From contig WSXU01000015.1 of NCBI GenBank assembly GCA_009773455.1, positions 62,001 to 126,000 on the forward strand: a DNA stretch of 64,000 bases, given 5' to 3'. The notes under the pieces were generated by a model. The model saw only the letters and a list, made by a program, of their open reading frames with translations, did no database searches and had not been told where the DNA came from. Origin of the DNA: Bacteroidota bacterium. GTDB lineage: Bacteria; Bacteroidota; Bacteroidia; Bacteroidales; Lentimicrobiaceae. A program made the translations under genes and the position numbers. Of this stretch, positions 1 through 64,000 are shown in pieces (the first letter of the stretch is position 1; each line of letters opens with the position of its first letter).

Positions 1-2628
1 GTAGAGGTTTAACCCCAGCGGACGTGTAGCATCGTAGGTCAGTTCTCCCTTAACCGAAGCCCAGTAACGGTTTATGTCAGGCTGACGAAGATTATACTGA
101 TCCGTTGACATGAATACAGCCCTGTCCTTGCGGAGGGCAAAGGTTCCTTTAAGGCTCAGCAATGGATTGAACGGGTATTTCAGAATGTAGTGCAACTCAT
201 GGATTCTGAACCTTACGATGGAATACTGGCTTGTTTGTTCAATGGATTGGCGATGGAAGAAGATTTCCCTGTCGAGGCGGTTTTTGAGATTGGCTATGCT
301 GATGACATACTCATTGTTAACCAGGTTAAAGTCCAGCCTGACCCCGGCAACGATCCTGTAGTCTTCGAGAAGATCCGACAAACCGATTTTAAAAAAAGCA
401 TTCAGTCCCGGAGTAAGAAATATGGGACCATATCCGCCGGAGAACGGCTGGTAGGAAGAGCTCAGAAAAGTGAAATCAAGCTGGCTGACCAGCTCGTTGA
501 TCGAATACTCTACATTGTAATTCCTTTGTTTGGGAATCACAAATCCATCCTTAAATACACCTGAATTACCAATGGATTTAGCCCCCGGTTTTGTACTGCC
601 GCTCCGTGTAATATCGTATTGCTGCAGATTCAGGGCTGTATCTTTTTCAGGAAATTCGGGTTCCCCTACATAAACATTGACGAATTTCTTAATCAACTTC
701 CTTTCCTCCGGCTTATTCTCCTTCTCCTGAGCAGAGGGTCTGACAATACTCATGGCCAGCATCTTCTGCTCCATATACCGGGTTGGCATGGGTTGTTCAA
801 CCAGCACATCTGATGTTGACGGTTGATCATACAGGTAAATGGACCGCCGCTGCCCTGCATGGACAATTTCAGCAACTTTGCCCGATCGCCAGGAGGCATC
901 ATGAGAAACAATGCTTCTGGCATAGTTTGTCATCGGGAATGATTTTGTGAAATACCGGTAGTGGGCTGCTGTATCTACATGGGTAATCACACTGTCGAAC
1001 CCTGCAAGGCAACGGTTTCGTATGCCGTTCTCATCGCTGAGATAGGATAAAAACCCGGGCCTGAATTCAACCGGCTGAAACTCACTGGCATTGGGGGTAT
1101 TGGTGATCCGCCTCAGCGTTTTGTTTTTACCCGTATAATCAAAAACAAAAAGGTCATGATTTGAAGGTAACCCCGTTCTTTCAAGTTTCGGGTCTTCGGC
1201 AAGGGTATCAACAGGGCGGTTTGAGCTGAAAACAATCTCGGTGCTGTTCCTTACAAATGCCGGATTCAGATCATTGTATACATCCCTGGTGATCTGCTCC
1301 GAAGCGGAAGATGCCACATTAAACACAAAAATATCCGATTGCCCCTTTCTGATGGCCGACATCACCAGATTGCGCCCATCGCCCGAATAGGAAAAATCAA
1401 GAATTTTCTGGTATCCGTAAATAAACTGCCAGGTCTTTTTACCGGTCTCAAGGTTGTATTGATAGAACCTGATTTCTCCCTTCTTTTCTGTAATGACAGC
1501 AAGAATCCTGTTTCCAGGATGAAATTCCATTAACGGATAGGTATAATCCGCTTTCTCGTTCAAACGCTGGCCCTGCCTGTAAAGACACCTGGCTTTCTTT
1601 TTGCGGATGTCGTAAAGCCATACCCTGGCCTGACCAGCCTGATTGCTGACCCAGGCCATATACCGGCCATCATCGTTTAACCTGACGCGGTCGTAAACGA
1701 CCTCTTTCTTAACTTTCTTCTGAATTGCAGCAACGGAAGGCAGACTTCGTCCGGCATCCGAATTATTGTATTGTTCCCGGCAGGCATCATACCATTCCTT
1801 TACAAGATTCCTGAAGGATATATTGAGAACATATAAGAAACCGGTTTCAACATTTCTGCTGATTCTTGACAGGTAAATGATGTTGGGAATTGTTTGCTTA
1901 CCATACTTGTCTGCGATGTATTTCCAGATGCTGTGTCCGGCATACATGGCATCTTCACCGGTCAGGTGGTTGAATTTCCGGTAGCGGCCCGATATAATCC
2001 CATCTCGGACATTGTTATCTATCTCGGTGCTCCATTCCTCGGAAACATAAGATACAAGTCCGTCGATAAACCACGCAGGCATGTTCATGAGTGTGGCATT
2101 GGTAATCTGCCTGCCCAGTGACCCCCCGTAAATCGACTGGTCGATCAACACACGTGCCATCCCGGCCCTGATCTGCTTCTCAAAATTGTTGTAGTTGCCG
2201 TCGAAATAAATAAAAACCTTATTGGCAATGATGTGGGTAATACCACCGATATTGTATTGCTGTTCACTTACAAGACCAATGTTGCTTTGTTTAAGGTCGG
2301 TCAGAGAATTAAAAATGATGAACTGAACTTTATCGGTGATCCTTGTTTCATAAACCTGCTCCAGCTCAGGCAATATTTCCTTGGCATAACGGGCAGTATA
2401 AATGGCAAGTTCTTTCCCGTTCAGGTAAAAATAAGTGTCGAAATCGTTAAAACGGTAATATGTCCAGAGGAAGTCTCCATATTGCACCCTGCTCTTCCCG
2501 AAAGGCATCTGCGACCCGTTGTAAAATTGTGCGGCCGACCATGATGAAATCAACATCAGACCACCCGTCAGAAACAAGGCAGCTTTTGTCCGGACTGACC
2601 GGCAGAAGTTCAGCAGAAAGTAGTACAT
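1..2628 (-). CDS. Large secreted peptidase-like / WD40-like propeller protein (C-terminus off the left edge)
   Basis: The frame is open from an ATG at 2628 to the window edge (876 residues, no stop), so the C-terminus is missing. The N-terminus is a signal peptide (hydrophobic stretch ALFLTGGLMLISSW followed by a SAAQ cleavage region). About residues 45-320 resemble the gluzincin-like (peptidase MA type) region found in Bacteroidetes TolB-like proteins. The middle carries repeated PD40/TolB-type propeller blades (for example DDGRYMAWVSNQAGQARVWL and SYSGDGRNLVMSAIRKGQSD). The C-terminal part in view has alternating strands typical of an outer-membrane or surface barrel-like domain. The region has no canonical HExxH that I can see, so catalysis is doubtful. 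In-frame codons continue upstream of 2628 to a TGA but hold no ATG. Function is unknown; a cell-envelope role is inferred. Confidence 0.7.
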   Translation of the reverse strand, partial: MYYFLLNFCRSVRTKAALFLTGGLMLISSWSAAQFYNGSQMPFGKSRVQYGDFLWTYYRFNDFDTYFYLNGKELAIYTARYAKEILPELEQVYETRITDKVQFIIFNSLTDLKQSNIGLVSEQQYNIGGITHIIANKVFIYFDGNYNNFEKQIRAGMARVLIDQSIYGGSLGRQITNATLMNMPAWFIDGLVSYVSEEWSTEIDNNVRDGIISGRYRKFNHLTGEDAMYAGHSIWKYIADKYGKQTIPNIIYLSRISRNVETGFLYVLNISFRNLVKEWYDACREQYNNSDAGRSLPSVAAIQKKVKKEVVYDRVRLNDDGRYMAWVSNQAGQARVWLYDIRKKKARCLYRQGQRLNEKADYTYPLMEFHPGNRILAVITEKKGEIRFYQYNLETGKKTWQFIYGYQKILDFSYSGDGRNLVMSAIRKGQSDIFVFNVASSASEQITRDVYNDLNPAFVRNSTEIVFSSNRPVDTLAEDPKLERTGLPSNHDLFVFDYTGKNKTLRRITNTPNASEFQPVEFRPGFLSYLSDENGIRNRCLAGFDSVITHVDTAAHYRYFTKSFPMTNYARSIVSHDASWRSGKVAEIVHAGQRRSIYLYDQPSTSDVLVEQPMPTRYMEQKMLAMSIVRPSAQEKENKPEERKLIKKFVNVYVGEPEFPEKDTALNLQQYDITRSGSTKPGAKSIGNSGVFKDGFVIPKQRNYNVEYSINELVSQLDFTFLSSSYQPFSGGYGPIFLTPGLNAFFKIGLSDLLEDYRIVAGVRLDFNLVNNEYVISIANLKNRLDREIFFHRQSIEQTSQYSIVRFRIHELHYILKYPFNPLLSLKGTFALRKDRAVFMSTDQYNLRQPDINRYWASVKGELTYDATRPLGLNLY

Positions 2629-2827
2629 TGAGTTTGTCGGATTCTGAATGAGTATGCTAAAATAATAAAAAAACTCCGGTTTCTCCCACTTCGTCCGGTA
2701 CAGGTGTGGAATTGCCGCAAATGTTGTACCGAAATTACATCATGATTATAAACGTATGACCGGAAACTCTTATTCATCCACTCAATGTTTTATGCAGAAC
2801 CGGGTCGTCTGATTATCGCTTAAAAAC

Positions 2828-2835
2828 TACCTTTG
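2828..2835 (+). promoter_or_regulatory. -7 promoter element (TAnnTTTG type)
   Basis: TACCTTTG matches the Bacteroidetes primary-sigma -7 consensus TAnnTTTG, 28 bp upstream of the metallo-hydrolase ATG. No convincing -33 TTG lies at the usual spacing. Confidence 0.45.
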
Positions 2836-2863
2836 CAGGCTGTAACTATAACATAAACACAAG

Positions 2864-3502
2864 ATGATCACCATAAAAATATTTGCATTTAACGCTTTTG
2901 AGGTAAATTCATTTGTGCTGTATGATGAGACCGGTGAATGCATCATCGTTGATCCGGGCTGTCATTCAATGGATGAAAAAGAGAGATTGGCCGGATTTAT
3001 TGAAGAAAACCTGCTTAAACCTGTCATGCTGATCAACACACACTTCCATATTGATCACATACTCGGAAATCATTTCATTTGTAAAAAATTCGGGCTGACA
3101 CCAACCGGTCATGCCGGAGGCAGCATGTTCTGGAGAACTGCGCGCGAATTTGGCAGTGTATTCAACCTGAACATTGATGAAGTGGAAAAACCGCAGATTT
3201 TTGTTGAAGATGGTGACAAACTCAGCTTTGGAAACTCAGCGCTTGAGGTCAGATACACGCCCGGTCATGCCGACGGAAGTATATGCCTGGTGAGCCATGA
3301 ACAGAAATTTGTTATCGCCGGAGATGTTCTGTTTTATGGTTCCATTGGCAGAACGGATTTACCAACCGGTGATTTTGACACCCTGATGGACAGCATAAAA
3401 AACATGCTTTGGACCCTGGCAGATGATTATACTGTTTATCCGGGACATGGCCCCGAAACCAGCATCGGATTCGAACGTAGGAACAATCCGTTTTTACAGT
3501 AG
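2864..3502 (+). CDS. MBL-fold metallo-hydrolase (glyoxalase II / YcbL-like)
   Basis: A 212-residue metallo-beta-lactamase-fold hydrolase. The zinc signature THFHIDH is at residues 59-65, followed by the later metal ligands in TPGHADGS and the C-terminal YPGHGPET motif. The length fits the short glyoxalase II-like/YcbL group, which hydrolyses thioesters such as S-lactoylglutathione-type substrates. Bacteroidetes usually lack glutathione, so the real substrate is uncertain. It is cytoplasmic, with no signal peptide. It stands alone, converging on the glycosyltransferase gene that ends 13 bp downstream. Confidence 0.85.
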   Translation: MITIKIFAFNAFEVNSFVLYDETGECIIVDPGCHSMDEKERLAGFIEENLLKPVMLINTHFHIDHILGNHFICKKFGLTPTGHAGGSMFWRTAREFGSVFNLNIDEVEKPQIFVEDGDKLSFGNSALEVRYTPGHADGSICLVSHEQKFVIAGDVLFYGSIGRTDLPTGDFDTLMDSIKNMLWTLADDYTVYPGHGPETSIGFERRNNPFLQ

Positions 3503-3515
3503 AAAATGCCTGGAA

Positions 3516-4502
3516 TCAGCTATATTCACTGAGAAATCCTGCGATTTTCCCGGTTTCCTGATCCTTCATACACCTGAAGTGACCTTTGGGGCACCGGTCA
3601 AACCCGATTTTACTGCACGGGCGGCACGAAAGCCCTGTGACTTCTGAAATCAAATAATCCGATCCGGCAGGCAGATAAGGATACATGCCCAGCTCAGGCA
3701 CAGTATTTCCCCATACCGAAACAATGGGTTTTCTGAAAGCAGCAGCAATGTGCATCAACCCGGTATCGTTGGTAAGGATGGCTCTGGCCTGCCTGACCAG
3801 GGATGCAGATTGAAGCAGGTTGTAAAGTCCGCATGCATTGAAAATCTGAACCCCCGGCGCAGATGAAATTTCTTCACCCCTTTGCCTGTCCTCCGGGCCT
3901 CCGAGCAGAACTACAGGCGATTTCAGCAGCCGGCAGATTTCTATGACTTTATTATCGGGTAATATCTTCGTGTTGTGCTTCCCTCCGATAACAACACCAA
4001 CATATCCCTTACTGAAAGGTTCCGGAAGCGAATCCGGATTAACTTCAAAACCCGGAGGGATAAAGAAATCGAGACCCTGTCCGTCGTTGGATACTCCGAG
4101 CCTTTTAACGGCTTTCATATACCTGTCCACAATATGGACCTTAGGCATGAAAGATGCCTTAAATCTGACCAGCAGCCATTTCCTGAAATTAAGCTTGCTG
4201 AAGTTGCTGTAGGGCCTCCTCAATCCAAGGATTACCCTGAAAGAGCGCAGATTTTTGTGGAGATCAACAATATGGTCGTAAGTTTCTTTGCGCAGGAGGG
4301 GCATTACTTCACTCACACTTTCCCTGATCCCGAATACCTTATTTATATATGGATTATTCTCAGCGATCGCAGCAAACTTTTCTTTGGTCAGAAAATGAAT
4401 TTCAACACCTCCGTGAAGCTGGTGAAGACATCTGACAACCGGGGATGTCAGGACGATGTCACCAATTGAACTGAAACGGATAACCAGAATTTTCAGGGGC
4501 AT
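3516..4502 (-). CDS. Glycosyltransferase family 9 (heptosyltransferase-like)
   Basis: GT9 enzymes of this type (RfaF/WaaC relatives) transfer heptose or similar sugars in lipopolysaccharide core synthesis at the inner membrane. The N-terminus MPLKILVIRFSSIGDIVLTS and the donor-site region TGLMHIAAAFRKPIVSVWG are typical. The C-terminus has a Cys-rich segment (CRPCSKIGFDRCPKGHFRCM) often seen in Bacteroidetes GT9 proteins. I chose the ATG at 4502 because the family starts there and AAAAGGAAAC precedes it; an upstream non-ATG start at 4559 would only add 19 unconserved residues. The protein is 328 residues. Confidence 0.82.
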   Translation of the reverse strand: MPLKILVIRFSSIGDIVLTSPVVRCLHQLHGGVEIHFLTKEKFAAIAENNPYINKVFGIRESVSEVMPLLRKETYDHIVDLHKNLRSFRVILGLRRPYSNFSKLNFRKWLLVRFKASFMPKVHIVDRYMKAVKRLGVSNDGQGLDFFIPPGFEVNPDSLPEPFSKGYVGVVIGGKHNTKILPDNKVIEICRLLKSPVVLLGGPEDRQRGEEISSAPGVQIFNACGLYNLLQSASLVRQARAILTNDTGLMHIAAAFRKPIVSVWGNTVPELGMYPYLPAGSDYLISEVTGLSCRPCSKIGFDRCPKGHFRCMKDQETGKIAGFLSEYS

Positions 4503-4608
4503 GTTTCCTTTTTGATCCAGAAGCAAAAATAGCTGATTTGGGCCTTGTTGTGTATGCAACGTTAAATTATTGGTTTTTATGCCAATCCCTCAATAATTGT
4601 CATTTTGT

Positions 4609-4616
4609 TAACTTTG
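4609..4616 (+). promoter_or_regulatory. -7 promoter element directly before the tatD start codon
   Basis: TAACTTTG matches TAnnTTTG and ends 4 bp before the ATG at 4621. If used, the transcript would begin at or next to the start codon. Confidence 0.4.
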
Positions 4617-4620
4617 CACC

Positions 4621-5409
4621 ATGTTATATACTGATACACATATCCATCTTTACCTGGAGGAATTTGACAATGACCGCCATCAGGCCGTTGAAGATGCTAT
4701 TTCAAATGGAGTTTCGCGAATGTTCCTGCCCAACATCGACAGCAATTCGGTAAAACCGATGCTGGACCTTTGCCTTGCATTTCCCGGGAACTGTTACCCA
4801 ATGATCGGCCTCCATCCGACTTCTGTTAAGGAAAATTATCTGGATGAACTTGCCATTGTTGAAAGCTGGCTTAGCACCCACCGATTTTACGGTATTGGTG
4901 AATGCGGTCTGGATTATTACTGGGATACGACATTTACCCGCGAACAGGAATTTGTTTTCAGACATCACATTGATCTGGCGCGGGCCTATCATCTCCCCCT
5001 GATCGTGCATATCAGGGACTCTTTCAATGAAGTTATCCGGATATTGAAAGATGTGAATAAACCTGACCTACGGGGTATTTTTCATTGCTTCTCGGGAAGC
5101 GTGGAACAAGCCAGACAAGCCATTGGGTTTGGATTCAGTCTTGGCCTTGGTGGAGTGATCACCTTCAAAAACAACCGGATGCATGAAACACTTCAACACA
5201 TTGACCTGAAGCACCTGGTACTTGAAACCGATGCCCCGTTCCTGGCTCCAACCCCTCACCGGGGAAAGCGGAATGAGCCATCCTACATTCCATTGATTGC
5301 ACAAAAAGTTGCTGAGATAAAGGAAATCAGTATCCTGGAAGTTGCCGAAACAACAACAGCCAATGCAATGAAACTTTTCGGGATTCAGCATCAGTCTGCA
5401 GCATTATAA
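4621..5409 (+). CDS. TatD family metal-dependent hydrolase (DNase)
   Basis: A TIM-barrel amidohydrolase-superfamily nuclease of the TatD/YcfH group, 262 residues, normal for the family. Visible metal and active-site motifs, in order, are TDTHIHL near the N-terminus, MIGLHPTSV, GIGECGLDYYWD, PLIVHIRDS, GIFHCFSGS and LETDAPFLAP. TatD proteins are cytoplasmic 3'-5' deoxyribonucleases linked to DNA repair or processing of D-amino-acyl-tRNA in some members. The gene is followed by asparaginase 142 bp downstream in the same direction, so co-transcription is possible. Confidence 0.92.
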   Translation: MLYTDTHIHLYLEEFDNDRHQAVEDAISNGVSRMFLPNIDSNSVKPMLDLCLAFPGNCYPMIGLHPTSVKENYLDELAIVESWLSTHRFYGIGECGLDYYWDTTFTREQEFVFRHHIDLARAYHLPLIVHIRDSFNEVIRILKDVNKPDLRGIFHCFSGSVEQARQAIGFGFSLGLGGVITFKNNRMHETLQHIDLKHLVLETDAPFLAPTPHRGKRNEPSYIPLIAQKVAEIKEISILEVAETTTANAMKLFGIQHQSAAL

Positions 5410-5551
5410 TCCTGGCATGCCAATTATTAACTTATTGCAAACAACAGTCAAACACCTTATCTGTCAGATCCGGAAGTAAATGGCTAACCGGCTTGACCGG
5501 CAGGCCAAAAGTGAAATTTTCAGCATCTCAATTAACCATAATCTGAACACA

Positions 5552-6577
5552 ATGGATACAAACATCCTAGTCATATACACCGGCGGTACCATAGGAATGA
5601 TAAAGGATCCGAAAACCGGAGCCCTTGCCCCCTTCAACTTTGATGCCCTGTACAAGCATATTCCTATTCTTGAAAACTTCAATTATCAGATAGATTCCTA
5701 CTGTTTCGACCCGCTGATTGATTCCTCCAATATGAAACCTGCATTCTGGATCAGGCTGGCTGAGGTTATTGAGGCCAATTATGAAAAATATGATGGGTTT
5801 GTTGTCCTGCATGGAACCGATACCATGGCATATACCGCGTCGGTGCTGAGCTTCATGCTTGAAAATCTGAATAAACCGGTTGTCTTTACCGGATCTCAAC
5901 TTCCCATGGGTGTTCTGAGGACCGACGGGCGCGAAAACTTCATTAATGCCATTGAAATAGCGGCAGCCCGGGAGGATCAAACACCCATAGTGCCTGAGGT
6001 GAGCATTTGTTTCGAAAACAGGCTTATGCGCGGCAACCGCACCAACAAATTCAATGCAGAGAATTTCAACGCTTTTCTGAGTGGAAATTATCCGTTGCTG
6101 GCACAGGTCGGTGTTCACATCAGGTACAATCCCCAATACATCCTCAGGCCAAATTTCAAGATGCTGAAAGTCCATAAGCAACTTGATCCAAATGTTGCCA
6201 TTCTCAAGCTTTTCCCGGGTATTACAGAAAATGTGATTCAGAGCATTCTGGGCATCAGGGATCTGAAGGCAATCATTCTGGAAACCTATGGAGCCGGTAA
6301 CGCCCCAACCGATGAATGGTTTATCAGGGATCTGAAATCAGCCATTGCCGGTGGGATAACAATTTTCAACGTAACCCAGTGCAAGGGTGGCTCTGTTGAA
6401 ATGGGCAAATATGAAACCAGCATTCAGCTTGAAAGTATAGGCGTAGTGGGCGGATTTGACATAACCACTGAATCGGCAATCGCTAAAACCATGTTCCTGC
6501 TTGGAGAAGGATATTCAGGGGCAGAACTTGCAGGAAAACTACAGTCACCTTTACGCGGTGAACTTACAATCGAGTAA
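5552..6577 (+). CDS. ansA: Type I L-asparaginase
   Basis: Hydrolyses L-asparagine to aspartate and ammonia in the cytoplasm. The two threonine-centred signatures are visible: ILVIYTGGTIGM at the N-terminus and VVLHGTDTMAYTASVLSFML near residue 85. The ATG at 5552 gives 341 residues, the size of AnsA-type enzymes. An earlier start at 5480 would add 24 residues unlike the family and no signal peptide, so it is rejected. The absence of a signal peptide supports type I rather than periplasmic type II. Confidence 0.9.
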   Translation: MDTNILVIYTGGTIGMIKDPKTGALAPFNFDALYKHIPILENFNYQIDSYCFDPLIDSSNMKPAFWIRLAEVIEANYEKYDGFVVLHGTDTMAYTASVLSFMLENLNKPVVFTGSQLPMGVLRTDGRENFINAIEIAAAREDQTPIVPEVSICFENRLMRGNRTNKFNAENFNAFLSGNYPLLAQVGVHIRYNPQYILRPNFKMLKVHKQLDPNVAILKLFPGITENVIQSILGIRDLKAIILETYGAGNAPTDEWFIRDLKSAIAGGITIFNVTQCKGGSVEMGKYETSIQLESIGVVGGFDITTESAIAKTMFLLGEGYSGAELAGKLQSPLRGELTIE

Positions 6578-6792
6578 AAATGACAGCCTGAATCCGGAAA
6601 TCAGAAATGAAGAAAGTTTTCTTATGAACCCGTGAGCGAAAACAGACTTGTATATTTCATTGATTATCTAATATTTAATGCTTTATCTTATTCAGAATCA
6701 GAAAAAATAATGGCTAACCAGTTCGATCCGCTTTTTTTTGTATTTTAGCGCCCTGTTAAAAACAATAAAGGGCGTAAAATTGAGCCTGTTAC

Positions 6793-6880
6793 GGAGAGAT
6801 GGCCGAGTGGTCGAAGGCGCACGCCTGGAAAGTGTGTATATGCCAAAAGCGTATCATGGGTTCGAATCCCATTCTCTCCA
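6793..6880 (+). tRNA. tRNA-Ser (anticodon GGA)
   Basis: The acceptor stem GGAGAGA (6793-6799) pairs with TCTCTCC (6873-6879). The anticodon loop CTGGAAA gives anticodon GGA, the long class II variable arm ATATGC/GCGTAT is characteristic of serine tRNA, and the T-arm is ATGGG-TTCGAAT-CCCAT. The discriminator in this reading is A6880. The next nine bases repeat the 3' acceptor strand (ATTCTCTCC occurs twice, 6871-6879 and 6880-6888) and only the second copy is followed by GCCA. See findings. Confidence 0.93.
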
Positions 6881-6978
6881 TTCTCTCCGCCAAACCTTGG
6901 ATGATATTTGACAATTTCAAACAATAAACTGAAACAAAAACAAGTTCCTTTTAAAAACAAAATCAATAACCATTAACT

Positions 6979-7809
6979 ATGAAAAAATTAATTGCGTTTT
7001 TGACGGTAGCAGGAATGCTCACATTTGGAGTAACCAGCGTTGTTATGGCCCAGGATCAGCCTGCAGCCCAGACTGAACAGGTAGCCACAGACTCAGCCCA
7101 GGCCACACAGGCTGCTGCTGATTCAACCGCAGCCACACAGGAAACCCTTGTTGCTGAAGAAGAAGCCCCTCAGTCATTTCACCAGGTGCTGAAACAGAAA
7201 TTTATTGAAGGGGGTGCCGGCTGGATGTTCCCGATTTTACTTTGCCTGATTTTTGGTCTTGGTCTTGTTATTGAAAGGGTATTGTATCTGAACCTTTCAA
7301 CAACCAACACACAGAAACTCCTCAACAAAGTTGAAACAGCCCTTGAAATGGAAGGCGTTACTGCAGCCAAAGAAATCTGCAAAAACACCCGCGGCCCTGT
7401 TGCCAGCATATTCTTCCAGGGTCTCGACCGTCATTCTGAAGGCCTTGAGATTGTCGAAAAATCAATTGTTTCTTATGGGGGTGTATTGATGAGCCGCCTT
7501 GAAAACAACCTGTCATGGATTTCATTGTTTATCGCACTGGCCCCCATGCTCGGGTTCCTCGGAACAGTTGTCGGGATGGTTCAGGCTTTCGATGCTATTG
7601 AAGCAGCCGGTGACATTTCTCCAACCGTTGTTGCCGGTGGTATGAAAGTGGCTCTGTTAACAACCGTTTTCGGTCTGATCGTTGCTATTATCCTTCAGAT
7701 CTTCTACAATTACCTGCTGTCAAAAGTTGAAGGAATCGTTAACTCGATGGAAGATGCAACCATATCATTCATGGACATCCTGGTTAAAAACCAAAATGCT
7801 AAAAAATAA
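6979..7809 (+). CDS. exbB: MotA/TolQ/ExbB proton channel family protein
   Basis: Inner-membrane proton channel subunit of an ExbB/ExbD-type energiser, 276 residues. It starts with a signal-like segment (MKKLIAFLTVAGMLTFG) and an Ala/Thr/Gln-rich periplasmic stretch (about residues 25-65), then a first membrane helix (GWMFPILLCLIFGLGLVIERV). The conserved MotA/TolQ core follows (residues ~170-255: APMLGFLGTVVGMVQAF and VVAGGMKVALLTTVFGLIVA). Bacteroidetes ExbB proteins commonly have this N-terminal extension. It is first in a four-gene operon with a small membrane protein and two ExbD proteins, using the proton motive force to drive TonB-type outer-membrane transport or a related process. No tonB is present in the operon. 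Confidence 0.9.
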   Translation: MKKLIAFLTVAGMLTFGVTSVVMAQDQPAAQTEQVATDSAQATQAAADSTAATQETLVAEEEAPQSFHQVLKQKFIEGGAGWMFPILLCLIFGLGLVIERVLYLNLSTTNTQKLLNKVETALEMEGVTAAKEICKNTRGPVASIFFQGLDRHSEGLEIVEKSIVSYGGVLMSRLENNLSWISLFIALAPMLGFLGTVVGMVQAFDAIEAAGDISPTVVAGGMKVALLTTVFGLIVAIILQIFYNYLLSKVEGIVNSMEDATISFMDILVKNQNAKK

Positions 7810-7814
7810 ACACC

Positions 7815-8144
7815 ATGCAAAGCACATTAATTAATCTGGGTATAATAATATCCTACATATTGCTTTTTGTGTCCATTTTAACTGCCCTGGTTTTTCCTCT
7901 GATGCAAACCATCAGTAACTTCAAGGCAGCTAAAGGCGGACTCATCGGAGTTGGGGTCGTATTGGTAATTTTCATTGTTTCATACGCAGTATCCCCGGCT
8001 GATACCGGTGTCTTCTATGACAGATTCGGTATTTCACCAACACTGTCAAAACTTATCGGAGGTGGATTGGTTGCAACCTATCTGTTTTTCATTGCTGCAG
8101 CTATAAGCATTATATATGCATCAATGACAAAGTTTTTCCGTTAA
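7815..8144 (+). CDS. Small membrane protein of the ExbB/ExbD operon
   Basis: A 109-residue protein with three predicted membrane helices (about residues 6-32, 41-60 and 84-106). It sits 5 bp after exbB and 25 bp before the first exbD, so it is almost certainly co-expressed with them. I know no function for it. The position suggests an accessory subunit or stabiliser of the ExbB-ExbD complex in Bacteroidetes, which is inference from location only. Confidence 0.75.
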   Translation: MQSTLINLGIIISYILLFVSILTALVFPLMQTISNFKAAKGGLIGVGVVLVIFIVSYAVSPADTGVFYDRFGISPTLSKLIGGGLVATYLFFIAAAISIIYASMTKFFR

Positions 8145-8169
8145 TGAATACCTAAAATGAGGTAAAACT

Positions 8170-8742
8170 ATGGCAAGAAAAATTCCAGAAATTAATGCCG
8201 GATCGATGGCCGACATTGCCTTCCTGCTCCTTATCTTTTGGTTGGTTACAACCACCATGGATACAGATACAGGTATCGTGAGAAGGCTTCCGCCCCCGCC
8301 GGATCCAAATACCAAACCCCCTGATATCAAGGAGCGTAATGTATTTAATGTACTTGTCAATAAAAATGACCGCCTGATGGTTGAAGGTCGCGTCGGTGAT
8401 ATCAGAACACTGCGCGCCGAAACCAAGGAATTTCTTTCTAATCCGGCCAATAAAGAAGACTTACCAGAGAAAAGGCTTGAAAATATCCCGGGTCTTGGGC
8501 AATTTCAGGTTTCAAAAGGTATTATCTCTTTGAAAAATGACAGGGGTACTTCTTATGACATGTACATTCAGGTACAGAATGAACTTACAGCCGCCATTAA
8601 TGAACTAAGGGATGAACTTTCAAAACAGAAATTCGGAGTGAAGTTCTCTGATCTGTCTGATAAATCAGCGATCGATGCAATTCAGAAAGCAATCCCGGTT
8701 TCCATTTCAGAAGCTGAACCCGAAAACATAGGAGGCAAATAA
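8170..8742 (+). CDS. exbD: ExbD/TolR family biopolymer transport protein (first copy)
   Basis: Single-pass inner-membrane protein, 190 residues. The N-terminal helix contains the conserved membrane aspartate in GSMADIAFLLLIFWLVTTTMD, the proton-pathway residue of ExbD/TolR. A proline-rich segment (RRLPPPPDPNTKPPD) leads into the periplasmic domain. It differs from the next gene, so the two ExbD proteins may form a heteromer with ExbB. It ends 1 bp before the second exbD. Confidence 0.9.
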   Translation: MARKIPEINAGSMADIAFLLLIFWLVTTTMDTDTGIVRRLPPPPDPNTKPPDIKERNVFNVLVNKNDRLMVEGRVGDIRTLRAETKEFLSNPANKEDLPEKRLENIPGLGQFQVSKGIISLKNDRGTSYDMYIQVQNELTAAINELRDELSKQKFGVKFSDLSDKSAIDAIQKAIPVSISEAEPENIGGK

Positions 8743-8743
8743 C

Positions 8744-9214
8744 ATGGCACGATTTAAAAAAGAAGGTTCGAAAGAACTACCCGCAATCAGTACTTCATCA
8801 ATGCCTGATATTATCTTTCTGATGCTTTGTTTCTTTATGATGACAACTTCCACCAGGGAGGTAACACTTAAAGTCCGTATCAAGGCACCTGAGGCTACCG
8901 AAGTTCAGAAACTTGAGAAGAAAGCACTCGTCAGTTACATTTATATTGGCCCTCCGACACAAACCAAACTCGGAACTGAATCGAGAATTCAGTTGAACGA
9001 CAGCTTCCGCACCATCGGTGATATCGCTGAATTTATTTTCACTGAAAGGGAAGCCCGGAATGAAGTAGACAGGCAGATGCTGACAACTTCGTTAAAGGTT
9101 GATAAAGAAGTAAAAATGGGTGTGGTTACTGATGTAAAGCAGGAATTACGTAATGTTGGCGCTTTCAAAATCAATTATTCCACACGGAAGAGGGCACCTA
9201 AGTCGAATGGATAG
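8744..9214 (+). CDS. exbD: ExbD/TolR family biopolymer transport protein (second copy)
   Basis: 156 residues with the N-terminal helix SMPDIIFLMLCFFMMTTS holding the conserved aspartate, then a periplasmic domain. It is last gene of the exbB operon, followed by a strong terminator at 9234. Paired ExbD paralogues with one ExbB are usual in Bacteroidetes. Confidence 0.9.
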   Translation: MARFKKEGSKELPAISTSSMPDIIFLMLCFFMMTTSTREVTLKVRIKAPEATEVQKLEKKALVSYIYIGPPTQTKLGTESRIQLNDSFRTIGDIAEFIFTEREARNEVDRQMLTTSLKVDKEVKMGVVTDVKQELRNVGAFKINYSTRKRAPKSNG

Positions 9215-9233
9215 TATTCATAGTTAATGATGC

Positions 9234-9271
9234 AGAGAGGCGGTTCAAATCTGAACCGCCTCTCTTTTTTA
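9234..9271 (+). terminator. Rho-independent terminator of the exbBD operon
   Basis: Perfect 14-bp stem (9234-9247 with 9252-9265), loop AATC, followed by six T. It can also act on the opposite strand less well. Confidence 0.93.
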
Positions 9272-9285
9272 CCCTTTTCTGTTAA

Positions 9286-10695
9286 TCAATCTATCTGAAT
9301 ATCGAACTCATCTCCCAGTGACGGAATCTCTATACTGGCAAAACCGGCAGCAAGGAGTCTTTCGCGATAGGCGGTCTGTGCTTCAATCTCGCCATGAACC
9401 AGGAAAACTTTCCTGACCTGCTTTTTATCCTGACAATCAAGAAAACCTTCCATCTCTGCCGCATCGGCATGTCCACTGAAAGCTTCAATACGTTCAATTT
9501 TAGCCCTGACTTCATGCAGAACCCCATAAATTGAAACTTCCTTATCGCCCCTGAGGATACGCGCACCCAGGGTTGAAGGTGCACAATACCCGACAGCCAG
9601 TATGGTGTTCTTCGGATCACTGATATTGTTGGCAATATGGTGTTTAATACGTCCGGCTTCCATCATTCCCGATGCTGAAATAATGATGCAGGGTTCTTTC
9701 AGCTCATTCAGCCTCTTAGAATCTTCAGCCAACTTTATATAGTGAAGCGAACTGAAACCGAAGGGATCCGGATCTGTTTCCATAACGCGGATTACTTCCT
9801 TATTGAAACACTCCGGGTGTACCCGGAAAATTTCAGTGGCGTTGACGGCCAATGGGCTGTCGACATAAATCCTGATTTTCGGAAGCTGCCCGTCGTTGAA
9901 ATAATTGTTCAGTACATGAACCAACTCCTGGGTACGTCCGATTGCAAATGACGGTATAATAACTTTCCCTTTTCTGTCGACACAGGTTTCCCTGATAACA
10001 CGGAGCAATTCTCCTTCAGCACTCTGCAGCGCCGGGTGCAACCGATCGCCATAAGTTGATTCGGTGATCAGGTAATCGCATTGCGGAAATGGGTCGGGTG
10101 GCCTCAGAATTCTGTTCTCCGGCCTGCCGATATCGCCTGTGTATGCGATGCGGGTCATCACACCCTTTTCGGTGATCTCAAAGCTGGCCACCCCACTGCC
10201 CAGCATGTGGCCGGTATTGGTAAATCTGACCTTGGTATCCTGATCAATATAAAACTTACGATTGTAGGGAACCCCGATAAAAAGTTCCATACATTTCATG
10301 GCATCCTCCTTTGTATAAAGAGGCTCAACTGGTGGTAGTTTCTGATACGCACGTTTCTTATTGAACCGCTCGGTATCACTTTCCTGAATATGCCCGCTAT
10401 CCGGAAGCATTATGGCACATAAATCGCGTGTGGCGTGGGTACAGATTACCGATCCGCGGAAGCCCTTTCTGTAAAAATAGGGTATAAGTCCGGAGTGGTC
10501 TATGTGTCCGTGCGTGAGAACAATGTGGTCAACTTCATGCGGGGCGATGCCGATCGAACGGTTCATGGCATCGGTATCGAGTCCTTTGCCCTGATAGATT
10601 CCGCAATCGAGCAGTATTTTTTTACCGGTAACGGTGGTGATCAGATGTTTGCTTCCGGTTACTTCACGGGCAGCACCAAGAAAATTCAGTTTCAT
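9286..10695 (-). CDS. MBL-fold beta-CASP RNA-processing exonuclease (CPSF-like)
   Basis: 469 residues with the full metallo-beta-lactamase/beta-CASP layout of bacterial CPSF-type ribonucleases. Motifs are the N-terminal MKLNFLGAAREVTGSKHLI, the metal site LTHGHIDHSGLIPYF, the third-ligand region NTGHMLGSG, ITESTYGDR, the beta-CASP segment SASGMMEAGRIKHH and the RMMBL-type C-terminus with FSGHADAAEM and FLVHGE. It probably acts in the cytoplasm on RNA. It stands alone on the minus strand, convergent with the exbBD operon across the shared terminator. Confidence 0.9.
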   Translation of the reverse strand: MKLNFLGAAREVTGSKHLITTVTGKKILLDCGIYQGKGLDTDAMNRSIGIAPHEVDHIVLTHGHIDHSGLIPYFYRKGFRGSVICTHATRDLCAIMLPDSGHIQESDTERFNKKRAYQKLPPVEPLYTKEDAMKCMELFIGVPYNRKFYIDQDTKVRFTNTGHMLGSGVASFEITEKGVMTRIAYTGDIGRPENRILRPPDPFPQCDYLITESTYGDRLHPALQSAEGELLRVIRETCVDRKGKVIIPSFAIGRTQELVHVLNNYFNDGQLPKIRIYVDSPLAVNATEIFRVHPECFNKEVIRVMETDPDPFGFSSLHYIKLAEDSKRLNELKEPCIIISASGMMEAGRIKHHIANNISDPKNTILAVGYCAPSTLGARILRGDKEVSIYGVLHEVRAKIERIEAFSGHADAAEMEGFLDCQDKKQVRKVFLVHGEIEAQTAYRERLLAAGFASIEIPSLGDEFDIQID

Positions 10696-10890
10696 AATTT
10701 CAGAATAGCAGTGGGTTTTTACTATGATTTATGAATGATTCTCCTGTAAAGGTATGTTGAATTCAGGCTCTAATTCATTATTGCCGTGAATAAAAAACAG
10801 AATGGACTTTGTCAGAGTGCAATCTGTAAAAAGCCCAAATCTCCCGCAATTGAATGTGGAAATTATCCGGCTAAAAGTCAGGCTATAAAA

Positions 10891-10920
10891 CAAAAAGCTG
10901 TTCCCGCGAACAGCTTTTTG
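10891..10920 (-). terminator. Terminator of kbl
   Basis: Perfect 13-bp stem (10891-10903 with 10908-10920), loop of 4, with a T-run on the minus strand just beyond (TTTTATAG). It lies 51 bp after the kbl stop. Confidence 0.85.
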
Positions 10921-10970
10921 TTAAAATCATTCTTCACATACTTATTTCTGGAATAAGCATCGGGTATTGG

Positions 10971-12197
10971 TTAATTGCTGGTGCAACCGCATCCGCAGCT
11001 GCCTTCACTCTTGAGCACACCAAGTTCTTTACCAACTTTGGTGAACGCTGCAATACATTTATCAAGATGTTCGCGCGAATGGGCTGCTGAAACCTGTACC
11101 CTGATACGGGCTTGCCCTTTGGGAACAACAGGATAATAGAATCCGATCACATAAATGCCTTCGCCTAAAAGTTTGGCTGCCATTTCCTGTGAAAGTTTGG
11201 CATCGTAAAGCATTACGGCAACAATGGCACTCTTGGTAGGTTTGATGTCAAATCCGGCGGCCTTCATCTTTTCGGTGAAATAAGCCGTATTCTCATGAAG
11301 CTTGTCCTGAAGTTCGTTGGTCTCTCCCATCATATCAAACATCTTGATTCCGGCAGCTGCTACCATCGGTGGAATGGAGTTTGAGAACAGGTATGGGCGT
11401 GAACGCTGACGAAGAAGTTCAATGATTTCTTTTTTACCGGTGGTAAATCCGCCGATGGCACCGCCAAAGGCTTTACCAAGTGTACCTGTAATGATTTCCA
11501 CTTTACCGCGCAGATTGTGAAGTTCAGTAACCCCACGTCCGGTCTGTCCTACAACCCCTGCCGAATGACATTCATCAACCATGATCATGGCATCGTATTT
11601 CTGGGCCAGTGCGTAAATCTCATCCATTTTGGCAACATTGCCATCCATCGAGAAAACACCATCGGTAACGATCAGCCTGAACCGCTGGGCCTGAGCCTGT
11701 TTCAGCTGCTCTTCAAGATCAGCCATGTCGGCATTGGCATAACGATACCTTACGGCTTTACAGAGCCTAACACCATCAATGATGGAAGCATGATTGAGTG
11801 CATCAGAAATTATAGCATCCTCTTCTCCGAGCAGCGGCTCAAAAACACCACCATTGGCATCGAAACATGCGGCATATAATATTGTGTCTTCTGTACCAAA
11901 GAATTCAGCCACCTTAGCCTCAAGCTTCTTATGAAGATCCTGGGTTCCGCAGATAAAGCGCACCGATGAAAGGCCATATCCATGGCTGTCAAGGGCTTCC
12001 TTGGCTGCAGCAATCAGTTTGGGGTTATTTGACAAGCCAAGGTAATTGTTGGCACAGAAGTTCAGTACTTCCGACCCGCTGTTTACTTTGATTTCAGCTC
12101 CCTGAGGAGTGACAATTACCCGTTCGTTTTTATAAAGTCCGGCTTCCCTGATGTCAGCCAGTTCTTTCTGCAGATGGGCTTGAAGACGATCGTACAT
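10971..12197 (-). CDS. kbl: Glycine C-acetyltransferase (2-amino-3-ketobutyrate CoA ligase)
   Basis: PLP enzyme that cleaves 2-amino-3-ketobutyrate with CoA to glycine and acetyl-CoA, the second step of threonine breakdown. The PLP region is clear: DECHSAGVVG with the cofactor aspartate, and the lysine in TGTLGKAFGGAIGGF. It is 408 residues, about ten longer than the usual ~398. The extra C-terminus is a cysteine-rich tail (GSCGCGCTSN). It is divergent from the SDR-type threonine dehydrogenase gene at 12451, and the pair forms the complete pathway. Confidence 0.93.
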   Translation of the reverse strand: MYDRLQAHLQKELADIREAGLYKNERVIVTPQGAEIKVNSGSEVLNFCANNYLGLSNNPKLIAAAKEALDSHGYGLSSVRFICGTQDLHKKLEAKVAEFFGTEDTILYAACFDANGGVFEPLLGEEDAIISDALNHASIIDGVRLCKAVRYRYANADMADLEEQLKQAQAQRFRLIVTDGVFSMDGNVAKMDEIYALAQKYDAMIMVDECHSAGVVGQTGRGVTELHNLRGKVEIITGTLGKAFGGAIGGFTTGKKEIIELLRQRSRPYLFSNSIPPMVAAAGIKMFDMMGETNELQDKLHENTAYFTEKMKAAGFDIKPTKSAIVAVMLYDAKLSQEMAAKLLGEGIYVIGFYYPVVPKGQARIRVQVSAAHSREHLDKCIAAFTKVGKELGVLKSEGSCGCGCTSN

Positions 12198-12249
12198 AGT
12201 TATGTTTTTAAGTGGTTGATGGTTGATTGTTTATTGATTAACAATGGCG

Positions 12250-12257
12250 CAAAGATA
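12250..12257 (-). promoter_or_regulatory. -7 promoter element for kbl
   Basis: TATCTTTG on the minus strand matches TAnnTTTG, 53 bp upstream of the kbl ATG; no clear -33 at standard distance. Confidence 0.4.
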
Positions 12258-12371
12258 TTACTTTTGATTTTCAGACCCTGCTATTTTACAAATATTTATA
12301 CGCGATTAATCTGCTATTTAAAATGGGTCTGAACTGGCTGAACAGCAGCACTGTGAAACTTTCAAATTGTT

Positions 12372-12400
12372 TTGCGATTCTCCAAATTATTGTACATTTG
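12372..12400 (+). promoter_or_regulatory. Promoter of the threonine dehydrogenase gene
   Basis: A -33 TTG (12372-12374, in TTTTG) and a -7 TACATTTG (12393-12400) separated by 18 bp. This is the Bacteroidetes housekeeping promoter pattern, 50 bp upstream of the ATG. Confidence 0.6.
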
Positions 12401-12450
12401 CGCCACTTGTTGTTAATCAATTAACAAATCGATAAAACTTTCCGACACCC

Positions 12451-13413
12451 ATGAAAAACATTCTAATTATTGGCTCGGTGGGCCAGATTGGTTCAGAACT
12501 CACCCTTGAACTCCGTAAAAAATATGGCAACAGCAATGTCGTTGCCGGCTACCGTTCAACACTGCCTACAGGCGAACTGCTCGAATCGGGCCCTGCAGAA
12601 ATGGTGGATGCTACCAATGCCCAGCAGATTGCTGATGTTGTAAAAAAGTATAAGATTGATGCTATTTATAACCTTGCTGCTATTCTTTCGGCAGTAGGTG
12701 AAAGCAAACCCCAGGTTGCATGGAATATAGGGATTGGTGGCCTGATGAACTGCCTTGAAGTGGCACGTGAATATGGCTGTGCCGTATCCACACCCAGTTC
12801 AATCGGCGCCTTCGGAGGCGGTACCCCGCTTGATAATACCCCACAGGATACCATCATGCGTCCGCAGACCATGTATGGCGTTTCAAAGGTTGCCGGTGAG
12901 TTACTGAGCGATTACTATTTCAAACGTTTCGGTGTGGATGCCCGTTCGGTGCGCTACCCAGGTATCATCTCGAATGTGACCCTTCCCGGTGGCGGAACAA
13001 CTGATTACGCCGTGGAAATTTATTATGAAGCCATTAAAACAGGGAAATTCACTTGTCCGCTCGGTGCCGGTACCTTCCTTGATATGATGTATATGCCAGA
13101 TGCCATTGATGCAGCCATCGACCTGATGGAAGCCGATCCTTCAAAACTAAAGCACCGCAACTCCTTCAATGTGACTGCCATGAGTTTTGACCCGGAAATC
13201 ATTGCAGCCGAGATCAAAAAACACATCCCCGGATTTGTGATGGAATATAAGGTTGATCCGATGAAACAGGCGATCGCCAATTCATGGCCAAACAGCATGG
13301 ACGACAGTGCTGCCCGTCACGAATGGGGCTGGAACCCGAAATGGAACCTCCGTGCCATGACCGAAGATATGCTGAAAGTAATCGGTGAAAAACACGCCAA
13401 AGGACTGATCTAG
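12451..13413 (+). CDS. NAD-dependent L-threonine 3-dehydrogenase, SDR/epimerase type
   Basis: 320-residue extended short-chain dehydrogenase. It has the NAD-binding glycine motif ILIIGSVGQIGSEL at the N-terminus and the catalytic YGVSKVAGE. The sequence FGGGTPLDNTPQDTIMRPQTMYG is characteristic of the SDR-type threonine dehydrogenases rather than sugar epimerases. It oxidises threonine to 2-amino-3-ketobutyrate, the substrate of Kbl encoded divergently 253 bp away, and that pairing supports the call. It is cytoplasmic. Confidence 0.88.
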   Translation: MKNILIIGSVGQIGSELTLELRKKYGNSNVVAGYRSTLPTGELLESGPAEMVDATNAQQIADVVKKYKIDAIYNLAAILSAVGESKPQVAWNIGIGGLMNCLEVAREYGCAVSTPSSIGAFGGGTPLDNTPQDTIMRPQTMYGVSKVAGELLSDYYFKRFGVDARSVRYPGIISNVTLPGGGTTDYAVEIYYEAIKTGKFTCPLGAGTFLDMMYMPDAIDAAIDLMEADPSKLKHRNSFNVTAMSFDPEIIAAEIKKHIPGFVMEYKVDPMKQAIANSWPNSMDDSAARHEWGWNPKWNLRAMTEDMLKVIGEKHAKGLI

Positions 13414-13572
13414 AATTGCGGATTTCGGATTGCAGAATGTTTGTGGCGGATCAGGATTTTCTTGTTTCCTGTTCCTTCAAATTGATGCAGGATGTTCAAT
13501 TGAAAAACCATCTTTCATTCCGGATCCTTCTTCCCTGATCACAGAAAATCAATATCTTACTATCCAAATAAC

Positions 13573-13613
13573 AAACGATAGCTTTTGCACACAGCAGGGG
13601 CTATCGTTTTTTT
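13573..13613 (+). terminator. Terminator downstream of the threonine dehydrogenase
   Basis: 10-bp stem (13573-13582 with 13600-13609), 17-nt loop and a run of T ending at 13613. Confidence 0.7.
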
Positions 13614-13682
13614 AATGTAATTTTGTAATCGCTGAGAATTCAATCGGTCTGAAATCAGTTTCCTTATACTTTATGGGAACTA

Positions 13683-13717
13683 AAATCAGAAATCAGAAAT
13701 CGGAATTCAGAAATCAC
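13683..13717 (+). repeat. Five tandem heptamers (AAATCAG-like) before mnmA
   Basis: AAATCAG, AAATCAG, AAATCGG, AATTCAG, AAATCAC run head to tail and end 3 bp before the mnmA start codon, so the repeat fills the leader and ribosome-binding region. Confidence 0.8.
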
Positions 13718-13720
13718 TTC

Positions 13721-14788
13721 ATGAACATCGCCGCACTTGTATCCGGCGGAGTTGACAGCTCCGTTATGCTCCACCTTCTGAAGGAACAGGGGCATGAACC
13801 CACCATTTTTTATATCCTTATCGGGATGAAGGACAAGGAAGGATTCCTCGATTGTCCTTCGGAAGAAGATATCGAGATCACTACCTGGCTGGCCAAAAAG
13901 TATGGCCTGAAAATGGAGGTTGTGACCCTGCAGGAAGAGTATTGGGACAGTGTGGTGGCCTATACCCTTGACGCTGTAAAGAAAGGGCTGACACCAAATC
14001 CTGATGTCATGTGCAACCGGCTCATTAAGTTCGGTAGCTTCAACGATAAATATGGAAAGGACTTTGATTTTCTTTCCACAGGTCATTATGCTTCAACCAG
14101 GGAAATAAACGGAACAAAATACCTTGTTACTGCTAAAGACAAACTCAAAGACCAGACCGATTTCCTCGCACAGATCACCTATACTCAGTTGCAGAAACTG
14201 ATGTTCCCGATTGGCGGACTGCACAAGGCCGAAGTACGGAAAATTGCCAGTGAGGTCAAGTTGCCCAGCGCCGGCCGCAAGGACAGCCAGGGAATCTGCT
14301 TTCTGGGAAAAGTAAACTACAATGATTTTCTGCGCAGATATATCGGTGAAAAAGAGGGCAATATTGTTGAGCTTGAAACCGGGAAGATTCTTGGAAAACA
14401 CAAAGGATTCTGGTTTCATACCATAGGTCAGCGCAAGGGACTGGGCCTCAGCCAGGGCCCCTGGTTTGTCATAAAAAAGGACACTGCAGAAAATACTGTT
14501 TTCGTGTCGAATGGTTACGATCCACAGACCCAATACAGCAATACAATACATCTGAATGGTTTCCATTTCATTTCCGGAAACCCATGGAAAGATCTGGAGT
14601 CACCGCGACAGATTACTTTTAAAATCAGACACACTCCGGAATTTAACAAAGGCACTCTCCTGCAAAAGAACGGACAGATCATAATCAATTCGGAACTCCC
14701 TGTTTCAGGGATTGCAGCCGGACAATTTGGTGTCGTTTATGACGAACCGGGTGAAATCTGTTTTGGAAGCGGCGAAATAGAATGGTAA
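13721..14788 (+). CDS. mnmA: tRNA-specific 2-thiouridylase MnmA
   Basis: Adenylates and thiolates U34 of tRNA-Lys, Glu and Gln to give 2-thiouridine. The ATP PP-loop SGGVDSS is at residues 8-14. The two catalytic cysteines are visible in [11 protein letters not shown] and in [16 protein letters not shown]. The C-terminal barrel follows. I chose the ATG at 13721 (355 residues), since the upstream start at 13673 only translates the heptamer repeat. The persulfide sulfur comes from a cysteine desulfurase relay; no such gene is nearby. Confidence 0.93.
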
Positions 14789-15285
14789 AGAGATGCTTAA
14801 GATTGCATACCCTGCAATGAACCACTTTCGGATTCCTGAGTGCTGATAAGAATTAACCGATGCATCCGGTTGAAAGATGATTAAGTGCGATTCATGAAAG
14901 TGAATTTCATTCTTCTGAAATCTATCCTTAATCTGATGTATAATAGAATGATTTTAAATAGGATCGGGCTATTGCCATTACAGTTCTGATAGAATATTTT
15001 TGTCAACATATTAAACCCGGCTATTTTCTTATACATACCAGCAGACAATGAGATGCAATGACCATTGAGCTGAAACATAAATGTCAGGTTCTCCTCCCGT
15101 TCTTTCACTATAAAAATGGTATCAGATAACAGATAACAGCCTGAATAAGAATGCAGTGATCGAATATTGAGGAACACCCGTGGTCAAAATACCAATGAAA
15201 AAAGTTCCTGAAAGGGAAAAACAATGCAAAAGCATCTTAAAACATAAGCAAAACCCTACAGATAAGGCCTGGGCAGGTATTGACC
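14789..15285. other. Intergenic stretch without a supported gene
   Basis: About 500 bases between mnmA and the DUF2784-like gene. A minus-strand frame of 98 codons (14881-15177) lies here but lacks a recognisable domain or leader. I see no RNA gene or strong hairpin. Confidence 0.5.
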
Positions 15286-15714
15286 ATGATGTATTCAACC
15301 ATTTTTTTACATTTAGCGGATGTTTCCCTGGATATTTCCCATTTTTCACTGGTGCTATTTATTCTTTCAGGGTGGTATATGCCCAGACTCAGAAAAGCTC
15401 ACCTCATTGTGGCAATTTGTACAGGCATTTCATGGTTGATCTTTTCACAAGGAAACGGAATCGGGAATTGCATTCTTACCGACCTCCATTACAGAATTCT
15501 GAGGATGCTTGGAGAAACAAACCTTCCTGAGACTTATACTCAGTATACTTTTGAAAGAATTACAGGAATCATGCTACAGAAAGATACATCTTTTATATTG
15601 ACCCGCTCCATTTGGCTGATTTCTTTAATCCTGTCATCGGCTTTGCTGATAAGGGATCACATGCGTGGTGGGAAATATTCAGCCGGTAATAAATCTACGA
15701 TGCCTGCCGGCTGA
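15286..15714 (+). CDS. Small integral membrane protein, DUF2784-like
   Basis: 142 residues with three or four hydrophobic segments (about residues 4-30, 37-55 and 100-122). The segment ILSGWYMPRLRKAHLIVAICTGISWL and the later CILTDLHYRIL resemble the DUF2784 family of small membrane proteins, whose function is unknown. The start is one of two adjacent ATGs (15286 or 15289). It is isolated from neighbouring genes and the family call is tentative. Confidence 0.5.
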   Translation: MMYSTIFLHLADVSLDISHFSLVLFILSGWYMPRLRKAHLIVAICTGISWLIFSQGNGIGNCILTDLHYRILRMLGETNLPETYTQYTFERITGIMLQKDTSFILTRSIWLISLILSSALLIRDHMRGGKYSAGNKSTMPAG

Positions 15715-15775
15715 TTGCTTCCCTGTGTGTTCCCTGAGCATACTTTTCATACCGTAATGAGGAATACATCTGTTT

Positions 15776-16207
15776 TCAGGGCCTTTTCTGCGTATAATAG
15801 AATATAAGGTAGAATATAAAAAATGAAAATACATTAACAACAAGCACAGCCATAAATCCGCTACCGTAAACGAATAAAACTGAGAGAATTAGCAAGACCA
15901 GATTTGCAATTCCGGCTCTGGTGAATGATTGCATCCTTCGCAATTCAGTGCCTTCAGATTCGAACTTCTCCCTGGAGAAAACAACAAGTCCAAGTCCGGC
16001 CAGAAGCAATAGCATAATCAGTTCATCAGCAAAATTCGTCCTGAATACAACAAACATTTTTGATTCCAGGAATGCGGAATAAACAGCAAAAACAGGTAAT
16101 TTAAACCTGAAATCGAACCAGAAATATGTAATTGACAGGATAATCCCAATGGAAATCAGGAGTATTCCGACAAATTTCCATCGATGAGATAAGAAAAGGA
16201 TATTCAT
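15776..16207 (-). CDS. Hypothetical membrane protein
   Basis: 143 residues with four predicted membrane helices (about residues 8-28, 37-55, 64-83 and 103-135) and no recognised family. The ATG at 16207 is preferred over a TTG at 16246. It converges on the DUF2784-like gene. Nothing in the sequence indicates a function. Confidence 0.5.
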   Translation of the reverse strand: MNILFLSHRWKFVGILLISIGIILSITYFWFDFRFKLPVFAVYSAFLESKMFVVFRTNFADELIMLLLLAGLGLVVFSREKFESEGTELRRMQSFTRAGIANLVLLILSVLFVYGSGFMAVLVVNVFSFFIFYLIFYYTQKRP

Positions 16208-16412
16208 CTGAAGGTTTGAATCTATAATCAATGTCTGGTTAAACAATCCCCGGAAAAATGAAAGACAGCAAAAGTATCAGTTTCCGGCAGAATCAAACAA
16301 CTGTTTAAGGAGTTGAAATTGAAATGAAAACCCGCTTCAACATTTGTTCACGTTCCGGTAAAAAGGAATCTGTTAAGCTGATCCTTCATATGAAACGGTG
16401 AATCCAAATTAA

Positions 16413-17063
16413 CTAGTTTTCCGTACTTGAATATATCGGGAATGTCACATCCGTGCCATCATCAAAATCGATCTTAACCCCTACAAGTCCAAACCGGTGA
16501 TTTGCAACAAAGGTATATTTTTCAACCCCGCCTGATTTCATATCAAGGGGTTCCATTTCAACCTGAATGGTTTTTATAAGAAAGAAACCATACGGATAAT
16601 CATCAATGCCGGTTTTACTGACAACCTTTCTTTCTTTTCCGGTATCACCGATCGGGTAGGTATCTCCGACGTTTGAATCATACTTTACCAGAATCCCTGC
16701 ACCGGGACCGGTAAGACTCTTGATTCCCTCTTTGGTCTGTTGGACTTTCATTCCGGTGATGGTCACATCATCCCCATTGATTGTCACACCCGGAAAATTG
16801 GCAACCATGTTTTTCAATAGAGTATTGGTGACTTTTGCGGAAGCTGAATAGGATGATACTCCGTCCTCGAGACTGGTGACAACCGCTGAAAAACCTGACA
16901 CCCCTGCAAAATCATCATAGGAAGAAACCGTTGTCCCAACTTCACTCATCGGGGATTGATCGCCGGTCAATTCATCCGGATCTTCCTTATCAAATAGCTT
17001 TTCGCACGACAAGGATATAAATCCCAGTGAAACACAGAATAAAATAAATAAAATCTTTCTCAT
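16413..17063 (-). CDS. Hypothetical lipoprotein
   Basis: 216 residues with a lipoprotein signal peptide (MRKILFILFCVSLGFISLSC, lipidated cysteine 20). The mature part is acidic near the start (EKLFDKEDPDELTGD), typical of lipoproteins exported to the Bacteroidetes surface. The rest is beta-rich with no recognised domain. Expression as a single gene seems likely. Confidence 0.65.
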   Translation of the reverse strand: MRKILFILFCVSLGFISLSCEKLFDKEDPDELTGDQSPMSEVGTTVSSYDDFAGVSGFSAVVTSLEDGVSSYSASAKVTNTLLKNMVANFPGVTINGDDVTITGMKVQQTKEGIKSLTGPGAGILVKYDSNVGDTYPIGDTGKERKVVSKTGIDDYPYGFFLIKTIQVEMEPLDMKSGGVEKYTFVANHRFGLVGVKIDFDDGTDVTFPIYSSTEN

Positions 17064-17394
17064 AAAAGCAGATATAGGTTAATGAATAGAAATAAGTGAT
17101 AAAAACACTGGTAAATTTAAAACACTGATGATGAAATCCAAAACATTATGATAATATGTTCATTTAAAAATCGCATTTTATCTCCTTCACAGAAATCGGC
17201 CAGCAGAATTTAAAAAATCCAAAGGGTCAGGGAAAAATCCAGGGGATCTCAGAAACGGTTAACATAAGATGAATACATTAATTTCTAAGGAAATGGCTGG
17301 ATTTTTTATATCAAGAAATCAAAAGCTGTTCAGATAATTTCGTCGAATTATGATTAATAAATACCATTGTCGGGCTAACTTTAGAAAGTATTTA

Positions 17395-17590
17395 TGAGAT
17401 TCTTCACTTCACTTTCCCGCACATGCAGGATTCAGAATGACAATTCATTAACGATATCCAGCGGGGGCTTGGCGGCGGCTTTACTGCCACCAAGCCCCCG
17501 CTCCTTGGAAAACCTGAAAGTCAACATCATTCTGAGCGTTAGCGAAGAACCGATCCGCCTGAGGCGGAGAGTTCACCGAAGGTATTCTCA
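17395..17590. repeat. Intergenic repeat element with nested inverted repeats
   Basis: The stretch holds GAGATTCTTC at its left end and TCAGAATGACAA, then a 16-bp inverted repeat with one mismatch (17460-17475 GCGGGGGCTTGGCGGC with 17485-17500). The inverted counterpart CATTCTGAGCG...GCGAAGAACC and a TCCGCC/GGCGGA hairpin follow. GATTCTTCGC...CAGAATGAC-type sequences are a familiar non-coding dispersed repeat in environmental bacterial genomes. Overlapping frames show no protein features. Confidence 0.55.
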
Positions 17591-18034
17591 TAATTTTACC
17601 GGGATTTCCTTCCGGATTCGACATTGTTTATCCGGAAGAAAGGGTCAACCAGGCTGGATGCTTTTAAAGATGAATACAATGAAACGATGAATTCCCGTGT
17701 ATGGCCTTATAAGATTGACACGGGTACAAGGATATTACAACTGCTGCCTTAAATATCAGGAAGCAAGAATTCCGAACTGTATTGAAGCGTTGAACACAGT
17801 TGGCTGGACTCTTTTTTAAGCCAATTTTAATGCATTCCACAATTTGGATCTTATACTCCTGATTTACAAACTCTTGTACGAATTGTATAATTAATATATT
17901 TGATAGATATATAACTGTATGTATTTGTTTATCTGATGTTTATAATAAAAAATAAGTAACGGTGGGTACATTTTTTTTGTTTGGTATTTGAATAATTTGT
18001 TTCTTTGCAGCCTCAAACCAAAAAAGGAGAAAAA
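17591..18034. other. AT-rich upstream region of acpP
   Basis: No supported gene between the repeat and acpP. The last ~60 bases hold T-rich sequence with TTTG elements and the AAAAAGGAGAAAAA ribosome-binding region; a promoter is expected here but I cannot fix its position. Confidence 0.4.
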
Positions 18035-18271
18035 ATGTCAGACATTGCAACAAGAGTTAAAGCTATCATAGTTGATAAGCTTGGCGTTGATGAAAATGAA
18101 GTTACTCCCGAAGCAAGTTTCACCAACGATTTAGGTGCAGATTCTCTGGATACCGTTGAACTGATCATGGAATTCGAAAAGGAATTCAACATTGCTATCC
18201 CCGACGATCAGGCTGAAAAAATCGGTACAGTAGGTGATGCAGTTGCCTACATTGAAAACAACACCAAATAA
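18035..18271 (+). CDS. acpP: Acyl carrier protein
   Basis: 78-residue acidic four-helix carrier that holds growing fatty acyl chains on 4'-phosphopantetheine. The attachment serine is in [13 protein letters not shown]. The ATG at 18035 follows an AAGGAGAAAAA ribosome site; the longer start at 18005 is a TTG and is rejected. It leads the acpP-fabF-rnc cluster with fabF 12 bp downstream. Confidence 0.97.
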
Positions 18272-18283
18272 GGAATTTCCTGA

Positions 18284-19537
18284 ATGAAGTTAAGACGAGT
18301 TGTAGTAACCGGACTAGGTGCACTTACTCCATTAGGCAATACTGTTCATGATTATTGGAATGGTTTGATTAATGGAGTAAGCGGCGCTGACCGTATTACT
18401 CGGTTCGATGCAGGCAAGTTTAAAACACAGTTTGCATGCGAAGTCAAGAACTTTGATCCTTTGATTTTTTTCGACAGGAAAGAAGTTCGCAAGTACGATC
18501 CCTATGCCCAATATGGTATGGTTAGTTCTGATGAAGCAATTGCTGATGCAGGGCTGGTACCTGAAAAACTCGATCTGGACCGTGTTGGCGTTATCTGGGC
18601 TTCCGGAATCGGTGGTCTGGTTACATTTCAGGATGAAGTGAGCGATTACGCCAAAGGCGATGGAACGCCCAGGTTCAATCCTTTCTTTATTCCCAAAATG
18701 ATTGCAGACATCACAGCCGGTCATATTTCAATCAAACACGGATTCCGTGGGCCGAATTTTGCCACTGTATCAGCCTGTGCCTCATCGGCGAATGCCATTG
18801 TTGATGCTTTCAATTATATCAAATGGAACAAAGCCGATATGTTTGTCTGCGGTGGTTCAGAAGCAGCAATCAATGCGCCGGGTGTTGGCGGATTTAATGC
18901 CATGCATGCCCTTTCAACAAGAAATGATGATCCCAAAACAGCTTCCAGGCCTTTCGATAAAGACCGGGATGGTTTTGTGATTGGTGAAGGTGCCGGCGCA
19001 CTTATCCTCGAGGATCTTGATCATGCCATTGCACGTGGAGCTAAAATATACTGTGAGGTAGTTGGTAGCGGCCTTACTGCTGATGCCTATCATATGACCG
19101 GACCACATCCCGAAGGAGACGGCGCACGCAGAGCTATGCTCACAGCAATAAAAGAAGCCGGACTTCAGCTTACCGATATTGATCATATCAATACACACGG
19201 TACATCAACCCCTCTGGGCGATGTGGCTGAAACAAAAGCCATTACCAATCTTTTTGGCGAACATGCCCCGAAAATAAATATCAACAGCACCAAATCGATG
19301 ACAGGCCATCTGTTAGGCGCTGCCGGAGCCATTGAATCAATTGCCACCATACTGGCGATTCAGAATGATCTTATTCCGCCTACCATCAATCACTTTACCG
19401 ATGATCCGGAAATAAACAACAATCTGAATTTTACTTTCAATAAAGCCGTAAAAAGGGTAGTCAATGCAGCTTTGAGCAACACCTTTGGCTTTGGTGGACA
19501 TAACGCCACGATTGTTTTCAGGAAATTTGTTGACTAA
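18284..19537 (+). CDS. fabF: 3-oxoacyl-[acyl-carrier-protein] synthase II
   Basis: Condensing enzyme of fatty-acid elongation, 417 residues. The Cys-His-His triad is visible in TVSACASSANAI, INTHGTSTPLGD and STKSMTGHLLGAAGAIES. It uses malonyl-ACP supplied on AcpP, encoded just upstream. The gene ends 3 bp before the rnc start. Confidence 0.97.
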   Translation: MKLRRVVVTGLGALTPLGNTVHDYWNGLINGVSGADRITRFDAGKFKTQFACEVKNFDPLIFFDRKEVRKYDPYAQYGMVSSDEAIADAGLVPEKLDLDRVGVIWASGIGGLVTFQDEVSDYAKGDGTPRFNPFFIPKMIADITAGHISIKHGFRGPNFATVSACASSANAIVDAFNYIKWNKADMFVCGGSEAAINAPGVGGFNAMHALSTRNDDPKTASRPFDKDRDGFVIGEGAGALILEDLDHAIARGAKIYCEVVGSGLTADAYHMTGPHPEGDGARRAMLTAIKEAGLQLTDIDHINTHGTSTPLGDVAETKAITNLFGEHAPKININSTKSMTGHLLGAAGAIESIATILAIQNDLIPPTINHFTDDPEINNNLNFTFNKAVKRVVNAALSNTFGFGGHNATIVFRKFVD

Positions 19538-19540
19538 GCT

Positions 19541-20296
19541 GTGCTTTCCCTGAAATTAAGACCCCTTCGGTTTTACCTTTCCAAAGAGAAACATTTTTAT
19601 GTAGCCATAAAAAATATTTTCGGGTTCTATCCTGAAAATATTTTTTTATATAAACTTGCTTTCCGGCATAAATCCCAGGCAGAAGAACTCCTCAATGGCA
19701 TTCGTGTTTCCAATGAAAGACTTGAATTCCTGGGCGATACTGTATTAAGTACGGTGGTTGCAGATTACCTGTTCCGCATGTTCCCATACAAAGACGAAGG
19801 ATTTCTTACTGAAATGCGGTCAAAGATTGTCAGCCGCACCCAGCTTAATAAACTGTCCCTCAGGTTGGGCATCGACCAGCTTATCATCCACACCCAGGAG
19901 AAAAACAATGTTTACCGTTCTATCAAGGGAGATGCCTTTGAAGCCATCATTGGTGCCATGTATCTGGACAAAGGATATACCTTTACCCGTAAAATACTGA
20001 TCAACAGAGTAATAAAGAATAATTTTGACCTGAACGAATTGATCAACACCGATCTTAACTTCAAGAGTAAACTGATCGAATGGGCGCAGAAAGAAAAAAA
20101 GCCCATAGAATTTAACGTTGTTCAGGAGGTTGGAACAGGTTATCACAAACAATATGTGGTGGACGTTCTGGTCAATGGGGAGGTTGCAGGCAATGGCAGG
20201 GATTATTCAATCAAAGGGGCTGAACAGAATGCGGCCATGAAAGCCATAGAGTTTTTCGGATTAAATGGCATGGCCAAACCCGAAAACCCACAGTAA
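19541..20296 (+). CDS. rnc: Ribonuclease III
   Basis: Double-strand RNA endonuclease for rRNA and mRNA processing, 251 residues. The RNase III signature is NERLEFLGDTVLSTVVADYL (residues ~52-71), with a second acidic cluster at KGDAFEAIIGAMYLDKGY. A double-stranded RNA-binding domain fills the C-terminus from about residue 165. It starts with GTG at 19541, 3 bp after fabF. The N-terminal FYPENIFLYKLAFRHKS is typical of Bacteroidetes RNase III. Confidence 0.95.
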   Translation: MLSLKLRPLRFYLSKEKHFYVAIKNIFGFYPENIFLYKLAFRHKSQAEELLNGIRVSNERLEFLGDTVLSTVVADYLFRMFPYKDEGFLTEMRSKIVSRTQLNKLSLRLGIDQLIIHTQEKNNVYRSIKGDAFEAIIGAMYLDKGYTFTRKILINRVIKNNFDLNELINTDLNFKSKLIEWAQKEKKPIEFNVVQEVGTGYHKQYVVDVLVNGEVAGNGRDYSIKGAEQNAAMKAIEFFGLNGMAKPENPQ

Positions 20297-20413
20297 CCCT
20301 TTTGACTTACCCCCAGGTTTCTTTTCAGATTGATTTTTCTCCCTGCTCTGCCACAAAGCCGGTGAACCGGAATCCTTTACAAAGTTTAGTATATTTGCAC
20401 GAAAGCAATCGCA

Positions 20414-20866
20414 ATGGCGAAGAGGAAACTGATCAGTGAACCCGCCTCCTTTCCTGATCTGACCATTATCGGTATCAGTTGTCAGCTTAAGGATTACAGG
20501 CTTGCCTTTTTTCTTAACCGCGACATGAGGCTTAACCTGGTCCGGCTTGAGGATCTGCCTGTTTACTCTGAGAAAGAAGATGCTTTGTTTGAATTCCCCC
20601 TTTATACCTGCTTTGAGCCCGAAAGGCGGGTAAATTATTACCTGATGGGAAATAACAATGCGGGCAACAAAATGATTCCCGCCTATAAACAAGCTGATTT
20701 TCTGCTTATGCTGAAAGGTCAGGCCGACAATGAAAGGTCAGCAGCCCTGATTTCCGGGTTAAGAAAAATTGGGGGAATTCAGATGGTATTCCAGCTTGAG
20801 AATGATAAAATTAAAAACCTGGAGGGGGTGATGAGCGATCTGGAACTACATCTGGCCAGAAAATAA
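20414..20866 (+). CDS. IPExxxVDY-like family protein
   Basis: 150-residue cytoplasmic protein. Its position just after rnc, and the family features (N-terminal charged start, LxFFLNRD, YTCFEPERRVNYYLMGN, C-terminal DLELHLARK), resemble the uncharacterised Bacteroidetes family named IPExxxVDY. In many members pyruvate kinase follows; here the next gene is an ECF sigma factor instead. Function is unknown. Confidence 0.6.
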   Translation: MAKRKLISEPASFPDLTIIGISCQLKDYRLAFFLNRDMRLNLVRLEDLPVYSEKEDALFEFPLYTCFEPERRVNYYLMGNNNAGNKMIPAYKQADFLLMLKGQADNERSAALISGLRKIGGIQMVFQLENDKIKNLEGVMSDLELHLARK

Positions 20867-20924
20867 TTGTTCCCGGGTTTAACCATCCGACCGGAAATCA
20901 TTCAATTATTACTGATTTAAAAGT

Positions 20925-20952
20925 TTCCGGCATATTTTCCGGCATATTTTCC
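20925..20952. repeat. Short tandem repeat (TTCCGGCATATT x2)
   Basis: Two 12-bp copies of TTCCGGCATATT followed by TTCC between the IPExxxVDY-like gene and the sigma factor. Confidence 0.7.
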
Positions 20953-21073
20953 TGAACTGAAAATCAACTTTGATCGTTTCCGGAAATGCTGAGATTTATC
21001 AAATCTTGCTAATTCCTTTACAAAAGTGATTTAAGTTAAAGTAATATTCATTCGTGTTCGTCTGCATGCATAG

Positions 21074-21652
21074 ATGAATACGACCATTGAACTTGAAATG
21101 GCAAAAAACGCCAACAGAAGCCTTACATCAACTGTGAATGCTTACGGAAAACGCCTGTTCAGCTTTATCCGTTCAAAAGTAGGAAGCGTTGAGGATGCTG
21201 AAGACATCCTGCAGGATGTATGGCTGCAATTCAGCAGTCTGCAGGCCCTGGAGGATCTGGAGAGTATCAGTGGATGGCTTTACAGGGTCGCCCGGAATAA
21301 GATTACAGATCTTTACCGTAAAAAGAAGACCCCGTTACTTAGCGATTCCGTTTATGAAAATCAGGATATAGAACCTTCTTCATTTAAAGAGATACTGCTG
21401 ATGGACGTCAGCGGTAATCCGGAACTGGCTTTATTCAAAGAGCTTTTCTGGAAAGAACTTTTCATAGCCCTGGATGATTTGCCTGAAAATCAGAAACAGG
21501 TATTCGTTATGAATGAACTTGAGGACTTTACACTTCAGGAAATAGCCCTTAAAACGGGTGAAAACATTAAAACAATTATCAGCAGGAAGGGTTATGCTGT
21601 CAAACATTTAAGAAACAAACTAAGCTACCTGTATAACGAACTGGACTATTAA
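21074..21652 (+). CDS. ECF RNA polymerase sigma factor
   Basis: 192-residue sigma-70 family regulator of the extracytoplasmic-function type. Region 2 is visible at VEDAEDILQDVWLQF with WLYRVARNKITDLYRKKK. The region 4 helix-turn-helix is near the C-terminus (LPENQKQVFVMNELEDFTLQEIALKTGENIKTIISRKGYAVKHLR). No classical anti-sigma gene follows; instead come three small His/Cys-rich proteins that probably belong to its regulon or control it. Confidence 0.9.
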   Translation: MNTTIELEMAKNANRSLTSTVNAYGKRLFSFIRSKVGSVEDAEDILQDVWLQFSSLQALEDLESISGWLYRVARNKITDLYRKKKTPLLSDSVYENQDIEPSSFKEILLMDVSGNPELALFKELFWKELFIALDDLPENQKQVFVMNELEDFTLQEIALKTGENIKTIISRKGYAVKHLRNKLSYLYNELDY

Positions 21653-21664
21653 AATCCCCGTAAA

Positions 21665-21991
21665 ATGGAAACAAAGGATACTTTCAGATTCAGAAAAAGA
21701 AGAGGCATTTTCCTGATATTTATGATTTCAGGCTTGTTTCTCATCTCCACTATAGTCATGCTATTGTGGAATTTAATATTGCCGGCAGTTCTTGGTGTAC
21801 CCGCACTTACTTATTGGCAGGCCATGGGTATTTTTGCCCTTTGCCGGATTTTATTCGGTAGTTTCCGGATGGGTCAGCATCATCTTCACCACACTTCAGG
21901 CAATGCATTTTTGCGTGGAAAGTTCATGAATATGAATGAAGAGGAGCGAAAAGCATTCAGGGAAGAATGGAAATCCCGCTGTGACCGGTAA
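21665..21991 (+). CDS. Small His-rich membrane protein of the ECF sigma operon
   Basis: 108 residues with two membrane helices (about 14-36 and 41-60). A histidine-rich segment (MGQHHLHHTSG) and an acidic-helical tail (MNEEERKAFREEWKSRC) follow. It starts 12 bp after the sigma factor. The tail motif N/S-E-E-E-x-x-x-K/R also occurs in the protein at 22171, so the two look like paralogues. A role in sensing or restraining the sigma factor, perhaps in response to metal or envelope stress, is inference. Confidence 0.7.
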   Translation: METKDTFRFRKRRGIFLIFMISGLFLISTIVMLLWNLILPAVLGVPALTYWQAMGIFALCRILFGSFRMGQHHLHHTSGNAFLRGKFMNMNEEERKAFREEWKSRCDR

Positions 21992-22017
21992 GGAAATATT
22001 TTAAAAAGGAGTTACAG

Positions 22018-22049
22018 CCGGCAGCCAATTGGTATGCCGGTTTTTTTTT
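22018..22049 (+). terminator. Terminator-like hairpin within the ECF sigma region
   Basis: CCGGCA (22018-22023) pairs with TGCCGG (22035-22040), followed by nine T. It would end transcription between the first small protein and the next two. Confidence 0.75.
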
Positions 22050-22170
22050 GCCCTTCTGATCCTGAATCTCTTTAAACAAGAAGAAAAATGATTTCATTTA
22101 AAGTATTTTGACCTGCCGTCCGTCTTCCTCAATAATCAATTAACAAATCAAACAATTTAAATCAATCAAA

Positions 22171-22449
22171 ATGATTACTTCAGTTATTAAGACAATTCTC
22201 ATCGGTGCAATTATTGGCGCACTCGCATTTTTCGCCCCGTTTGTCATCCTGGGGTTCCTGGTTATATCACTGATCATGAAACTGGCATTCAGACACAGGT
22301 TGAGGCATGGCCATTTTGGAATGCATCATCTGGCCTATGCTGAAAAAATCCGCAGCATGAGCGAAGAAGAATTTGCCGGCTACAAAGGGAAGTTCATGGC
22401 TCGCCCATGTGGAACATGTGAACCCGGAAATGTTAACTCTGCAAACTAA
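22171..22449 (+). CDS. Small His/Cys-rich membrane protein
   Basis: 92 residues: an N-terminal membrane segment (about 8-34), then RHRLRHGHFGMHHLAYAEKIRSMSEEEFAGYKGKFM, then a Cys motif PCGTCEP near the C-terminus. It parallels the 21665 protein in layout (helix, His cluster, acidic EEE helix). It is followed after 12 bp by another small His/Cys-rich exported protein. Metal binding is suggested by composition alone. Confidence 0.7.
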   Translation: MITSVIKTILIGAIIGALAFFAPFVILGFLVISLIMKLAFRHRLRHGHFGMHHLAYAEKIRSMSEEEFAGYKGKFMARPCGTCEPGNVNSAN

Positions 22450-22461
22450 AACATTAAAAAC

Positions 22462-22668
22462 ATGAAGAAAAGAACAAAATTCATTATAGGTTTGGCTGCT
22501 GCTGCACTGACCTTTGGTACACTGACCGCCACAATCGGTCAGACAGGTTTCCGTCACCACGCAAAACACTCTCATTCCTGTTGTCTGAATGAAAAGGATC
22601 AGCCTGCAAACCAACCTTCCAGGGAGCCCGGAGGAAGTCACTCAGGGGCTTCTCCAACATCGGAGTAA
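22462..22668 (+). CDS. Small exported His/Cys-rich protein
   Basis: 68 residues. Signal peptide (MKKRTKFIIGLAAAALTFGTLTATIG), then HHAKHSHSCCLNE, a dense His/Cys patch that could bind metal, and a Ser/Gly/Pro-rich tail. It is the last gene of the ECF-linked set, ahead of a terminator at 22692. Confidence 0.65.
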   Translation: MKKRTKFIIGLAAAALTFGTLTATIGQTGFRHHAKHSHSCCLNEKDQPANQPSREPGGSHSGASPTSE

Positions 22669-22691
22669 ATGGTCAAACCAATTTACTGTAT

Positions 22692-22727
22692 ATGCAGCCA
22701 CTGAAATTCAGCGGCTGCATTTTTTTG
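22692..22727 (+). terminator. Terminator after the small exported protein
   Basis: Stem ATGCAGCC/GGCTGCAT with an inner CTGA/TCAG pairing, then a run of seven T. Confidence 0.8.
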
Positions 22728-22808
22728 GGGTTTTAATAAAAAATTTCTGAATACTTGACATTGATGTTATTTATTTCTAACTTTGTGTTAGATTTAAATA
22801 ACATCACC

Positions 22809-23207
22809 ATGAAAAGATCGTTACTGGTATTTTTGGTTGCCGGGCTGATATTGCTCACAACCCTATTGTGGATGGTAAATTCGGCCGGTGTCGCTGATCG
22901 TACAGACACCATTCAGTTTGGCGTTATCGGATTACTGATCTCCTTTGCAGCATTTGTCGGATTGAAGCGCCTTAAGAGTGAAAGACGGGGCGAACCGGCA
23001 GAAGACGAACTGTCGAAAAGAATTCTGCAAAAAACAGCCGCATGGTCCTATTACATATCCCTTTATTTATGGGTAGCCATGATTTACATCAGGGACAGGG
23101 TAAGCATGGATACCGAACAACTAATAGGAACCGGAATACTCGGCATGGCAGTTACTTTCGCCGTATGCTGGCTGGTATTCAACTTCAGGGGCCTGCGTCA
23201 TGAATAA
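22809..23207 (+). CDS. Small membrane protein paired with an HTH regulator
   Basis: 132 residues with four predicted helices (about residues 4-24, 34-50, 76-96 and 108-126). I chose the ATG at 22809 after AACATCACC; a start at 22755 would add 18 residues with no support. It overlaps the next gene by 8 bp. Small membrane proteins coupled to a short HTH regulator are a recurrent pair in bacteria; the role is unknown. Confidence 0.65.
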
Positions 23208-23391
23208 CCGCATCCGCGAACTCAGGGCCCGTCATAACCTAACCCAGGATGATCTTGCAAGAAAAGTAAATGTGAGAAGGGAAACCATTGTTTTCCTTGA
23301 GAAAAACAAATACAATCCCTCGCTGAAACTGGCTTATGATATTGCCAGTGTGTTTGGCCTGACCATCGAGGAGGTATTTATTTTTGAATAA
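23200..23391 (+). CDS. XRE-family small transcriptional regulator (YozG-like)
   Basis: 63 residues, nearly all a helix-turn-helix: [59 protein letters not shown]. It is of the short YozG-type that usually lacks an effector domain. It overlaps the upstream membrane-protein gene by 8 bp, so they are translationally coupled and the regulator likely controls that operon. Confidence 0.88.
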
Positions 23392-23449
23392 TGGGGAAAA
23401 TGTGCTCTTATCGTCAACCCCTGTGCTGTAAAGTAAACGGAAACCGGAA

Positions 23450-26400
23450 TCACATGTTCCTTCTGTACTGCCCTCCTACCCTGAATAATTCGTTGGTAAT
23501 CTGACCGATTGAACAATATTTGGCGGCCTCCATCAGGGCTTCAAACACATTGCCTCCTGTGGCTGCCTTCAGATGCAGATCATGCAGGGCCTTTTCCGCT
23601 TCAGAATGCCATGTTTTGTGCAGTTGTTCAAGCATCTTTACCTGGTAAATCTTTTCTTCCGGTGTTGATCGGATGACTTCCGATGGTATAACCGTCGGGG
23701 ACCCTTCAGATGAAAGAAATGTGTTAACACCCATGATCGGCAGTTTACCATCATGTTTCAGTTTTTCGTAATAGAGCGATTCTTCCTGGATGCGGCTCCG
23801 CTGGTACATGGTTTCCATGGCTCCCAGTACACCACCACGCTCTGTCAACCGGTCAAACTCAGCCATAACCGCTTCTTCTACAAGATCTGTCAGCTCTTCG
23901 ATGATGAATGCCCCCTGCAAAGGATTCTGGTTTTTGGCAAGACCGAGCTCATGATTGATGATCAACTGAATAAATGGCATACAACGCCTGAAGGGTAGTA
24001 CGGATATCGTTGAAGGCGATTTCCTGGGCATGGAGTGAACGGCCTGAGGTCTGAATATGGTATTTAAGCATCTGAGACCGCTCATTGGCCCCATATTTCA
24101 GTTTCATTGCCTTTGCCCAGATCAGCCTTGCTACCCGGCCAAGTACTGCATATTCAGGATCAATGCCGTTGGAGAAAAAGAAGGAGAAGTTTGGTGCAAA
24201 ATCATCGATCTTCATCCCACGCGACAGATAATATTCCACGTAGGTAAATCCGTTTGCCAGTGTCAGTGCAAGCTGGGTGATGGGATTGGCTCCTGCTTCC
24301 GCTATATGGTACCCTGAAATGGAAACAGAATAGAAATTCCTGACGTTGTTCTTTATGAAATATTCCTGCACATCTCCCATCACCTTAAGTGAGAAATCGG
24401 TAGAGAAAATGCAGGTGTTCTGGGCCTGGTCTTCTTTCAGGATGTCGGCCTGAACCGTTCCGCGAACCCTGGAGATGGTTTCCGTTTTAATCTTCTGATA
24501 AACATCGGCAGGCAACACCTGGTCACCGGTGACACCAAGCAACATCAGTCCCAATCCGTCATTGCCTTCAGGTAAATTACCCTGATAGGCCGGCCGTATG
24601 GTACCGCGGCTACTGTAAATACCAGCGATCTTCCTTTCTGTTTCGGCTTCCAGCCCGTGTTTTCGTATATAGAGCTCACATTGCTGGTCGATGGCTGTAT
24701 TCATGAAAAATCCAACCAGGGTCGGAGCCGGACCATTGATGGTCATGCTGACTGAAGTTGCTGCATCCACGAGATTAAAGCCTGAATAGAGTTTCTTGGC
24801 ATCGTCGAGACAGGCAATGGAAACGCCCGCATTCCCTACTTTCCCGTAGATGTCGGGCCGGACATCGGGATCAGCGCCATACAGGGTTACGGAATCGAAT
24901 GCCGTGGATAACCTTCGGGCCGGCATTCCTGCAGAAACATAATGAAACCGTTTGTTGGTCCGTTCAGGCCCGCCTTCTCCGGCAAACATGCGGGTAGGGT
25001 CTTCGTTTTCGCGTTTAAACGGATAAACCCCGGCTGCGAAAGGAAATTCTCCCGGTACATTTTCGCGCAGCGACCATTTCAATATATCGCCCCATCCGTA
25101 ATAACGGGGCATACTGATCTTTGGAATCCTTGAATGGGATAGTGATTCAGTAAAGGTTTCAATTCTGATCTCTTTGCCACGCACCGAATAGATGTATTCG
25201 GGATCGGAGTAGGTTTTTTTCTTCCCTTCCCAGTTATTAAGCAGATCCAGATTCGCTTGCCCCAAAGACTTTTTAAGCAAGGCCGCCTTTGCTTCAAGCA
25301 CTTCATGTACCGTGCCGGTCTCCTTTTGAAGAAGTGCCATGGTATGTTCAAGCGACTGAAGCGAGGTGGCAGTTTCTGCCAGCGTTTCTGATTGCCGGTT
25401 GTAATTCCTGACCGTTTCAGTAATCTCGGAAAGATAACGTACCCTGGCCGGAGGGATGATCTGTGTTCCGGTCTGTTCTTCCCCGGCAGATAAAAGGTTT
25501 GATTTGAAATCAGCACCCATCCTGGCATTCATCAGTACAATAAGATGATCATACAACTTATTGACCCCGGCATCGTTGAACTGGGAAGCCATGGTATTGA
25601 ATACAGGAAGGTCAGCCTCTGCATCCCATATCTTATGATTGCGGGCATATTGCTTTTTGACATCCCGCAAGGCATCTGCCGCACCACGTTTATCCGATTT
25701 ATTGATGGCAATGACATCGGCAAAGTCAAGCATGTCGATTTTTTCAAGCTGGGAAGCAGCACCATACTCGGGTGTCATTACATACAAAGAAATATCAGCA
25801 TAATCCACGATTTCCGTATCGCTCTGCCCGATCCCTGAACTTTCAAGAATGATGAGGTCGAATCCCCCATTTTTCACAATGCAGACGGCATCGCTGATGT
25901 ATTTCGACAACGCCAGGTTGGCCTGACGGGTGGCCATACTACGCATAAAGACCCGTGAAGTATTGATGGCATTCATCCTGATGCGGTCACCAAGCAAGGC
26001 ACCACCGCTTTTTCGCCTTGTAGGGTCAACCGAGAGGATGGCAATCTTCTTTTCAGGATTGGCCTGCAGAAAACGCCTGACCAGCTCATCAACCAGGGAT
26101 GACTTTCCTGCACCTCCTGTGCCTGTGATCCCAAGAACCGGGTTTTTACCCTCATGGCAATCTTTACCAAGTGTTTTGGTGATTTCCCTGATGGTTTCCG
26201 GGGCGTTTTCGGCTGCCGTTATCATTGATGCAATGGCCCGGATATTTCCGTTCCTGATGTCGTCGGGTTTTATTCCTTCAACCTGTCCAACATTGAAATC
26301 AGCCTTCTTCAGCAAATCATTGATCATGCCCTGAAGACCCATATGCCTTCCGTCATCGGGAGAGTAAATTCTGGCAATCCCATATTGATGCAGTTCATCC

Positions 26401-26729
26401 ATTTCGTGCGGCAAAATCACGCCACCGCCACCACCAAAGATTTTGATGTGACCGCAACCGGCTTCCTGAAGCAGATCGTGCATGTATTTAAAGTACTCCA
26501 TGTGCCCGCCCTGATAGGATGTAATGGCAATGGCCTGAACATCCTCCTGGATGGCACACTGTACCACCTCCTGAACGGAGCGGTCGTGGCCCAGATGAAT
26601 GACTTCGGCGCCAGAGGACTGTAAAATCCGGCGCATCACATTGATGGCGGCATCGTGTCCGTCGAACAATGATGCGGCTGTGACGATGCGGATATGATGC
26701 TTTGGTTTGTATGCGGTGGTTTCCTGCAT
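23450..26729 (-). pseudogene. icmF: Fused B12-dependent acyl-CoA mutase (IcmF type), disrupted by a deletion/frameshift
   Basis: Isobutyryl-CoA mutase fused proteins carry, in order, a B12-binding domain, a G-protein chaperone domain and the mutase barrel. All three are here: B12-binding DGHDAAINV and [10 protein letters not shown] (residues ~25-85), Walker [10 protein letters not shown] (near residue 205), and mutase signatures [19 protein letters not shown] and [25 protein letters not shown]. The first frame stops at 23949 after [14 protein letters not shown]. The C-terminal end continues in another frame from [14 protein letters not shown] to 23450. At the junction (about 23970) the segment expected between YAI and QLII, about 27 residues including the conserved SLHTN...DEA part, is missing. 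As read, the product is not a full enzyme. Confidence 0.82.
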
Positions 26730-27134
26730 GGGAATATTATGATAAGTACATATATACGGGTGGAAAGATAATAAAGAATCTGTGAAGGAGAATCAGACAA
26801 CCCGAATATTTTGAATGTATCTTCATAGTTCTCTGTAAAATTCCTTGTCAATTCATGCCTCCGGATGGCAATAGTGGCAGGATAGGTTCAAAAATAAAAT
26901 AAGAATCCGGCTTCCATCATCCTGTACTGTAAATCTGAATAGCCGGATTTTCTTCCGGTGGGTCCTTTACTGCTTTTTGGGTCTGCCATAGTACTTCTTT
27001 CCAAAAAAGCTTTTGAATGCATTTCTTCTCCTCAAAAATATCCGTCAAAATAATTGATTACCTGTGGCCTGATCCGCATAAAATTAATTACGTTTGCAGA
27101 ACACGATTCCTATACCGAAACATATCCAAAGCCC
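26730..27134. other. Divergent intergenic region between icmF and the M14 peptidase
   Basis: No gene supported. It holds a hairpin AATCCGGCT (26904-26912) with AGCCGGATT (26941-26949) over a 28-nt loop, and a -7 element for the peptidase at 27089. Confidence 0.5.
27089..27096 (+). promoter_or_regulatory. -7 promoter element for the M14 peptidase gene
   Basis: TACGTTTG matches TAnnTTTG, 38 bp upstream of the ATG at 27135; no -33 at normal spacing. Confidence 0.4.
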
Positions 27135-29507
27135 ATGAAACGGATTTTTACGCTTTTGACGCTGTTATTGATCATTGCAGCCAATGTACCTGCCCAGAAC
27201 ACTCATTATATGCGGGTTAAAATTCAACTGAAAGATGGCGACATTACCCGCCTGGCGAAAGCGGGTATACCCATGGATGCGGGCATATACAACAATAAGG
27301 AAGGCTATTATCAGGCCGAAATTTCCGATCAGGACTATACTAAAGTCAGGAGTCTCGGTTTCAATACTGAAGTACTGGTAGATGACCTGTCGTCCTGGTA
27401 TGCCAGCCGCAATCAGGGCCTGGATCCGGAGCAGATCAAACAAACGGCTATGCGTGCGACTTCTGACTATCCTGTACCCATTGATTTTGAGCTTGGATCA
27501 TGCGGTGGATTCTGCACCATTGAAGAGTGTTACGCACACCTTGATCACATGGCCGACCTCTATCCTGAGCTGATCACTGTAAAACAGGAAATATCAACTA
27601 CAACAACCATTCTCGGTGAACCAATATATTATGTCAAGATATCGGATAATCCCAATGTAGCAGAAGATGAGCCGCAGGTTCTCTATACCGGCATGCATCA
27701 TGCGCGTGAACCCATAGGTATGCAGCATCTCCTGTATTATATGTATTATATTCTTGAACATTACAATACCGACCCGGAGCTAAGGCAACTGATCGACAAT
27801 ACTGAAATGTACTTTGTTCCAATCATTAATGTCGACGGTTATCAGTACAACATCACCACCGACCCAAATGGAGGCGGCATGTGGCGTAAAAACAGGCACA
27901 ACAACGGGGATGGAAGCTTTGGTATTGATATTAACCGCAATTACGGATTTTTCTGGGGGTATGATGATGAAGGATCTTCTCCTTTTACATACGACGAAAC
28001 ATACAGGGGAACTGCTCCATTTTCAGAACCTGAAACCCAGGTGATGAAAGAGTTTTGCGAAACCCACGATTTTAAAATTGCGCTGAATTATCATTCGCAC
28101 GCCAACCTGCTGCTCTATCCATGGGGATACACACCGGAACCATGCCCGGATGATAATGTATTTGCCGAGTATTCAAGGAGAATGACAGCAGATAATCAAT
28201 ATACCTATGGTGCGGGCAGTACCACCATTTATCCTACAAATGGCGGATCAGATGACTGGATGTATGGCGAACAATCCACCAAGAATAAAATTCTTTCTTA
28301 CACACCTGAAGTCGGGAACAATAACGATGGTTTCTGGCCCCAGGTATCAAGGATTATTCCCCTCTGCCAGGAAAATATGCTCCAGAGCCTGTTGGCTGCA
28401 AAACTTTCAGGAAGCTATGCTGAACTCGAAGACAACACCCCTCTGATCATTCCGGAGAAACAATATAAGGCCTATTTTGCATTGACCAGGCTGGGACAAA
28501 CCAATGGCACCTATACAATTTCCATCGAGCCATTGGGCGACGATTTCGTATCTGTAGGAGATCCTGTTGTTATTGACAATCTTTCGGTTCTGCAAACTGC
28601 AAACGATTCTATACCATTCGAGCTCGGTGACAATGTTGCCAATGGCGATACGATCAGGTTTGTGCTTGCTTTTGATAATGGTTATTATGTCACCCGTGAT
28701 ACGGTTGAGAAATATTATGGAACCCCTGTTGTTGTGCTATACGATGATTTCCCTGACACCGACAAATGGAACGGAAATTGGGGCCTTTACAGCATGTTCC
28801 CATTTTCAGCGCCATACTCCATGGCCGATTCTCCATTTGGAAACTATGCCAACAACACGAATAACTCAACCACGCTTATTGAATCAGTTTCCCTTGCAAA
28901 TGCATCTGTGGCTGTGCTGAATTTCTATGCACGGTGGCGAATTGAACCCGGTTACGATTATGTTCAGGTGAAGATCTCTGCCAATAACGGATCTACATGG
29001 ACACCTTTAACCGGAAAGTACACCCATCCGGGAACCGACAATCAATTACCCGGTCAGCCGCTGTACGATGGGATTGTTAACTCATGGGTCCGTGAAGAGA
29101 TCAACATCAGCGAATATGCCGGACAGGATATTAAAATCAGGTTTACACTTCGCAGTGATGGCGGAACCATTGCTGACGGGTATTTCTTTGATAACCTGGG
29201 AGTTACGATGATTGATGTTACTACCGGCGTTCAGACCCCTGAAACTTATTCAGACTTTTTCATCTCTGAACCCAGGCCCAATCCTGCCGAAGATATGACG
29301 GTGATCAGTTATAACCTGACTGATTATTCGGGGAACACCGGCATCACAATCAGTGATCTTACAGGAAAGCTGATCCGGGTAATTCCTCTGAAAGATGCGA
29401 AAGGCGATATAGAAATAAACACGTCACAACTTAAACCTGGCATGTATCTTTTGTCAATTAGGCAGGGAGAATACAAATCCCGATCTGTAAAACTGATTAA
29501 ACGATAA
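27135..29507 (+). CDS. Secreted M14 zinc carboxypeptidase with a type IX sorting domain
   Basis: 790 residues. Signal peptide (MKRIFTLLTLLLIIAANVPAQN), then the M14 catalytic domain: zinc motif TGMHHAREPIGMQHLL, NVDGYQYN, GIDINRNYGFFWG, the third ligand in LNYHSHANLLLYPWG and the catalytic glutamate in YTPEVGNNNDGFW. Beta-sandwich domains follow, ending with a C-terminal T9SS sorting domain (SEPRPNPAEDMTVISYNL with a final KSRSVKLIKR). It should be exported through the outer membrane by T9SS and cut peptides outside the cell. I chose the ATG at 27135 because it begins the signal peptide. Confidence 0.93.
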   Translation: MKRIFTLLTLLLIIAANVPAQNTHYMRVKIQLKDGDITRLAKAGIPMDAGIYNNKEGYYQAEISDQDYTKVRSLGFNTEVLVDDLSSWYASRNQGLDPEQIKQTAMRATSDYPVPIDFELGSCGGFCTIEECYAHLDHMADLYPELITVKQEISTTTTILGEPIYYVKISDNPNVAEDEPQVLYTGMHHAREPIGMQHLLYYMYYILEHYNTDPELRQLIDNTEMYFVPIINVDGYQYNITTDPNGGGMWRKNRHNNGDGSFGIDINRNYGFFWGYDDEGSSPFTYDETYRGTAPFSEPETQVMKEFCETHDFKIALNYHSHANLLLYPWGYTPEPCPDDNVFAEYSRRMTADNQYTYGAGSTTIYPTNGGSDDWMYGEQSTKNKILSYTPEVGNNNDGFWPQVSRIIPLCQENMLQSLLAAKLSGSYAELEDNTPLIIPEKQYKAYFALTRLGQTNGTYTISIEPLGDDFVSVGDPVVIDNLSVLQTANDSIPFELGDNVANGDTIRFVLAFDNGYYVTRDTVEKYYGTPVVVLYDDFPDTDKWNGNWGLYSMFPFSAPYSMADSPFGNYANNTNNSTTLIESVSLANASVAVLNFYARWRIEPGYDYVQVKISANNGSTWTPLTGKYTHPGTDNQLPGQPLYDGIVNSWVREEINISEYAGQDIKIRFTLRSDGGTIADGYFFDNLGVTMIDVTTGVQTPETYSDFFISEPRPNPAEDMTVISYNLTDYSGNTGITISDLTGKLIRVIPLKDAKGDIEINTSQLKPGMYLLSIRQGEYKSRSVKLIKR

Positions 29508-29521
29508 AAATCAGGGTCAGG

Positions 29522-29557
29522 CAAAAAAGGCGCTTCTTTACAGAGGCGCCTTTTTTG
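29522..29557 (+). terminator. Terminator of the M14 peptidase gene
   Basis: 11-bp stem AAAAAAGGCGC (29523-29533) with GCGCCTTTTTT (29546-29556). It may also serve the minus-strand regulator gene. Confidence 0.85.
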
Positions 29558-29623
29558 TTAGTATATAAATCGTTTTCCCACTATTCCGGTACTTATCCGG
29601 CTCTTATAAAATGATTTTATAAA

Positions 29624-30316
29624 TCAGCCTTTTTCGCTTATTCTTGTAAGTCTTGGAATATCAAGCAGGGCAACTGACTTGTTATTGATTTCAATAATTC
29701 CGTCATCTTTAAAATCCTTCATAATACGGATTACACTTTCGGTCGACATGCTTGTGAGATCACTCAGGTCACTCCTTGACAGTGGCAGGTCGAAGGCGTC
29801 GGATTTAAAAATCCTCCTTGAAAGACACAAAAGTATGTCTGCCAATCGACCATGTAACTGTTTCTGAGTCAGGCTAAGGAACCGGCCATAAGATTGAGCG
29901 GTACTTTCATTCAGTATATTGATTACCCGGAAACCAAAAGCAGGATTCTGTCTCAGTAATTTTTTGAAAACCTGAACATCAATCAGTCTGACCGATGATT
30001 CGGTGTAGGTGCTGATGCTGTATAGAAAAGTATTGTTTCCTTCATAGAGCGCCTGCAGACCGAGGAGATTGTGTTTTGGAGTTATGGTAAGAATAAGATT
30101 CTTTATGCTGCCTTCCAGGTAAACCTTCACCAATCCTTTCTCAATATACATGATGTGCGAGGCAAACGATCCCTGCTTACAGATGGTTTCTCCCTTTTTA
30201 TAATTTACCAGCACGGAGGTTTTATCGATCATCTCCTTCTCTGAGTCGGTAAGCAGATCAAAACATGAAACCTCGTAAACAAATGAAACACAAGTGTCTG
30301 TGTTGGTATTTGGCAT
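29624..30316 (-). CDS. Crp/Fnr family transcriptional regulator
   Basis: 230 residues. A cyclic-nucleotide-binding-like beta-barrel domain (about residues 35-125) is followed by a long helix and a C-terminal winged HTH (LSRSDLSDLTSMSTESVIRIMKDFKDDGII). Cysteines 9, 18 and 46 lie in the N-terminal part, so an Fnr-like FeS or thiol sensor is possible but not proven. It is divergent from the tandem-rhodanese gene and stands at the left edge of the sulfur island, so it is the natural candidate regulator. Confidence 0.88.
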   Translation of the reverse strand: MPNTNTDTCVSFVYEVSCFDLLTDSEKEMIDKTSVLVNYKKGETICKQGSFASHIMYIEKGLVKVYLEGSIKNLILTITPKHNLLGLQALYEGNNTFLYSISTYTESSVRLIDVQVFKKLLRQNPAFGFRVINILNESTAQSYGRFLSLTQKQLHGRLADILLCLSRRIFKSDAFDLPLSRSDLSDLTSMSTESVIRIMKDFKDDGIIEINNKSVALLDIPRLTRISEKG

Positions 30317-30357
30317 AATCCTAAAATTAGATTGGTTGATAAAAATACTATAAAAAC

Positions 30358-30397
30358 CATATTAAAATATGATTTACATCAGTTTTTTTTTGATGTA
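30358..30397. promoter_or_regulatory. Two adjacent inverted repeats between the regulator and rhodanese genes
   Basis: CATATT-AA-AATATG (30358-30371) and TACATCA-N9-TGATGTA (30375-30397), both perfect. Their position in the divergent region suggests operators, perhaps for the Crp/Fnr protein. Confidence 0.45.
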
Positions 30398-30458
30398 CCG
30401 CAGGTAATTAGCAATTCAATACCCTTATTGACACCTAAGGCACAGGCGAAGGATGATA

Positions 30459-30466
30459 TAGATTTG
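30459..30466 (+). promoter_or_regulatory. -7 promoter element for the tandem-rhodanese gene
   Basis: TAGATTTG matches TAnnTTTG. No TTG sits at the -33 distance, which would fit an activator-dependent promoter. Confidence 0.4.
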
Positions 30467-30541
30467 TGAACCGGATAACAATGGAAAGTTCATAATATCA
30501 GATAATAACAAATCTAATAACAACAATCAAAACCACACAAC

Positions 30542-31546
30542 ATGAAAAAATTAATCAATTTTGCTTTAATACTGGCTTTGTTGCCGGTGCTTCTGATGAC
30601 CTCATGTAAAAAGGATGAGCCCGAAGCAGTAAATGCCTATCAAACCCTCAAAACCTATATGGTAACCAACACCCTTGATCTGCCTGATCTGGCAAAGAAC
30701 TGGATTGTCGATCCGAAATCAACCAACATGGGCGGTATTGTCGATTCAGTGACCAGCACCATCCCGGGCTATCATGTTTTTGACATCCGTCCGGCAGCCG
30801 ATTTTGCCACTGGTCACATTAAAAATGCAATCAATGTCGCTTTGAAAGATGTTGTGACTACCGCCGAAAACTACACCGACAAACCTATCCTGGTTGTATG
30901 CTTTACTGGTCAAACCGCTGGTCAGGCTGTTATGGCTCTGCGCCTTTCCGGGTTTGCCAATGCAGTAGTTCTGAAATGGGGAATGGCCGGATGGAATTCT
31001 GCTTTTAAAGCCAAATGGACCGACAATTGCGGCTATGAAACATCGGCCAATGGAAATCTTGCCGTTGGAAGTGCCAATTGGGTAACAAGTGCAGCACCTG
31101 CTGCCGGATCTTTTGATGAGCCTGTATGGACATCAAATTCTACGGATGGAGCTGCAATTCTTAAAGAACGGGTTCAGGCAGTCCTTGACGCCGGATTTAC
31201 CACTGCTGCAGCTTCCGAAGTACTTGCCAATCCTTCCGGTTTCCAGATACATAATTATTGGCCTGTTGCTGATTATACCACTTTCGGGCATTTCAGCGGA
31301 GCTTACAATACACCGGTTATTGCACTTGCCGGGGATCTTGTCAAGACCATTGATCCTTCAAAGGATGCTATTGTATATTGCTATACCGGACAAACTTCAA
31401 GTATCGCCACATTCTGGCTCAATGTACTTGGTTATAAAGCAAAAGGTGTTGGTTTTGGCGCCAACCGACTGGTTTATGATCAGCTTAAAGCCGCTGGAAA
31501 AGCTGTTTATAAAGGCCCGAAAAACTGGGCTGTTGTCACTGATTAA
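30542..31546 (+). CDS. Tandem-rhodanese lipoprotein
   Basis: 334 residues. Lipoprotein signal (MKKLINFALILALLPVLLMTSC, lipidated Cys22). Two rhodanese domains each keep an active-site cysteine: CFTGQT in the first (residues ~118-123) and CYTGQT in the second (residues ~280-285). Rhodaneses carry sulfane sulfur on that cysteine. The position in the envelope implies extracytoplasmic sulfur transfer. The gene leads the plus-strand group porin, two-domain sulfurtransferase and TauE, though a terminator-like hairpin at 31567 separates it from the porin. Confidence 0.88.
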   Translation: MKKLINFALILALLPVLLMTSCKKDEPEAVNAYQTLKTYMVTNTLDLPDLAKNWIVDPKSTNMGGIVDSVTSTIPGYHVFDIRPAADFATGHIKNAINVALKDVVTTAENYTDKPILVVCFTGQTAGQAVMALRLSGFANAVVLKWGMAGWNSAFKAKWTDNCGYETSANGNLAVGSANWVTSAAPAAGSFDEPVWTSNSTDGAAILKERVQAVLDAGFTTAAASEVLANPSGFQIHNYWPVADYTTFGHFSGAYNTPVIALAGDLVKTIDPSKDAIVYCYTGQTSSIATFWLNVLGYKAKGVGFGANRLVYDQLKAAGKAVYKGPKNWAVVTD

Positions 31547-31566
31547 TCAATAATAGAATTTAATCG

Positions 31567-31600
31567 AAGGGGAAGCATTTTTGACATTGCTTCCCCTTTT
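31567..31600 (+). terminator. Terminator between tandem-rhodanese and porin genes
   Basis: 11-bp stem AAGGGGAAGCA (31567-31577) with TGCTTCCCCTT (31588-31598) then TTAAAA. The T-run is short, so read-through is possible. Confidence 0.65.
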
Positions 31601-31612
31601 AAAAAAACAGCG

Positions 31613-32737
31613 ATGAAAAAAAAAATCACAGCTTTGTTGTTGATTCTTATGACCGGGTCGTTTTCTGCACGTGCCCAGGGATGTATGGAGCCAACCTCAT
31701 CAACAGGCGGCCCGACAATTATCGGGTACATTCAACCTGAATTCAGGTATGAATTTAATGGTGAAAATGCCGATGGCACATCGAAAGATGCTTCAACCTG
31801 GTGCCTGCGCCGGGCTCGCCTTGGTGTTGCCGGCAACATTCCCTATGACTTTTCTTATTATGCATTGGCAGAATTCAGTTCATTTCAGAACGGGCCTTAT
31901 ATGCTGGATGCATTTGTTTCCTATAACAGGTTGAAACCATGGTTGAAAATATCAATGGGACAGTTTAAAAAACCATTTGGCCTGGAGCTTTCAACAGGCT
32001 GCCAGGATTTATACACCATCAACCGGTCTAAAGTGGTGGAAGAACTTACCGCCCCCGATCGTGACCTAGGCATCATGCTCAGCGGAACAACGGGAACAAA
32101 AAAAATATTTGGACTCGAAAAGGAGAATATAATATCATGGTACCTTTCTTTTACGAATGGAACCGGTAAAAATGTGTTCGACGGTGATCTGAAGAAAGAT
32201 CTGACAGGTCGCATAGTCATTGCCCCCTATGATTGGATCAGTATTGGAGGCAGCTATCTGGCAGGGAAACAGAAAAATCCGGATGTCACCGTTAAAGAAA
32301 TGGATGAGCGTATGAGATATGGCGCTGATCTGCAGTTGAAAAAATACAATTTCATCCTTCAGGCAGAATACCTTTTCGGACAAGACAAGGGATCAAAACT
32401 GATCGGAGGCGGATGTGGTTCGACCCCTGAACTTGTGGTCGGCGACTTCAAAAGCAACGGCTACTTCGCACAGCTGATGTACAACACGCCCTGGAAACTT
32501 ATGCCACTGGTAAAATACGAAACCTACGACCCGGATATGGATCAGGAAGACTACATCCATGAAGCTTATCGTGTATCAACCATGACTTTCGGCCTGAATT
32601 ATTACCCGAATGACTGGACCAGGTTACAGATCAACTACATGTATAAAACTGAAGCCAGTTCTTCCACTGAACTCATCAATTATAATGAGGTTCCAAACGA
32701 TATGCTTCAAATACAGATTCAGGTTAAATTAAATTAA
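31613..32737 (+). CDS. OprO/OprP-like porin
   Basis: 374 residues with a signal peptide (MKKKITALLLILMTGSFSARAQG) and the repeated strand patterns of an outer-membrane barrel. Features such as GYIQPEFRYEF, CLRRARLGVAGNIPYDFSYYALAEF and MGQFKKPFGLELSTG resemble the phosphate-selective porin O/P family. It ends in LQIQIQVKLN. Anions such as thiosulfate are a plausible cargo from the context, but that is inference. It is 6 bp upstream of the exported sulfurtransferase. Confidence 0.82.
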   Translation: MKKKITALLLILMTGSFSARAQGCMEPTSSTGGPTIIGYIQPEFRYEFNGENADGTSKDASTWCLRRARLGVAGNIPYDFSYYALAEFSSFQNGPYMLDAFVSYNRLKPWLKISMGQFKKPFGLELSTGCQDLYTINRSKVVEELTAPDRDLGIMLSGTTGTKKIFGLEKENIISWYLSFTNGTGKNVFDGDLKKDLTGRIVIAPYDWISIGGSYLAGKQKNPDVTVKEMDERMRYGADLQLKKYNFILQAEYLFGQDKGSKLIGGGCGSTPELVVGDFKSNGYFAQLMYNTPWKLMPLVKYETYDPDMDQEDYIHEAYRVSTMTFGLNYYPNDWTRLQINYMYKTEASSSTELINYNEVPNDMLQIQIQVKLN

Positions 32738-32743
32738 TTATCC

Positions 32744-33613
32744 ATGAAAAAACTATTTATCCCGGCTTTTTTGATACTCACCTTTCTCATTCCTGTAAAG
32801 GTTCTGTTATCCAACACGCTGATCATTGACGCAAAAACCTTTGCTGCGGAGCTCAAGACCAATAAAAATATGATTGTTATTGATGTTCAGGCTGCCGATG
32901 TCTATGCTAAACAGCATATACAGGGAGCCATCAATATCCCTCATAAAAGTCTTTATAAGGAAGGCCCCATCGAAGGTCAGTTTAAAGATGCCGCTGAACT
33001 TGCTGTCATTTTCGGGAAAAAAGGGGTGAGCAATACTTCGAAAATCGTCATCTACGATGATGGCTCACAGAAATACAACAGCCGCATCTGGTGGGTTTTA
33101 AAATATCTGGGGGCCTCTGATGTTTGTCTCTTGCATAAAGAAATGTCACAGATGGAGGCTGCCCGCATTCCAATGACAACCATGGCGAAGACCTTACCGG
33201 CAACAACCTTTGTGGTATCTGTCAATCCTGAAATGAACATTGAAATGGCAGCGGTAAAGTCTCTTTCAGGCAATCCGGATGCCATCATCCTCGACAACCG
33301 CGAAAGGGATGAGTTTGATGGAATGGATAAAGACAAGCGCAGCAAAGGCCACCTGCCGGGAGCGGTGTTTATGAACTTCAAGGAAGTACTGACTTCAACC
33401 GGTGCCTATAAAACAAAAGAGGAGATTATTGCTGCTGTTTCCGGATTCGGTGTAACCCCTGATAAACAAGTTGTGGTTTATTGCCAGACAGGCATCAAGG
33501 CTGCTGTTGTTTATATAGCACTAAAGGAAATAGCGGGTTTCAGTAATGTGAAACTATACGCAGGCGCCTATGCTGAATGGGCTTCTGTTGATGGAAATCC
33601 GATTGAAAAATAA
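32744..33613 (+). CDS. Exported thiosulfate sulfurtransferase (two rhodanese domains)
   Basis: 289 residues with a signal peptide (MKKLFIPAFLILTFLIPVKVLLSN). The domain order is that of classical TST/SseA proteins. The N-terminal rhodanese domain is inactive: at the catalytic-loop position it has YDDGSQKYNSR, with no cysteine. The C-terminal domain is active, with VVYCQTGIKAAVVY. It would transfer sulfur from thiosulfate to an acceptor, in the periplasm. It is in the porin operon. Confidence 0.9.
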   Translation: MKKLFIPAFLILTFLIPVKVLLSNTLIIDAKTFAAELKTNKNMIVIDVQAADVYAKQHIQGAINIPHKSLYKEGPIEGQFKDAAELAVIFGKKGVSNTSKIVIYDDGSQKYNSRIWWVLKYLGASDVCLLHKEMSQMEAARIPMTTMAKTLPATTFVVSVNPEMNIEMAAVKSLSGNPDAIILDNRERDEFDGMDKDKRSKGHLPGAVFMNFKEVLTSTGAYKTKEEIIAAVSGFGVTPDKQVVVYCQTGIKAAVVYIALKEIAGFSNVKLYAGAYAEWASVDGNPIEK

Positions 33614-33639
33614 GATATTGCCGGGTTTTTCTTTGGTTC

Positions 33640-33665
33640 AGAGCTGCTTCAGTTGAAGCAGCTCT
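33640..33665 (+). terminator. Hairpin after the exported sulfurtransferase
   Basis: Stem AGAGCTGCTTC with GAAGCAGCTCT, loop of 4, followed by only mixed sequence (GTTGC), so a weak terminator at best. Confidence 0.5.
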
Positions 33666-33887
33666 GTTGCTATAATTAAACGATCACTACCTACAGTTTC
33701 AACAGATAAGATTCCGTGAAAAAGCAATGCATTTATTGCGATAATTTCAGCGTTTTATTATCATTGCACACTTTTTCTCCGAGCTGAAGAATCTAAAGCC
33801 CTGCCGGGTTATGAATCTGCAGCCGATGGGTTTTCCGGGAAACCGGATAGCCTCCCGGATATTAAATATAAATTGGAAAGGAGAATC

Positions 33888-34622
33888 ATGGTCTACAATG
33901 AACTGCTCTTTATCGCCGGCCTGGCATTGATTGCCTATTTTTACTCCTCTGTCGGGCATGGCGGAGCAAGCGGGTACCTGGCCCTGATGGCCCTCTTTGG
34001 ATTTGCGCCCGAATCAATCCGCTATTATGCGCTGATGTTGAATCTTGTAGTTTCAGCGGTTGCTTTTGTATCGTATTACAGGGCTGGTTTTTTCAGAGGA
34101 AGGATAGTCTGGCCTTTTCTGATAGCGTCAATGCCTTCTGCTTACTTTGGAGCCAGGCTGAGCATCGATCCGGTGGCATACAAAATTATTCTGGGCATCA
34201 TGTTGCTTATCGCTGTATTGAGAATGCTGCTGATCAGGAATAAAGAGAATACATCGGTGAAAGATCCTCCCTACCACATTGCCATTGTCACCGGACTTTT
34301 GCTTGGTTTTGTTTCAGGAGTCATCGGTATCGGGGGAGGCATCCTTTTATCTCCATTGCTGATACTTGCAGGCTATGCACGTATCAAACAGGCGGCAGCG
34401 GCATCCGCACTTTTTATTTTTCTCAACTCAGCGACAGGCTTGAGTGGGTTGCTGAGTAAACAAATAGATTTTCGCCCTGAAGTCATCTACTGGATGCTTA
34501 CAGTGCTGGTTGCCGGATTTATTGGTTCGGCGAACGGTAGCCATTCTTTTTCCGAACTGAACCTGAAGAGAGTATTATCGGTAATCCTGCTGGCAGCGAG
34601 TCTGAAATTGTTTTTTTTCTGA
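33888..34622 (+). CDS. TauE/SafE family sulfite/sulfonate exporter-type permease
   Basis: 244 residues with about eight membrane helices. The N-terminal YFYSSVGHGGASGYLALMALFG and the second-half GLLLGFVSGVIGIGGGILLSPLLIL are the paired repeats of the TauE/SafE family, which export sulfite, sulfoacetate or related anions. The ATG at 33888 follows a good ribosome site (GGAAAGGAGAATC); a TTG at 33873 is rejected. It converges on the cytochrome gene, 2 bp apart. Context suggests it exports sulfite. Confidence 0.85.
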   Translation: MVYNELLFIAGLALIAYFYSSVGHGGASGYLALMALFGFAPESIRYYALMLNLVVSAVAFVSYYRAGFFRGRIVWPFLIASMPSAYFGARLSIDPVAYKIILGIMLLIAVLRMLLIRNKENTSVKDPPYHIAIVTGLLLGFVSGVIGIGGGILLSPLLILAGYARIKQAAAASALFIFLNSATGLSGLLSKQIDFRPEVIYWMLTVLVAGFIGSANGSHSFSELNLKRVLSVILLAASLKLFFF

Positions 34623-34624
34623 AA

Positions 34625-37342
34625 CTACCAGACAGGCAAAATACAAGTTTTCTTCCTCAACCGTATTTCCCCGTTAAAATCGGATAAAGCCTTTTTCATC
34701 ACATCAGAATTCTCTTTGTGGCAGGTAAGACAGGCTCCGGCGGTAAGAATTTTTTTCTGTTCTGAAATGCTGAATGGTCTCATCCCCATCCTTGTCGAAG
34801 CCAATCCTTTCCTTTCTTTCAGGAAACCTGTCCAGGCATCTTCCGGAAGTCCATCCTCTTTGTTTGTTTTATATTCCGGATCAAAGACCCAGTTACCTCC
34901 TGCAGTAAGCGTCAGACTTCCCCTTCCGTAACCAAGTGCCAGTGGATCGTTATGGCACGATTTACACGAACGGCCGGTCCGCTGTGTAGTGTGGGCAGAT
35001 GCTGGTGCATACAAACGATGAAATGTTTTTCCGCTTCCCTTCCTGTACGACTCCTTATCAAGGGTCATAATCATCCCGGGAATGAACGTTGTAATCTTTC
35101 CACCCCTGACGGATTTATCTGTTTCATTCACACCAAGAACCGGCAGTTCAGCCAGTCCTTCCGCTGCGTATTCGACCCAGCTGCCATTCCGCCGCTTCCC
35201 GGTAAGCATATCATATCCATTCTCTTTGGTGTTAAATTCAGTATGGCAACCTATACACTGGGGTGCCCAACCTGTATGACAGGCATCGCAGCTGAGCCGG
35301 TTATGTGCAATCCCCCGGGTGCATGCTTCGGCGGGAGGATTCATTAATCCGGATCCTGTTCCTGATTTCCTGATCAGCTTCAGGATTTTTCCCTTTTGTT
35401 CAACCCGGGTATTGATCAGCGCATGACCCACCTTTTGTGTAAGAATAATTTCAGCATCCGGATTGTTGTATCCCCTAAGCCATGCGATTAACCTGGTTTC
35501 CTGATCTGTATCTCCTATTTTTGCTGTTCTGATTACCTTTATTGCATGACAATCGGTACATTGTACCTTAACCGCTTCCTCCTTGTGCATATACCTGTTC
35601 CCATCGCCCATCAGTTCAAAGGATCCATGACAATCGGTGCAAAGCATCCCGGCCTTATGGTGTACATCTTCCGGTTGTTTAATGAATACCCTTTTATCGG
35701 GAAGGACCATCAGATCGTTTCTTCCTTTTAAATCTGATGTCTTAAGGTTGGTTTCATGCCAGCCTTCATAATTCATGGATATCCTTCCCGACCGGCTGTG
35801 GCAGCTTTTGCAGTGGTCGTTGGTAATGGCCAATCCAATAGCAGGATGGAATGCTGGTGAATCATTCTCTGCAATCCCCTTTTTCAGTTTTATCAGTGTG
35901 GAAAGGGCTTTAGCATCATATTTCAGATGGCAGGCATTGCAACCCCCACCCCTGTCAAGCCAATCCGGGGGCCCCGGGTTTCGCTTTTCATTACCCAGAT
36001 GACAGCCGGCACATAAATTTCTCAAATGCACATCCGAAGGCGTTTTTGAGCCAATATCCCCAACGGTGGCATGTCCTTCAGGCAGTTCGTTTTCTCCAAA
36101 AACCCAGCGATCAACACTGATCATCCCGCTCAGTGTGGCCATCAGGCTTCGTGGCAATCTTTCAGCAATGCCGGTGTGGCAACCCGACCCTCCGCATGCC
36201 GACCCGGCATTCGACAGATTCCCCGGAACCCGGAACATTCCCCGGTGTGCCAGGGATTTATCAAGCGTCAAAGGATCTCCGCCATGGCAAGAATAACATC
36301 CGATGTTGCGGGGATTGTGCGCGTCACTGAACCCGGTCATCCCAACATGACAACTCAGACAGCCTTCCACCCTTCCGTTGATTGAAATGATTTCTCTGTT
36401 ATCACCCCGGAACAGTGAAATATGATCCGGAACAAGAAGTTCAGAAATCCTGGATTCTGCCTGCCAGGGCCATTGCCACTGCCAGTAAGCACCCCTGAAG
36501 AATAATCCACTGATTGTAAGAACCCCGTAAATCACTGTAAATGAGATCAGCAGTTTCAGTGTAATTCTCTTTGGCTTCAGTTTCATATAGAAGATCAGGC
36601 AGAACAGAAGCAGCAGAATTAACATTCCATAGGCAACATAGGCTGTTTCAGATAACCAGTGCAGGATTTCCTGAATCCCGGCAAAATACCAGGGGCCCTT
36701 CATCATCTCCTCGTTCATTCCCTGCAAAGGAGCCCTCAGAAAAAAGCTCAGAAAGCCCAAAAACAGTGCTGTAATTACAAATGTCCTGATGTTTACGGCA
36801 AGGCTCCGGACGTGCTCATAAACAACAATAAAAATTATGATCGTGGCTGTAGCTGCATGGTGTATGTATAGTAACAGGAATTTGCCTGACGGACCAACAA
36901 AGGTATCGGCGAGCATTTGGCCAGCAAGAGGAATGCTGCTTAACAATGAATTCAGAATACGCTGAGCCTGCAGACCATCCCCGTCACCCTTCAGGATAAA
37001 ACCTGAGATCATGACATAAAAAACAAAAGCGAGGGATGCCGAAAGCCTTAACCATACACCGGCAGACCGGAGATTTTTCTCGCTGTTCTTCAAAAGATGG
37101 TCAAAAACATGAAAAAGGGTAAGGATCAGAAACAGCTGCGCACTCCAATAATGAATATTGCGGGCAAAGGAGGCTGCCGGATTTGCGGTTACCAGTCGTG
37201 TGACTGACAGGTACGGATTTGAAGCATCATAAGGAATAGTAAGCAGAAGACCTGAAACTGCACAAAGAATCAAGGCAGCCGTAGCGACCCAACCGACTGA
37301 ATCAAATGCCAGAAACGACCACAGCTTTTTTCTCAGGTTCAC
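34625..37342 (-). CDS. Cytochrome b fused to a multiheme cytochrome c domain
   Basis: 905 residues starting with GTG. The N-terminal half is a cytochrome b/b6-type membrane domain: H64-X13-H78 and H162-X14-H177 are the two bis-histidine heme-b pairs. Further helices end with a WQWQWPWQA segment like subunit IV proteins. From residue ~328 a periplasmic domain holds 11 CxxCH heme-c motifs (CLSCH, CYSCH, CAGCH, CNACH, CKSCH, CTDCH twice, CDACH, CIGCH, CKSCH, CLTCH) and one CX4CH (CGGSGCH). With the Rieske gene 4 bp upstream this is a bc-type quinol-oxidising complex with its electron outlet fused on. Confidence 0.92.
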   Translation of the reverse strand: MNLRKKLWSFLAFDSVGWVATAALILCAVSGLLLTIPYDASNPYLSVTRLVTANPAASFARNIHYWSAQLFLILTLFHVFDHLLKNSEKNLRSAGVWLRLSASLAFVFYVMISGFILKGDGDGLQAQRILNSLLSSIPLAGQMLADTFVGPSGKFLLLYIHHAATATIIIFIVVYEHVRSLAVNIRTFVITALFLGFLSFFLRAPLQGMNEEMMKGPWYFAGIQEILHWLSETAYVAYGMLILLLLFCLIFYMKLKPKRITLKLLISFTVIYGVLTISGLFFRGAYWQWQWPWQAESRISELLVPDHISLFRGDNREIISINGRVEGCLSCHVGMTGFSDAHNPRNIGCYSCHGGDPLTLDKSLAHRGMFRVPGNLSNAGSACGGSGCHTGIAERLPRSLMATLSGMISVDRWVFGENELPEGHATVGDIGSKTPSDVHLRNLCAGCHLGNEKRNPGPPDWLDRGGGCNACHLKYDAKALSTLIKLKKGIAENDSPAFHPAIGLAITNDHCKSCHSRSGRISMNYEGWHETNLKTSDLKGRNDLMVLPDKRVFIKQPEDVHHKAGMLCTDCHGSFELMGDGNRYMHKEEAVKVQCTDCHAIKVIRTAKIGDTDQETRLIAWLRGYNNPDAEIILTQKVGHALINTRVEQKGKILKLIRKSGTGSGLMNPPAEACTRGIAHNRLSCDACHTGWAPQCIGCHTEFNTKENGYDMLTGKRRNGSWVEYAAEGLAELPVLGVNETDKSVRGGKITTFIPGMIMTLDKESYRKGSGKTFHRLYAPASAHTTQRTGRSCKSCHNDPLALGYGRGSLTLTAGGNWVFDPEYKTNKEDGLPEDAWTGFLKERKGLASTRMGMRPFSISEQKKILTAGACLTCHKENSDVMKKALSDFNGEIRLRKKTCILPVW

Positions 37343-37346
37343 GGTC

Positions 37347-37739
37347 TCAGATTTTTACTATTGTTTCACCTGTTTGGGGATCATACCAATGCTGAAGTTT
37401 TTTTAAAGGCAGGAGTGCCGGTCCTTTCAGAACCCTGCCTGTTGAGGCTTCAAACCTGGATCCATGGCAGGAACAAATAAGTTCACCTGAAGATTCACGG
37501 TTTATCGTACATCCGGCATGTGTGCACTTTCTTGAGAAAAAACTAACGCCACCGCCATCAATGAATATGATAAACTCTTCCCTGAAATAAACCCCCTGAC
37601 CGAGATTTGACACATCAATCCTGGTTTTTTCGGGCGGAGTCGTTAACAACCTGTTCTTCCCTGCAATTGAATACCAGAGGGAAAGAAATATCCCTGTACC
37701 TGCCAGTGACAGCAGTCTGATAAATGCTCTGCGGGTTAT
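37347..37739 (-). CDS. Rieske [2Fe-2S] protein
   Basis: The Rieske cluster ligands are clear: CTHAGC and CSCHGSRF, in the ~100-residue C-terminal domain. The open frame continues upstream through TRRAFIRLLSLAGTGIFLSLWYSIAG, a twin-arginine-like signal/anchor helix needed for a periplasmic Rieske protein. No ATG, GTG or TTG lies before this helix; the nearest possible codon is ATA at 37737-37739, used here as a provisional start (131 residues). A TTG at 37649 would drop the anchor. It is first in the operon with the cytochrome b fusion. Confidence 0.75.
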   Translation of the reverse strand: MTRRAFIRLLSLAGTGIFLSLWYSIAGKNRLLTTPPEKTRIDVSNLGQGVYFREEFIIFIDGGGVSFFSRKCTHAGCTINRESSGELICSCHGSRFEASTGRVLKGPALLPLKKLQHWYDPQTGETIVKI

Positions 37740-37833
37740 GGATCCGGTGTATTTCAGAAATATATATTCTACCCAAAACTAAGAAGAATAATGACGATGG
37801 AAACATTGTTGCCCGAATGGATTATTGCTTATT

Positions 37834-37851
37834 GTCATAATATTTTATGAC
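37834..37851. promoter_or_regulatory. Perfect inverted repeat, candidate Crp/Fnr operator
   Basis: GTCATAA-TATT-TTATGAC: two 7-bp arms with a 4-bp spacer, the spacing of Fnr-type sites. It lies in the divergent region between the Rieske and molybdoenzyme operons. Confidence 0.5.
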
Positions 37852-38069
37852 GTGTGACAGTTTTTCAACTGACTATTTTATCATTTGCTTATATTCTTGA
37901 TTATCTGTTGTTTACAAATACTGACCGGTATTTATATGAGTTCTAAATAAAGTTATATATGTCTGATATATAATTGTTTATAAAAACATTGCAATCTGAT
38001 AGCGACTAATTAGGATGTACTGAGCTGTATATCAGTATCTTATGCATGGCCTTGTGGCCAGCCTGATTT

Positions 38070-38099
38070 TTGGTTGTGACTTTCTTTAATATACCTTTG
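38070..38099 (+). promoter_or_regulatory. Promoter of the molybdoenzyme operon
   Basis: -33 TTG (38070-38072, in TTTTTGG) and -7 TACCTTTG (38092-38099) 19 bp apart, the Bacteroidetes consensus. The leader to the ATG at 38277 would be about 170 nt. Confidence 0.55.
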
Positions 38100-38276
38100 T
38101 TAATCAAAAAACAACAGGGTCTTACTTTAAAATGATGACTGTCCTGAATTTCTGACCTATATTATTGATTTGGTTATAGATAGCATCGTAATTTACATCA
38201 GATCCGGGCCGGTAAAGCAAGTCTGTAAATGCAAAAACCGGATAGTGCATCAGAACATATAAACGAATTGGTCCCG

Positions 38277-40529
38277 ATGAAAACCAGAAGAGACTTTATT
38301 AAAATTTCAGCATTGGGCCTGGGTGCCGTGGCATTGACAGCCGGCTCGGGCAGAATGGGGCTTGGTATGCCATTGTTTGGCAAAGAAACCGGGCCAGACA
38401 ATGAAGGAGATGTACTTCGCAGGGTACCGACCTACTGTGAAGTTTGTTTCTGGAAATGTGCCGGATGGGCTTATGTTAACAGTGAAGGCAGAATAGTTAA
38501 GGTTATCGGCAACGAAGATGATCCACAGTGCAACGGACGCTTGTGCCCCCGGGGAACCGGCGGTGTTGGGATGGTCTATGATGAAGACCGCTTAAAAAAA
38601 CCATTGATTCGTGTAACTGAAAACGGTAAACAGACTTACAGGGAGGCAAGTTGGGATGAGGCGCTGGAATATATAGCTTCGAAAATGAAAGGAATTTCTG
38701 AAAAGTTCGGCCCTGAAAGCATTGCTCTTTTCAATCACGGCTCTGCCGGACATTACTTTACCCACCTTCTGAATGCTTTCGGATCCTCAACCGTTGCTGC
38801 GCCTTCCTACGCCCAGTGTCGGGGGCCACGTGAAGTCGGCTTTGAAACAACCTTCGGTTCACAGGTTGGGAGTCCTGAACCAACCGACATCAGGGATACA
38901 CGATGCATGGTTCTGATCGGATCTCATATCGGTGAAAACATGCACAACGGTCAGGTGCAGGAAATGTCGGATGCGATCGACAAAGGGGCTGTCATCATCA
39001 CGGTTGACCCCCGACTTTCAACCGCAGCCAGCAAATCAAAATACTGGTTACCGATCAAACCGGCTACCGACATAGCCTTGCTGCTCTCCTGGATACACGT
39101 TCTTATTAACGATGAAATCTATAACAAGGAATATGTTGCCATGCATGCCACGGGCTTTGAAGAGTTAAAGGCAGCCGTTAGTAAATATACACCCGAATGG
39201 GCATATGGCATTACAACCATCGAACCGGAGCTGATACGTAAAACTGCCAAGGAAATGGCCGATGCGGCCCCTGCGGTGATTGTCCATCCGGGACGTCATG
39301 TTACCTGGTATGGCGACGATGCCCAGCGGTCAAGGGCAATAGCCCTGCTCAACGCACTCCTTGGATCATGGGGTTCACGCGGAGGTTTCTTCATGAAAGA
39401 AGGCGCTTCAATTCCCGAACATCATCATCCGGAATATCCGAAGCCTTCCTGGTCATGGCCTGAAACCCTTAATGGGAAGTACCCTTATGCTAAAATGTCG
39501 GTTACCAATGCCTTCATCGATGCCTCCATTGCTTCCCCCGAAAATAAGCATCAGATTCACGGATGGATTATTGCCGGAACAAACCTGCCAATGGCGATCC
39601 CTCTGAAAAGTCAGATGCTTAAGGCGTTGGAGGAACTTGATCTGGTAGTGGTGGTGGATACCATGCCCACTGAAGTAACAGGTTACGCCGACGTTATACT
39701 TCCGGAATGCACCTATCTTGAGAGATATGATGATCTGCGTGATTCTCCCCACCGGGTGCCCACTGTTGCCCTGCGAGCTCCGGCCATTGAGCCGATGTAT
39801 GATTCCAAACCGGCATGGTGGATCGCCAAACAGATCGGTGAAAAACTGGGACTGCATGCATATTTTGAATATGATGATTATAAAGAGGTCATTGACTGGC
39901 AGTTAAACCAGATGGGTTCCTCCCTGAAGGAACTCGAAAAAACAGGGGTGATTGTATTCCCGCGAAAGAAGGGATCACCATACCTGGATAACTCACAACC
40001 ACATGCCTTCACTACGGCCTCGGGGAAAATTGAATTGTATTCAGAATCCCTTGCTGCCGCCGGATTTGACCCGGTACCGGTATACACTCCTCATCCGGAG
40101 CCGGAGGAAGGATTCTATCGTCTCATATACGGCAGGGCACCGATGCATACATTCAGCCGTACAGCCAACAATCCTAATCTCACCGACCTGATGAAAGAGA
40201 ATTCTGTATGGGTCAATCCAAGGGTCGCCAGATTATGGGATCTGGAAAATGGCGCATATACGTATCTCAAAAATCAGGATGGCGTTGTATCTTCTTTTCC
40301 CGTTAAGGTCCGGATCACTGAACGCATCCGCTGGGACTCAGTGTATATGGTTCATGGTTTCGGCCACAGCAAAAAAGAGCTCTCGAGGGCTTTCGGCAAA
40401 GGAGCCAACGACACTGAATTAATCACCAATGTAATGATTGATCCGATGATGGGTGGTACCGGGATGCGTGGAAATTTTGTAACATTCGTAAGCAACATGG
40501 ACCAAAATATGAAGGAGGTTGAATCATGA
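38277..40529 (+). CDS. Molybdopterin oxidoreductase, Phs/Psr (thiosulfate/polysulfide reductase) type catalytic subunit
   Basis: 750 residues. A twin-arginine signal (MKTRRDFIKISALGLGAVAL) sends the folded enzyme to the periplasm. Next comes a 4Fe-4S site, CEVCFWKC with the last ligand in RLCPRGTGG. The molybdenum-ligand region is SYAQCRGPREVGF, where the cysteine fits the PsrA/PhsA class. Size matches PhsA/PsrA, not the longer TtrA or SoeA. The ATG at 38277 begins the Tat signal. It is followed, overlapping by 4 bp, by its FeS subunit and then an NrfD anchor. Direction of reaction (thiosulfate/polysulfide reduction or reverse) cannot be read from the sequence. Confidence 0.88.
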   Translation: MKTRRDFIKISALGLGAVALTAGSGRMGLGMPLFGKETGPDNEGDVLRRVPTYCEVCFWKCAGWAYVNSEGRIVKVIGNEDDPQCNGRLCPRGTGGVGMVYDEDRLKKPLIRVTENGKQTYREASWDEALEYIASKMKGISEKFGPESIALFNHGSAGHYFTHLLNAFGSSTVAAPSYAQCRGPREVGFETTFGSQVGSPEPTDIRDTRCMVLIGSHIGENMHNGQVQEMSDAIDKGAVIITVDPRLSTAASKSKYWLPIKPATDIALLLSWIHVLINDEIYNKEYVAMHATGFEELKAAVSKYTPEWAYGITTIEPELIRKTAKEMADAAPAVIVHPGRHVTWYGDDAQRSRAIALLNALLGSWGSRGGFFMKEGASIPEHHHPEYPKPSWSWPETLNGKYPYAKMSVTNAFIDASIASPENKHQIHGWIIAGTNLPMAIPLKSQMLKALEELDLVVVVDTMPTEVTGYADVILPECTYLERYDDLRDSPHRVPTVALRAPAIEPMYDSKPAWWIAKQIGEKLGLHAYFEYDDYKEVIDWQLNQMGSSLKELEKTGVIVFPRKKGSPYLDNSQPHAFTTASGKIELYSESLAAAGFDPVPVYTPHPEPEEGFYRLIYGRAPMHTFSRTANNPNLTDLMKENSVWVNPRVARLWDLENGAYTYLKNQDGVVSSFPVKVRITERIRWDSVYMVHGFGHSKKELSRAFGKGANDTELITNVMIDPMMGGTGMRGNFVTFVSNMDQNMKEVES

Positions 40530-41059
40530 GATATGCGATGGCAATTGACACCCTGAAATGCGTAGGGTGCAGCGACTGCGTGGTGGCATGCCAGATGGAA
40601 AACAATGTCCCCATCGGTTTCTGTCGCGATTGGGTCACCGAAACCGTAGATGGGAGCTATCCTAATGTTGAAATTGAGCTCCGGTCAGAAAGGTGTAACC
40701 ATTGTGATAATTCACCATGCGTAAGGTGCTGCCCGACAGGTGCCAGCCACATTGAAGACGGGGGCATTGTTCTGGTAACCCACCACAAGTGCATCGGCTG
40801 CGGGGCCTGCATCCAGGCCTGCCCCTATGAGGCACGCTATTCTCATCCTGAAGGTTATGTTGATAAATGCACCTTCTGCATCCACCGGGTGAGAAAAGGC
40901 GACAAGCCTGCCTGTGTTGCTGTTTGCCCGACAAAATGCATGTACTTTGGCGACCTTGACGATCCGAATTCTGAAATCACAAATGTATTGAAGAACCGGA
41001 AATTCAAATCACTGGCACCTGAAGCGGGCACCAATCCTCAAATATTTTACCTGATCTGA
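40526..41059 (+). CDS. 4Fe-4S ferredoxin-type electron-transfer subunit (PsrB/PhsB type)
   Basis: 177 residues with four cysteine clusters (CVGCSDCVVAC, CNHCDNSPCVRCC, CIGCGACIQAC, and CTFC with CVAVC), the four-cluster layout of PsrB/PhsB/NrfC proteins. It wires the catalytic subunit to the membrane anchor. Its ATG overlaps the stop of the preceding gene (ATGA). No signal peptide, as expected if it is carried out with the Tat-exported partner. Confidence 0.93.
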   Translation: MRYAMAIDTLKCVGCSDCVVACQMENNVPIGFCRDWVTETVDGSYPNVEIELRSERCNHCDNSPCVRCCPTGASHIEDGGIVLVTHHKCIGCGACIQACPYEARYSHPEGYVDKCTFCIHRVRKGDKPACVAVCPTKCMYFGDLDDPNSEITNVLKNRKFKSLAPEAGTNPQIFYLI

Positions 41060-41082
41060 CCATCGATAAATATCAGTAAACC

Positions 41083-42024
41083 ATGAAAGAAGAATTGTTC
41101 GTTAGCGGCCGCAATATCCCTAACATCGACCCATACCTGAATATCTGGCACTGGCAGATTCCTCTGTACCTTTTTCTTGGGGGTCTTGCTGCCGGAATTC
41201 TATTTTTTGCTGCTCTGTTTACCATCATGGGCAAGGAAAAAGAGATGCCTGCCGCCGTTAAAAAAGCACCCATAATTGCTCCCATTGCACTCATACTCGG
41301 CCTTATCGCACTGTTTCTGGATCTGAAGCACAAGCTTTTTTTCTGGCAGCTGTACACAACCATCCGGCTGGAGTCGCCCATGTCGTGGGGTGCCTGGGTA
41401 CTGATGGCCATCACACCCCTTTCAATGCTTTGGGTTGCAAGTTATATGAAGGAGCTGGTTCCGGGATGGAAATGGAAAAATAACCTGCTCGAATCGTTCG
41501 AGGGTTTTGTCATTAAATACCGCCTGTGGATGGCCTGGATGATCATTGTGTTGTCTGTTATCCTCGGCATTTATACCGGAATCCTGTTGTCGGCCTTCAA
41601 TGCCCGTCCTCTCTGGAACACCAGCATTCTCGGGCCACTGTTCCTGGTTTCCGGCATGTCAACCGGGGCAGCAACCATTCTGATTATGAGTAAATCGAAA
41701 GAAGAGCGGCGTACCATGAGCTGGATTGATCTCCTGCTTATTATTGTAGAGTTGTTTTTTATCACACATCTGATTATGGGAATGAAAGCAGGATCACAGG
41801 TTCAGATTGATGCGGTTTCCTTATTCCTCGGTGGTCAGTTTACGGTTTCATTCTGGGTTTTTGTAATTCTTCTCGGGCTGGTATTTCCTGCAATCCTCGA
41901 AATTCTCGAAAGGATAGGTTATCATATTCCGGTGGTTATACCAGTTGCACTCATTCTGCTGGGCGGATTAATGTTCAGGTTCATCATGGTCGAAGCCGGC
42001 CAGCTGACAAGATATCTTTATTAA
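41083..42024 (+). CDS. NrfD/PsrC family membrane anchor subunit
   Basis: 313 residues with about eight helices. It opens with NIWHWQIPLYLFLGGLAAGILFFAALF, matching NrfD/PsrC proteins that exchange electrons with the quinone pool. Together with the two upstream genes it makes a complete three-subunit Psr-like complex, taking electrons from or giving them to menaquinone. Confidence 0.92.
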   Translation: MKEELFVSGRNIPNIDPYLNIWHWQIPLYLFLGGLAAGILFFAALFTIMGKEKEMPAAVKKAPIIAPIALILGLIALFLDLKHKLFFWQLYTTIRLESPMSWGAWVLMAITPLSMLWVASYMKELVPGWKWKNNLLESFEGFVIKYRLWMAWMIIVLSVILGIYTGILLSAFNARPLWNTSILGPLFLVSGMSTGAATILIMSKSKEERRTMSWIDLLLIIVELFFITHLIMGMKAGSQVQIDAVSLFLGGQFTVSFWVFVILLGLVFPAILEILERIGYHIPVVIPVALILLGGLMFRFIMVEAGQLTRYLY

Positions 42025-42043
42025 AACAACAATACGATCTGCT

Positions 42044-42571
42044 ATGGAACATAATAAAAGAGACGGCTCATTTTACATCAACCCATACCTGGGCGGTGTA
42101 CTGCTGGGCCTTGTGTTGTTCGCAACCTATTACGTCACCGGCCGTGGACTTGGAGCAAGCGGTGCGGTCAAAAGTACCGTTGTTACTACCGTTCACACTG
42201 TTGCACCGCAACATGCCCATAATTCAGGATACTACAGTCAGTTTCTGAGTGACGATATCAGTCCTATGAGCAATTGGCTGGTATTTGAAGTGTTGGGCGT
42301 ATTGGCCGGCGCCTTCCTTTCGGGAACCCTATATGGCCGGTTGAAGTTCAAAACCGAGCATTCCCCGAAAATTACAGGCCGCAGACGGCTGATTGCTGCC
42401 GCTGCCGGAGGTATGCTGTTCGGCATCGGATCACAGTTTGCACGTGGTTGTACTAGCGGGGCGGCCCTTAGTGGAATGGCCGTATTGTCGGCTTCCGGGA
42501 TCATAACCATGATGGCCATTTTCGGATCAGCCTATCTTTTTGCATGGATATTTAAAAAACTCTGGATCTAA
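42044..42571 (+). CDS. YeeE/YedE family thiosulfate/sulfur transporter, first half
   Basis: 175 residues, a half-size YeeE/YedE (TsuA-like, DUF395) membrane protein. The conserved motif GIGSQFARGCTSGAALSGMAV carries the cysteine that members use to bind thiosulfate sulfur. It is paired with the next gene, the two halves acting together, 18 bp apart. Confidence 0.88.
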   Translation: MEHNKRDGSFYINPYLGGVLLGLVLFATYYVTGRGLGASGAVKSTVVTTVHTVAPQHAHNSGYYSQFLSDDISPMSNWLVFEVLGVLAGAFLSGTLYGRLKFKTEHSPKITGRRRLIAAAAGGMLFGIGSQFARGCTSGAALSGMAVLSASGIITMMAIFGSAYLFAWIFKKLWI

Positions 42572-42589
42572 ACCTCAAAGGAAAAAACT

Positions 42590-43183
42590 ATGACAGGCCC
42601 TCTGATTCCAATGGAAATAATACCTGAAGCATGGAACAATGTGATTGCATTGCTGCTGGGTATGGGCTTCGGATTTGTACTCGAAGCTTCTGGTTTTTCA
42701 TCCTCCCGCAAAATTATGGGAACCTTCTTTGGTTATGATTTTGTTGTGCTGAGGGTTTTCTTTACTGCTGCCATAACTGCAATGAGTGGCATCATCTATT
42801 TCGATTTCATGGGATGGATGGACGCTTCGATGCTATACATAAATCCATATTATGTCACTTCTGCCATCGCTGGAGGTGTAATTATGGGCTTTGGATTTGC
42901 CCTGGGAGGCTTTTGCCCGGGAACAAGTTTCTGCGGTGTCGCCATCGGGAAATTCGATGCCATGTTTTTCAGTGCCGGTCTCTTTCTGGGTATACTCCTG
43001 TTTTCTGAAATGTATCCGCTTTTTGCCGGAATCTACAACAGTGAGAACCTTGGGGACATAAAAATATATGAGATGCTCGGTATGAAAAGAAATCTTTTCG
43101 CATTTCTCCTGATTGTGGCTGCCGTAGGAATGTTCTATGGTGCCGCTTTCGTTGAAAAGAAAGTTACTAAAGTCGAATATTAA
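42590..43183 (+). CDS. YeeE/YedE family thiosulfate/sulfur transporter, second half
   Basis: 197 residues with the partner motif GFGFALGGFCPGTSFCGVAIGKFDA (cysteines in GFCPGTSFCG). Split YeeE/YedE pairs like this are widespread in sulfur-using bacteria and transport thiosulfate or other sulfur donors across the inner membrane. The following genes encode rhodanese-fold proteins, consistent with handing over sulfur. Confidence 0.88.
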   Translation: MTGPLIPMEIIPEAWNNVIALLLGMGFGFVLEASGFSSSRKIMGTFFGYDFVVLRVFFTAAITAMSGIIYFDFMGWMDASMLYINPYYVTSAIAGGVIMGFGFALGGFCPGTSFCGVAIGKFDAMFFSAGLFLGILLFSEMYPLFAGIYNSENLGDIKIYEMLGMKRNLFAFLLIVAAVGMFYGAAFVEKKVTKVEY

Positions 43184-43196
43184 CTGAAACAGGCAG

Positions 43197-43817
43197 ATGA
43201 ACAAACGATATCTGATACTCGCCATCCTTGCTGTTGCTGTTGGAGCCGGCATATTGTTTATGCCTGAAACCGACAGGGATAAGGAGATGAAACCGGAACA
43301 GCTACTTATTGCCATCGACGATCCGTCAAGGTTTCTTACGACAGATCTTATAACCGACCGGCTCGTAAAAAACGACCCTTCCCTCCTGCTGATTGACGTG
43401 CGTACTGCAGAACAGTTCAAAGAATTTTCTGTGCCCGGATCGGTCAACATTCCACTTGATTCCCTGCTGACTACCTCATCAATCGGGATAATGAGCAACA
43501 AAGACATTGACAAGGTCTTTTGTTCAAATTCAGAGCTTACTGCTGATCAGGCCTGGATCCTGGCGAAACGCCAGGGGATTGAAACCATTTTTGTTATGCA
43601 GGGTGGAGTTAATAAATGGTTTGACGATATTGTAAAGGTTGAGGAACCCTCTCCGACTGAACCTTCGGAGGCAATCGCACTTTACCGGTTCCGAAAAGCC
43701 GCCAGTCAGCATTTCTTCGGGACTCCTGAAATAAAATCTGTGGTGCAGCCTCTACCCAAAAAATCCGTTACTGTCCATAAAGCTCCGGCCGGCGCTACTT
43801 CCGGAGGAGGTTGCTAG
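43197..43817 (+). CDS. Membrane-anchored rhodanese-like protein ending in Gly-Gly-Gly-Cys
   Basis: 206 residues. One N-terminal membrane anchor (MNKRYLILAILAVAVGAGILF), then a rhodanese-like domain (residues ~30-145: LLIDVRTAEQFKEF, SVPGSVNIPL) with an apparent catalytic cysteine in VFCSNSELTA. The remainder is a Pro/Lys/Ala-rich flexible tether that ends at the very C-terminus in ATSGGGC. The protein has only two cysteines, the catalytic-loop one and the terminal one. It should face the periplasm. It is co-directional with YeeE/YedE, and its paralogue follows 20 bp later. Confidence 0.85.
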   Translation: MNKRYLILAILAVAVGAGILFMPETDRDKEMKPEQLLIAIDDPSRFLTTDLITDRLVKNDPSLLLIDVRTAEQFKEFSVPGSVNIPLDSLLTTSSIGIMSNKDIDKVFCSNSELTADQAWILAKRQGIETIFVMQGGVNKWFDDIVKVEEPSPTEPSEAIALYRFRKAASQHFFGTPEIKSVVQPLPKKSVTVHKAPAGATSGGGC

Positions 43818-43837
43818 TTGTCAGAAAAAAATCCTAT

Positions 43838-44467
43838 ATGAAAGAACTTAGCAAAACGAACCGTTTGACCATCGTTGTCGTTGCCATCGTGGTTGTCTTC
43901 TCGGCAGGGTTATTAACCCTCCGGAAACCCGAAATAAAGTATAGTCTGAGTCCTGAAGTAGTTATTGAGATGCTCGGAGACAGCAGCAATTACATTTCTC
44001 CGGAACGCCTGCAGTCTATACTTGATCGGAACGATGGGAAATCTCTCCTGATTGACATCCGGAATTCAATTGCATTCGATAAAAGCCATCTTCAGAATGC
44101 CAGAAATATCCCCGTAAGGGAGCTGTTTACAAAACAGAATCTTACGTTTCTGAGGAGTGCTGACAAAGGCGGGCAAACTATCCTGATCTATGGTGAATCG
44201 CCCCGACAGGCCAACGGACCATGGATTCTGCTCAGACAATCAGGATTTAACAATATTAAACTTGTAAATGCGACACTTAATCAGCTGGGCATTTCTGAAA
44301 GTGATACTTTGACCGGAAAATACAGCCTTCTGAATGAGCTGCCTCTAATTGACACTGCTGCTTTGAAAAAACTGACCGAAGCTCCGGCTTCTGTTGAAAA
44401 ACCAGTTCAGGCAAAGAAAACAGTAGTCCCTGTAAAGACATCGCCTTCATCCGGTGGAGGATGTTAA
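43838..44467 (+). CDS. Membrane-anchored rhodanese-fold paralogue, active-site cysteine lost, ending in Gly-Gly-Gly-Cys
   Basis: 209 residues with the same layout as the upstream protein: N-terminal anchor (TIVVVAIVVVFSAGLL), rhodanese fold (LLIDIRNSIAFDKSHL, QNARNIPV) and a Pro/Lys/Val-rich tether (EKPVQAKKTVVPVKTSPSS) ending in SSGGGC. At the catalytic loop it has LIYGESPRQANGPW with no cysteine, so the C-terminal cysteine is the only one in the whole protein. I chose the ATG at 43838; a TTG at 43811 would overlap the preceding gene. A role as a sulfur-carrier arm is inferred. Confidence 0.82.
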   Translation: MKELSKTNRLTIVVVAIVVVFSAGLLTLRKPEIKYSLSPEVVIEMLGDSSNYISPERLQSILDRNDGKSLLIDIRNSIAFDKSHLQNARNIPVRELFTKQNLTFLRSADKGGQTILIYGESPRQANGPWILLRQSGFNNIKLVNATLNQLGISESDTLTGKYSLLNELPLIDTAALKKLTEAPASVEKPVQAKKTVVPVKTSPSSGGGC

Positions 44468-44507
44468 CCCGCGGACAGTATAATATGATTCTGTAAAAAA
44501 CGGAATG

Positions 44508-45446
44508 TCAGGCTGGGTGTGACATTTTCCTGAGAATCTCAACCCTTTTCTCAATTGGTGGATGTGTAGCAAACAATTTGCTCCAGGAAAATCCCTGTAC
44601 CGCTGGTTTTGGGTTATCTATAAAGAGTTGTGCAACATCCCTGCTCCTGATGGCTTCAATGGCCGGATCATGTGATATTTTCTCCAGTGCGTCGGCAAGA
44701 GCGTGCGGATCACGGGTTAGTTCAGCCGCACCGGCATCAGCAAGGTATTCCCTGGAACGAGAAATACCAAACCTTAGCAGCATGGAAATCAGGTAGCATA
44801 CTGCTGTTATCGCTATGGCAACAAGGATAACGGCTCCGGCACCTTTCCCGTTGCGGCTTCTGCCCCCTGAAGCATAACGAAGGCTCCGGAAAGCCATCTC
44901 TGCCAGAAAGGAAAAGATTCCGACAAAAATGATGGAAATAATCAGTACCCGCACATCACGGTTACGGATATGGGTCAGTTCATGGGCCAGCACTCCCTCA
45001 AGTTCATTATCCTCAAGCCTGTTGACTATGCCCCTTGAAAGGGTGATGGAATAAAACCGTGGACTCATGCCACTGGTAAAGGCATTCAGCGAATCGTCCT
45101 CTATCAGGTAAAGCTTTGGCATTGGCATGCCCTGCGAAATACACAGATTCTCCAGCAGGTTATATATACGCTTATCCTCCTTTCTTTCAAGTGGCTTGGA
45201 ACCGGTAGCGACGCGTATCATCGAGGCATGGAAAAACCAGGCGATCATGAACCAGAGGGCTGTTCCAAGCAGAACGTAGGGTGTTGAAAGGATAAAGCCG
45301 GCATTCGCTTCACTTGCATTCTGCGACAATCCGAAAAGAAGAAAAGCATAGACCATCAGCAGAATCAGAAGAGGAAATGCGATCAGCAAGATAACCGACC
45401 GGATATTGTTCCTTCTGATCTGGCTTTGGATTCCAATTGATTCCAT
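44508..45446 (-). CDS. M48 family zinc metalloprotease (HtpX-like)
   Basis: 312 residues with two N-terminal membrane helices and the zinc motif GVLAHELTHIRNRD, with the third-ligand region SRSREYLADAGAAEL. M48 proteases of this type act in membrane quality control. It lies 3 bp after a LemA gene, the common LemA-M48 pairing. Confidence 0.92.
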   Translation of the reverse strand: MESIGIQSQIRRNNIRSVILLIAFPLLILLMVYAFLLFGLSQNASEANAGFILSTPYVLLGTALWFMIAWFFHASMIRVATGSKPLERKEDKRIYNLLENLCISQGMPMPKLYLIEDDSLNAFTSGMSPRFYSITLSRGIVNRLEDNELEGVLAHELTHIRNRDVRVLIISIIFVGIFSFLAEMAFRSLRYASGGRSRNGKGAGAVILVAIAITAVCYLISMLLRFGISRSREYLADAGAAELTRDPHALADALEKISHDPAIEAIRSRDVAQLFIDNPKPAVQGFSWSKLFATHPPIEKRVEILRKMSHPA

Positions 45447-45449
45447 CCG

Positions 45450-46010
45450 CTAAAATCTGATTGTTGGCGGCTGATCTATGGATTGTCGGGTTTCAGCACC
45501 CAGATCAAACAATGTGGCACGGGCGAAACCGAAACTACCGGCAATCAGGTTGGCTGGGAAAGTCTCCACTGAATTGTTGAATTCTGTTGTGGCTGTATTG
45601 AAAAACCTCCGGGCAGCTGCAAGCTTGTTCTCTATATCGCTTAACTCTTCCTGCAACTGTAAAAAATTCTGATTGGCCTTCAGGTCCGGGTAGTTTTCCA
45701 CGGCGATTTTTAATCCCTGTAGCGCGTAGCTCAGGTTTTTTTCGGCTGCAATCTTATCATTGATCGAGGTGGCCTGCATGGCCGCACTTCGCGCTTCAGT
45801 AATCCGGGTCAGCAGTTCCCTTTCGTGGGTTGCATATCCCTTTACCGATTCAACCAGCTGGGGAACCAGATCATGCCGCTGTTTTAGTTGCACATCAATG
45901 TCGGCAAAAGCATTTTCGCGGCGGTTACGCAGCCTGACCATATTGTTGTAGATACCGATCATCCAGAAGACAATAATGGCAATGAGTATGATAAAAACAA
46001 TCAGTGGCAT
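45450..46010 (-). CDS. LemA family protein
   Basis: 186 residues: one N-terminal membrane helix (PLIVFIILIAIIVFWMIGIYNN) and a long helical domain (RNRRENAFADIDVQLKQRHDLVPQLVESVKGYA), the LemA signature. The ATG at 46010 is preferred over a TTG at 46037. Function is unknown, but LemA and M48 genes occur together so often that they probably work on the same envelope substrates. Confidence 0.9.
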   Translation of the reverse strand: MPLIVFIILIAIIVFWMIGIYNNMVRLRNRRENAFADIDVQLKQRHDLVPQLVESVKGYATHERELLTRITEARSAAMQATSINDKIAAEKNLSYALQGLKIAVENYPDLKANQNFLQLQEELSDIENKLAAARRFFNTATTEFNNSVETFPANLIAGSFGFARATLFDLGAETRQSIDQPPTIRF

Positions 46011-46290
46011 GGGATTGGGTTTTTGAAGGTCAAACAAACCTACAAGAAATAATAATAATTCACAAATCCATTTTAAAATAATGTGCGGTCAGTAAATAGC
46101 CAGATGTCAGAAACTGAAAAGGACCTCGTTAAAGGCAATAAACTCCTTTTGCAAATATTCAGCACTAACCCCGGAACACCTGAATAAATAACTATTTTAG
46201 CAAGATCATCAGATTTTGTAAATCATTTTAAAAATTGCCTATTTTTGTTAGTAAGAGTCTCAATTCTAACTTAATTATCAGAAGATAATT

Positions 46291-49200
46291 TTGAAAAAAA
46301 CTTTAATCATCATCGCGCTGACTACCTTCGTTTTGCTGGTCAATGCTCAGAAACAGGCCAATTTCTGGTACTTTGGCTCAAATGCCGGACTCAGTTTCGC
46401 CATGGGACCTCCGGCCGCACTTACCAATGGCGCCCTGAACACAGGAGAGGGCTGTTCGTCTATTTCCACTTCTGCCGGAACACTCGAATTTTATACAGAC
46501 GGACGGTATGTATATAACCGGAATCATACCCAGATGCCGAATGGCATGGATCTGCTTGGACATTCTTCCAGCACGCAGTCAGGCATCATTGTTCCTAAAC
46601 CGGGAACCACTACGCAATACTATATCTTCACCGTTGATGCGGCTGATAATGGCCTTGCAAGTGGTCTGTGTTACTCTTTGGTTGATATGACACTTGACGG
46701 CGGATTGGGTGATGTGGTTCCCACTGAAAAGAATATTTCGCTTGTTCCACTCGCATGTGAGAAAGTTACTGCTGTAGGGCACAGCGATGGATCCACTTTC
46801 TGGGTAATCACAAAAAAATGGGGAAATGCCGATTTTTATGCTTACCGCATCACTTACGACGGCGTTAATACTACTCCGGTAATCAGCACCACGGGACCTC
46901 CATTGATAGGAAACATCGGCCAGGCTTCAAAAGGCTATCTTAAGGTATCACCCGACGGAACCCTGATTGCAGCCGCAAACAATACTGCATTTAATGTTGG
47001 TATTTACAATTTTGACAACTCAACCGGAGTAATTACCCATCTGGTGACCGATGAAAATTACACCGACCCCGGGGGCTTTGACCCTGGCGGCCCGTATGGG
47101 GTGGAATTCTCACCGAACAGTAAAAGACTCTACATCGGTGAATGGAAGACCAACCGGAGAATTTTCCAGTATGATCTGACTTCAGGCGATCCGACAACAA
47201 TTTTAAATTCAAGGGTCGTAGTGGCATCCGTCGGACAAAGCGCTGATCCCATCGGAGCGTTGCAGCTCGGCCCCGATAACCGGCTTTACATTGCCCGTTA
47301 TGAGAGCCCTTACATCTCCAGAATCAACACTCCCAATACGCTGGGCGTCGACTGTGGATTTGTTGAACATGCCGTAGACCTCGCCGACAGGGAATGCAGG
47401 TATGGTCTCCCTCCCTTTATACAGTCATTCTTTTTCCTGTCAGCTGACTTTTATTGGGATGATCCCGCCTGTGATGGTAATCTGATACAGTTTCATACCA
47501 GTGCCTCTGATGTACCGGATTCAGTCAAATGGACCTTCCCGGATGGGAGCCATTCGGAACTCATGGACCCCACCTATTTGTTCTCAGGCCCTGGATTATA
47601 CGGAGTCGGACTACTGGTTTACATTTACGGACAGTCAAAATCGGTGAGCCATTTTATACGGATTCATCCTGGTACAGAAGTGGCCCTGGATAATGATACG
47701 ACCATTTGCAGGAGCGAGGCATTTTTCATCGATCCCGGCATCTATAATTCATACGAGTGGCAGGATGGCTCCACCACCCAGACATTGCTGGCTGACACAA
47801 CCGGATGGTACTGGTGCCGGGTTGGAAACGAATGGGGTTGCACCGCCATTGATTCAATGTATATTACCGTTCACCCCAATCCTGAAATCAGCGCCGGGCC
47901 TGATCTGACGATCTCCGAAGGGATGACTGCTTATCTGGAAGGCACAGTAACAGGCAATACGACAGACTATACCTACCACTGGGAACCTGCCTCGCTGCTG
48001 GTTAATCCCAATGTGCTGCAAGCCATTACATTACCCATGACCACAACCACCCCTTTTACCCTCACTGTAACCAATATCCAGACGGGTTGTATCAGTGAAT
48101 CGGAAATGTTGCTGACCGTAACCGGTGGTGTACTGTTTTGTTTTATTTCTGCCAGTCCGTTGGAAATCTGTCTGGGAGAACAAACCCACCTTTCGGCCCA
48201 GGCTTATGGTGGCACCGGAGAATATTCGTACCTGTGGACATCCATTCCACCCGGATTTACTTCAACCCTCCGCGATCCGGTGGTAGCCCCGGATCAGACA
48301 ACCACTTACCAGCTATCGGTAAACGATGGTGAAACCATTGTAAACAATGAGGTTGAAATAACCGTTCACCCTTTGCCGGTGCCCGAAGCAGGCACTGTTC
48401 AGGCGATCACCTATGGAACCTCTACCACGCTCCATGGCAGTGTTACACAAGGAACAGGACCCTTCCAGTACCAATGGGAACCATCTGACAAGCTGGTTTC
48501 AGCCAATGTACAAAACCCGGTAACGCTGAATCTATATGAATCTACCGTTTTCAGCCTGATTGTCACAGACCTCGGTACCGGTTGCATTTGTGCACAACCC
48601 GATTTTGTTACAGTCTCGATGGAAGGCGATGCCCTGAGCGCGCATCCGGCTGCCCAGCCCGATACCATATGCACCGGCAGTTCTTCCCATTTATTTACCC
48701 TGGCCGGAGGAGGCACCAATAACTATACTTACCAATGGACCTCAGATCCTCCCGGTTTCACCTCAAGCCAGGCCAATCCTGAGGTTTCACCTTCACAAAC
48801 CACTGTTTATTATGTTTCTGTGAGCGATGGTTTTAATACAACCAATGCCAGCATTACCGTTACTGTTAACCAGATACCTCAAATCAGTTTATTACCTGTT
48901 GGTGATCCCAGGGTGCAGATCATCAGCCCGACTGAAATCGGAATCTGTGTTTTCGACACAATCCGTCTTGATGCCGGAAATCCGGGATATTCTTATTACT
49001 GGAGCAACGGTTCTGTTGATCAGACCATCAGCATCCAGACCTCAGGCCTGAGTTTCGACTTCCAGGAGTTTGACGTAAGTGTTACCAATCCGGCAACCGG
49101 ATGCTCCGGTAGTTCAAACATAGTTGCCTATTTCACCTTCCAGAACTGCAGTTATGGCATTGATGACAGGGATTTCATCAATAACCTGCAGGTGTACCCG

Positions 49201-49431
49201 AATCCATCAGCCAACGGACTGTTTAATTATACGATTGAAGGATTGAATGGTGAAATCGTGCTCGAAGTCTATACTTCACAGGGTAAGCTCAACCATAAAG
49301 AAATCATTTCACTGATCCCGGGTAATACTTTTTCATCAAACCTGGATCTTGGCGGCAACGCCCCGGGCATCTATTACCTGAAACTATCCGGCAATGAGGC
49401 TGTTATTCTGAAGAAACTGATTATTCAATAG
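46291..49431 (+). CDS. Large secreted surface protein with a T9SS sorting domain
   Basis: 1,046 residues. Signal peptide (MKKTLIIIALTTFVLLVNAQ), an N-terminal region with WD/PD40-like strands (residues ~20-380), then PKD-like beta-sandwich repeats (the motif VSPSQTTVYYVSVSDG and similar recurs), ending in a type A T9SS sorting domain (VYPNPSANGLFNYTIE, ending LKKLIIQ). It starts with TTG at 46291, as no in-frame ATG lies upstream before a stop. Probably exported to the surface; no enzymatic motif seen. Confidence 0.85.
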   Translation: MKKTLIIIALTTFVLLVNAQKQANFWYFGSNAGLSFAMGPPAALTNGALNTGEGCSSISTSAGTLEFYTDGRYVYNRNHTQMPNGMDLLGHSSSTQSGIIVPKPGTTTQYYIFTVDAADNGLASGLCYSLVDMTLDGGLGDVVPTEKNISLVPLACEKVTAVGHSDGSTFWVITKKWGNADFYAYRITYDGVNTTPVISTTGPPLIGNIGQASKGYLKVSPDGTLIAAANNTAFNVGIYNFDNSTGVITHLVTDENYTDPGGFDPGGPYGVEFSPNSKRLYIGEWKTNRRIFQYDLTSGDPTTILNSRVVVASVGQSADPIGALQLGPDNRLYIARYESPYISRINTPNTLGVDCGFVEHAVDLADRECRYGLPPFIQSFFFLSADFYWDDPACDGNLIQFHTSASDVPDSVKWTFPDGSHSELMDPTYLFSGPGLYGVGLLVYIYGQSKSVSHFIRIHPGTEVALDNDTTICRSEAFFIDPGIYNSYEWQDGSTTQTLLADTTGWYWCRVGNEWGCTAIDSMYITVHPNPEISAGPDLTISEGMTAYLEGTVTGNTTDYTYHWEPASLLVNPNVLQAITLPMTTTTPFTLTVTNIQTGCISESEMLLTVTGGVLFCFISASPLEICLGEQTHLSAQAYGGTGEYSYLWTSIPPGFTSTLRDPVVAPDQTTTYQLSVNDGETIVNNEVEITVHPLPVPEAGTVQAITYGTSTTLHGSVTQGTGPFQYQWEPSDKLVSANVQNPVTLNLYESTVFSLIVTDLGTGCICAQPDFVTVSMEGDALSAHPAAQPDTICTGSSSHLFTLAGGGTNNYTYQWTSDPPGFTSSQANPEVSPSQTTVYYVSVSDGFNTTNASITVTVNQIPQISLLPVGDPRVQIISPTEIGICVFDTIRLDAGNPGYSYYWSNGSVDQTISIQTSGLSFDFQEFDVSVTNPATGCSGSSNIVAYFTFQNCSYGIDDRDFINNLQVYPNPSANGLFNYTIEGLNGEIVLEVYTSQGKLNHKEIISLIPGNTFSSNLDLGGNAPGIYYLKLSGNEAVILKKLIIQ

Positions 49432-49685
49432 AAACAACCGGTGCTTCTGTTTGGGAAATGATTACGGTAGTTGTTTGAATCTGCCTGGTATTTGATCCGG
49501 TCCTTACCGGAATGAATCTTCCATTTATCCGAACTCACTTTATTTACATGCTCCACGCATCAGCTATTGACCTGAAAGCTGCATATGAGAATAAGATTTT
49601 CCGGGGATGTCAATTGCTTGGTTATCATAGAAATATAAAAAATGAGGAAGAAAGATGTTTATCTAACTTCCTCATTATCAATCTG

Positions 49686-49759
49686 TGGGCCCACCTGGAC
49701 TTGAACCAGGGACCACCTGATTATGAGTCAGGTGCTCTAACCGACTGAGCTATAGGCCC
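49686..49759 (-). tRNA. tRNA with CAU anticodon (Ile2 or Met)
   Basis: Minus strand. The acceptor GGGCCTA pairs with TGGGCCC (one U-G), the anticodon stem CTGA/TCAG has loop CTCATAA giving anticodon CAU, and the T-arm CCTGG-TTCAAGT-CCAGG is complete. The T-loop and neighbouring bases look closer to lysidine-type tRNA-Ile(CAU), but elongator tRNA-Met cannot be excluded by eye. No CCA is encoded. Confidence 0.9.
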
Positions 49760-49799
49760 CTATACTTAAAAAGTATATCCCGTTTTTGATCAGGGACTG

Positions 49800-49807
49800 C
49801 AAATGTA
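49800..49807 (-). promoter_or_regulatory. -7 element for the CAU tRNA
   Basis: TACATTTG on the minus strand, 40 bp upstream of the tRNA 5' end; no -33 at usual spacing. Confidence 0.4.
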
Positions 49808-49883
49808 CAAAATAATCAAAATTTAGCAGAGATCCTTCTCATTTTTTTTAGCTTTGGCCGCAGATTCAAACCAACCGATCATA

Positions 49884-50513
49884 ATGCAACAGGAAAAAAT
49901 AAACCTCTCTGGCATTAAAAATATCATCTTCGATTTTGGCCAGGTTTTGCTGAACATCGATCCTCAACTCAGTGCCCGGGCTTTTGCCGGGCTTGGGGTG
50001 CGCGATGGAATCGATTTTTGGGGCAGCCGCAGCAGTTCCGAAACATTGATTGATCTGGAGAAAGGAGCCATCTCCCCGGATGATTTCCGTAACAATGTGT
50101 TGGAAAAACTGATCCCTGGAGTTACCGCACAGCAGGTAGATGATGCCTGGAATGCGCTGTTGCTTGATCTTCCGGGGTGTCGTGTTGAAAAACTAAAAAG
50201 CCTGGGTGCGATGTACCGCCTTTTTCTTTTATCGAACACCAACCAGATTCATTACGATTGCTATATAGATCGGTTTCAAAAAGAATTCGGATTCAGACTT
50301 GGGGAATTGTTCGAAAAACTCTGGTTTTCGCACCAGATTGGCCTGGTAAAACCCGATCCTGAAATATTCAGATTCGTTCTGAATGATGCGGGCTTAAAAC
50401 CGGAAGAAACCCTTTTTATTGATGATACACTGGTTCATGTCGAGGCCGCCCGGAGTGTCGGAATCAATGCCTGGCATCTGAAACCCGGAACAGATATCTG
50501 TGATTTATTGTAA
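49884..50513 (+). CDS. HAD-family hydrolase (phosphatase)
   Basis: 209 residues. The HAD motifs are visible: IIFDFGQVLL (motif I), LFLLSNTNQIH (motif II), the lysine in GLVKPDPEIF and LFIDDTLVHVEAA (motif IV). In motif I the acid pattern is DFG, with only the first aspartate. The second aspartate of the usual DxD is replaced by Gly, so activity may be altered. The ATG at 49884 is chosen; the earlier TTG at 49854 overlaps a -7 element (TAGCTTTG, 49849-49856). Confidence 0.8.
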   Translation: MQQEKINLSGIKNIIFDFGQVLLNIDPQLSARAFAGLGVRDGIDFWGSRSSSETLIDLEKGAISPDDFRNNVLEKLIPGVTAQQVDDAWNALLLDLPGCRVEKLKSLGAMYRLFLLSNTNQIHYDCYIDRFQKEFGFRLGELFEKLWFSHQIGLVKPDPEIFRFVLNDAGLKPEETLFIDDTLVHVEAARSVGINAWHLKPGTDICDLL

Positions 50514-50605
50514 GAATATCATTATTGTTCCCCGGAACGGGAATCCAGGAACCAACATTTATAATATGTTTTTGGATTTTTAGTTTAAATAAATCACAAA
50601 CCTAA

Positions 50606-50640
50606 TAAAAAAGGTTCGCATCAGAAGATAAGATGCGAAC
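50606..50640 (-). terminator. Terminator of the response regulator gene
   Basis: 9-bp stem GTTCGCATC (50614-50622) with GATGCGAAC (50632-50640). On the minus strand it is followed by CC and a T-run. It lies about 110 bp after the stop of the regulator gene. Confidence 0.8.
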
Positions 50641-50707
50641 TAACCTAACCGGGTTTCTGGCTGCTATAAAGCACGTAACCCCCGGACATTTACTTTGGAC
50701 TTTTAAC

Positions 50708-50723
50708 CCCGCCGGCCGGCGGG
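50708..50723. repeat. GC-rich perfect palindrome
   Basis: 16-bp palindrome CCCGCCGGCCGGCGGG, much richer in GC than its surroundings, between the response regulator and its terminator. Confidence 0.8.
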
Positions 50724-50748
50724 CAGGTTTAGACTTTAAGCTTGCCCG

Positions 50749-52098
50749 TCAGAGCTTCCCTTCACTCATCAACCTGTATATGGTTGTTTTCCCGATGTCG
50801 AGTTTCTGAGCCACCTGTCGCACCCGGTTGTTGTATTTCTGCATAAAGTGGTTGATGATCTTTTTGTTGTATTCCTCCAGGGTAGTTTCCTCATAAAGAA
50901 AGTCCTGCGAAGCACTAACCGTGCTGAAGGTGATGTCTGAATCCTCGATGGTTTCTGTGTTTGTCATCACGGAAGCCAGCTCCATAATGGCTTTTAACTC
51001 CCTTACATTCCCCGGAAACGGATATTTTTGAATCTTTTCAATTGCCTTCGGTGTGATGGAAAGCTTCTTCATCTTGTTCTTCTGGCAGAAATCATCTACA
51101 AAAAACCTGGCCAGCAGGGCAATATCGTTTCCTCTTTCCCGCAAAGGCGGCAGATTGACCGGCAATCCCAGAAGGCGATAATACAGGTCTTCGCGGAATT
51201 CGCCCTTACGGACCAGTTCCTGCAGATTCTTATGGGTTGCAACAATTACCCTCACATCCAGTTTAACATTCTCATTTCCGCCGACACGTGTCACCTCTTC
51301 CTCCTGCAGAACACGCAGGAGTTTTGATTGCATGTTGAGATCCATATCACCGATCTCATCAAGGAATATGGTTCCCTGGTTGGCTTCCTCAAACCTGCCG
51401 ATGCGGCGGTTGTTGGCCCCGGTAAAGGCCCCCTTTTCATGCCCGAACATTTCGCTTTCAATCAATTCTTTGGGAATGGCGGTAACATTGACTGCCACAA
51501 AAGGCTTCCTGCTGCGTGGTGAAGCATGATGAATCGACTTGGCAACCAGTTCTTTTCCGGTACCTGTTTCACCATAAATAGAAACAGTGATGTTTGTTCT
51601 GGAGGCTTTCTCAATGAGGGTAAAAACCTTGTTTATTGCCGGACTGTTGCCCTTAATCAGGTTGTTGTTCTCGTATTTCCTGCCAATTTCTTCTTCAAGG
51701 TCAGCAATTTTCTGGCGGAGCTTGATGTTCTCACGGATGTTTTTGGTAATGTTCCAAAGGCGCTCCTTGGTATCCTGATCTTTCAGGATGTAATCATAGG
51801 CGCCTTTTTTCAGCAACTCAATGGCTGTAGCTACATCCTGCTGACCCGAAACAATAACCACCGGAAGATCCGGGTTAAATTCGCGCACCTGTTTCAACAC
51901 CTCTAACCCGGTCATATCCGGAAGGTTATAATCGAGCGAAACAAGTGTCGGATTCTTATACAGATTCTTAAGCAGGCTTTTCCCGTCCGGAAAAATCTCT
52001 ACTTCATACTCCGGGTTGAGCGTAAGATGATGCGACATAATCTTGGCAAAAATGACATCATCTTCAACAATAAAAATTTTAAGTGGTTCCTGCGCCAT
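50749..52098 (-). CDS. Sigma-54-dependent response regulator (NtrC family)
   Basis: 449 residues: an N-terminal receiver domain with the phospho-acceptor aspartate in LVSLDYNLPDMTG (residue ~56), a central AAA+ domain with Walker A GETGTGKE and the sigma-54 contact loop GAFTGA, and a C-terminal Fis-type HTH (NRVRQVAQKLDIGKTTIYRLM). It activates sigma-54 promoters after phosphorylation. No histidine kinase gene is next to it. Confidence 0.95.
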   Translation of the reverse strand: MAQEPLKIFIVEDDVIFAKIMSHHLTLNPEYEVEIFPDGKSLLKNLYKNPTLVSLDYNLPDMTGLEVLKQVREFNPDLPVVIVSGQQDVATAIELLKKGAYDYILKDQDTKERLWNITKNIRENIKLRQKIADLEEEIGRKYENNNLIKGNSPAINKVFTLIEKASRTNITVSIYGETGTGKELVAKSIHHASPRSRKPFVAVNVTAIPKELIESEMFGHEKGAFTGANNRRIGRFEEANQGTIFLDEIGDMDLNMQSKLLRVLQEEEVTRVGGNENVKLDVRVIVATHKNLQELVRKGEFREDLYYRLLGLPVNLPPLRERGNDIALLARFFVDDFCQKNKMKKLSITPKAIEKIQKYPFPGNVRELKAIMELASVMTNTETIEDSDITFSTVSASQDFLYEETTLEEYNKKIINHFMQKYNNRVRQVAQKLDIGKTTIYRLMSEGKL

Positions 52099-52214
52099 CA
52101 GAGCATATTTAAGACCGAAGTTACAAAATATCCATGAATAAACCCTTTTCTTTAACAGACAAGAGGTTATGCCTTAATATATCCTGTTTACACCGATAAG
52201 TAATGCCCTGATAG

Positions 52215-53195
52215 CTAATTATTAATGTATTTGGTGCGTATTTCGTCAAAAATCATAAAAATATCCTGTAGTGTCATGGCCGACATCAACTTTATCCGGA
52301 AAGGTTTGAAATCAGGGATACCCCTGAAATAGTGCGGATAGTGCTTCCTGGTTTCAAGCAGGGCTGTTATTTCACCTTTCCATGCTGCTGATGCTATCAG
52401 ATGGTCCTGACAAACCTTAATCCGTTCACCCAGATCGGGTCCAGGCAGGATTTCACCGGTCTTGATATAATGCTTTACTTCCCTGAATACCCATGGGTTC
52501 CCGGTTGCACCACGCCCTATCATAATTCCATCAACCCCGGTTTGTGCCTTCTTCCCCGCAGCAGTCGGGCCATCCACGACATCCCCGTTGCCAATAACAG
52601 GTATCACCATTTTCGGATTGTTCTTAACCTCTCCGATCAGTGACCAGTCGGCACATCCGCTATACATCTGTGCCCTTGTGCGCCCATGAATGGTAATTGC
52701 ACTAATCCCGATGTCCTGTAATTGCTCCGCCAGTAGAACGATGGGTTTGGATTTCTCGTCCCAGCCAAGTCGTGTTTTTACAGTTACCGGCTTCTTAACG
52801 GCCTTAACCACCGCTTCCGTTATTTTCAGTAACAAGGGAATATCCTGTAAAAGGGCGGCACCACCTCCTTTGTTAACGATTTTTCTGACCGGACAACCGA
52901 AGTTCAGGTCGATAAAATCGGGATTGGCTTCTTCGGCTACCCTTGCCGCCATCACCATCGAATCAATGTTATTCCCGAATATCTGAATACCGACCGGCCT
53001 TTCTTCTTCTGAAAACTCAAGTTTCCTTCTGCTCATCTCTACATCGCGGATGAGCCCCTCAGAAGCAACAAATTCAGTAAATACAACATCCGCCCCGTAT
53101 TTCCGGCATAGTAGCCTGAACGGGGGGTCAGTTATATCCTCCATGGGTGCCAACATAACCGGAAAATCACCCGTTTCCACCAATCCTATTTTCAC
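52215..53195 (-). CDS. dusB: tRNA-dihydrouridine synthase (DusB type)
   Basis: FMN enzyme that reduces uridines in the tRNA D-loop. The FMN barrel begins LAPMEDITDPPFRLL; the catalytic cysteine is in DLNFGCPVRKIVNKGGGAAL, and IGRGATGNPW closes the barrel. GTG at 53195 gives 326 residues, the family length; TTG at 53285 would add 30 unconserved residues. Confidence 0.9.
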   Translation of the reverse strand: MKIGLVETGDFPVMLAPMEDITDPPFRLLCRKYGADVVFTEFVASEGLIRDVEMSRRKLEFSEEERPVGIQIFGNNIDSMVMAARVAEEANPDFIDLNFGCPVRKIVNKGGGAALLQDIPLLLKITEAVVKAVKKPVTVKTRLGWDEKSKPIVLLAEQLQDIGISAITIHGRTRAQMYSGCADWSLIGEVKNNPKMVIPVIGNGDVVDGPTAAGKKAQTGVDGIMIGRGATGNPWVFREVKHYIKTGEILPGPDLGERIKVCQDHLIASAAWKGEITALLETRKHYPHYFRGIPDFKPFRIKLMSAMTLQDIFMIFDEIRTKYINN

Positions 53196-53342
53196 CCGGT
53201 AACTATTTGTCTTTTTCTGTTGATAATCAATGTATGCCGGAAAGAATGAATTATTGTCATAACTTTGTGTCTTGTCCGGAAACAATTGATTTTAGGGCAC
53301 TCAGGTTTTAAACCCTGCAAAATAACGAATTTTTAACCAGCT

Positions 53343-54290
53343 ATGCGACTGAAACCTGTATTCAGGGATCTTACTACCGGCTCTCGGTTACTTATGCTTA
53401 TTCTGGTTATCCTGCTCTGCGGTATTCTTTCGCTTTCTGTCTCCTACCTGCTATCTGTTCTTATCTGGGGGAAAAGTGTTCTGCATGAAGCCGGAGATCC
53501 GGAAATGATAAATCTTGGCTTCATGCGTCTTACCCAGATGCTGAATCAGGTGGGATTTTTCCTTATACCTCCCTTTCTGTTTGCCTTACTCAGCGAGCGA
53601 TATCCTTTTTCTTTCCTTGGCTTTAACAAACCCCGGATCATTCATTTTTTTGCTGCCATCCTGCTTTTGATGGCTGCAGGACCTTTGACTGGTTATCTCG
53701 CCGGATGGAATGAACGGCTGATTCTTCCGACGGAACTCTCGGGGTTGGCCGACTGGATGCGGACCTCTGAAGACACCGCTTCAAAACTCACCAACCGCCT
53801 GCTTAATGCGCCCGGAACTACATCTTTGATTGTCAATATTATCATGATCGGGCTGTTGCCTTCGCTGGGCGAAGAACTCCTCTTCCGGTCCGCACTGATC
53901 GGAATTTTCAGAAAGATATTCCGGGGGATACATCTTCCCGTTATTATTTCCGCACTCCTGTTCAGTGCCCTGCATTTACAGTTTTTTGGGTTTCTGCCCC
54001 GGTTTATGCTGGGACTCCTCTTTGGATACCTGTTTGTATGGTCCGGTTCTGTGTGGATCCCCGTAATCGCACATTTTATCAATAACAGCAGTGTGGTTAT
54101 TGCCTCATATCTTTATAATAACGGAATTTCAGCCATCCCTGCTGATGAATTGGGCACTGTTTCGTCCGGGGCAGGAGTCGCATTGTCAACGGCAGCAGTC
54201 GTTTTGATTATGTTCTGGGTCTATTATACGAGGAAAAGTTCACCTGAATTATCCCCCGTTCAACAGGAGAGCAGTGGAACCATCAGCTGA
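53343..54290 (+). CDS. CPBP family intramembrane metalloprotease
   Basis: 315 residues with about seven helices. The CPBP/CAAX-protease motif is GEELLFRSALIG, with the later histidine regions ALLFSALHLQFFGFLPRF and PVIAHFINNSSVV. Members are membrane proteases of unknown substrates. It stands alone, 87 bp before cysS. Confidence 0.88.
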   Translation: MRLKPVFRDLTTGSRLLMLILVILLCGILSLSVSYLLSVLIWGKSVLHEAGDPEMINLGFMRLTQMLNQVGFFLIPPFLFALLSERYPFSFLGFNKPRIIHFFAAILLLMAAGPLTGYLAGWNERLILPTELSGLADWMRTSEDTASKLTNRLLNAPGTTSLIVNIIMIGLLPSLGEELLFRSALIGIFRKIFRGIHLPVIISALLFSALHLQFFGFLPRFMLGLLFGYLFVWSGSVWIPVIAHFINNSSVVIASYLYNNGISAIPADELGTVSSGAGVALSTAAVVLIMFWVYYTRKSSPELSPVQQESSGTIS

Positions 54291-54348
54291 CCGGTTGCCC
54301 GGCACTTCGGTCGGGCTCGGGTTTGCAGCGGATATTGAATGATTTTAA

Positions 54349-54356
54349 TAATTTTG
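54349..54356 (+). promoter_or_regulatory. -7 element for cysS
   Basis: TAATTTTG matches TAnnTTTG, 21 bp upstream of the ATG at 54378. Confidence 0.35.
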
Positions 54357-54377
54357 CATGGTATAATTCTGATTTTC

Positions 54378-55850
54378 ATGGATCACAAACTTTATATTCA
54401 CAATACGCTCAGTCGCAAAAAAGAACTTTTTGAACCACTGAATGCTCCCCACGTGGGTATGTATGTCTGCGGGCCAACCGTTTATGGCGATGCCCATCTT
54501 GGTCATGCCCGCCCGGCCATTACCTTCGACCTGGTGTTCCGTTACCTCAGGCACCTGGGATATAAAGTTCGCTATGTCCGCAATATCACCGATGTGGGTC
54601 ACCTCGAAAACGATTCCGATGCGGGCGAGGATAAAATTGCCAAAAAAGCCAGACTTGAACAGCTGGAACCCATGGAGGTAGTTCAGTATTTTACTGAACG
54701 GTATCATCACAATATGGATCAGCTCAATGTGCTCAGCCCAAGCATTGAGCCACGCGCTTCCGGTCACATCATCGAACAGATGGCCATGATCGAAGACATC
54801 TTTGATTCAGGAATGGCCTATGAAAGCGAGGGTTCCGTATATTTTGATGTTGAAAAGTACAACAAACAGTATCATTACGGCAAATTGTCGGGTCGTGTGC
54901 TCGACGATCTGATGGCCAACACCCGTGAACTCGAAGGACAGGAAGAAAAACGGAATCCTTTTGATTTCGCACTATGGAAAAAAGCCCAGCCTGAACACAT
55001 CATGCGATGGCCTTCCAGATGGAGTCAGGGTTTCCCCGGCTGGCCCCTCGAATGTTCGGCCATGAGTGCCCGATACCTGGGCGAACGTTTCGACATTCAC
55101 GGAGGAGGAATGGATCTGATGTTTCCCCATCATGAGTCGGAAATCGCCCAGAGCGTTGCCGCCAACGATACTGATCCTGCCAAATACTGGATGCACAACA
55201 ACATGATTACCATCAATGGTCAGAAAATGGGTAAATCACTGGGCAATTTCATTACGTTGAATGAATTTATAACCGGTGACCATAAAGCTCTGGAAAGGGC
55301 TTACAGCCCGATGACCATCCGGTTTTTTATCCTTCAGGCCCAGTACCGCAGTACCCTCGATTTTTCGAATGAAGCATTGCTGGCCGCTGAAAAGGGACTT
55401 GACCGGCTGATGAAAGCCTGGACTACCCTTGGAAAACTTAGTGCATCAGATAAATCAAGTGTTGATACCGCATCCATCCGTACCAACTGCTACGACGCGA
55501 TGAATGATGATTTTAACAGTCCCATTGTTATTGCAAACCTGTTTGAAGGGGCTCGCATCATCAATTCGGTTAACGACAAAAAAGAGAGTCTTTCGAACGA
55601 AGATCTTCAGGTACTTAGAGAAACATTCAGCACTTTTATCGGGGATATCCTGGGATTGAAACAAGAGGAAGCCTCTTCAGGCAGCGATGCAACAGTTGAT
55701 GGATTGATGCAGCTGATTCTTGATTTACGAAAAAATGCAAAAAGTGCCAGGGATTTTGCCACAGCCGACAAAATCCGTGACGATCTGACAAAGATCGGCA
55801 TCAGTGTAAAGGACACAAAAGAAGGCGCTGACTGGAGCCTGAATCAGTGA
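54378..55850 (+). CDS. cysS: Cysteine-tRNA ligase
   Basis: 490 residues, class I aminoacyl-tRNA synthetase. It has the zinc/Cys site [16 protein letters not shown] with the HIGH motif (HLGH), [33 protein letters not shown] and the KMSKS motif as KMGKSLGN. The ATG at 54378 is chosen because the family begins [10 protein letters not shown]-like; the longer start at 54339 is rejected. Confidence 0.96.
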
Positions 55851-56003
55851 TGGAAAGCACCGGGTAAATGTCGGAACTGGCTATCTCTGATGGTGGATTG
55901 AATATGTTATCAGAAGCATAGATTGATTGAATGCATATTCCTGAATCAAAAAAACATAGTTCCACCCGGGCGGGAGGACTCCTGAACAATAAATAAAAGT
56001 ACC

Positions 56004-57695
56004 ATGAAACCAAAATCAATTATTTTACTGCCACTGATATCCCTGGCGCTGTTGGCCGGGGGTTGTGGCAATAAAAGTGAAAAAATGGAAAAAGCGTTAA
56101 AAACATTCATCGCCAACTGGGAAGCCAAAGTCAAACCCTTACAGAAGGAAGCCTATATTGCCTACTGGAATGCTTCATTATCAGGCAAAGACGAAGACTA
56201 TACCAGATCGGAGCAACTTCAGCTTCAGCTCAACAGCATTTATACTTCAAAGGAAGATTTTGCCCTGCTGAAAAAGATCAAAGAATCCAATTCCATTTCT
56301 GATTCTCTTTTAAAGCGGCAACTGGATGTCCTCTATAATCAGTATCTGGGGAATCAGATTGACACCGCCCTGCTGGCCAGAAAAATCAAGATGGAGGTTG
56401 AGATCGAAAAAAAATACTCAAATTTCAGGGCTGAGGTCGACAGTACACTTCTTTCGGACAATGATGTGGAAGATATTCTGAAGACTTCCACGAATAGCAA
56501 AGAACTCAGAGCCGCATGGGAAGGGCATAAAAAACTGGGCACAGTGGTTTCAGCCGATATTATTGAACTGGTTAAGGTCAGAAACCAGATTGCAAAACAG
56601 CTGGGGTTCAAGAATTTTCATGCCATGAGCCTCGAACTGAGCGAACAGAATCCCGAAGAGATCAGCACCCTTTTTGATGAACTTGACAACCTTACCCGCG
56701 ATGCATTCGCAGGATTAAAGGATGAGATTGACACTTACCTGGCCAGCCGGTTAAGCATCACAAAAGATAAACTCATGCCATGGCATTACCAGAACAGGTT
56801 CTTTCAGGAGGCCCCGGCCATTTACAGCATCGATCTTGACAAGTATTACAAAGATCAGAACATTGAACAGCTGACTACCGACTATTACACCAGCATCGGG
56901 CTTGATATAAAAGACATGATTGCCAACAGTGATCTGTATGAAAAACCGGGCAAAAATCAGCATGCCTATTGCATCGACATCGACAATGAGGGTGATGTTC
57001 GGGTATTGTGCAACATCAAACCCAATTACAACTGGATGAATACCATGATGCACGAATTCGGTCATGGTGTTTATGATAAATACATTGATCGTAATCTGCC
57101 CTTCAGCCTGCGAAATCCGTCACATACCTTTACCACTGAAGCAATCGCTATGCTTTTCGGGCGAATGGGTGCAAATCCGCAGTGGATGACTGACATGAAT
57201 CTGATTGATTCTTCGGAGAAAGTCAGAATTGCTGAAAAGAGTTACAAGGTACTCCGCCTCGAGCAGCTGACTTTCAGCCGGTGGGCACAGGTAATGTACC
57301 GCTTCGAGAAAGCCATGTATGAGAACCCGGATCAGGACCTCAACAAACTCTGGTGGGACCTGGTTGAAAAATACCAGATGCTGAAACGCCCCGAAGGTCG
57401 TAATGAACCCGATTGGGCAAGTAAGATCCATATTGCCACCTTCCCCTGCTATTACCACAATTATCTGCTCGGTGAACTGCTGGCTTCCCAGTTGAATCAT
57501 TACATCACAGCAAATATTGTTAAATCGGAGGATTTCAGGTACCAGAGCTTCTTCGGTAACCAAGAAGCCGGCCGGTACCTTGTTGATAAAGTGTTTATAC
57601 CCGGTGCAAGTTTATACTGGAACGACATGATTGAAAAAGCGACCGGAGAAAAGCTGACCGCCCGCTATTATGCAGACCAGTTTGTAAACGAATAA
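56004..57695 (+). CDS. M2-like zinc metallopeptidase lipoprotein
   Basis: 563 residues with a lipoprotein signal (MKPKSIILLPLISLALLAGGC, Cys21). A long helical N-terminal part is followed by the gluzincin site MMHEFGHGVYDKY (HExxH) and the third ligand in TFTTEAIAMLFGRM. The arrangement resembles the M2 (angiotensin-converting enzyme type) peptidases, which remove dipeptides, rather than thermolysin-like proteins. It would be attached at the outer membrane. Terminator at 57716. Confidence 0.85.
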   Translation: MKPKSIILLPLISLALLAGGCGNKSEKMEKALKTFIANWEAKVKPLQKEAYIAYWNASLSGKDEDYTRSEQLQLQLNSIYTSKEDFALLKKIKESNSISDSLLKRQLDVLYNQYLGNQIDTALLARKIKMEVEIEKKYSNFRAEVDSTLLSDNDVEDILKTSTNSKELRAAWEGHKKLGTVVSADIIELVKVRNQIAKQLGFKNFHAMSLELSEQNPEEISTLFDELDNLTRDAFAGLKDEIDTYLASRLSITKDKLMPWHYQNRFFQEAPAIYSIDLDKYYKDQNIEQLTTDYYTSIGLDIKDMIANSDLYEKPGKNQHAYCIDIDNEGDVRVLCNIKPNYNWMNTMMHEFGHGVYDKYIDRNLPFSLRNPSHTFTTEAIAMLFGRMGANPQWMTDMNLIDSSEKVRIAEKSYKVLRLEQLTFSRWAQVMYRFEKAMYENPDQDLNKLWWDLVEKYQMLKRPEGRNEPDWASKIHIATFPCYYHNYLLGELLASQLNHYITANIVKSEDFRYQSFFGNQEAGRYLVDKVFIPGASLYWNDMIEKATGEKLTARYYADQFVNE

Positions 57696-57715
57696 ATAAT
57701 TTTAAAAAGTATTCC

Positions 57716-57748
57716 AAGCCTGTCTGTTGATTCAGACAGGCTTTTTTC
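57716..57748 (+). terminator. Terminator of the M2-like peptidase gene
   Basis: Perfect 11-bp stem AAGCCTGTCTG with CAGACAGGCTT, loop TTGATT, T-run to 57748. Confidence 0.93.
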
Positions 57749-57983
57749 ATTTGCCTATGGTTCATTGATCAGATCAGATCAGCCAATAACCCCCTTCAAC
57801 CTGAGGAAATGACAATTCAACCACAGGATATACCATTTCACCCGGATTTATTTTCATAGGCGTTAACATTGATGCATTTTTGCATCGTTAAAAAGTAACA
57901 CGAAATAAGAATCCAATTCCGGCATCAATTTTGTCTGAACACAAGAACAAAAAACACTATTCACTGCACAAAACCCGAACATC

Positions 57984-58721
57984 ATGAAACCGATCAGAAC
58001 CCTCCTCCGAATGCTGCCACTGCTGGCAATTGCAATTTTCATGTCATCCTGCGAACCCGACAACTGGAATAATATCCATGGTAAAGGACCTGTTTTCAGT
58101 GAGACAAGAGATGTGCCCATTCACCGTGATGTCTATGTTTCAATTCCTGCCGATGTTTTCATTTATCAAAGCCCGGCCAGTGACTTGACCATTGAAGCAC
58201 AGGCCAATGTACTGGATGCAATTGAAACCTATGTCAGCGGAAATGAACTAAAAATCAAACTTGAAGATGGAGCAGGCCTTGGCAGCCATGAACGCATCAA
58301 AATATATATTTCATCTGCAATGTACAACAGCATCAGACTTTCTGGTTCAGTGAACCTCTATTCGGAAACCCCTATTGTGACGGATGATTTTGATATCAGT
58401 ATTTCAGGCTCTGGTGAAGCTGATGTGGTTGTGATAGCCAATACGGTTAGTGCTTCTATTTCAGGAAGCGGTAAAATGTGGATCGAGGGGTCAACTGAAT
58501 ATGAGGAATTTACAATATCGGGATCGGGTGATATCTATAGTTATGGTCTGTTGAGTGAAACCTCCGATATCAGCATCAGCGGGTCAGGAAATTCTGAAGC
58601 AACGGTTGAAGAATTCCTCAAGGCTCGCATCAGCGGAAGCGGAAGTATATATTATGCGGGGTTTCCAGATGTTGACAGCCATGTTTCCGGTTCCGGCAGT
58701 GTTGTTCATGTGAATAAATAA
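57984..58721 (+). CDS. DUF2807 (head-GIN domain) lipoprotein
   Basis: 245 residues. Lipoprotein signal (LLAIAIFMSSC, Cys24). The mature part is a GIN-domain/DUF2807 beta-helix-like fold with many repeats of SGSG (for example SISGSGEADV, SISGSGKMWI, TISGSGDIYS and SISGSGNSEA), which gives a regular strand ladder. Common in Bacteroidetes, often called putative auto-transporter adhesins; function unknown. Confidence 0.85.
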   Translation: MKPIRTLLRMLPLLAIAIFMSSCEPDNWNNIHGKGPVFSETRDVPIHRDVYVSIPADVFIYQSPASDLTIEAQANVLDAIETYVSGNELKIKLEDGAGLGSHERIKIYISSAMYNSIRLSGSVNLYSETPIVTDDFDISISGSGEADVVVIANTVSASISGSGKMWIEGSTEYEEFTISGSGDIYSYGLLSETSDISISGSGNSEATVEEFLKARISGSGSIYYAGFPDVDSHVSGSGSVVHVNK

Positions 58722-58801
58722 ACTTATGATATTGCTGGCCTGTTAAGGTTTTCAGACACTGAACCCTTGCAATACAGACTCTTTCCATTCATCCATCTCT
58801 T

Positions 58802-58840
58802 AAAAGCTCCACCTCTCGGGCCGGAGCTTTTGCTTTTTTC
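58802..58840 (+). terminator. Terminator of the DUF2807 gene
   Basis: 9-bp stem AAAAGCTCC (58802-58810) with GGAGCTTTT (58823-58831), followed by GCTTTTTT. Confidence 0.75.
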
Positions 58841-58954
58841 CTTCACAGTGTCAGGCCTGCAAAAAGCTGATATTTGACTGGATTATTATTGAATGGCTCA
58901 AATCTGCCTGTTAAGCAGGGTATTCGATTCCTTTCACCCTTCTCTGATTGCTGA

Positions 58955-60373
58955 TCACTGTTTAGCACCGGATGATCCGAATACAACCTTCAGTTTGCCT
59001 TCAGCACTGATAAATGGCTTAATTCCTTCCTGTGACAAAACGATGTCGGTTACCATTAACCGGGTGACTTGTCCGTTGAGGGTAACACCCTCTGCCAGCC
59101 TGTATGATTTCAACTGCTGGTTAATCTCTTTTTTGAACATCTTTATCTCCGGAGCCAGCGACCAGACCATCTGTTTCGCAATCATGTTCCTGAAACCACC
59201 CTGGTAGATCCAGGCAGCCGATTTCACGAGAAAGTTTTTTGTTGAAATGTCGAAATCAAAATCTTTCAGAAACAAGGTAGAATCCTGGGTGTTAAATGCT
59301 GGTATACCTGAAAAGTAGATGGTTCCCTTTAGGCTTCCTGAAAGCGAAGTTTCAGCCACCATTTTGCCATTGCTGCCATAAATATTCACACTTTCAATCC
59401 TGACTTTTCTTTTACCTTCCGAAAAAGTTTGCCCGGTCAGGTACCTGGCCGCCTGGGAATTGATCTCACTATAGGGAATATCCACAGAAGCGTTGACGAT
59501 TACCTGGTCATCTATATCATTGTTAATCTGTAATTTGGGAAGTGGTCCCGGAGTACCCGTAACAGGCTTTGATCCGACACTTGTTTCAATCACCGACCGT
59601 ACGCCGCTCCTGTGGCGGATAATCCCGTTTGTTGCAGTGATTGGATTTGCATAAAAACCGGAAGGCTGAATGGTAAGCCACAACTTATATTCATCATTCA
59701 GGCTGATGGGCTGATTGAGGGTTTTCCATGCTTCGAGCGCATAAGGCTTCAGGTCAAAATAATCCTTCACACTTTCATCAATGGTTTTGCCCATTGACTT
59801 CAGGTTACTCTGCAGGATAAGGTCCGCCACGAATTTGACAGGTATGTTCATTCCGGCAACTTTAACCACAGGATCTGAGAGCCACTCGTAACCATCGGCT
59901 TCTGTTTTTGAACTCACCGTCCAGTCGGTATTGAGGGTTAAGGCTGTTTTGAATTTCAGCGCCAGGGCACCATTCAGTTCACGGTAATCAGACAATGTGA
60001 TGCCAAGTTTCTGAACTTTAAACCCGGCTTTAATCCAGAGTTTCAGCGGCACCCGGTAGCTGATGATATTATCTTTCATGGAGAGTGTAATATCGCCCTG
60101 CTTCCAGGCCTTTACCATAAGATTATCGCCACCATTGTCGTCAAGGCTGTTGTCTTCGTATACAAGACCGGTGAACGTCCTGTTCACCTCCTTCTGGATA
60201 TCACTGAGCTTTGCCTCCGTGGTGAAACCAATCACCGACGATTGAGGCTTAACAACCGATGGCTGGTAAACCTCGGCTGGCTTTTCTATTTTAACCGTGC
60301 TGCATCCCGCAGCTATAAAAACAAACAGCACCGCAAATACGATGCGGTAAATCAGAATCTGGTTTTTAAACAT
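58955..60373 (-). CDS. DUF4403 family lipoprotein
   Basis: 472 residues with a lipoprotein signal (IVFAVLFVFIAAGC). The mature protein is beta-rich, with PAEVYQPSVVKPQSSVIGFTTEAKLSDIQKEVN characteristic of DUF4403 proteins; such proteins may bind lipids in the envelope, but function is unknown. It lies 5 bp after the exonuclease/GIY-YIG gene, so they are probably one operon. Confidence 0.85.
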   Translation of the reverse strand: MFKNQILIYRIVFAVLFVFIAAGCSTVKIEKPAEVYQPSVVKPQSSVIGFTTEAKLSDIQKEVNRTFTGLVYEDNSLDDNGGDNLMVKAWKQGDITLSMKDNIISYRVPLKLWIKAGFKVQKLGITLSDYRELNGALALKFKTALTLNTDWTVSSKTEADGYEWLSDPVVKVAGMNIPVKFVADLILQSNLKSMGKTIDESVKDYFDLKPYALEAWKTLNQPISLNDEYKLWLTIQPSGFYANPITATNGIIRHRSGVRSVIETSVGSKPVTGTPGPLPKLQINNDIDDQVIVNASVDIPYSEINSQAARYLTGQTFSEGKRKVRIESVNIYGSNGKMVAETSLSGSLKGTIYFSGIPAFNTQDSTLFLKDFDFDISTKNFLVKSAAWIYQGGFRNMIAKQMVWSLAPEIKMFKKEINQQLKSYRLAEGVTLNGQVTRLMVTDIVLSQEGIKPFISAEGKLKVVFGSSGAKQ

Positions 60374-60378
60374 GTTGA

Positions 60379-61725
60379 TCAGGAAAAATCGTTGTTGTGT
60401 ATTTTCACAATTCTGGTCCGGGGGTTCTTTTTCAGATAATTACGGATGATCTGTCTTGTGTCACGGTTATCATCAAAGGTTTTTATACAATTATCAAGGC
60501 TATCTGTGCCGGTATCCGCCACATCGGTATATCCGAATCCAACGTACCTCCCACCTGCAATTTTGACCACCGCAAACTCTTCGTTGTGATGACCACGTTC
60601 AAGAATAAAGAAATCAGGATAATGAAATCCGGATGTCTTAATGGCCGCATCAACACGCCGGTTGTATTGTTCCGGCAATTCTTTACCTGAACAGGCACCA
60701 CGGCACTGCTTTATCCCAAAATGGAAACAGGACCCATCCGTATCGTACAATCCACACAATTTCTGACAAAGTTCGAATTTCTCAACAATCCCATAGAGGT
60801 ACTTTCTGGCATGCTCAAATGTTGTGAAGGATGTTACAGGCTGGTGTCCGTTCAGGTTACGCCCGATATAAAGCCTCCGATAGCCCTGATCGTCGGTAAA
60901 TTCATACAATCCGGAACTGAAAATGGATCTCCGCTGGGCACGGTTATATAGTGGTTTGTGCTTCTTGATTTCAGATGATTCCAATAACAGTGCGATCAGT
61001 TCGCTGCCGGTAATTTCGTAGCTGATGGCTGCAACCCGGCTTCGCATTTCAACAGCCTTCACGGTTTCATTGTTCCTGAAATGCTGCACCAATCGCTCAA
61101 ACATATTGTTGCTCTTCCCGATATAAATAACTTTCCCCTGCTCGTCGTGCAGGTAATAAACCCCTGTTTCTTCAGGCACCTCTTTGACAATATCGGGAAT
61201 GCCATAACCTGATTGGTTCTCAATCGCGGAGCGGTCAGCCTGTAGTAAAAGTTCAAGTAACCGGGTTGTAGCCAGTGCATCACCTGCAGCACGATGACGG
61301 TTCTCAATCGTAATCCCTATTTCCTGGCAAAGCTTTCCCAGACTGTATGATTGTTTTCCGGGAAGAAGTTTTCGGCTTAGTTTAACAGTACAAATGGTGG
61401 GTCGACGATAATTATATCCAAGGCGTTTGAATTCATGCCGGATAAAATTGTAGTCGAATGATGCATTATGACCGACAAATGTAGCCCCTTCGGTCATCTC
61501 AACGATCTTCCTCGCTACTTCACAAAACCGGGGGGCATTGGCCACCATTTCATTGCTTATACCGGTTATCCGGGTTATCATGTAAGGGATGGGTTGTTCC
61601 GGGTTAAGCAGGGTGCTGAATTCATCCACAATACGGGTTCCATCATGCAGATAAACAGCAATTTCAGTCAATCTTTCGTTGACAAAATTTCCTCCGGTAG
61701 TCTCAACATCAATAATGGCATACAT
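60379..61725 (-). CDS. DnaQ-type 3'-5' exonuclease fused to a GIY-YIG nuclease domain
   Basis: 448 residues. Residues 1-165 form a DEDDh exonuclease (AIIDVETTGG, VGHNASFDYNFI, RHRAAGDALATTRLL). From ~190 to 280 a GIY-YIG endonuclease domain follows (GVYYLHDEQGKVIYIGKSNNM), like UvrC and Cho. A C-terminal part with CxLCGLYDTDGSCFHFGIKQCRGAC resembles the Cys-rich section of UvrC-like proteins. It likely acts in DNA repair, cutting and trimming one strand. ATG at 61725. Confidence 0.9.
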   Translation of the reverse strand: MYAIIDVETTGGNFVNERLTEIAVYLHDGTRIVDEFSTLLNPEQPIPYMITRITGISNEMVANAPRFCEVARKIVEMTEGATFVGHNASFDYNFIRHEFKRLGYNYRRPTICTVKLSRKLLPGKQSYSLGKLCQEIGITIENRHRAAGDALATTRLLELLLQADRSAIENQSGYGIPDIVKEVPEETGVYYLHDEQGKVIYIGKSNNMFERLVQHFRNNETVKAVEMRSRVAAISYEITGSELIALLLESSEIKKHKPLYNRAQRRSIFSSGLYEFTDDQGYRRLYIGRNLNGHQPVTSFTTFEHARKYLYGIVEKFELCQKLCGLYDTDGSCFHFGIKQCRGACSGKELPEQYNRRVDAAIKTSGFHYPDFFILERGHHNEEFAVVKIAGGRYVGFGYTDVADTGTDSLDNCIKTFDDNRDTRQIIRNYLKKNPRTRIVKIHNNDFS

Positions 61726-61787
61726 AACCTTACAAATGTAAAAACCTTTTGCTGTTTATAAACCTGTATACCAACTTTTATTCAACA

Positions 61788-61818
61788 AAGAGGCCGTCAC
61801 TTCCCGTGACGGCCTCTT
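61788..61818 (-). terminator. Terminator of hsp20
   Basis: 13-bp stem AAGAGGCCGTCAC (61788-61800) with GTGACGGCCTCTT (61806-61818), loop of 5, on the minus strand followed by TGTTG. Confidence 0.7.
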
Positions 61819-61847
61819 AAACAGTCAGGCTGATTCAGCCACCTGGA

Positions 61848-62279
61848 TTACCTGATGTCAATCTGTTTTGCTGGTTTTACTTTAGCCTCCTCCCGCTTTG
61901 GAATCAGGATAGTAAGCACCCCGTTGCTGTGGGAAGCGGCAATTTTTTCAGATTCAACCGTTACCGGAAGGCTGAATGACCTGCGGAAAGAAGTATAGCT
62001 GAACTCACGACGCATATACCGCTCATCTTTTTCTTCATTCTTCTCTTCCTTCTCAGATGAAATGGTCAGTACATTGTTTTCAAGGTTGATCCTGAAGTCT
62101 CCCTTGTCGAGGCCAGGAGCAGCAACTTCAATCCGGAATTCGTCCTTGCCTTCTATGATGTTTACTGAAGGCATATTGATACCGGTCTGAAACTCGAAAA
62201 GGTTGGGAAGATAATCCCTTCCGAAAAATTCATCCACGATGCTCGGGAAGAAGTTCTTGTTTTTCAAAATTGGTAACAT
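61848..62279 (-). CDS. Hsp20/alpha-crystallin small heat-shock protein
   Basis: 143 residues, the usual size. The alpha-crystallin domain is in the middle (residues ~38-130), with FRIEVAAPGLDKGDFRINLENNVLTISSEK and VESEKIAASHSNGVLTILIPK; the short C-terminal tail is KPAKQIDIR. It holds unfolding proteins in the cytoplasm. No CIRCE element is visible upstream. Confidence 0.93.
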   Translation of the reverse strand: MLPILKNKNFFPSIVDEFFGRDYLPNLFEFQTGINMPSVNIIEGKDEFRIEVAAPGLDKGDFRINLENNVLTISSEKEEKNEEKDERYMRREFSYTSFRRSFSLPVTVESEKIAASHSNGVLTILIPKREEAKVKPAKQIDIR

Positions 62280-62403
62280 GGTTTAACCCTCCATTTTTAA
62301 TTGTTAAACTTAATTTTCATGTACCCCTGTTCAAATTTTATTCCGGTTATAAAAAGAGGAAAAACTGACACGTTTTTCTGTCATAATGTCTGTTTATCAG
62401 TGT

Positions 62404-62438
62404 TTTATAAAAAACTAAAGCGCCAAAATGACGCTTTA
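62404..62438 (-). terminator. Terminator of the uridine kinase gene
   Basis: 7-bp stem TAAAGCG (62416-62422) with CGCTTTA (62432-62438) and, on the minus strand, a following GTTTTTTATAAAA. Confidence 0.6.
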
Positions 62439-62482
62439 ATAAAAGACAAAATCTGATGATGGTTGGTTGTAGATTTATCTCT

Positions 62483-63097
62483 TCAGATCAGCTTGAGGTT
62501 CATTTTGATCCTGGATGTCAGAATATCTATGGCCACATGGTTGGCACCACCCTGGGGGACAATAATATCAGCATAACGTTTTGTTGGTTCAATAAACTGA
62601 AGGTGCATGGGTTTCACGTACTTCTCATAATGTTCAAGAACCTGGGAGAAAGAACGTCCGCGTTCCTCAATATCACGACGGATAATCCGCATCAGGCGGT
62701 CGTCGGCATCGGCATCAACAAAAACCTTTATATCCATTCGGTCGCGAAGTCGGGGGTTCGACATGATCAGAATGCCTTCAACAATAATGACTTCCTTTGG
62801 TTGAACAGGGATGGTCTCTTTGGCTCTTGCACAGGTAAGATAACTGTATATAGGCATCCCTATGGTTTCACCTTCCTTCAGGGCATCAAGGTGCCGGATC
62901 AAAAGGTTAAATTCAATGGAAGACGGGTGGTCAAAGTTGATTTTTGCCCGATCCTCCGGATTCAGATGGCCATTGTCCTTGTAATAGGAGTCCTGGGGAA
63001 TGACAGCAACAGAGTCCTTGGGGAGTTTCTTGATGATCTGTTTGACAACGGTGGACTTTCCGCAGCCGGAACCTCCGGCAATTCCGATGATTAACAT
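62483..63097 (-). CDS. udk: Uridine kinase
   Basis: 204 residues. Phosphorylates uridine and cytidine with ATP or GTP. The P-loop is at the start (IIGIAGGSGCGKSTVVKQI), then DSYYKDN, NFDHPSSIEFNLL, YSYLTCARAKETI and the nucleoside-binding VEGILI. Start ATG at 63097. Confidence 0.93.
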   Translation of the reverse strand: MLIIGIAGGSGCGKSTVVKQIIKKLPKDSVAVIPQDSYYKDNGHLNPEDRAKINFDHPSSIEFNLLIRHLDALKEGETIGMPIYSYLTCARAKETIPVQPKEVIIVEGILIMSNPRLRDRMDIKVFVDADADDRLMRIIRRDIEERGRSFSQVLEHYEKYVKPMHLQFIEPTKRYADIIVPQGGANHVAIDILTSRIKMNLKLI

Positions 63098-63309
63098 GTT
63101 CGACTATTTGGATATCCGGGTAAAATTAGTAAATTTTGAGTATTGGAAGGATGCAATGATGGAATAATGAGGCTTCTTCCATCATTATCCCGGTTAGAAC
63201 CGGAAATATGGCCTTAAGGTAATTAATGCCGATCGAAAATTTGAGTAATGTTGGGCTGACTTCCAACTCTCCACCCTTCAAAAATTAAAGCATTTCAATA
63301 CTTCAAACT

Positions 63310-63714
63310 TCACAATTGGTCATCCCAGGTTCCGTTTTTCAACTTAACCTGTAGAGACTTAATTAATTGTATAAGTTCATTTTCAGTTTTGTAATGTAGT
63401 TCATCCATTTCCTCAAAGGATTTCTCAGAAATCTGTCCAGCCTTTAAAAAACTTGTAATACACGAACAAAACTCCCCGGAAGAACCAAGTGCAATGTTGC
63501 AAAAATGAAGATATTCCTTAATGCTTTTCCTGCAATAACCTTCAGCAATATTCCTACTGATGCTATGGGCAGAATCAATGCAATTTGAAGCGGTTTTCTT
63601 AAGTTCCCATGGGAAATTCATTAATTCATTGCAGGCAAGAATATATAAATCAACAGCATCCAGCCATACCCTGAGTTGTTTAAAACCACGGTTAATGTTT
63701 TTTCTTTCTGTCAT
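63310..63714 (-). CDS. Four-helix-bundle protein (23S rRNA intervening-sequence type)
   Basis: 134 residues, mostly helix: FKQLRVWLDAVDLYILACNELMNFP, SNCIDSAHSISRNIAEGYCRKSIKEYLHFCNIALGS, EMDELHYKTENELIQLIKSLQVKL. Members are a widespread four-helix-bundle family first found in rRNA intervening sequences; function unknown. Isolated from neighbours. Confidence 0.88.
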   Translation of the reverse strand: MTERKNINRGFKQLRVWLDAVDLYILACNELMNFPWELKKTASNCIDSAHSISRNIAEGYCRKSIKEYLHFCNIALGSSGEFCSCITSFLKAGQISEKSFEEMDELHYKTENELIQLIKSLQVKLKNGTWDDQL

Positions 63715-63785
63715 GTATGGATTTATAATGTCTGGAACTAGCTACAACAAAACATATTCCATCATTCCAATATTCCATTCTTCCA

Positions 63786-64000
63786 TTACGCAAGAAATCC
63801 CAGCAGGATACCGGCGGCAACAGCGCTGCCAATTACCCCGGCTACGTTGGGGCCCATGGCGTGCATCAACAGGTGGTTGGTTTTATCGTATTCAAGTCCT
63901 ACTATCTGCGAAACACGGGCACTGTCAGGAACTGCTGAAACTCCGGCATTCCCGATCAACGGGTTCATTTTGTTGCCTTCCTTCAGGAACAGATTAAGTA
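63786..64000 (-). CDS. Na+-translocating decarboxylase beta subunit, C-terminus only
   Basis: The open frame runs off the right edge and its stop is at 63786-63788. The 71 residues visible ([16 protein letters not shown]..., [29 protein letters not shown]) match the C-terminal end of the OadB/GcdB-type sodium-pumping decarboxylase beta subunit. This subunit decarboxylates carboxybiotin and pumps Na+. The N-terminal bulk lies outside the window. Confidence 0.88.

Follow-up and report, generated by a model that had tools for sequence, protein, structure and literature searches.

SoxY carries the motif GGCGG on its arm, DsrC is a cytoplasmic protein of another fold that bears sulfur on a C-terminal cysteine arm, and Sud of Wolinella succinogenes bears it on a cysteine of the rhodanese loop. 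The ubiquitin-like sulfur carriers ThiS and MoaD end in Gly-Gly-COOH. SoxY, as part of SoxYZ, is described as a periplasmic sulfur carrier with its cysteine on a swinging arm (PMC11237559), and passage of sulfur from this cysteine to SoxT, a transporter of the YeeE family, has been called conceivable in an account that describes sulfur import as poorly understood (PMC11582611). Cys293 of TsuA is reported as the first cysteine of the TsuA relay (PMC11073785), and YedE1E2 is reported to import zero-valent sulfur, with two cysteines required (PMC10812762).

The window analysed here, the whole stretch of 64 000 nucleotides from a member of the Lentimicrobiaceae (Bacteroidota), holds two neighbouring genes, rhdA and rhdB, whose products share the ending GGGC (Table 1). 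Directly upstream on the same strand lie genes for a PhsA/PsrA-type subunit, an FeS subunit, an NrfD protein and the half-YeeE proteins YeeE1 and YeeE2, which bears out the periplasmic and sulfur-related context put forward in a preliminary description of this DNA. The profile PF00581 (Rhodanese; cut-off 22.2 bits) matched both RhdA (E 9.8e-12, 45.7 bits) and RhdB (E 4.8e-10, 40.2 bits) and was the sole family profile to do so at E 1e-3, with no match to a SoxY or DsrC profile. The predicted structure of RhdA also matched rhodanese domains (Foldseek), and an RhdA profile matched 1qxn (E 2.5e-6), which we take to be Sud. In the AlphaFold models (mean pLDDT 89.7 for RhdA and 84.8 for RhdB), the rhodanese domain was confident in both proteins and the N-terminal helix spanned residues 3–20 in RhdA and 3–26 in RhdB. 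Confidence was low from about residue 175 in RhdA (block means 74, 54, 65 and 52) and from about residue 151 in RhdB (block means 55, 56, 76 over a helix, 57, 67 and 56), where the low-confidence parts comprised the tail and the stretch 151–170; the flexible tether proposed in the preliminary description is thus present in both models. An alternative start of RhdB at a TTG codon (43811) is less likely than the ATG used here.

Table 1. Features of the rhdA–rhdB locus (positions in the window)
Feature	Position	Strand	Description
PhsA/PsrA-like molybdopterin subunit	38229..40529	+	N-terminus Tat-signal-like (TRRDFIK, by eye)
PsrB/NrfC/TtrB-like 4Fe-4S subunit	40526..41059	+	Profile matches
NrfD/PsrC-like membrane subunit	41083..42024	+	Profile matches
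YeeE1	42044..42571	+	Half-YeeE matching the C-terminal half of PF04143
YeeE2	42590..43183	+	Half-YeeE matching the N-terminal half of PF04143; in some genomes a fusion partner of an Rhd protein
RhdA	43197..43817	+	206 aa, ends ATSGGGC, stop TAG; N-terminal membrane helix, rhodanese fold, helix 157–174, flexible tail SGGGC
RhdA flexible arm	43719..43814	+	Residues 175–206, low pLDDT, GGGC-COOH end
RhdB	43838..44467	+	209 aa counted from ATG, ends PSSGGGC, stop TAA; layout as RhdA; Gly at the catalytic position (YGES)
RhdB flexible arm	44378..44464	+	Last 29 residues, low pLDDT, GGGC-COOH end

Relatives were drawn from three sources. With RhdA as the query, 128 of 295 genomes from the same order gave a match at E 1e-5 (116 of them strong), and neighbourhoods were taken from 40 of the 128; 80 named loci were the best 80 of 486 matches; and a search of 395 genomes of the phylum matched 109 at E 1e-10, weaker matches being generic rhodaneses, with the best 30 supplying loci. 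Hosts among the best 80 of the 486 matches included Draconibacterium, Maribellus, Jejuia and Mangrovimonas, and two of these 80 came from one isolate labelled Neomarinimicrobiota and five were labelled Chlorobiota (labels as given). After exclusion of duplicates and of proteins truncated at a contig end, a protein was scored as having a terminal GC if no more than two residues followed that GC. This ending was present in all 121 RhdA proteins (relatives from Bacteroidota), in 88 of 89 RhdB proteins, the exception (L051) having an early stop, and in all 18 fusions of YeeE2 with an Rhd protein. The preliminary description had made its case depend on conservation of the terminal cysteine in homologues, and these counts uphold it. 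Among RhdD double rhodaneses, eight of 23 had the ending and 15 were tail-less; it was present in all four RhdL proteins, which is weak evidence since they were found with a tailed query. In a count independent of labels, 231 of 236 rhodanese-profile matches at most 1500 bases from a YeeE gene had a terminal GC. The five untailed ones comprise the RhdB of L051, three RhdD proteins and, in L078, a rhodanese of 142 residues that neighbours RhdA. No terminal GC was found in YeeE1, YeeE2, NrfD, PsrA or PsrB of the sampled loci, or in 20 generic rhodaneses chosen among the weaker hits of the 395-genome search.

The terminal cysteine was invariant in alignments A1–A4, in which the tether was variable. 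Its column held cysteine in 225 of 226 aligned proteins and the next-best cysteine column in at most 27 of 226. Comparison of the sequences confirmed that the GGGC ending shared by RhdA and RhdB is far from chance. In some relatives the cysteine was followed by one or two further residues (e.g. GGCE in the L078 RhdA), and one subgroup had tails ending (K/R)EGC, with a single Gly (L164, L167, L170, L171, L173, L175–L178, L181, L183–L185 and L187). YeeE1 of this subgroup mostly ends in RRQW plus one residue. In the window genome (95.4 % complete), the pattern GGNGGNTGY directly followed by a stop occurred at 56 sites. Besides RhdA and RhdB these comprised 54 sites, of which no more than two close frames of at least 60 codons (63 and 67; probably not genes). 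A role of the GGC ending as a general sorting tag in this genome was rejected, as RhdA and RhdB were the sole plausible carrier genes in this search. In L072, an unlabelled gene of 189 residues (8819–9388) lying 3' of a YeeE2-Rhd fusion also ends in GGC.

The rhodanese active site had a different fate. Among 119 RhdA proteins, the catalytic position held Ser in 102, Gly in seven, Cys in seven and Ala in three; cysteine was present in two of 89 RhdB proteins and absent from 87, and none of the 18 fusions had it. In the window RhdA, Ser109 occupies the catalytic position, and the adjoining C108 is private to this protein and not conserved. C108 was considered as the loop cysteine of an active rhodanese and rejected, as the alignment places Ser109 at the catalytic position. 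The rhodanese domain of RhdA, RhdB and the fusions is therefore mostly dead, the two window proteins do not qualify as active sulfurtransferases, and a working rhodanese domain that loads its own arm, as the layout in the preliminary description would imply, is not supported (catalytic cysteine gone in 112 of 119 RhdA, 87 of 89 RhdB and 18 of 18 fusions). With this cysteine missing in nearly all, the terminal one is, across the aligned proteins, the only conserved thiol of the Rhd proteins.

Tails were alike within a locus. Over the 11 residues that precede the final three, the two tails of 84 RhdA–RhdB pairs were 68 % identical within the locus, compared with 24 % for the bodies of the proteins. 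Between loci, RhdA tails were 22–52 % identical across body-identity bins up to 70 %, and 74 % identical above 70 %; the within-locus value thus exceeds the 52 % reached by RhdA tails of other loci at 60–70 % body identity. Compared with the tail of the nearest RhdA orthologue (<70 %), that of the partner was closer in 61 of 84 cases, equal in four and farther in 19. For 67 thinned pairs, 4.31 of six identities were observed versus 2.06±0.11 after shuffling (maximum 2.42 in 2000 shuffles). Lys makes up 29 % of tail residues, which raises the identity baseline, and the between-locus values contain the same bias. Codon agreement at shared residues of the last 14 was 0.45, as expected from codon usage (0.45), and 0.43 in the body (0.42 expected). 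Because the codons agree only as usage predicts, recent gene conversion was rejected as the source of the similar tails, which are better explained by selection acting on the peptide than by DNA copied recently. As the tails are alike at the protein level, one common partner probably reads both RhdA and RhdB tails, although the shared tails could also be a docking tag. RhdD tails were near-identical to RhdA/RhdB tails in L058, L068 and L150, and RhdD or RhdL tails were unlike them in L101, L119 and L133.

A hydrophobic N-terminal segment was found in all 118 RhdA and 89 RhdB proteins examined. Its N-flank was more positive than its C-flank in 101 of 118 RhdA but only 50 of 89 RhdB. Seven of eight tailed RhdD proteins have a lipobox-like N-terminus (by eye), which places the tail in the periplasm. 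The YeeE2-Rhd fusions have five or six hydrophobic segments, and a topology of YeeE2 with the N-terminus out and the C-terminus in would put their rhodanese domain outside. Cleavage or lipidation of the terminal tail in a way that hides the thiol is unlikely because of the hydrophobic N-terminal segment, the fusion of some of these proteins to a polytopic channel and the lack of a general GGC tag in the window genome.

Both YeeE halves have an invariant cysteine. All 131 relatives retain Cys136 of YeeE1, which lines up with Cys293 of Spirochaeta TsuA (position counted by hand). Cys109 of YeeE2, kept in 136 of 136, is likely to be the equivalent of TsuA Cys91, judging from the half-family match and PMC11582611. 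No third conserved cysteine column was found in YeeE1 or YeeE2, C115 of YeeE2 being present in 57 of 136. Strong matches to RhdA and YeeE1 occurred together in 114 of the 295 genomes of the order, with RhdA alone in two and YeeE1 alone in five. At 134 non-redundant loci, YeeE was accompanied by Psr in 104, by an octaheme enzyme and/or cytochrome b with a YeeE2-Rhd fusion in 16, and by neither Psr nor an octaheme enzyme as far as seen in 12 (one being a fusion and several stretches being short); one locus had Psr with a fusion and one had Psr without YeeE. The one octaheme protein tested belongs to the tetrathionate reductase family cytochromes (TIGR04315, 548.4 bits; cut-off 375), and the cytochrome b beside it is similar to the b subunit of thiosulfate reductase, at a score below the cut-off (107.5 of 204 bits).

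Natural exceptions show which partners can be absent. Genome G588 (99 % complete; L219, 7–5148) has PsrABC-RhdA-RhdB, with the last 14 residues of RhdA and RhdB identical, and a genome-wide search for PF04143 gave no match; YeeE is thus not obligatory for a tailed Rhd pair. NrfD was searched at E 1e-5 in ten genomes. Matches were strong in the window genome and G588; among seven octaheme-type genomes there were none in six and a weak one in G214, and none was found in G247. Psr is not obligatory either, since seven of eight tailed-Rhd genomes without adjacent Psr gave no match with NrfD alone as the query. The G247 locus (L078) has YeeE1-YeeE2-RhdA without an adjoining Psr or octaheme enzyme, together with a tail-less RhdD opposite and the tail-less 142-residue rhodanese 3' of RhdA.

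Other genes of the window were also noted. A divergent cytochrome b, a multihaem protein (ExtM-like, far below the cut-off) and a Rieske protein are encoded at 34625–37649 on the reverse strand; an ExtM-like gene was seen in at least 32 of 106 loci with Psr, many stretches being short. A second sulfur cluster (30542–34622) encodes a double-rhodanese probable lipoprotein without a GGC tail, a porin O/P, an SseA-like double rhodanese and a membrane protein that is presumably TauE/SafE-like. At 23949–26729 (reverse strand) lies a gene for a long protein that we take to resemble a fused cobalamin-dependent acyl-CoA mutase and GTPase domain.

The explanation that we favour, with modest confidence, is that RhdA and RhdB are membrane-tethered pseudo-rhodanese sulfur carriers whose swinging GGC arm serves the YeeE channel as well as a sulfur enzyme of the periplasm. 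It is supported by the layout, the near-invariant cysteine, the lost rhodanese cysteine, the co-occurrence, the fusions and the shared tail sequences, and the accounts of SoxY with SoxT, YedE1E2 and Sud provide precedents. The rhodanese fold would be retained as a scaffold that probably serves in docking or in binding anions, and the working group would be the thiol of the near-terminal cysteine on a flexible Lys/Val/Ala-rich arm. We infer that sulfur is carried on this cysteine, which would take up sulfane sulfur in the periplasm as a persulfide or S-thiosulfonate. The arm may then swing between the respiratory sulfur enzyme (Phs/Psr-type or, in other lineages, an octaheme enzyme with cytochrome b) and the external opening of the YeeE1/YeeE2 channel, with putative docking sites at both and transfer that may run towards the channel. 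There, the periplasmic arm cysteine would act as donor ahead of the first channel cysteine, and the two invariant cysteines of YeeE1 and YeeE2 would continue the relay inward. Evidence against this explanation comes from the genomes without YeeE or Psr, the tail-less members (L051 RhdB, the short L078 rhodanese and 15 of 23 RhdD), the RhdD and RhdL tails unlike those of RhdA/RhdB, and the 19 of 84 pairs in which the nearest orthologue has the closer tail. In addition, the SoxT authors express doubt about transfer from cysteine to cysteine in the channel, given a spacing of about 7 Å (PMC11582611).

The genome without YeeE implies that the arm must have a role at the reductase too, comparable to that of Sud beside PsrABC, and a carrier moving between enzyme and channel would fit work at both. 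A reading in which the arm is dedicated to the reductase is unlikely; the Rhd proteins would then act as a tethered Sud, presenting sulfane sulfur either to PsrA or to the octaheme enzyme, and YeeE would be a mere neighbour with a separate import function. G588, which keeps Psr, RhdA and RhdB with identical tails and lacks YeeE, and the reported presentation of polysulfide by Sud for PsrABC (PMC2628731) are in favour of this reading; however, YeeE is present at 133 of the 134 non-redundant loci, 18 of which have it as a fusion with Rhd, while the redox enzyme switches from Psr to the octaheme type. The locus-specific tails common to two or three proteins resemble one binding site, and the tail might accordingly be a docking or assembly peptide, with its cysteine in a structural disulfide (RhdA-RhdB or Rhd-YeeE) that holds a complex together without carrying sulfur. 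We consider this decidedly unlikely, as the tail persists at loci with a single labelled Rhd protein and in fusions, for which a tether to YeeE would be superfluous, and Gly-Gly ahead of the cysteine would suit entry into a narrow site.

Known sorting tails are likewise C-terminal, short and flexible. It is nevertheless highly improbable that the tail acts as a signal for processing or sorting (by C-terminal lipidation, cleavage or transpeptidation), given its restriction to RhdA and RhdB among plausible genes of the window genome, the hydrophobic N-terminal segment of every RhdA and RhdB examined and the variants that extend beyond the cysteine. There is equally little to recommend binding of another soft element or ion (selenium, tellurium or copper) by the cysteine. 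The divergent neighbour is similar to ExtM, a protein of selenite/tellurite reduction operons (221.7 of 800 bits, far below the cut-off), whereas the rhodanese, PhsA/PsrA, thiosulfate-transporter-like and, elsewhere, tetrathionate-reductase-family neighbours indicate sulfur.

A tentative extension of the carrier reading, which we hold to fall somewhat short of probable, is a portable 'sulfur handle': a lineage-specific GGC peptide borne by at least three rhodanese scaffolds (dead membrane RhdA/RhdB, YeeE2 fusions, and double-rhodanese lipoproteins with the loop cysteine kept) and concerted within a genome owing to a single partner by which all the tails are read. On this view, dead rhodaneses would form a new class of periplasmic carrier, feeding a Cys-relay channel from outside. 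The locus bears on the delivery of sulfane sulfur to YeeE-type channels, as it provides a widespread module with a single conserved thiol, a removable arm and natural channel fusions. If RhdA and RhdB are indeed carriers, a dead enzyme fold has been reused for this purpose.

No published description of a mostly dead, GGC-tailed rhodanese pair with split YeeE was found in a literature search that covered only some subscription journals and no preprints, and an NCBIfam search gave no specific family for RhdA or RhdB. A relation to the selenoprotein TsoB was considered; the NCBIfam match to RhdB was weak (21.4 of 805 bits), and the available sections of PMC13188914 showed no closer link. In the YTD cluster of sulfur disproportionators, YeeE occurs with TusA and DsrE proteins (PMC12998232, PMC13047784), and Desulfurivibrio dismutans has YeeE, secreted sulfurtransferases and Psr (PMC12142623); the available sections of these accounts mention no GGC rhodanese and no such tail, respectively.

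Among described systems, SoxY resembles RhdA and RhdB in its working part only, a Gly-rich near-C-terminal cysteine on a mobile arm; it has another fold, the SoxYZ complex and Sox enzymes as partners, whereas RhdA and RhdB have a membrane-tethered rhodanese fold and matched only PF00581. DsrC shares a C-terminal cysteine arm with RhdA and RhdB, but its profile matched neither. Unlike ThiS and MoaD, they have a cysteine after Gly-Gly and do not belong to that group. Sud is periplasmic and works beside PsrABC, a context also met at RhdA/RhdB loci; RhdA and RhdB differ in having mostly lost the loop cysteine and kept the terminal one, and are not members of the Sud group. YedE1E2 and PmpAB are likewise split YeeE halves with one conserved cysteine each, and the available sections of their accounts mention no Rhd-GGC partner (PMC10812762, PMC11582611). 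TsuA-TsuB (YeeE-YeeD) is comparable in that a cysteine relay in the YeeE channel is reported to receive a further cysteine from a partner protein (PMC11073785). TsuB, however, is described there as TusA-type, providing a 'fourth cysteine' at the cytoplasmic exit, whereas the RhdA/RhdB cysteine would lie at the periplasmic entrance and, if the 'sulfur handle' exists, would be the 'zeroth cysteine' to TsuB's 'fourth'. Swinging cysteine arms and periplasmic sulfur-transfer rhodaneses are thus already known, whereas the literature searched held no mostly dead rhodanese whose GGC tail evolves in concert and which occurs both in pairs and as a fusion with split YeeE.
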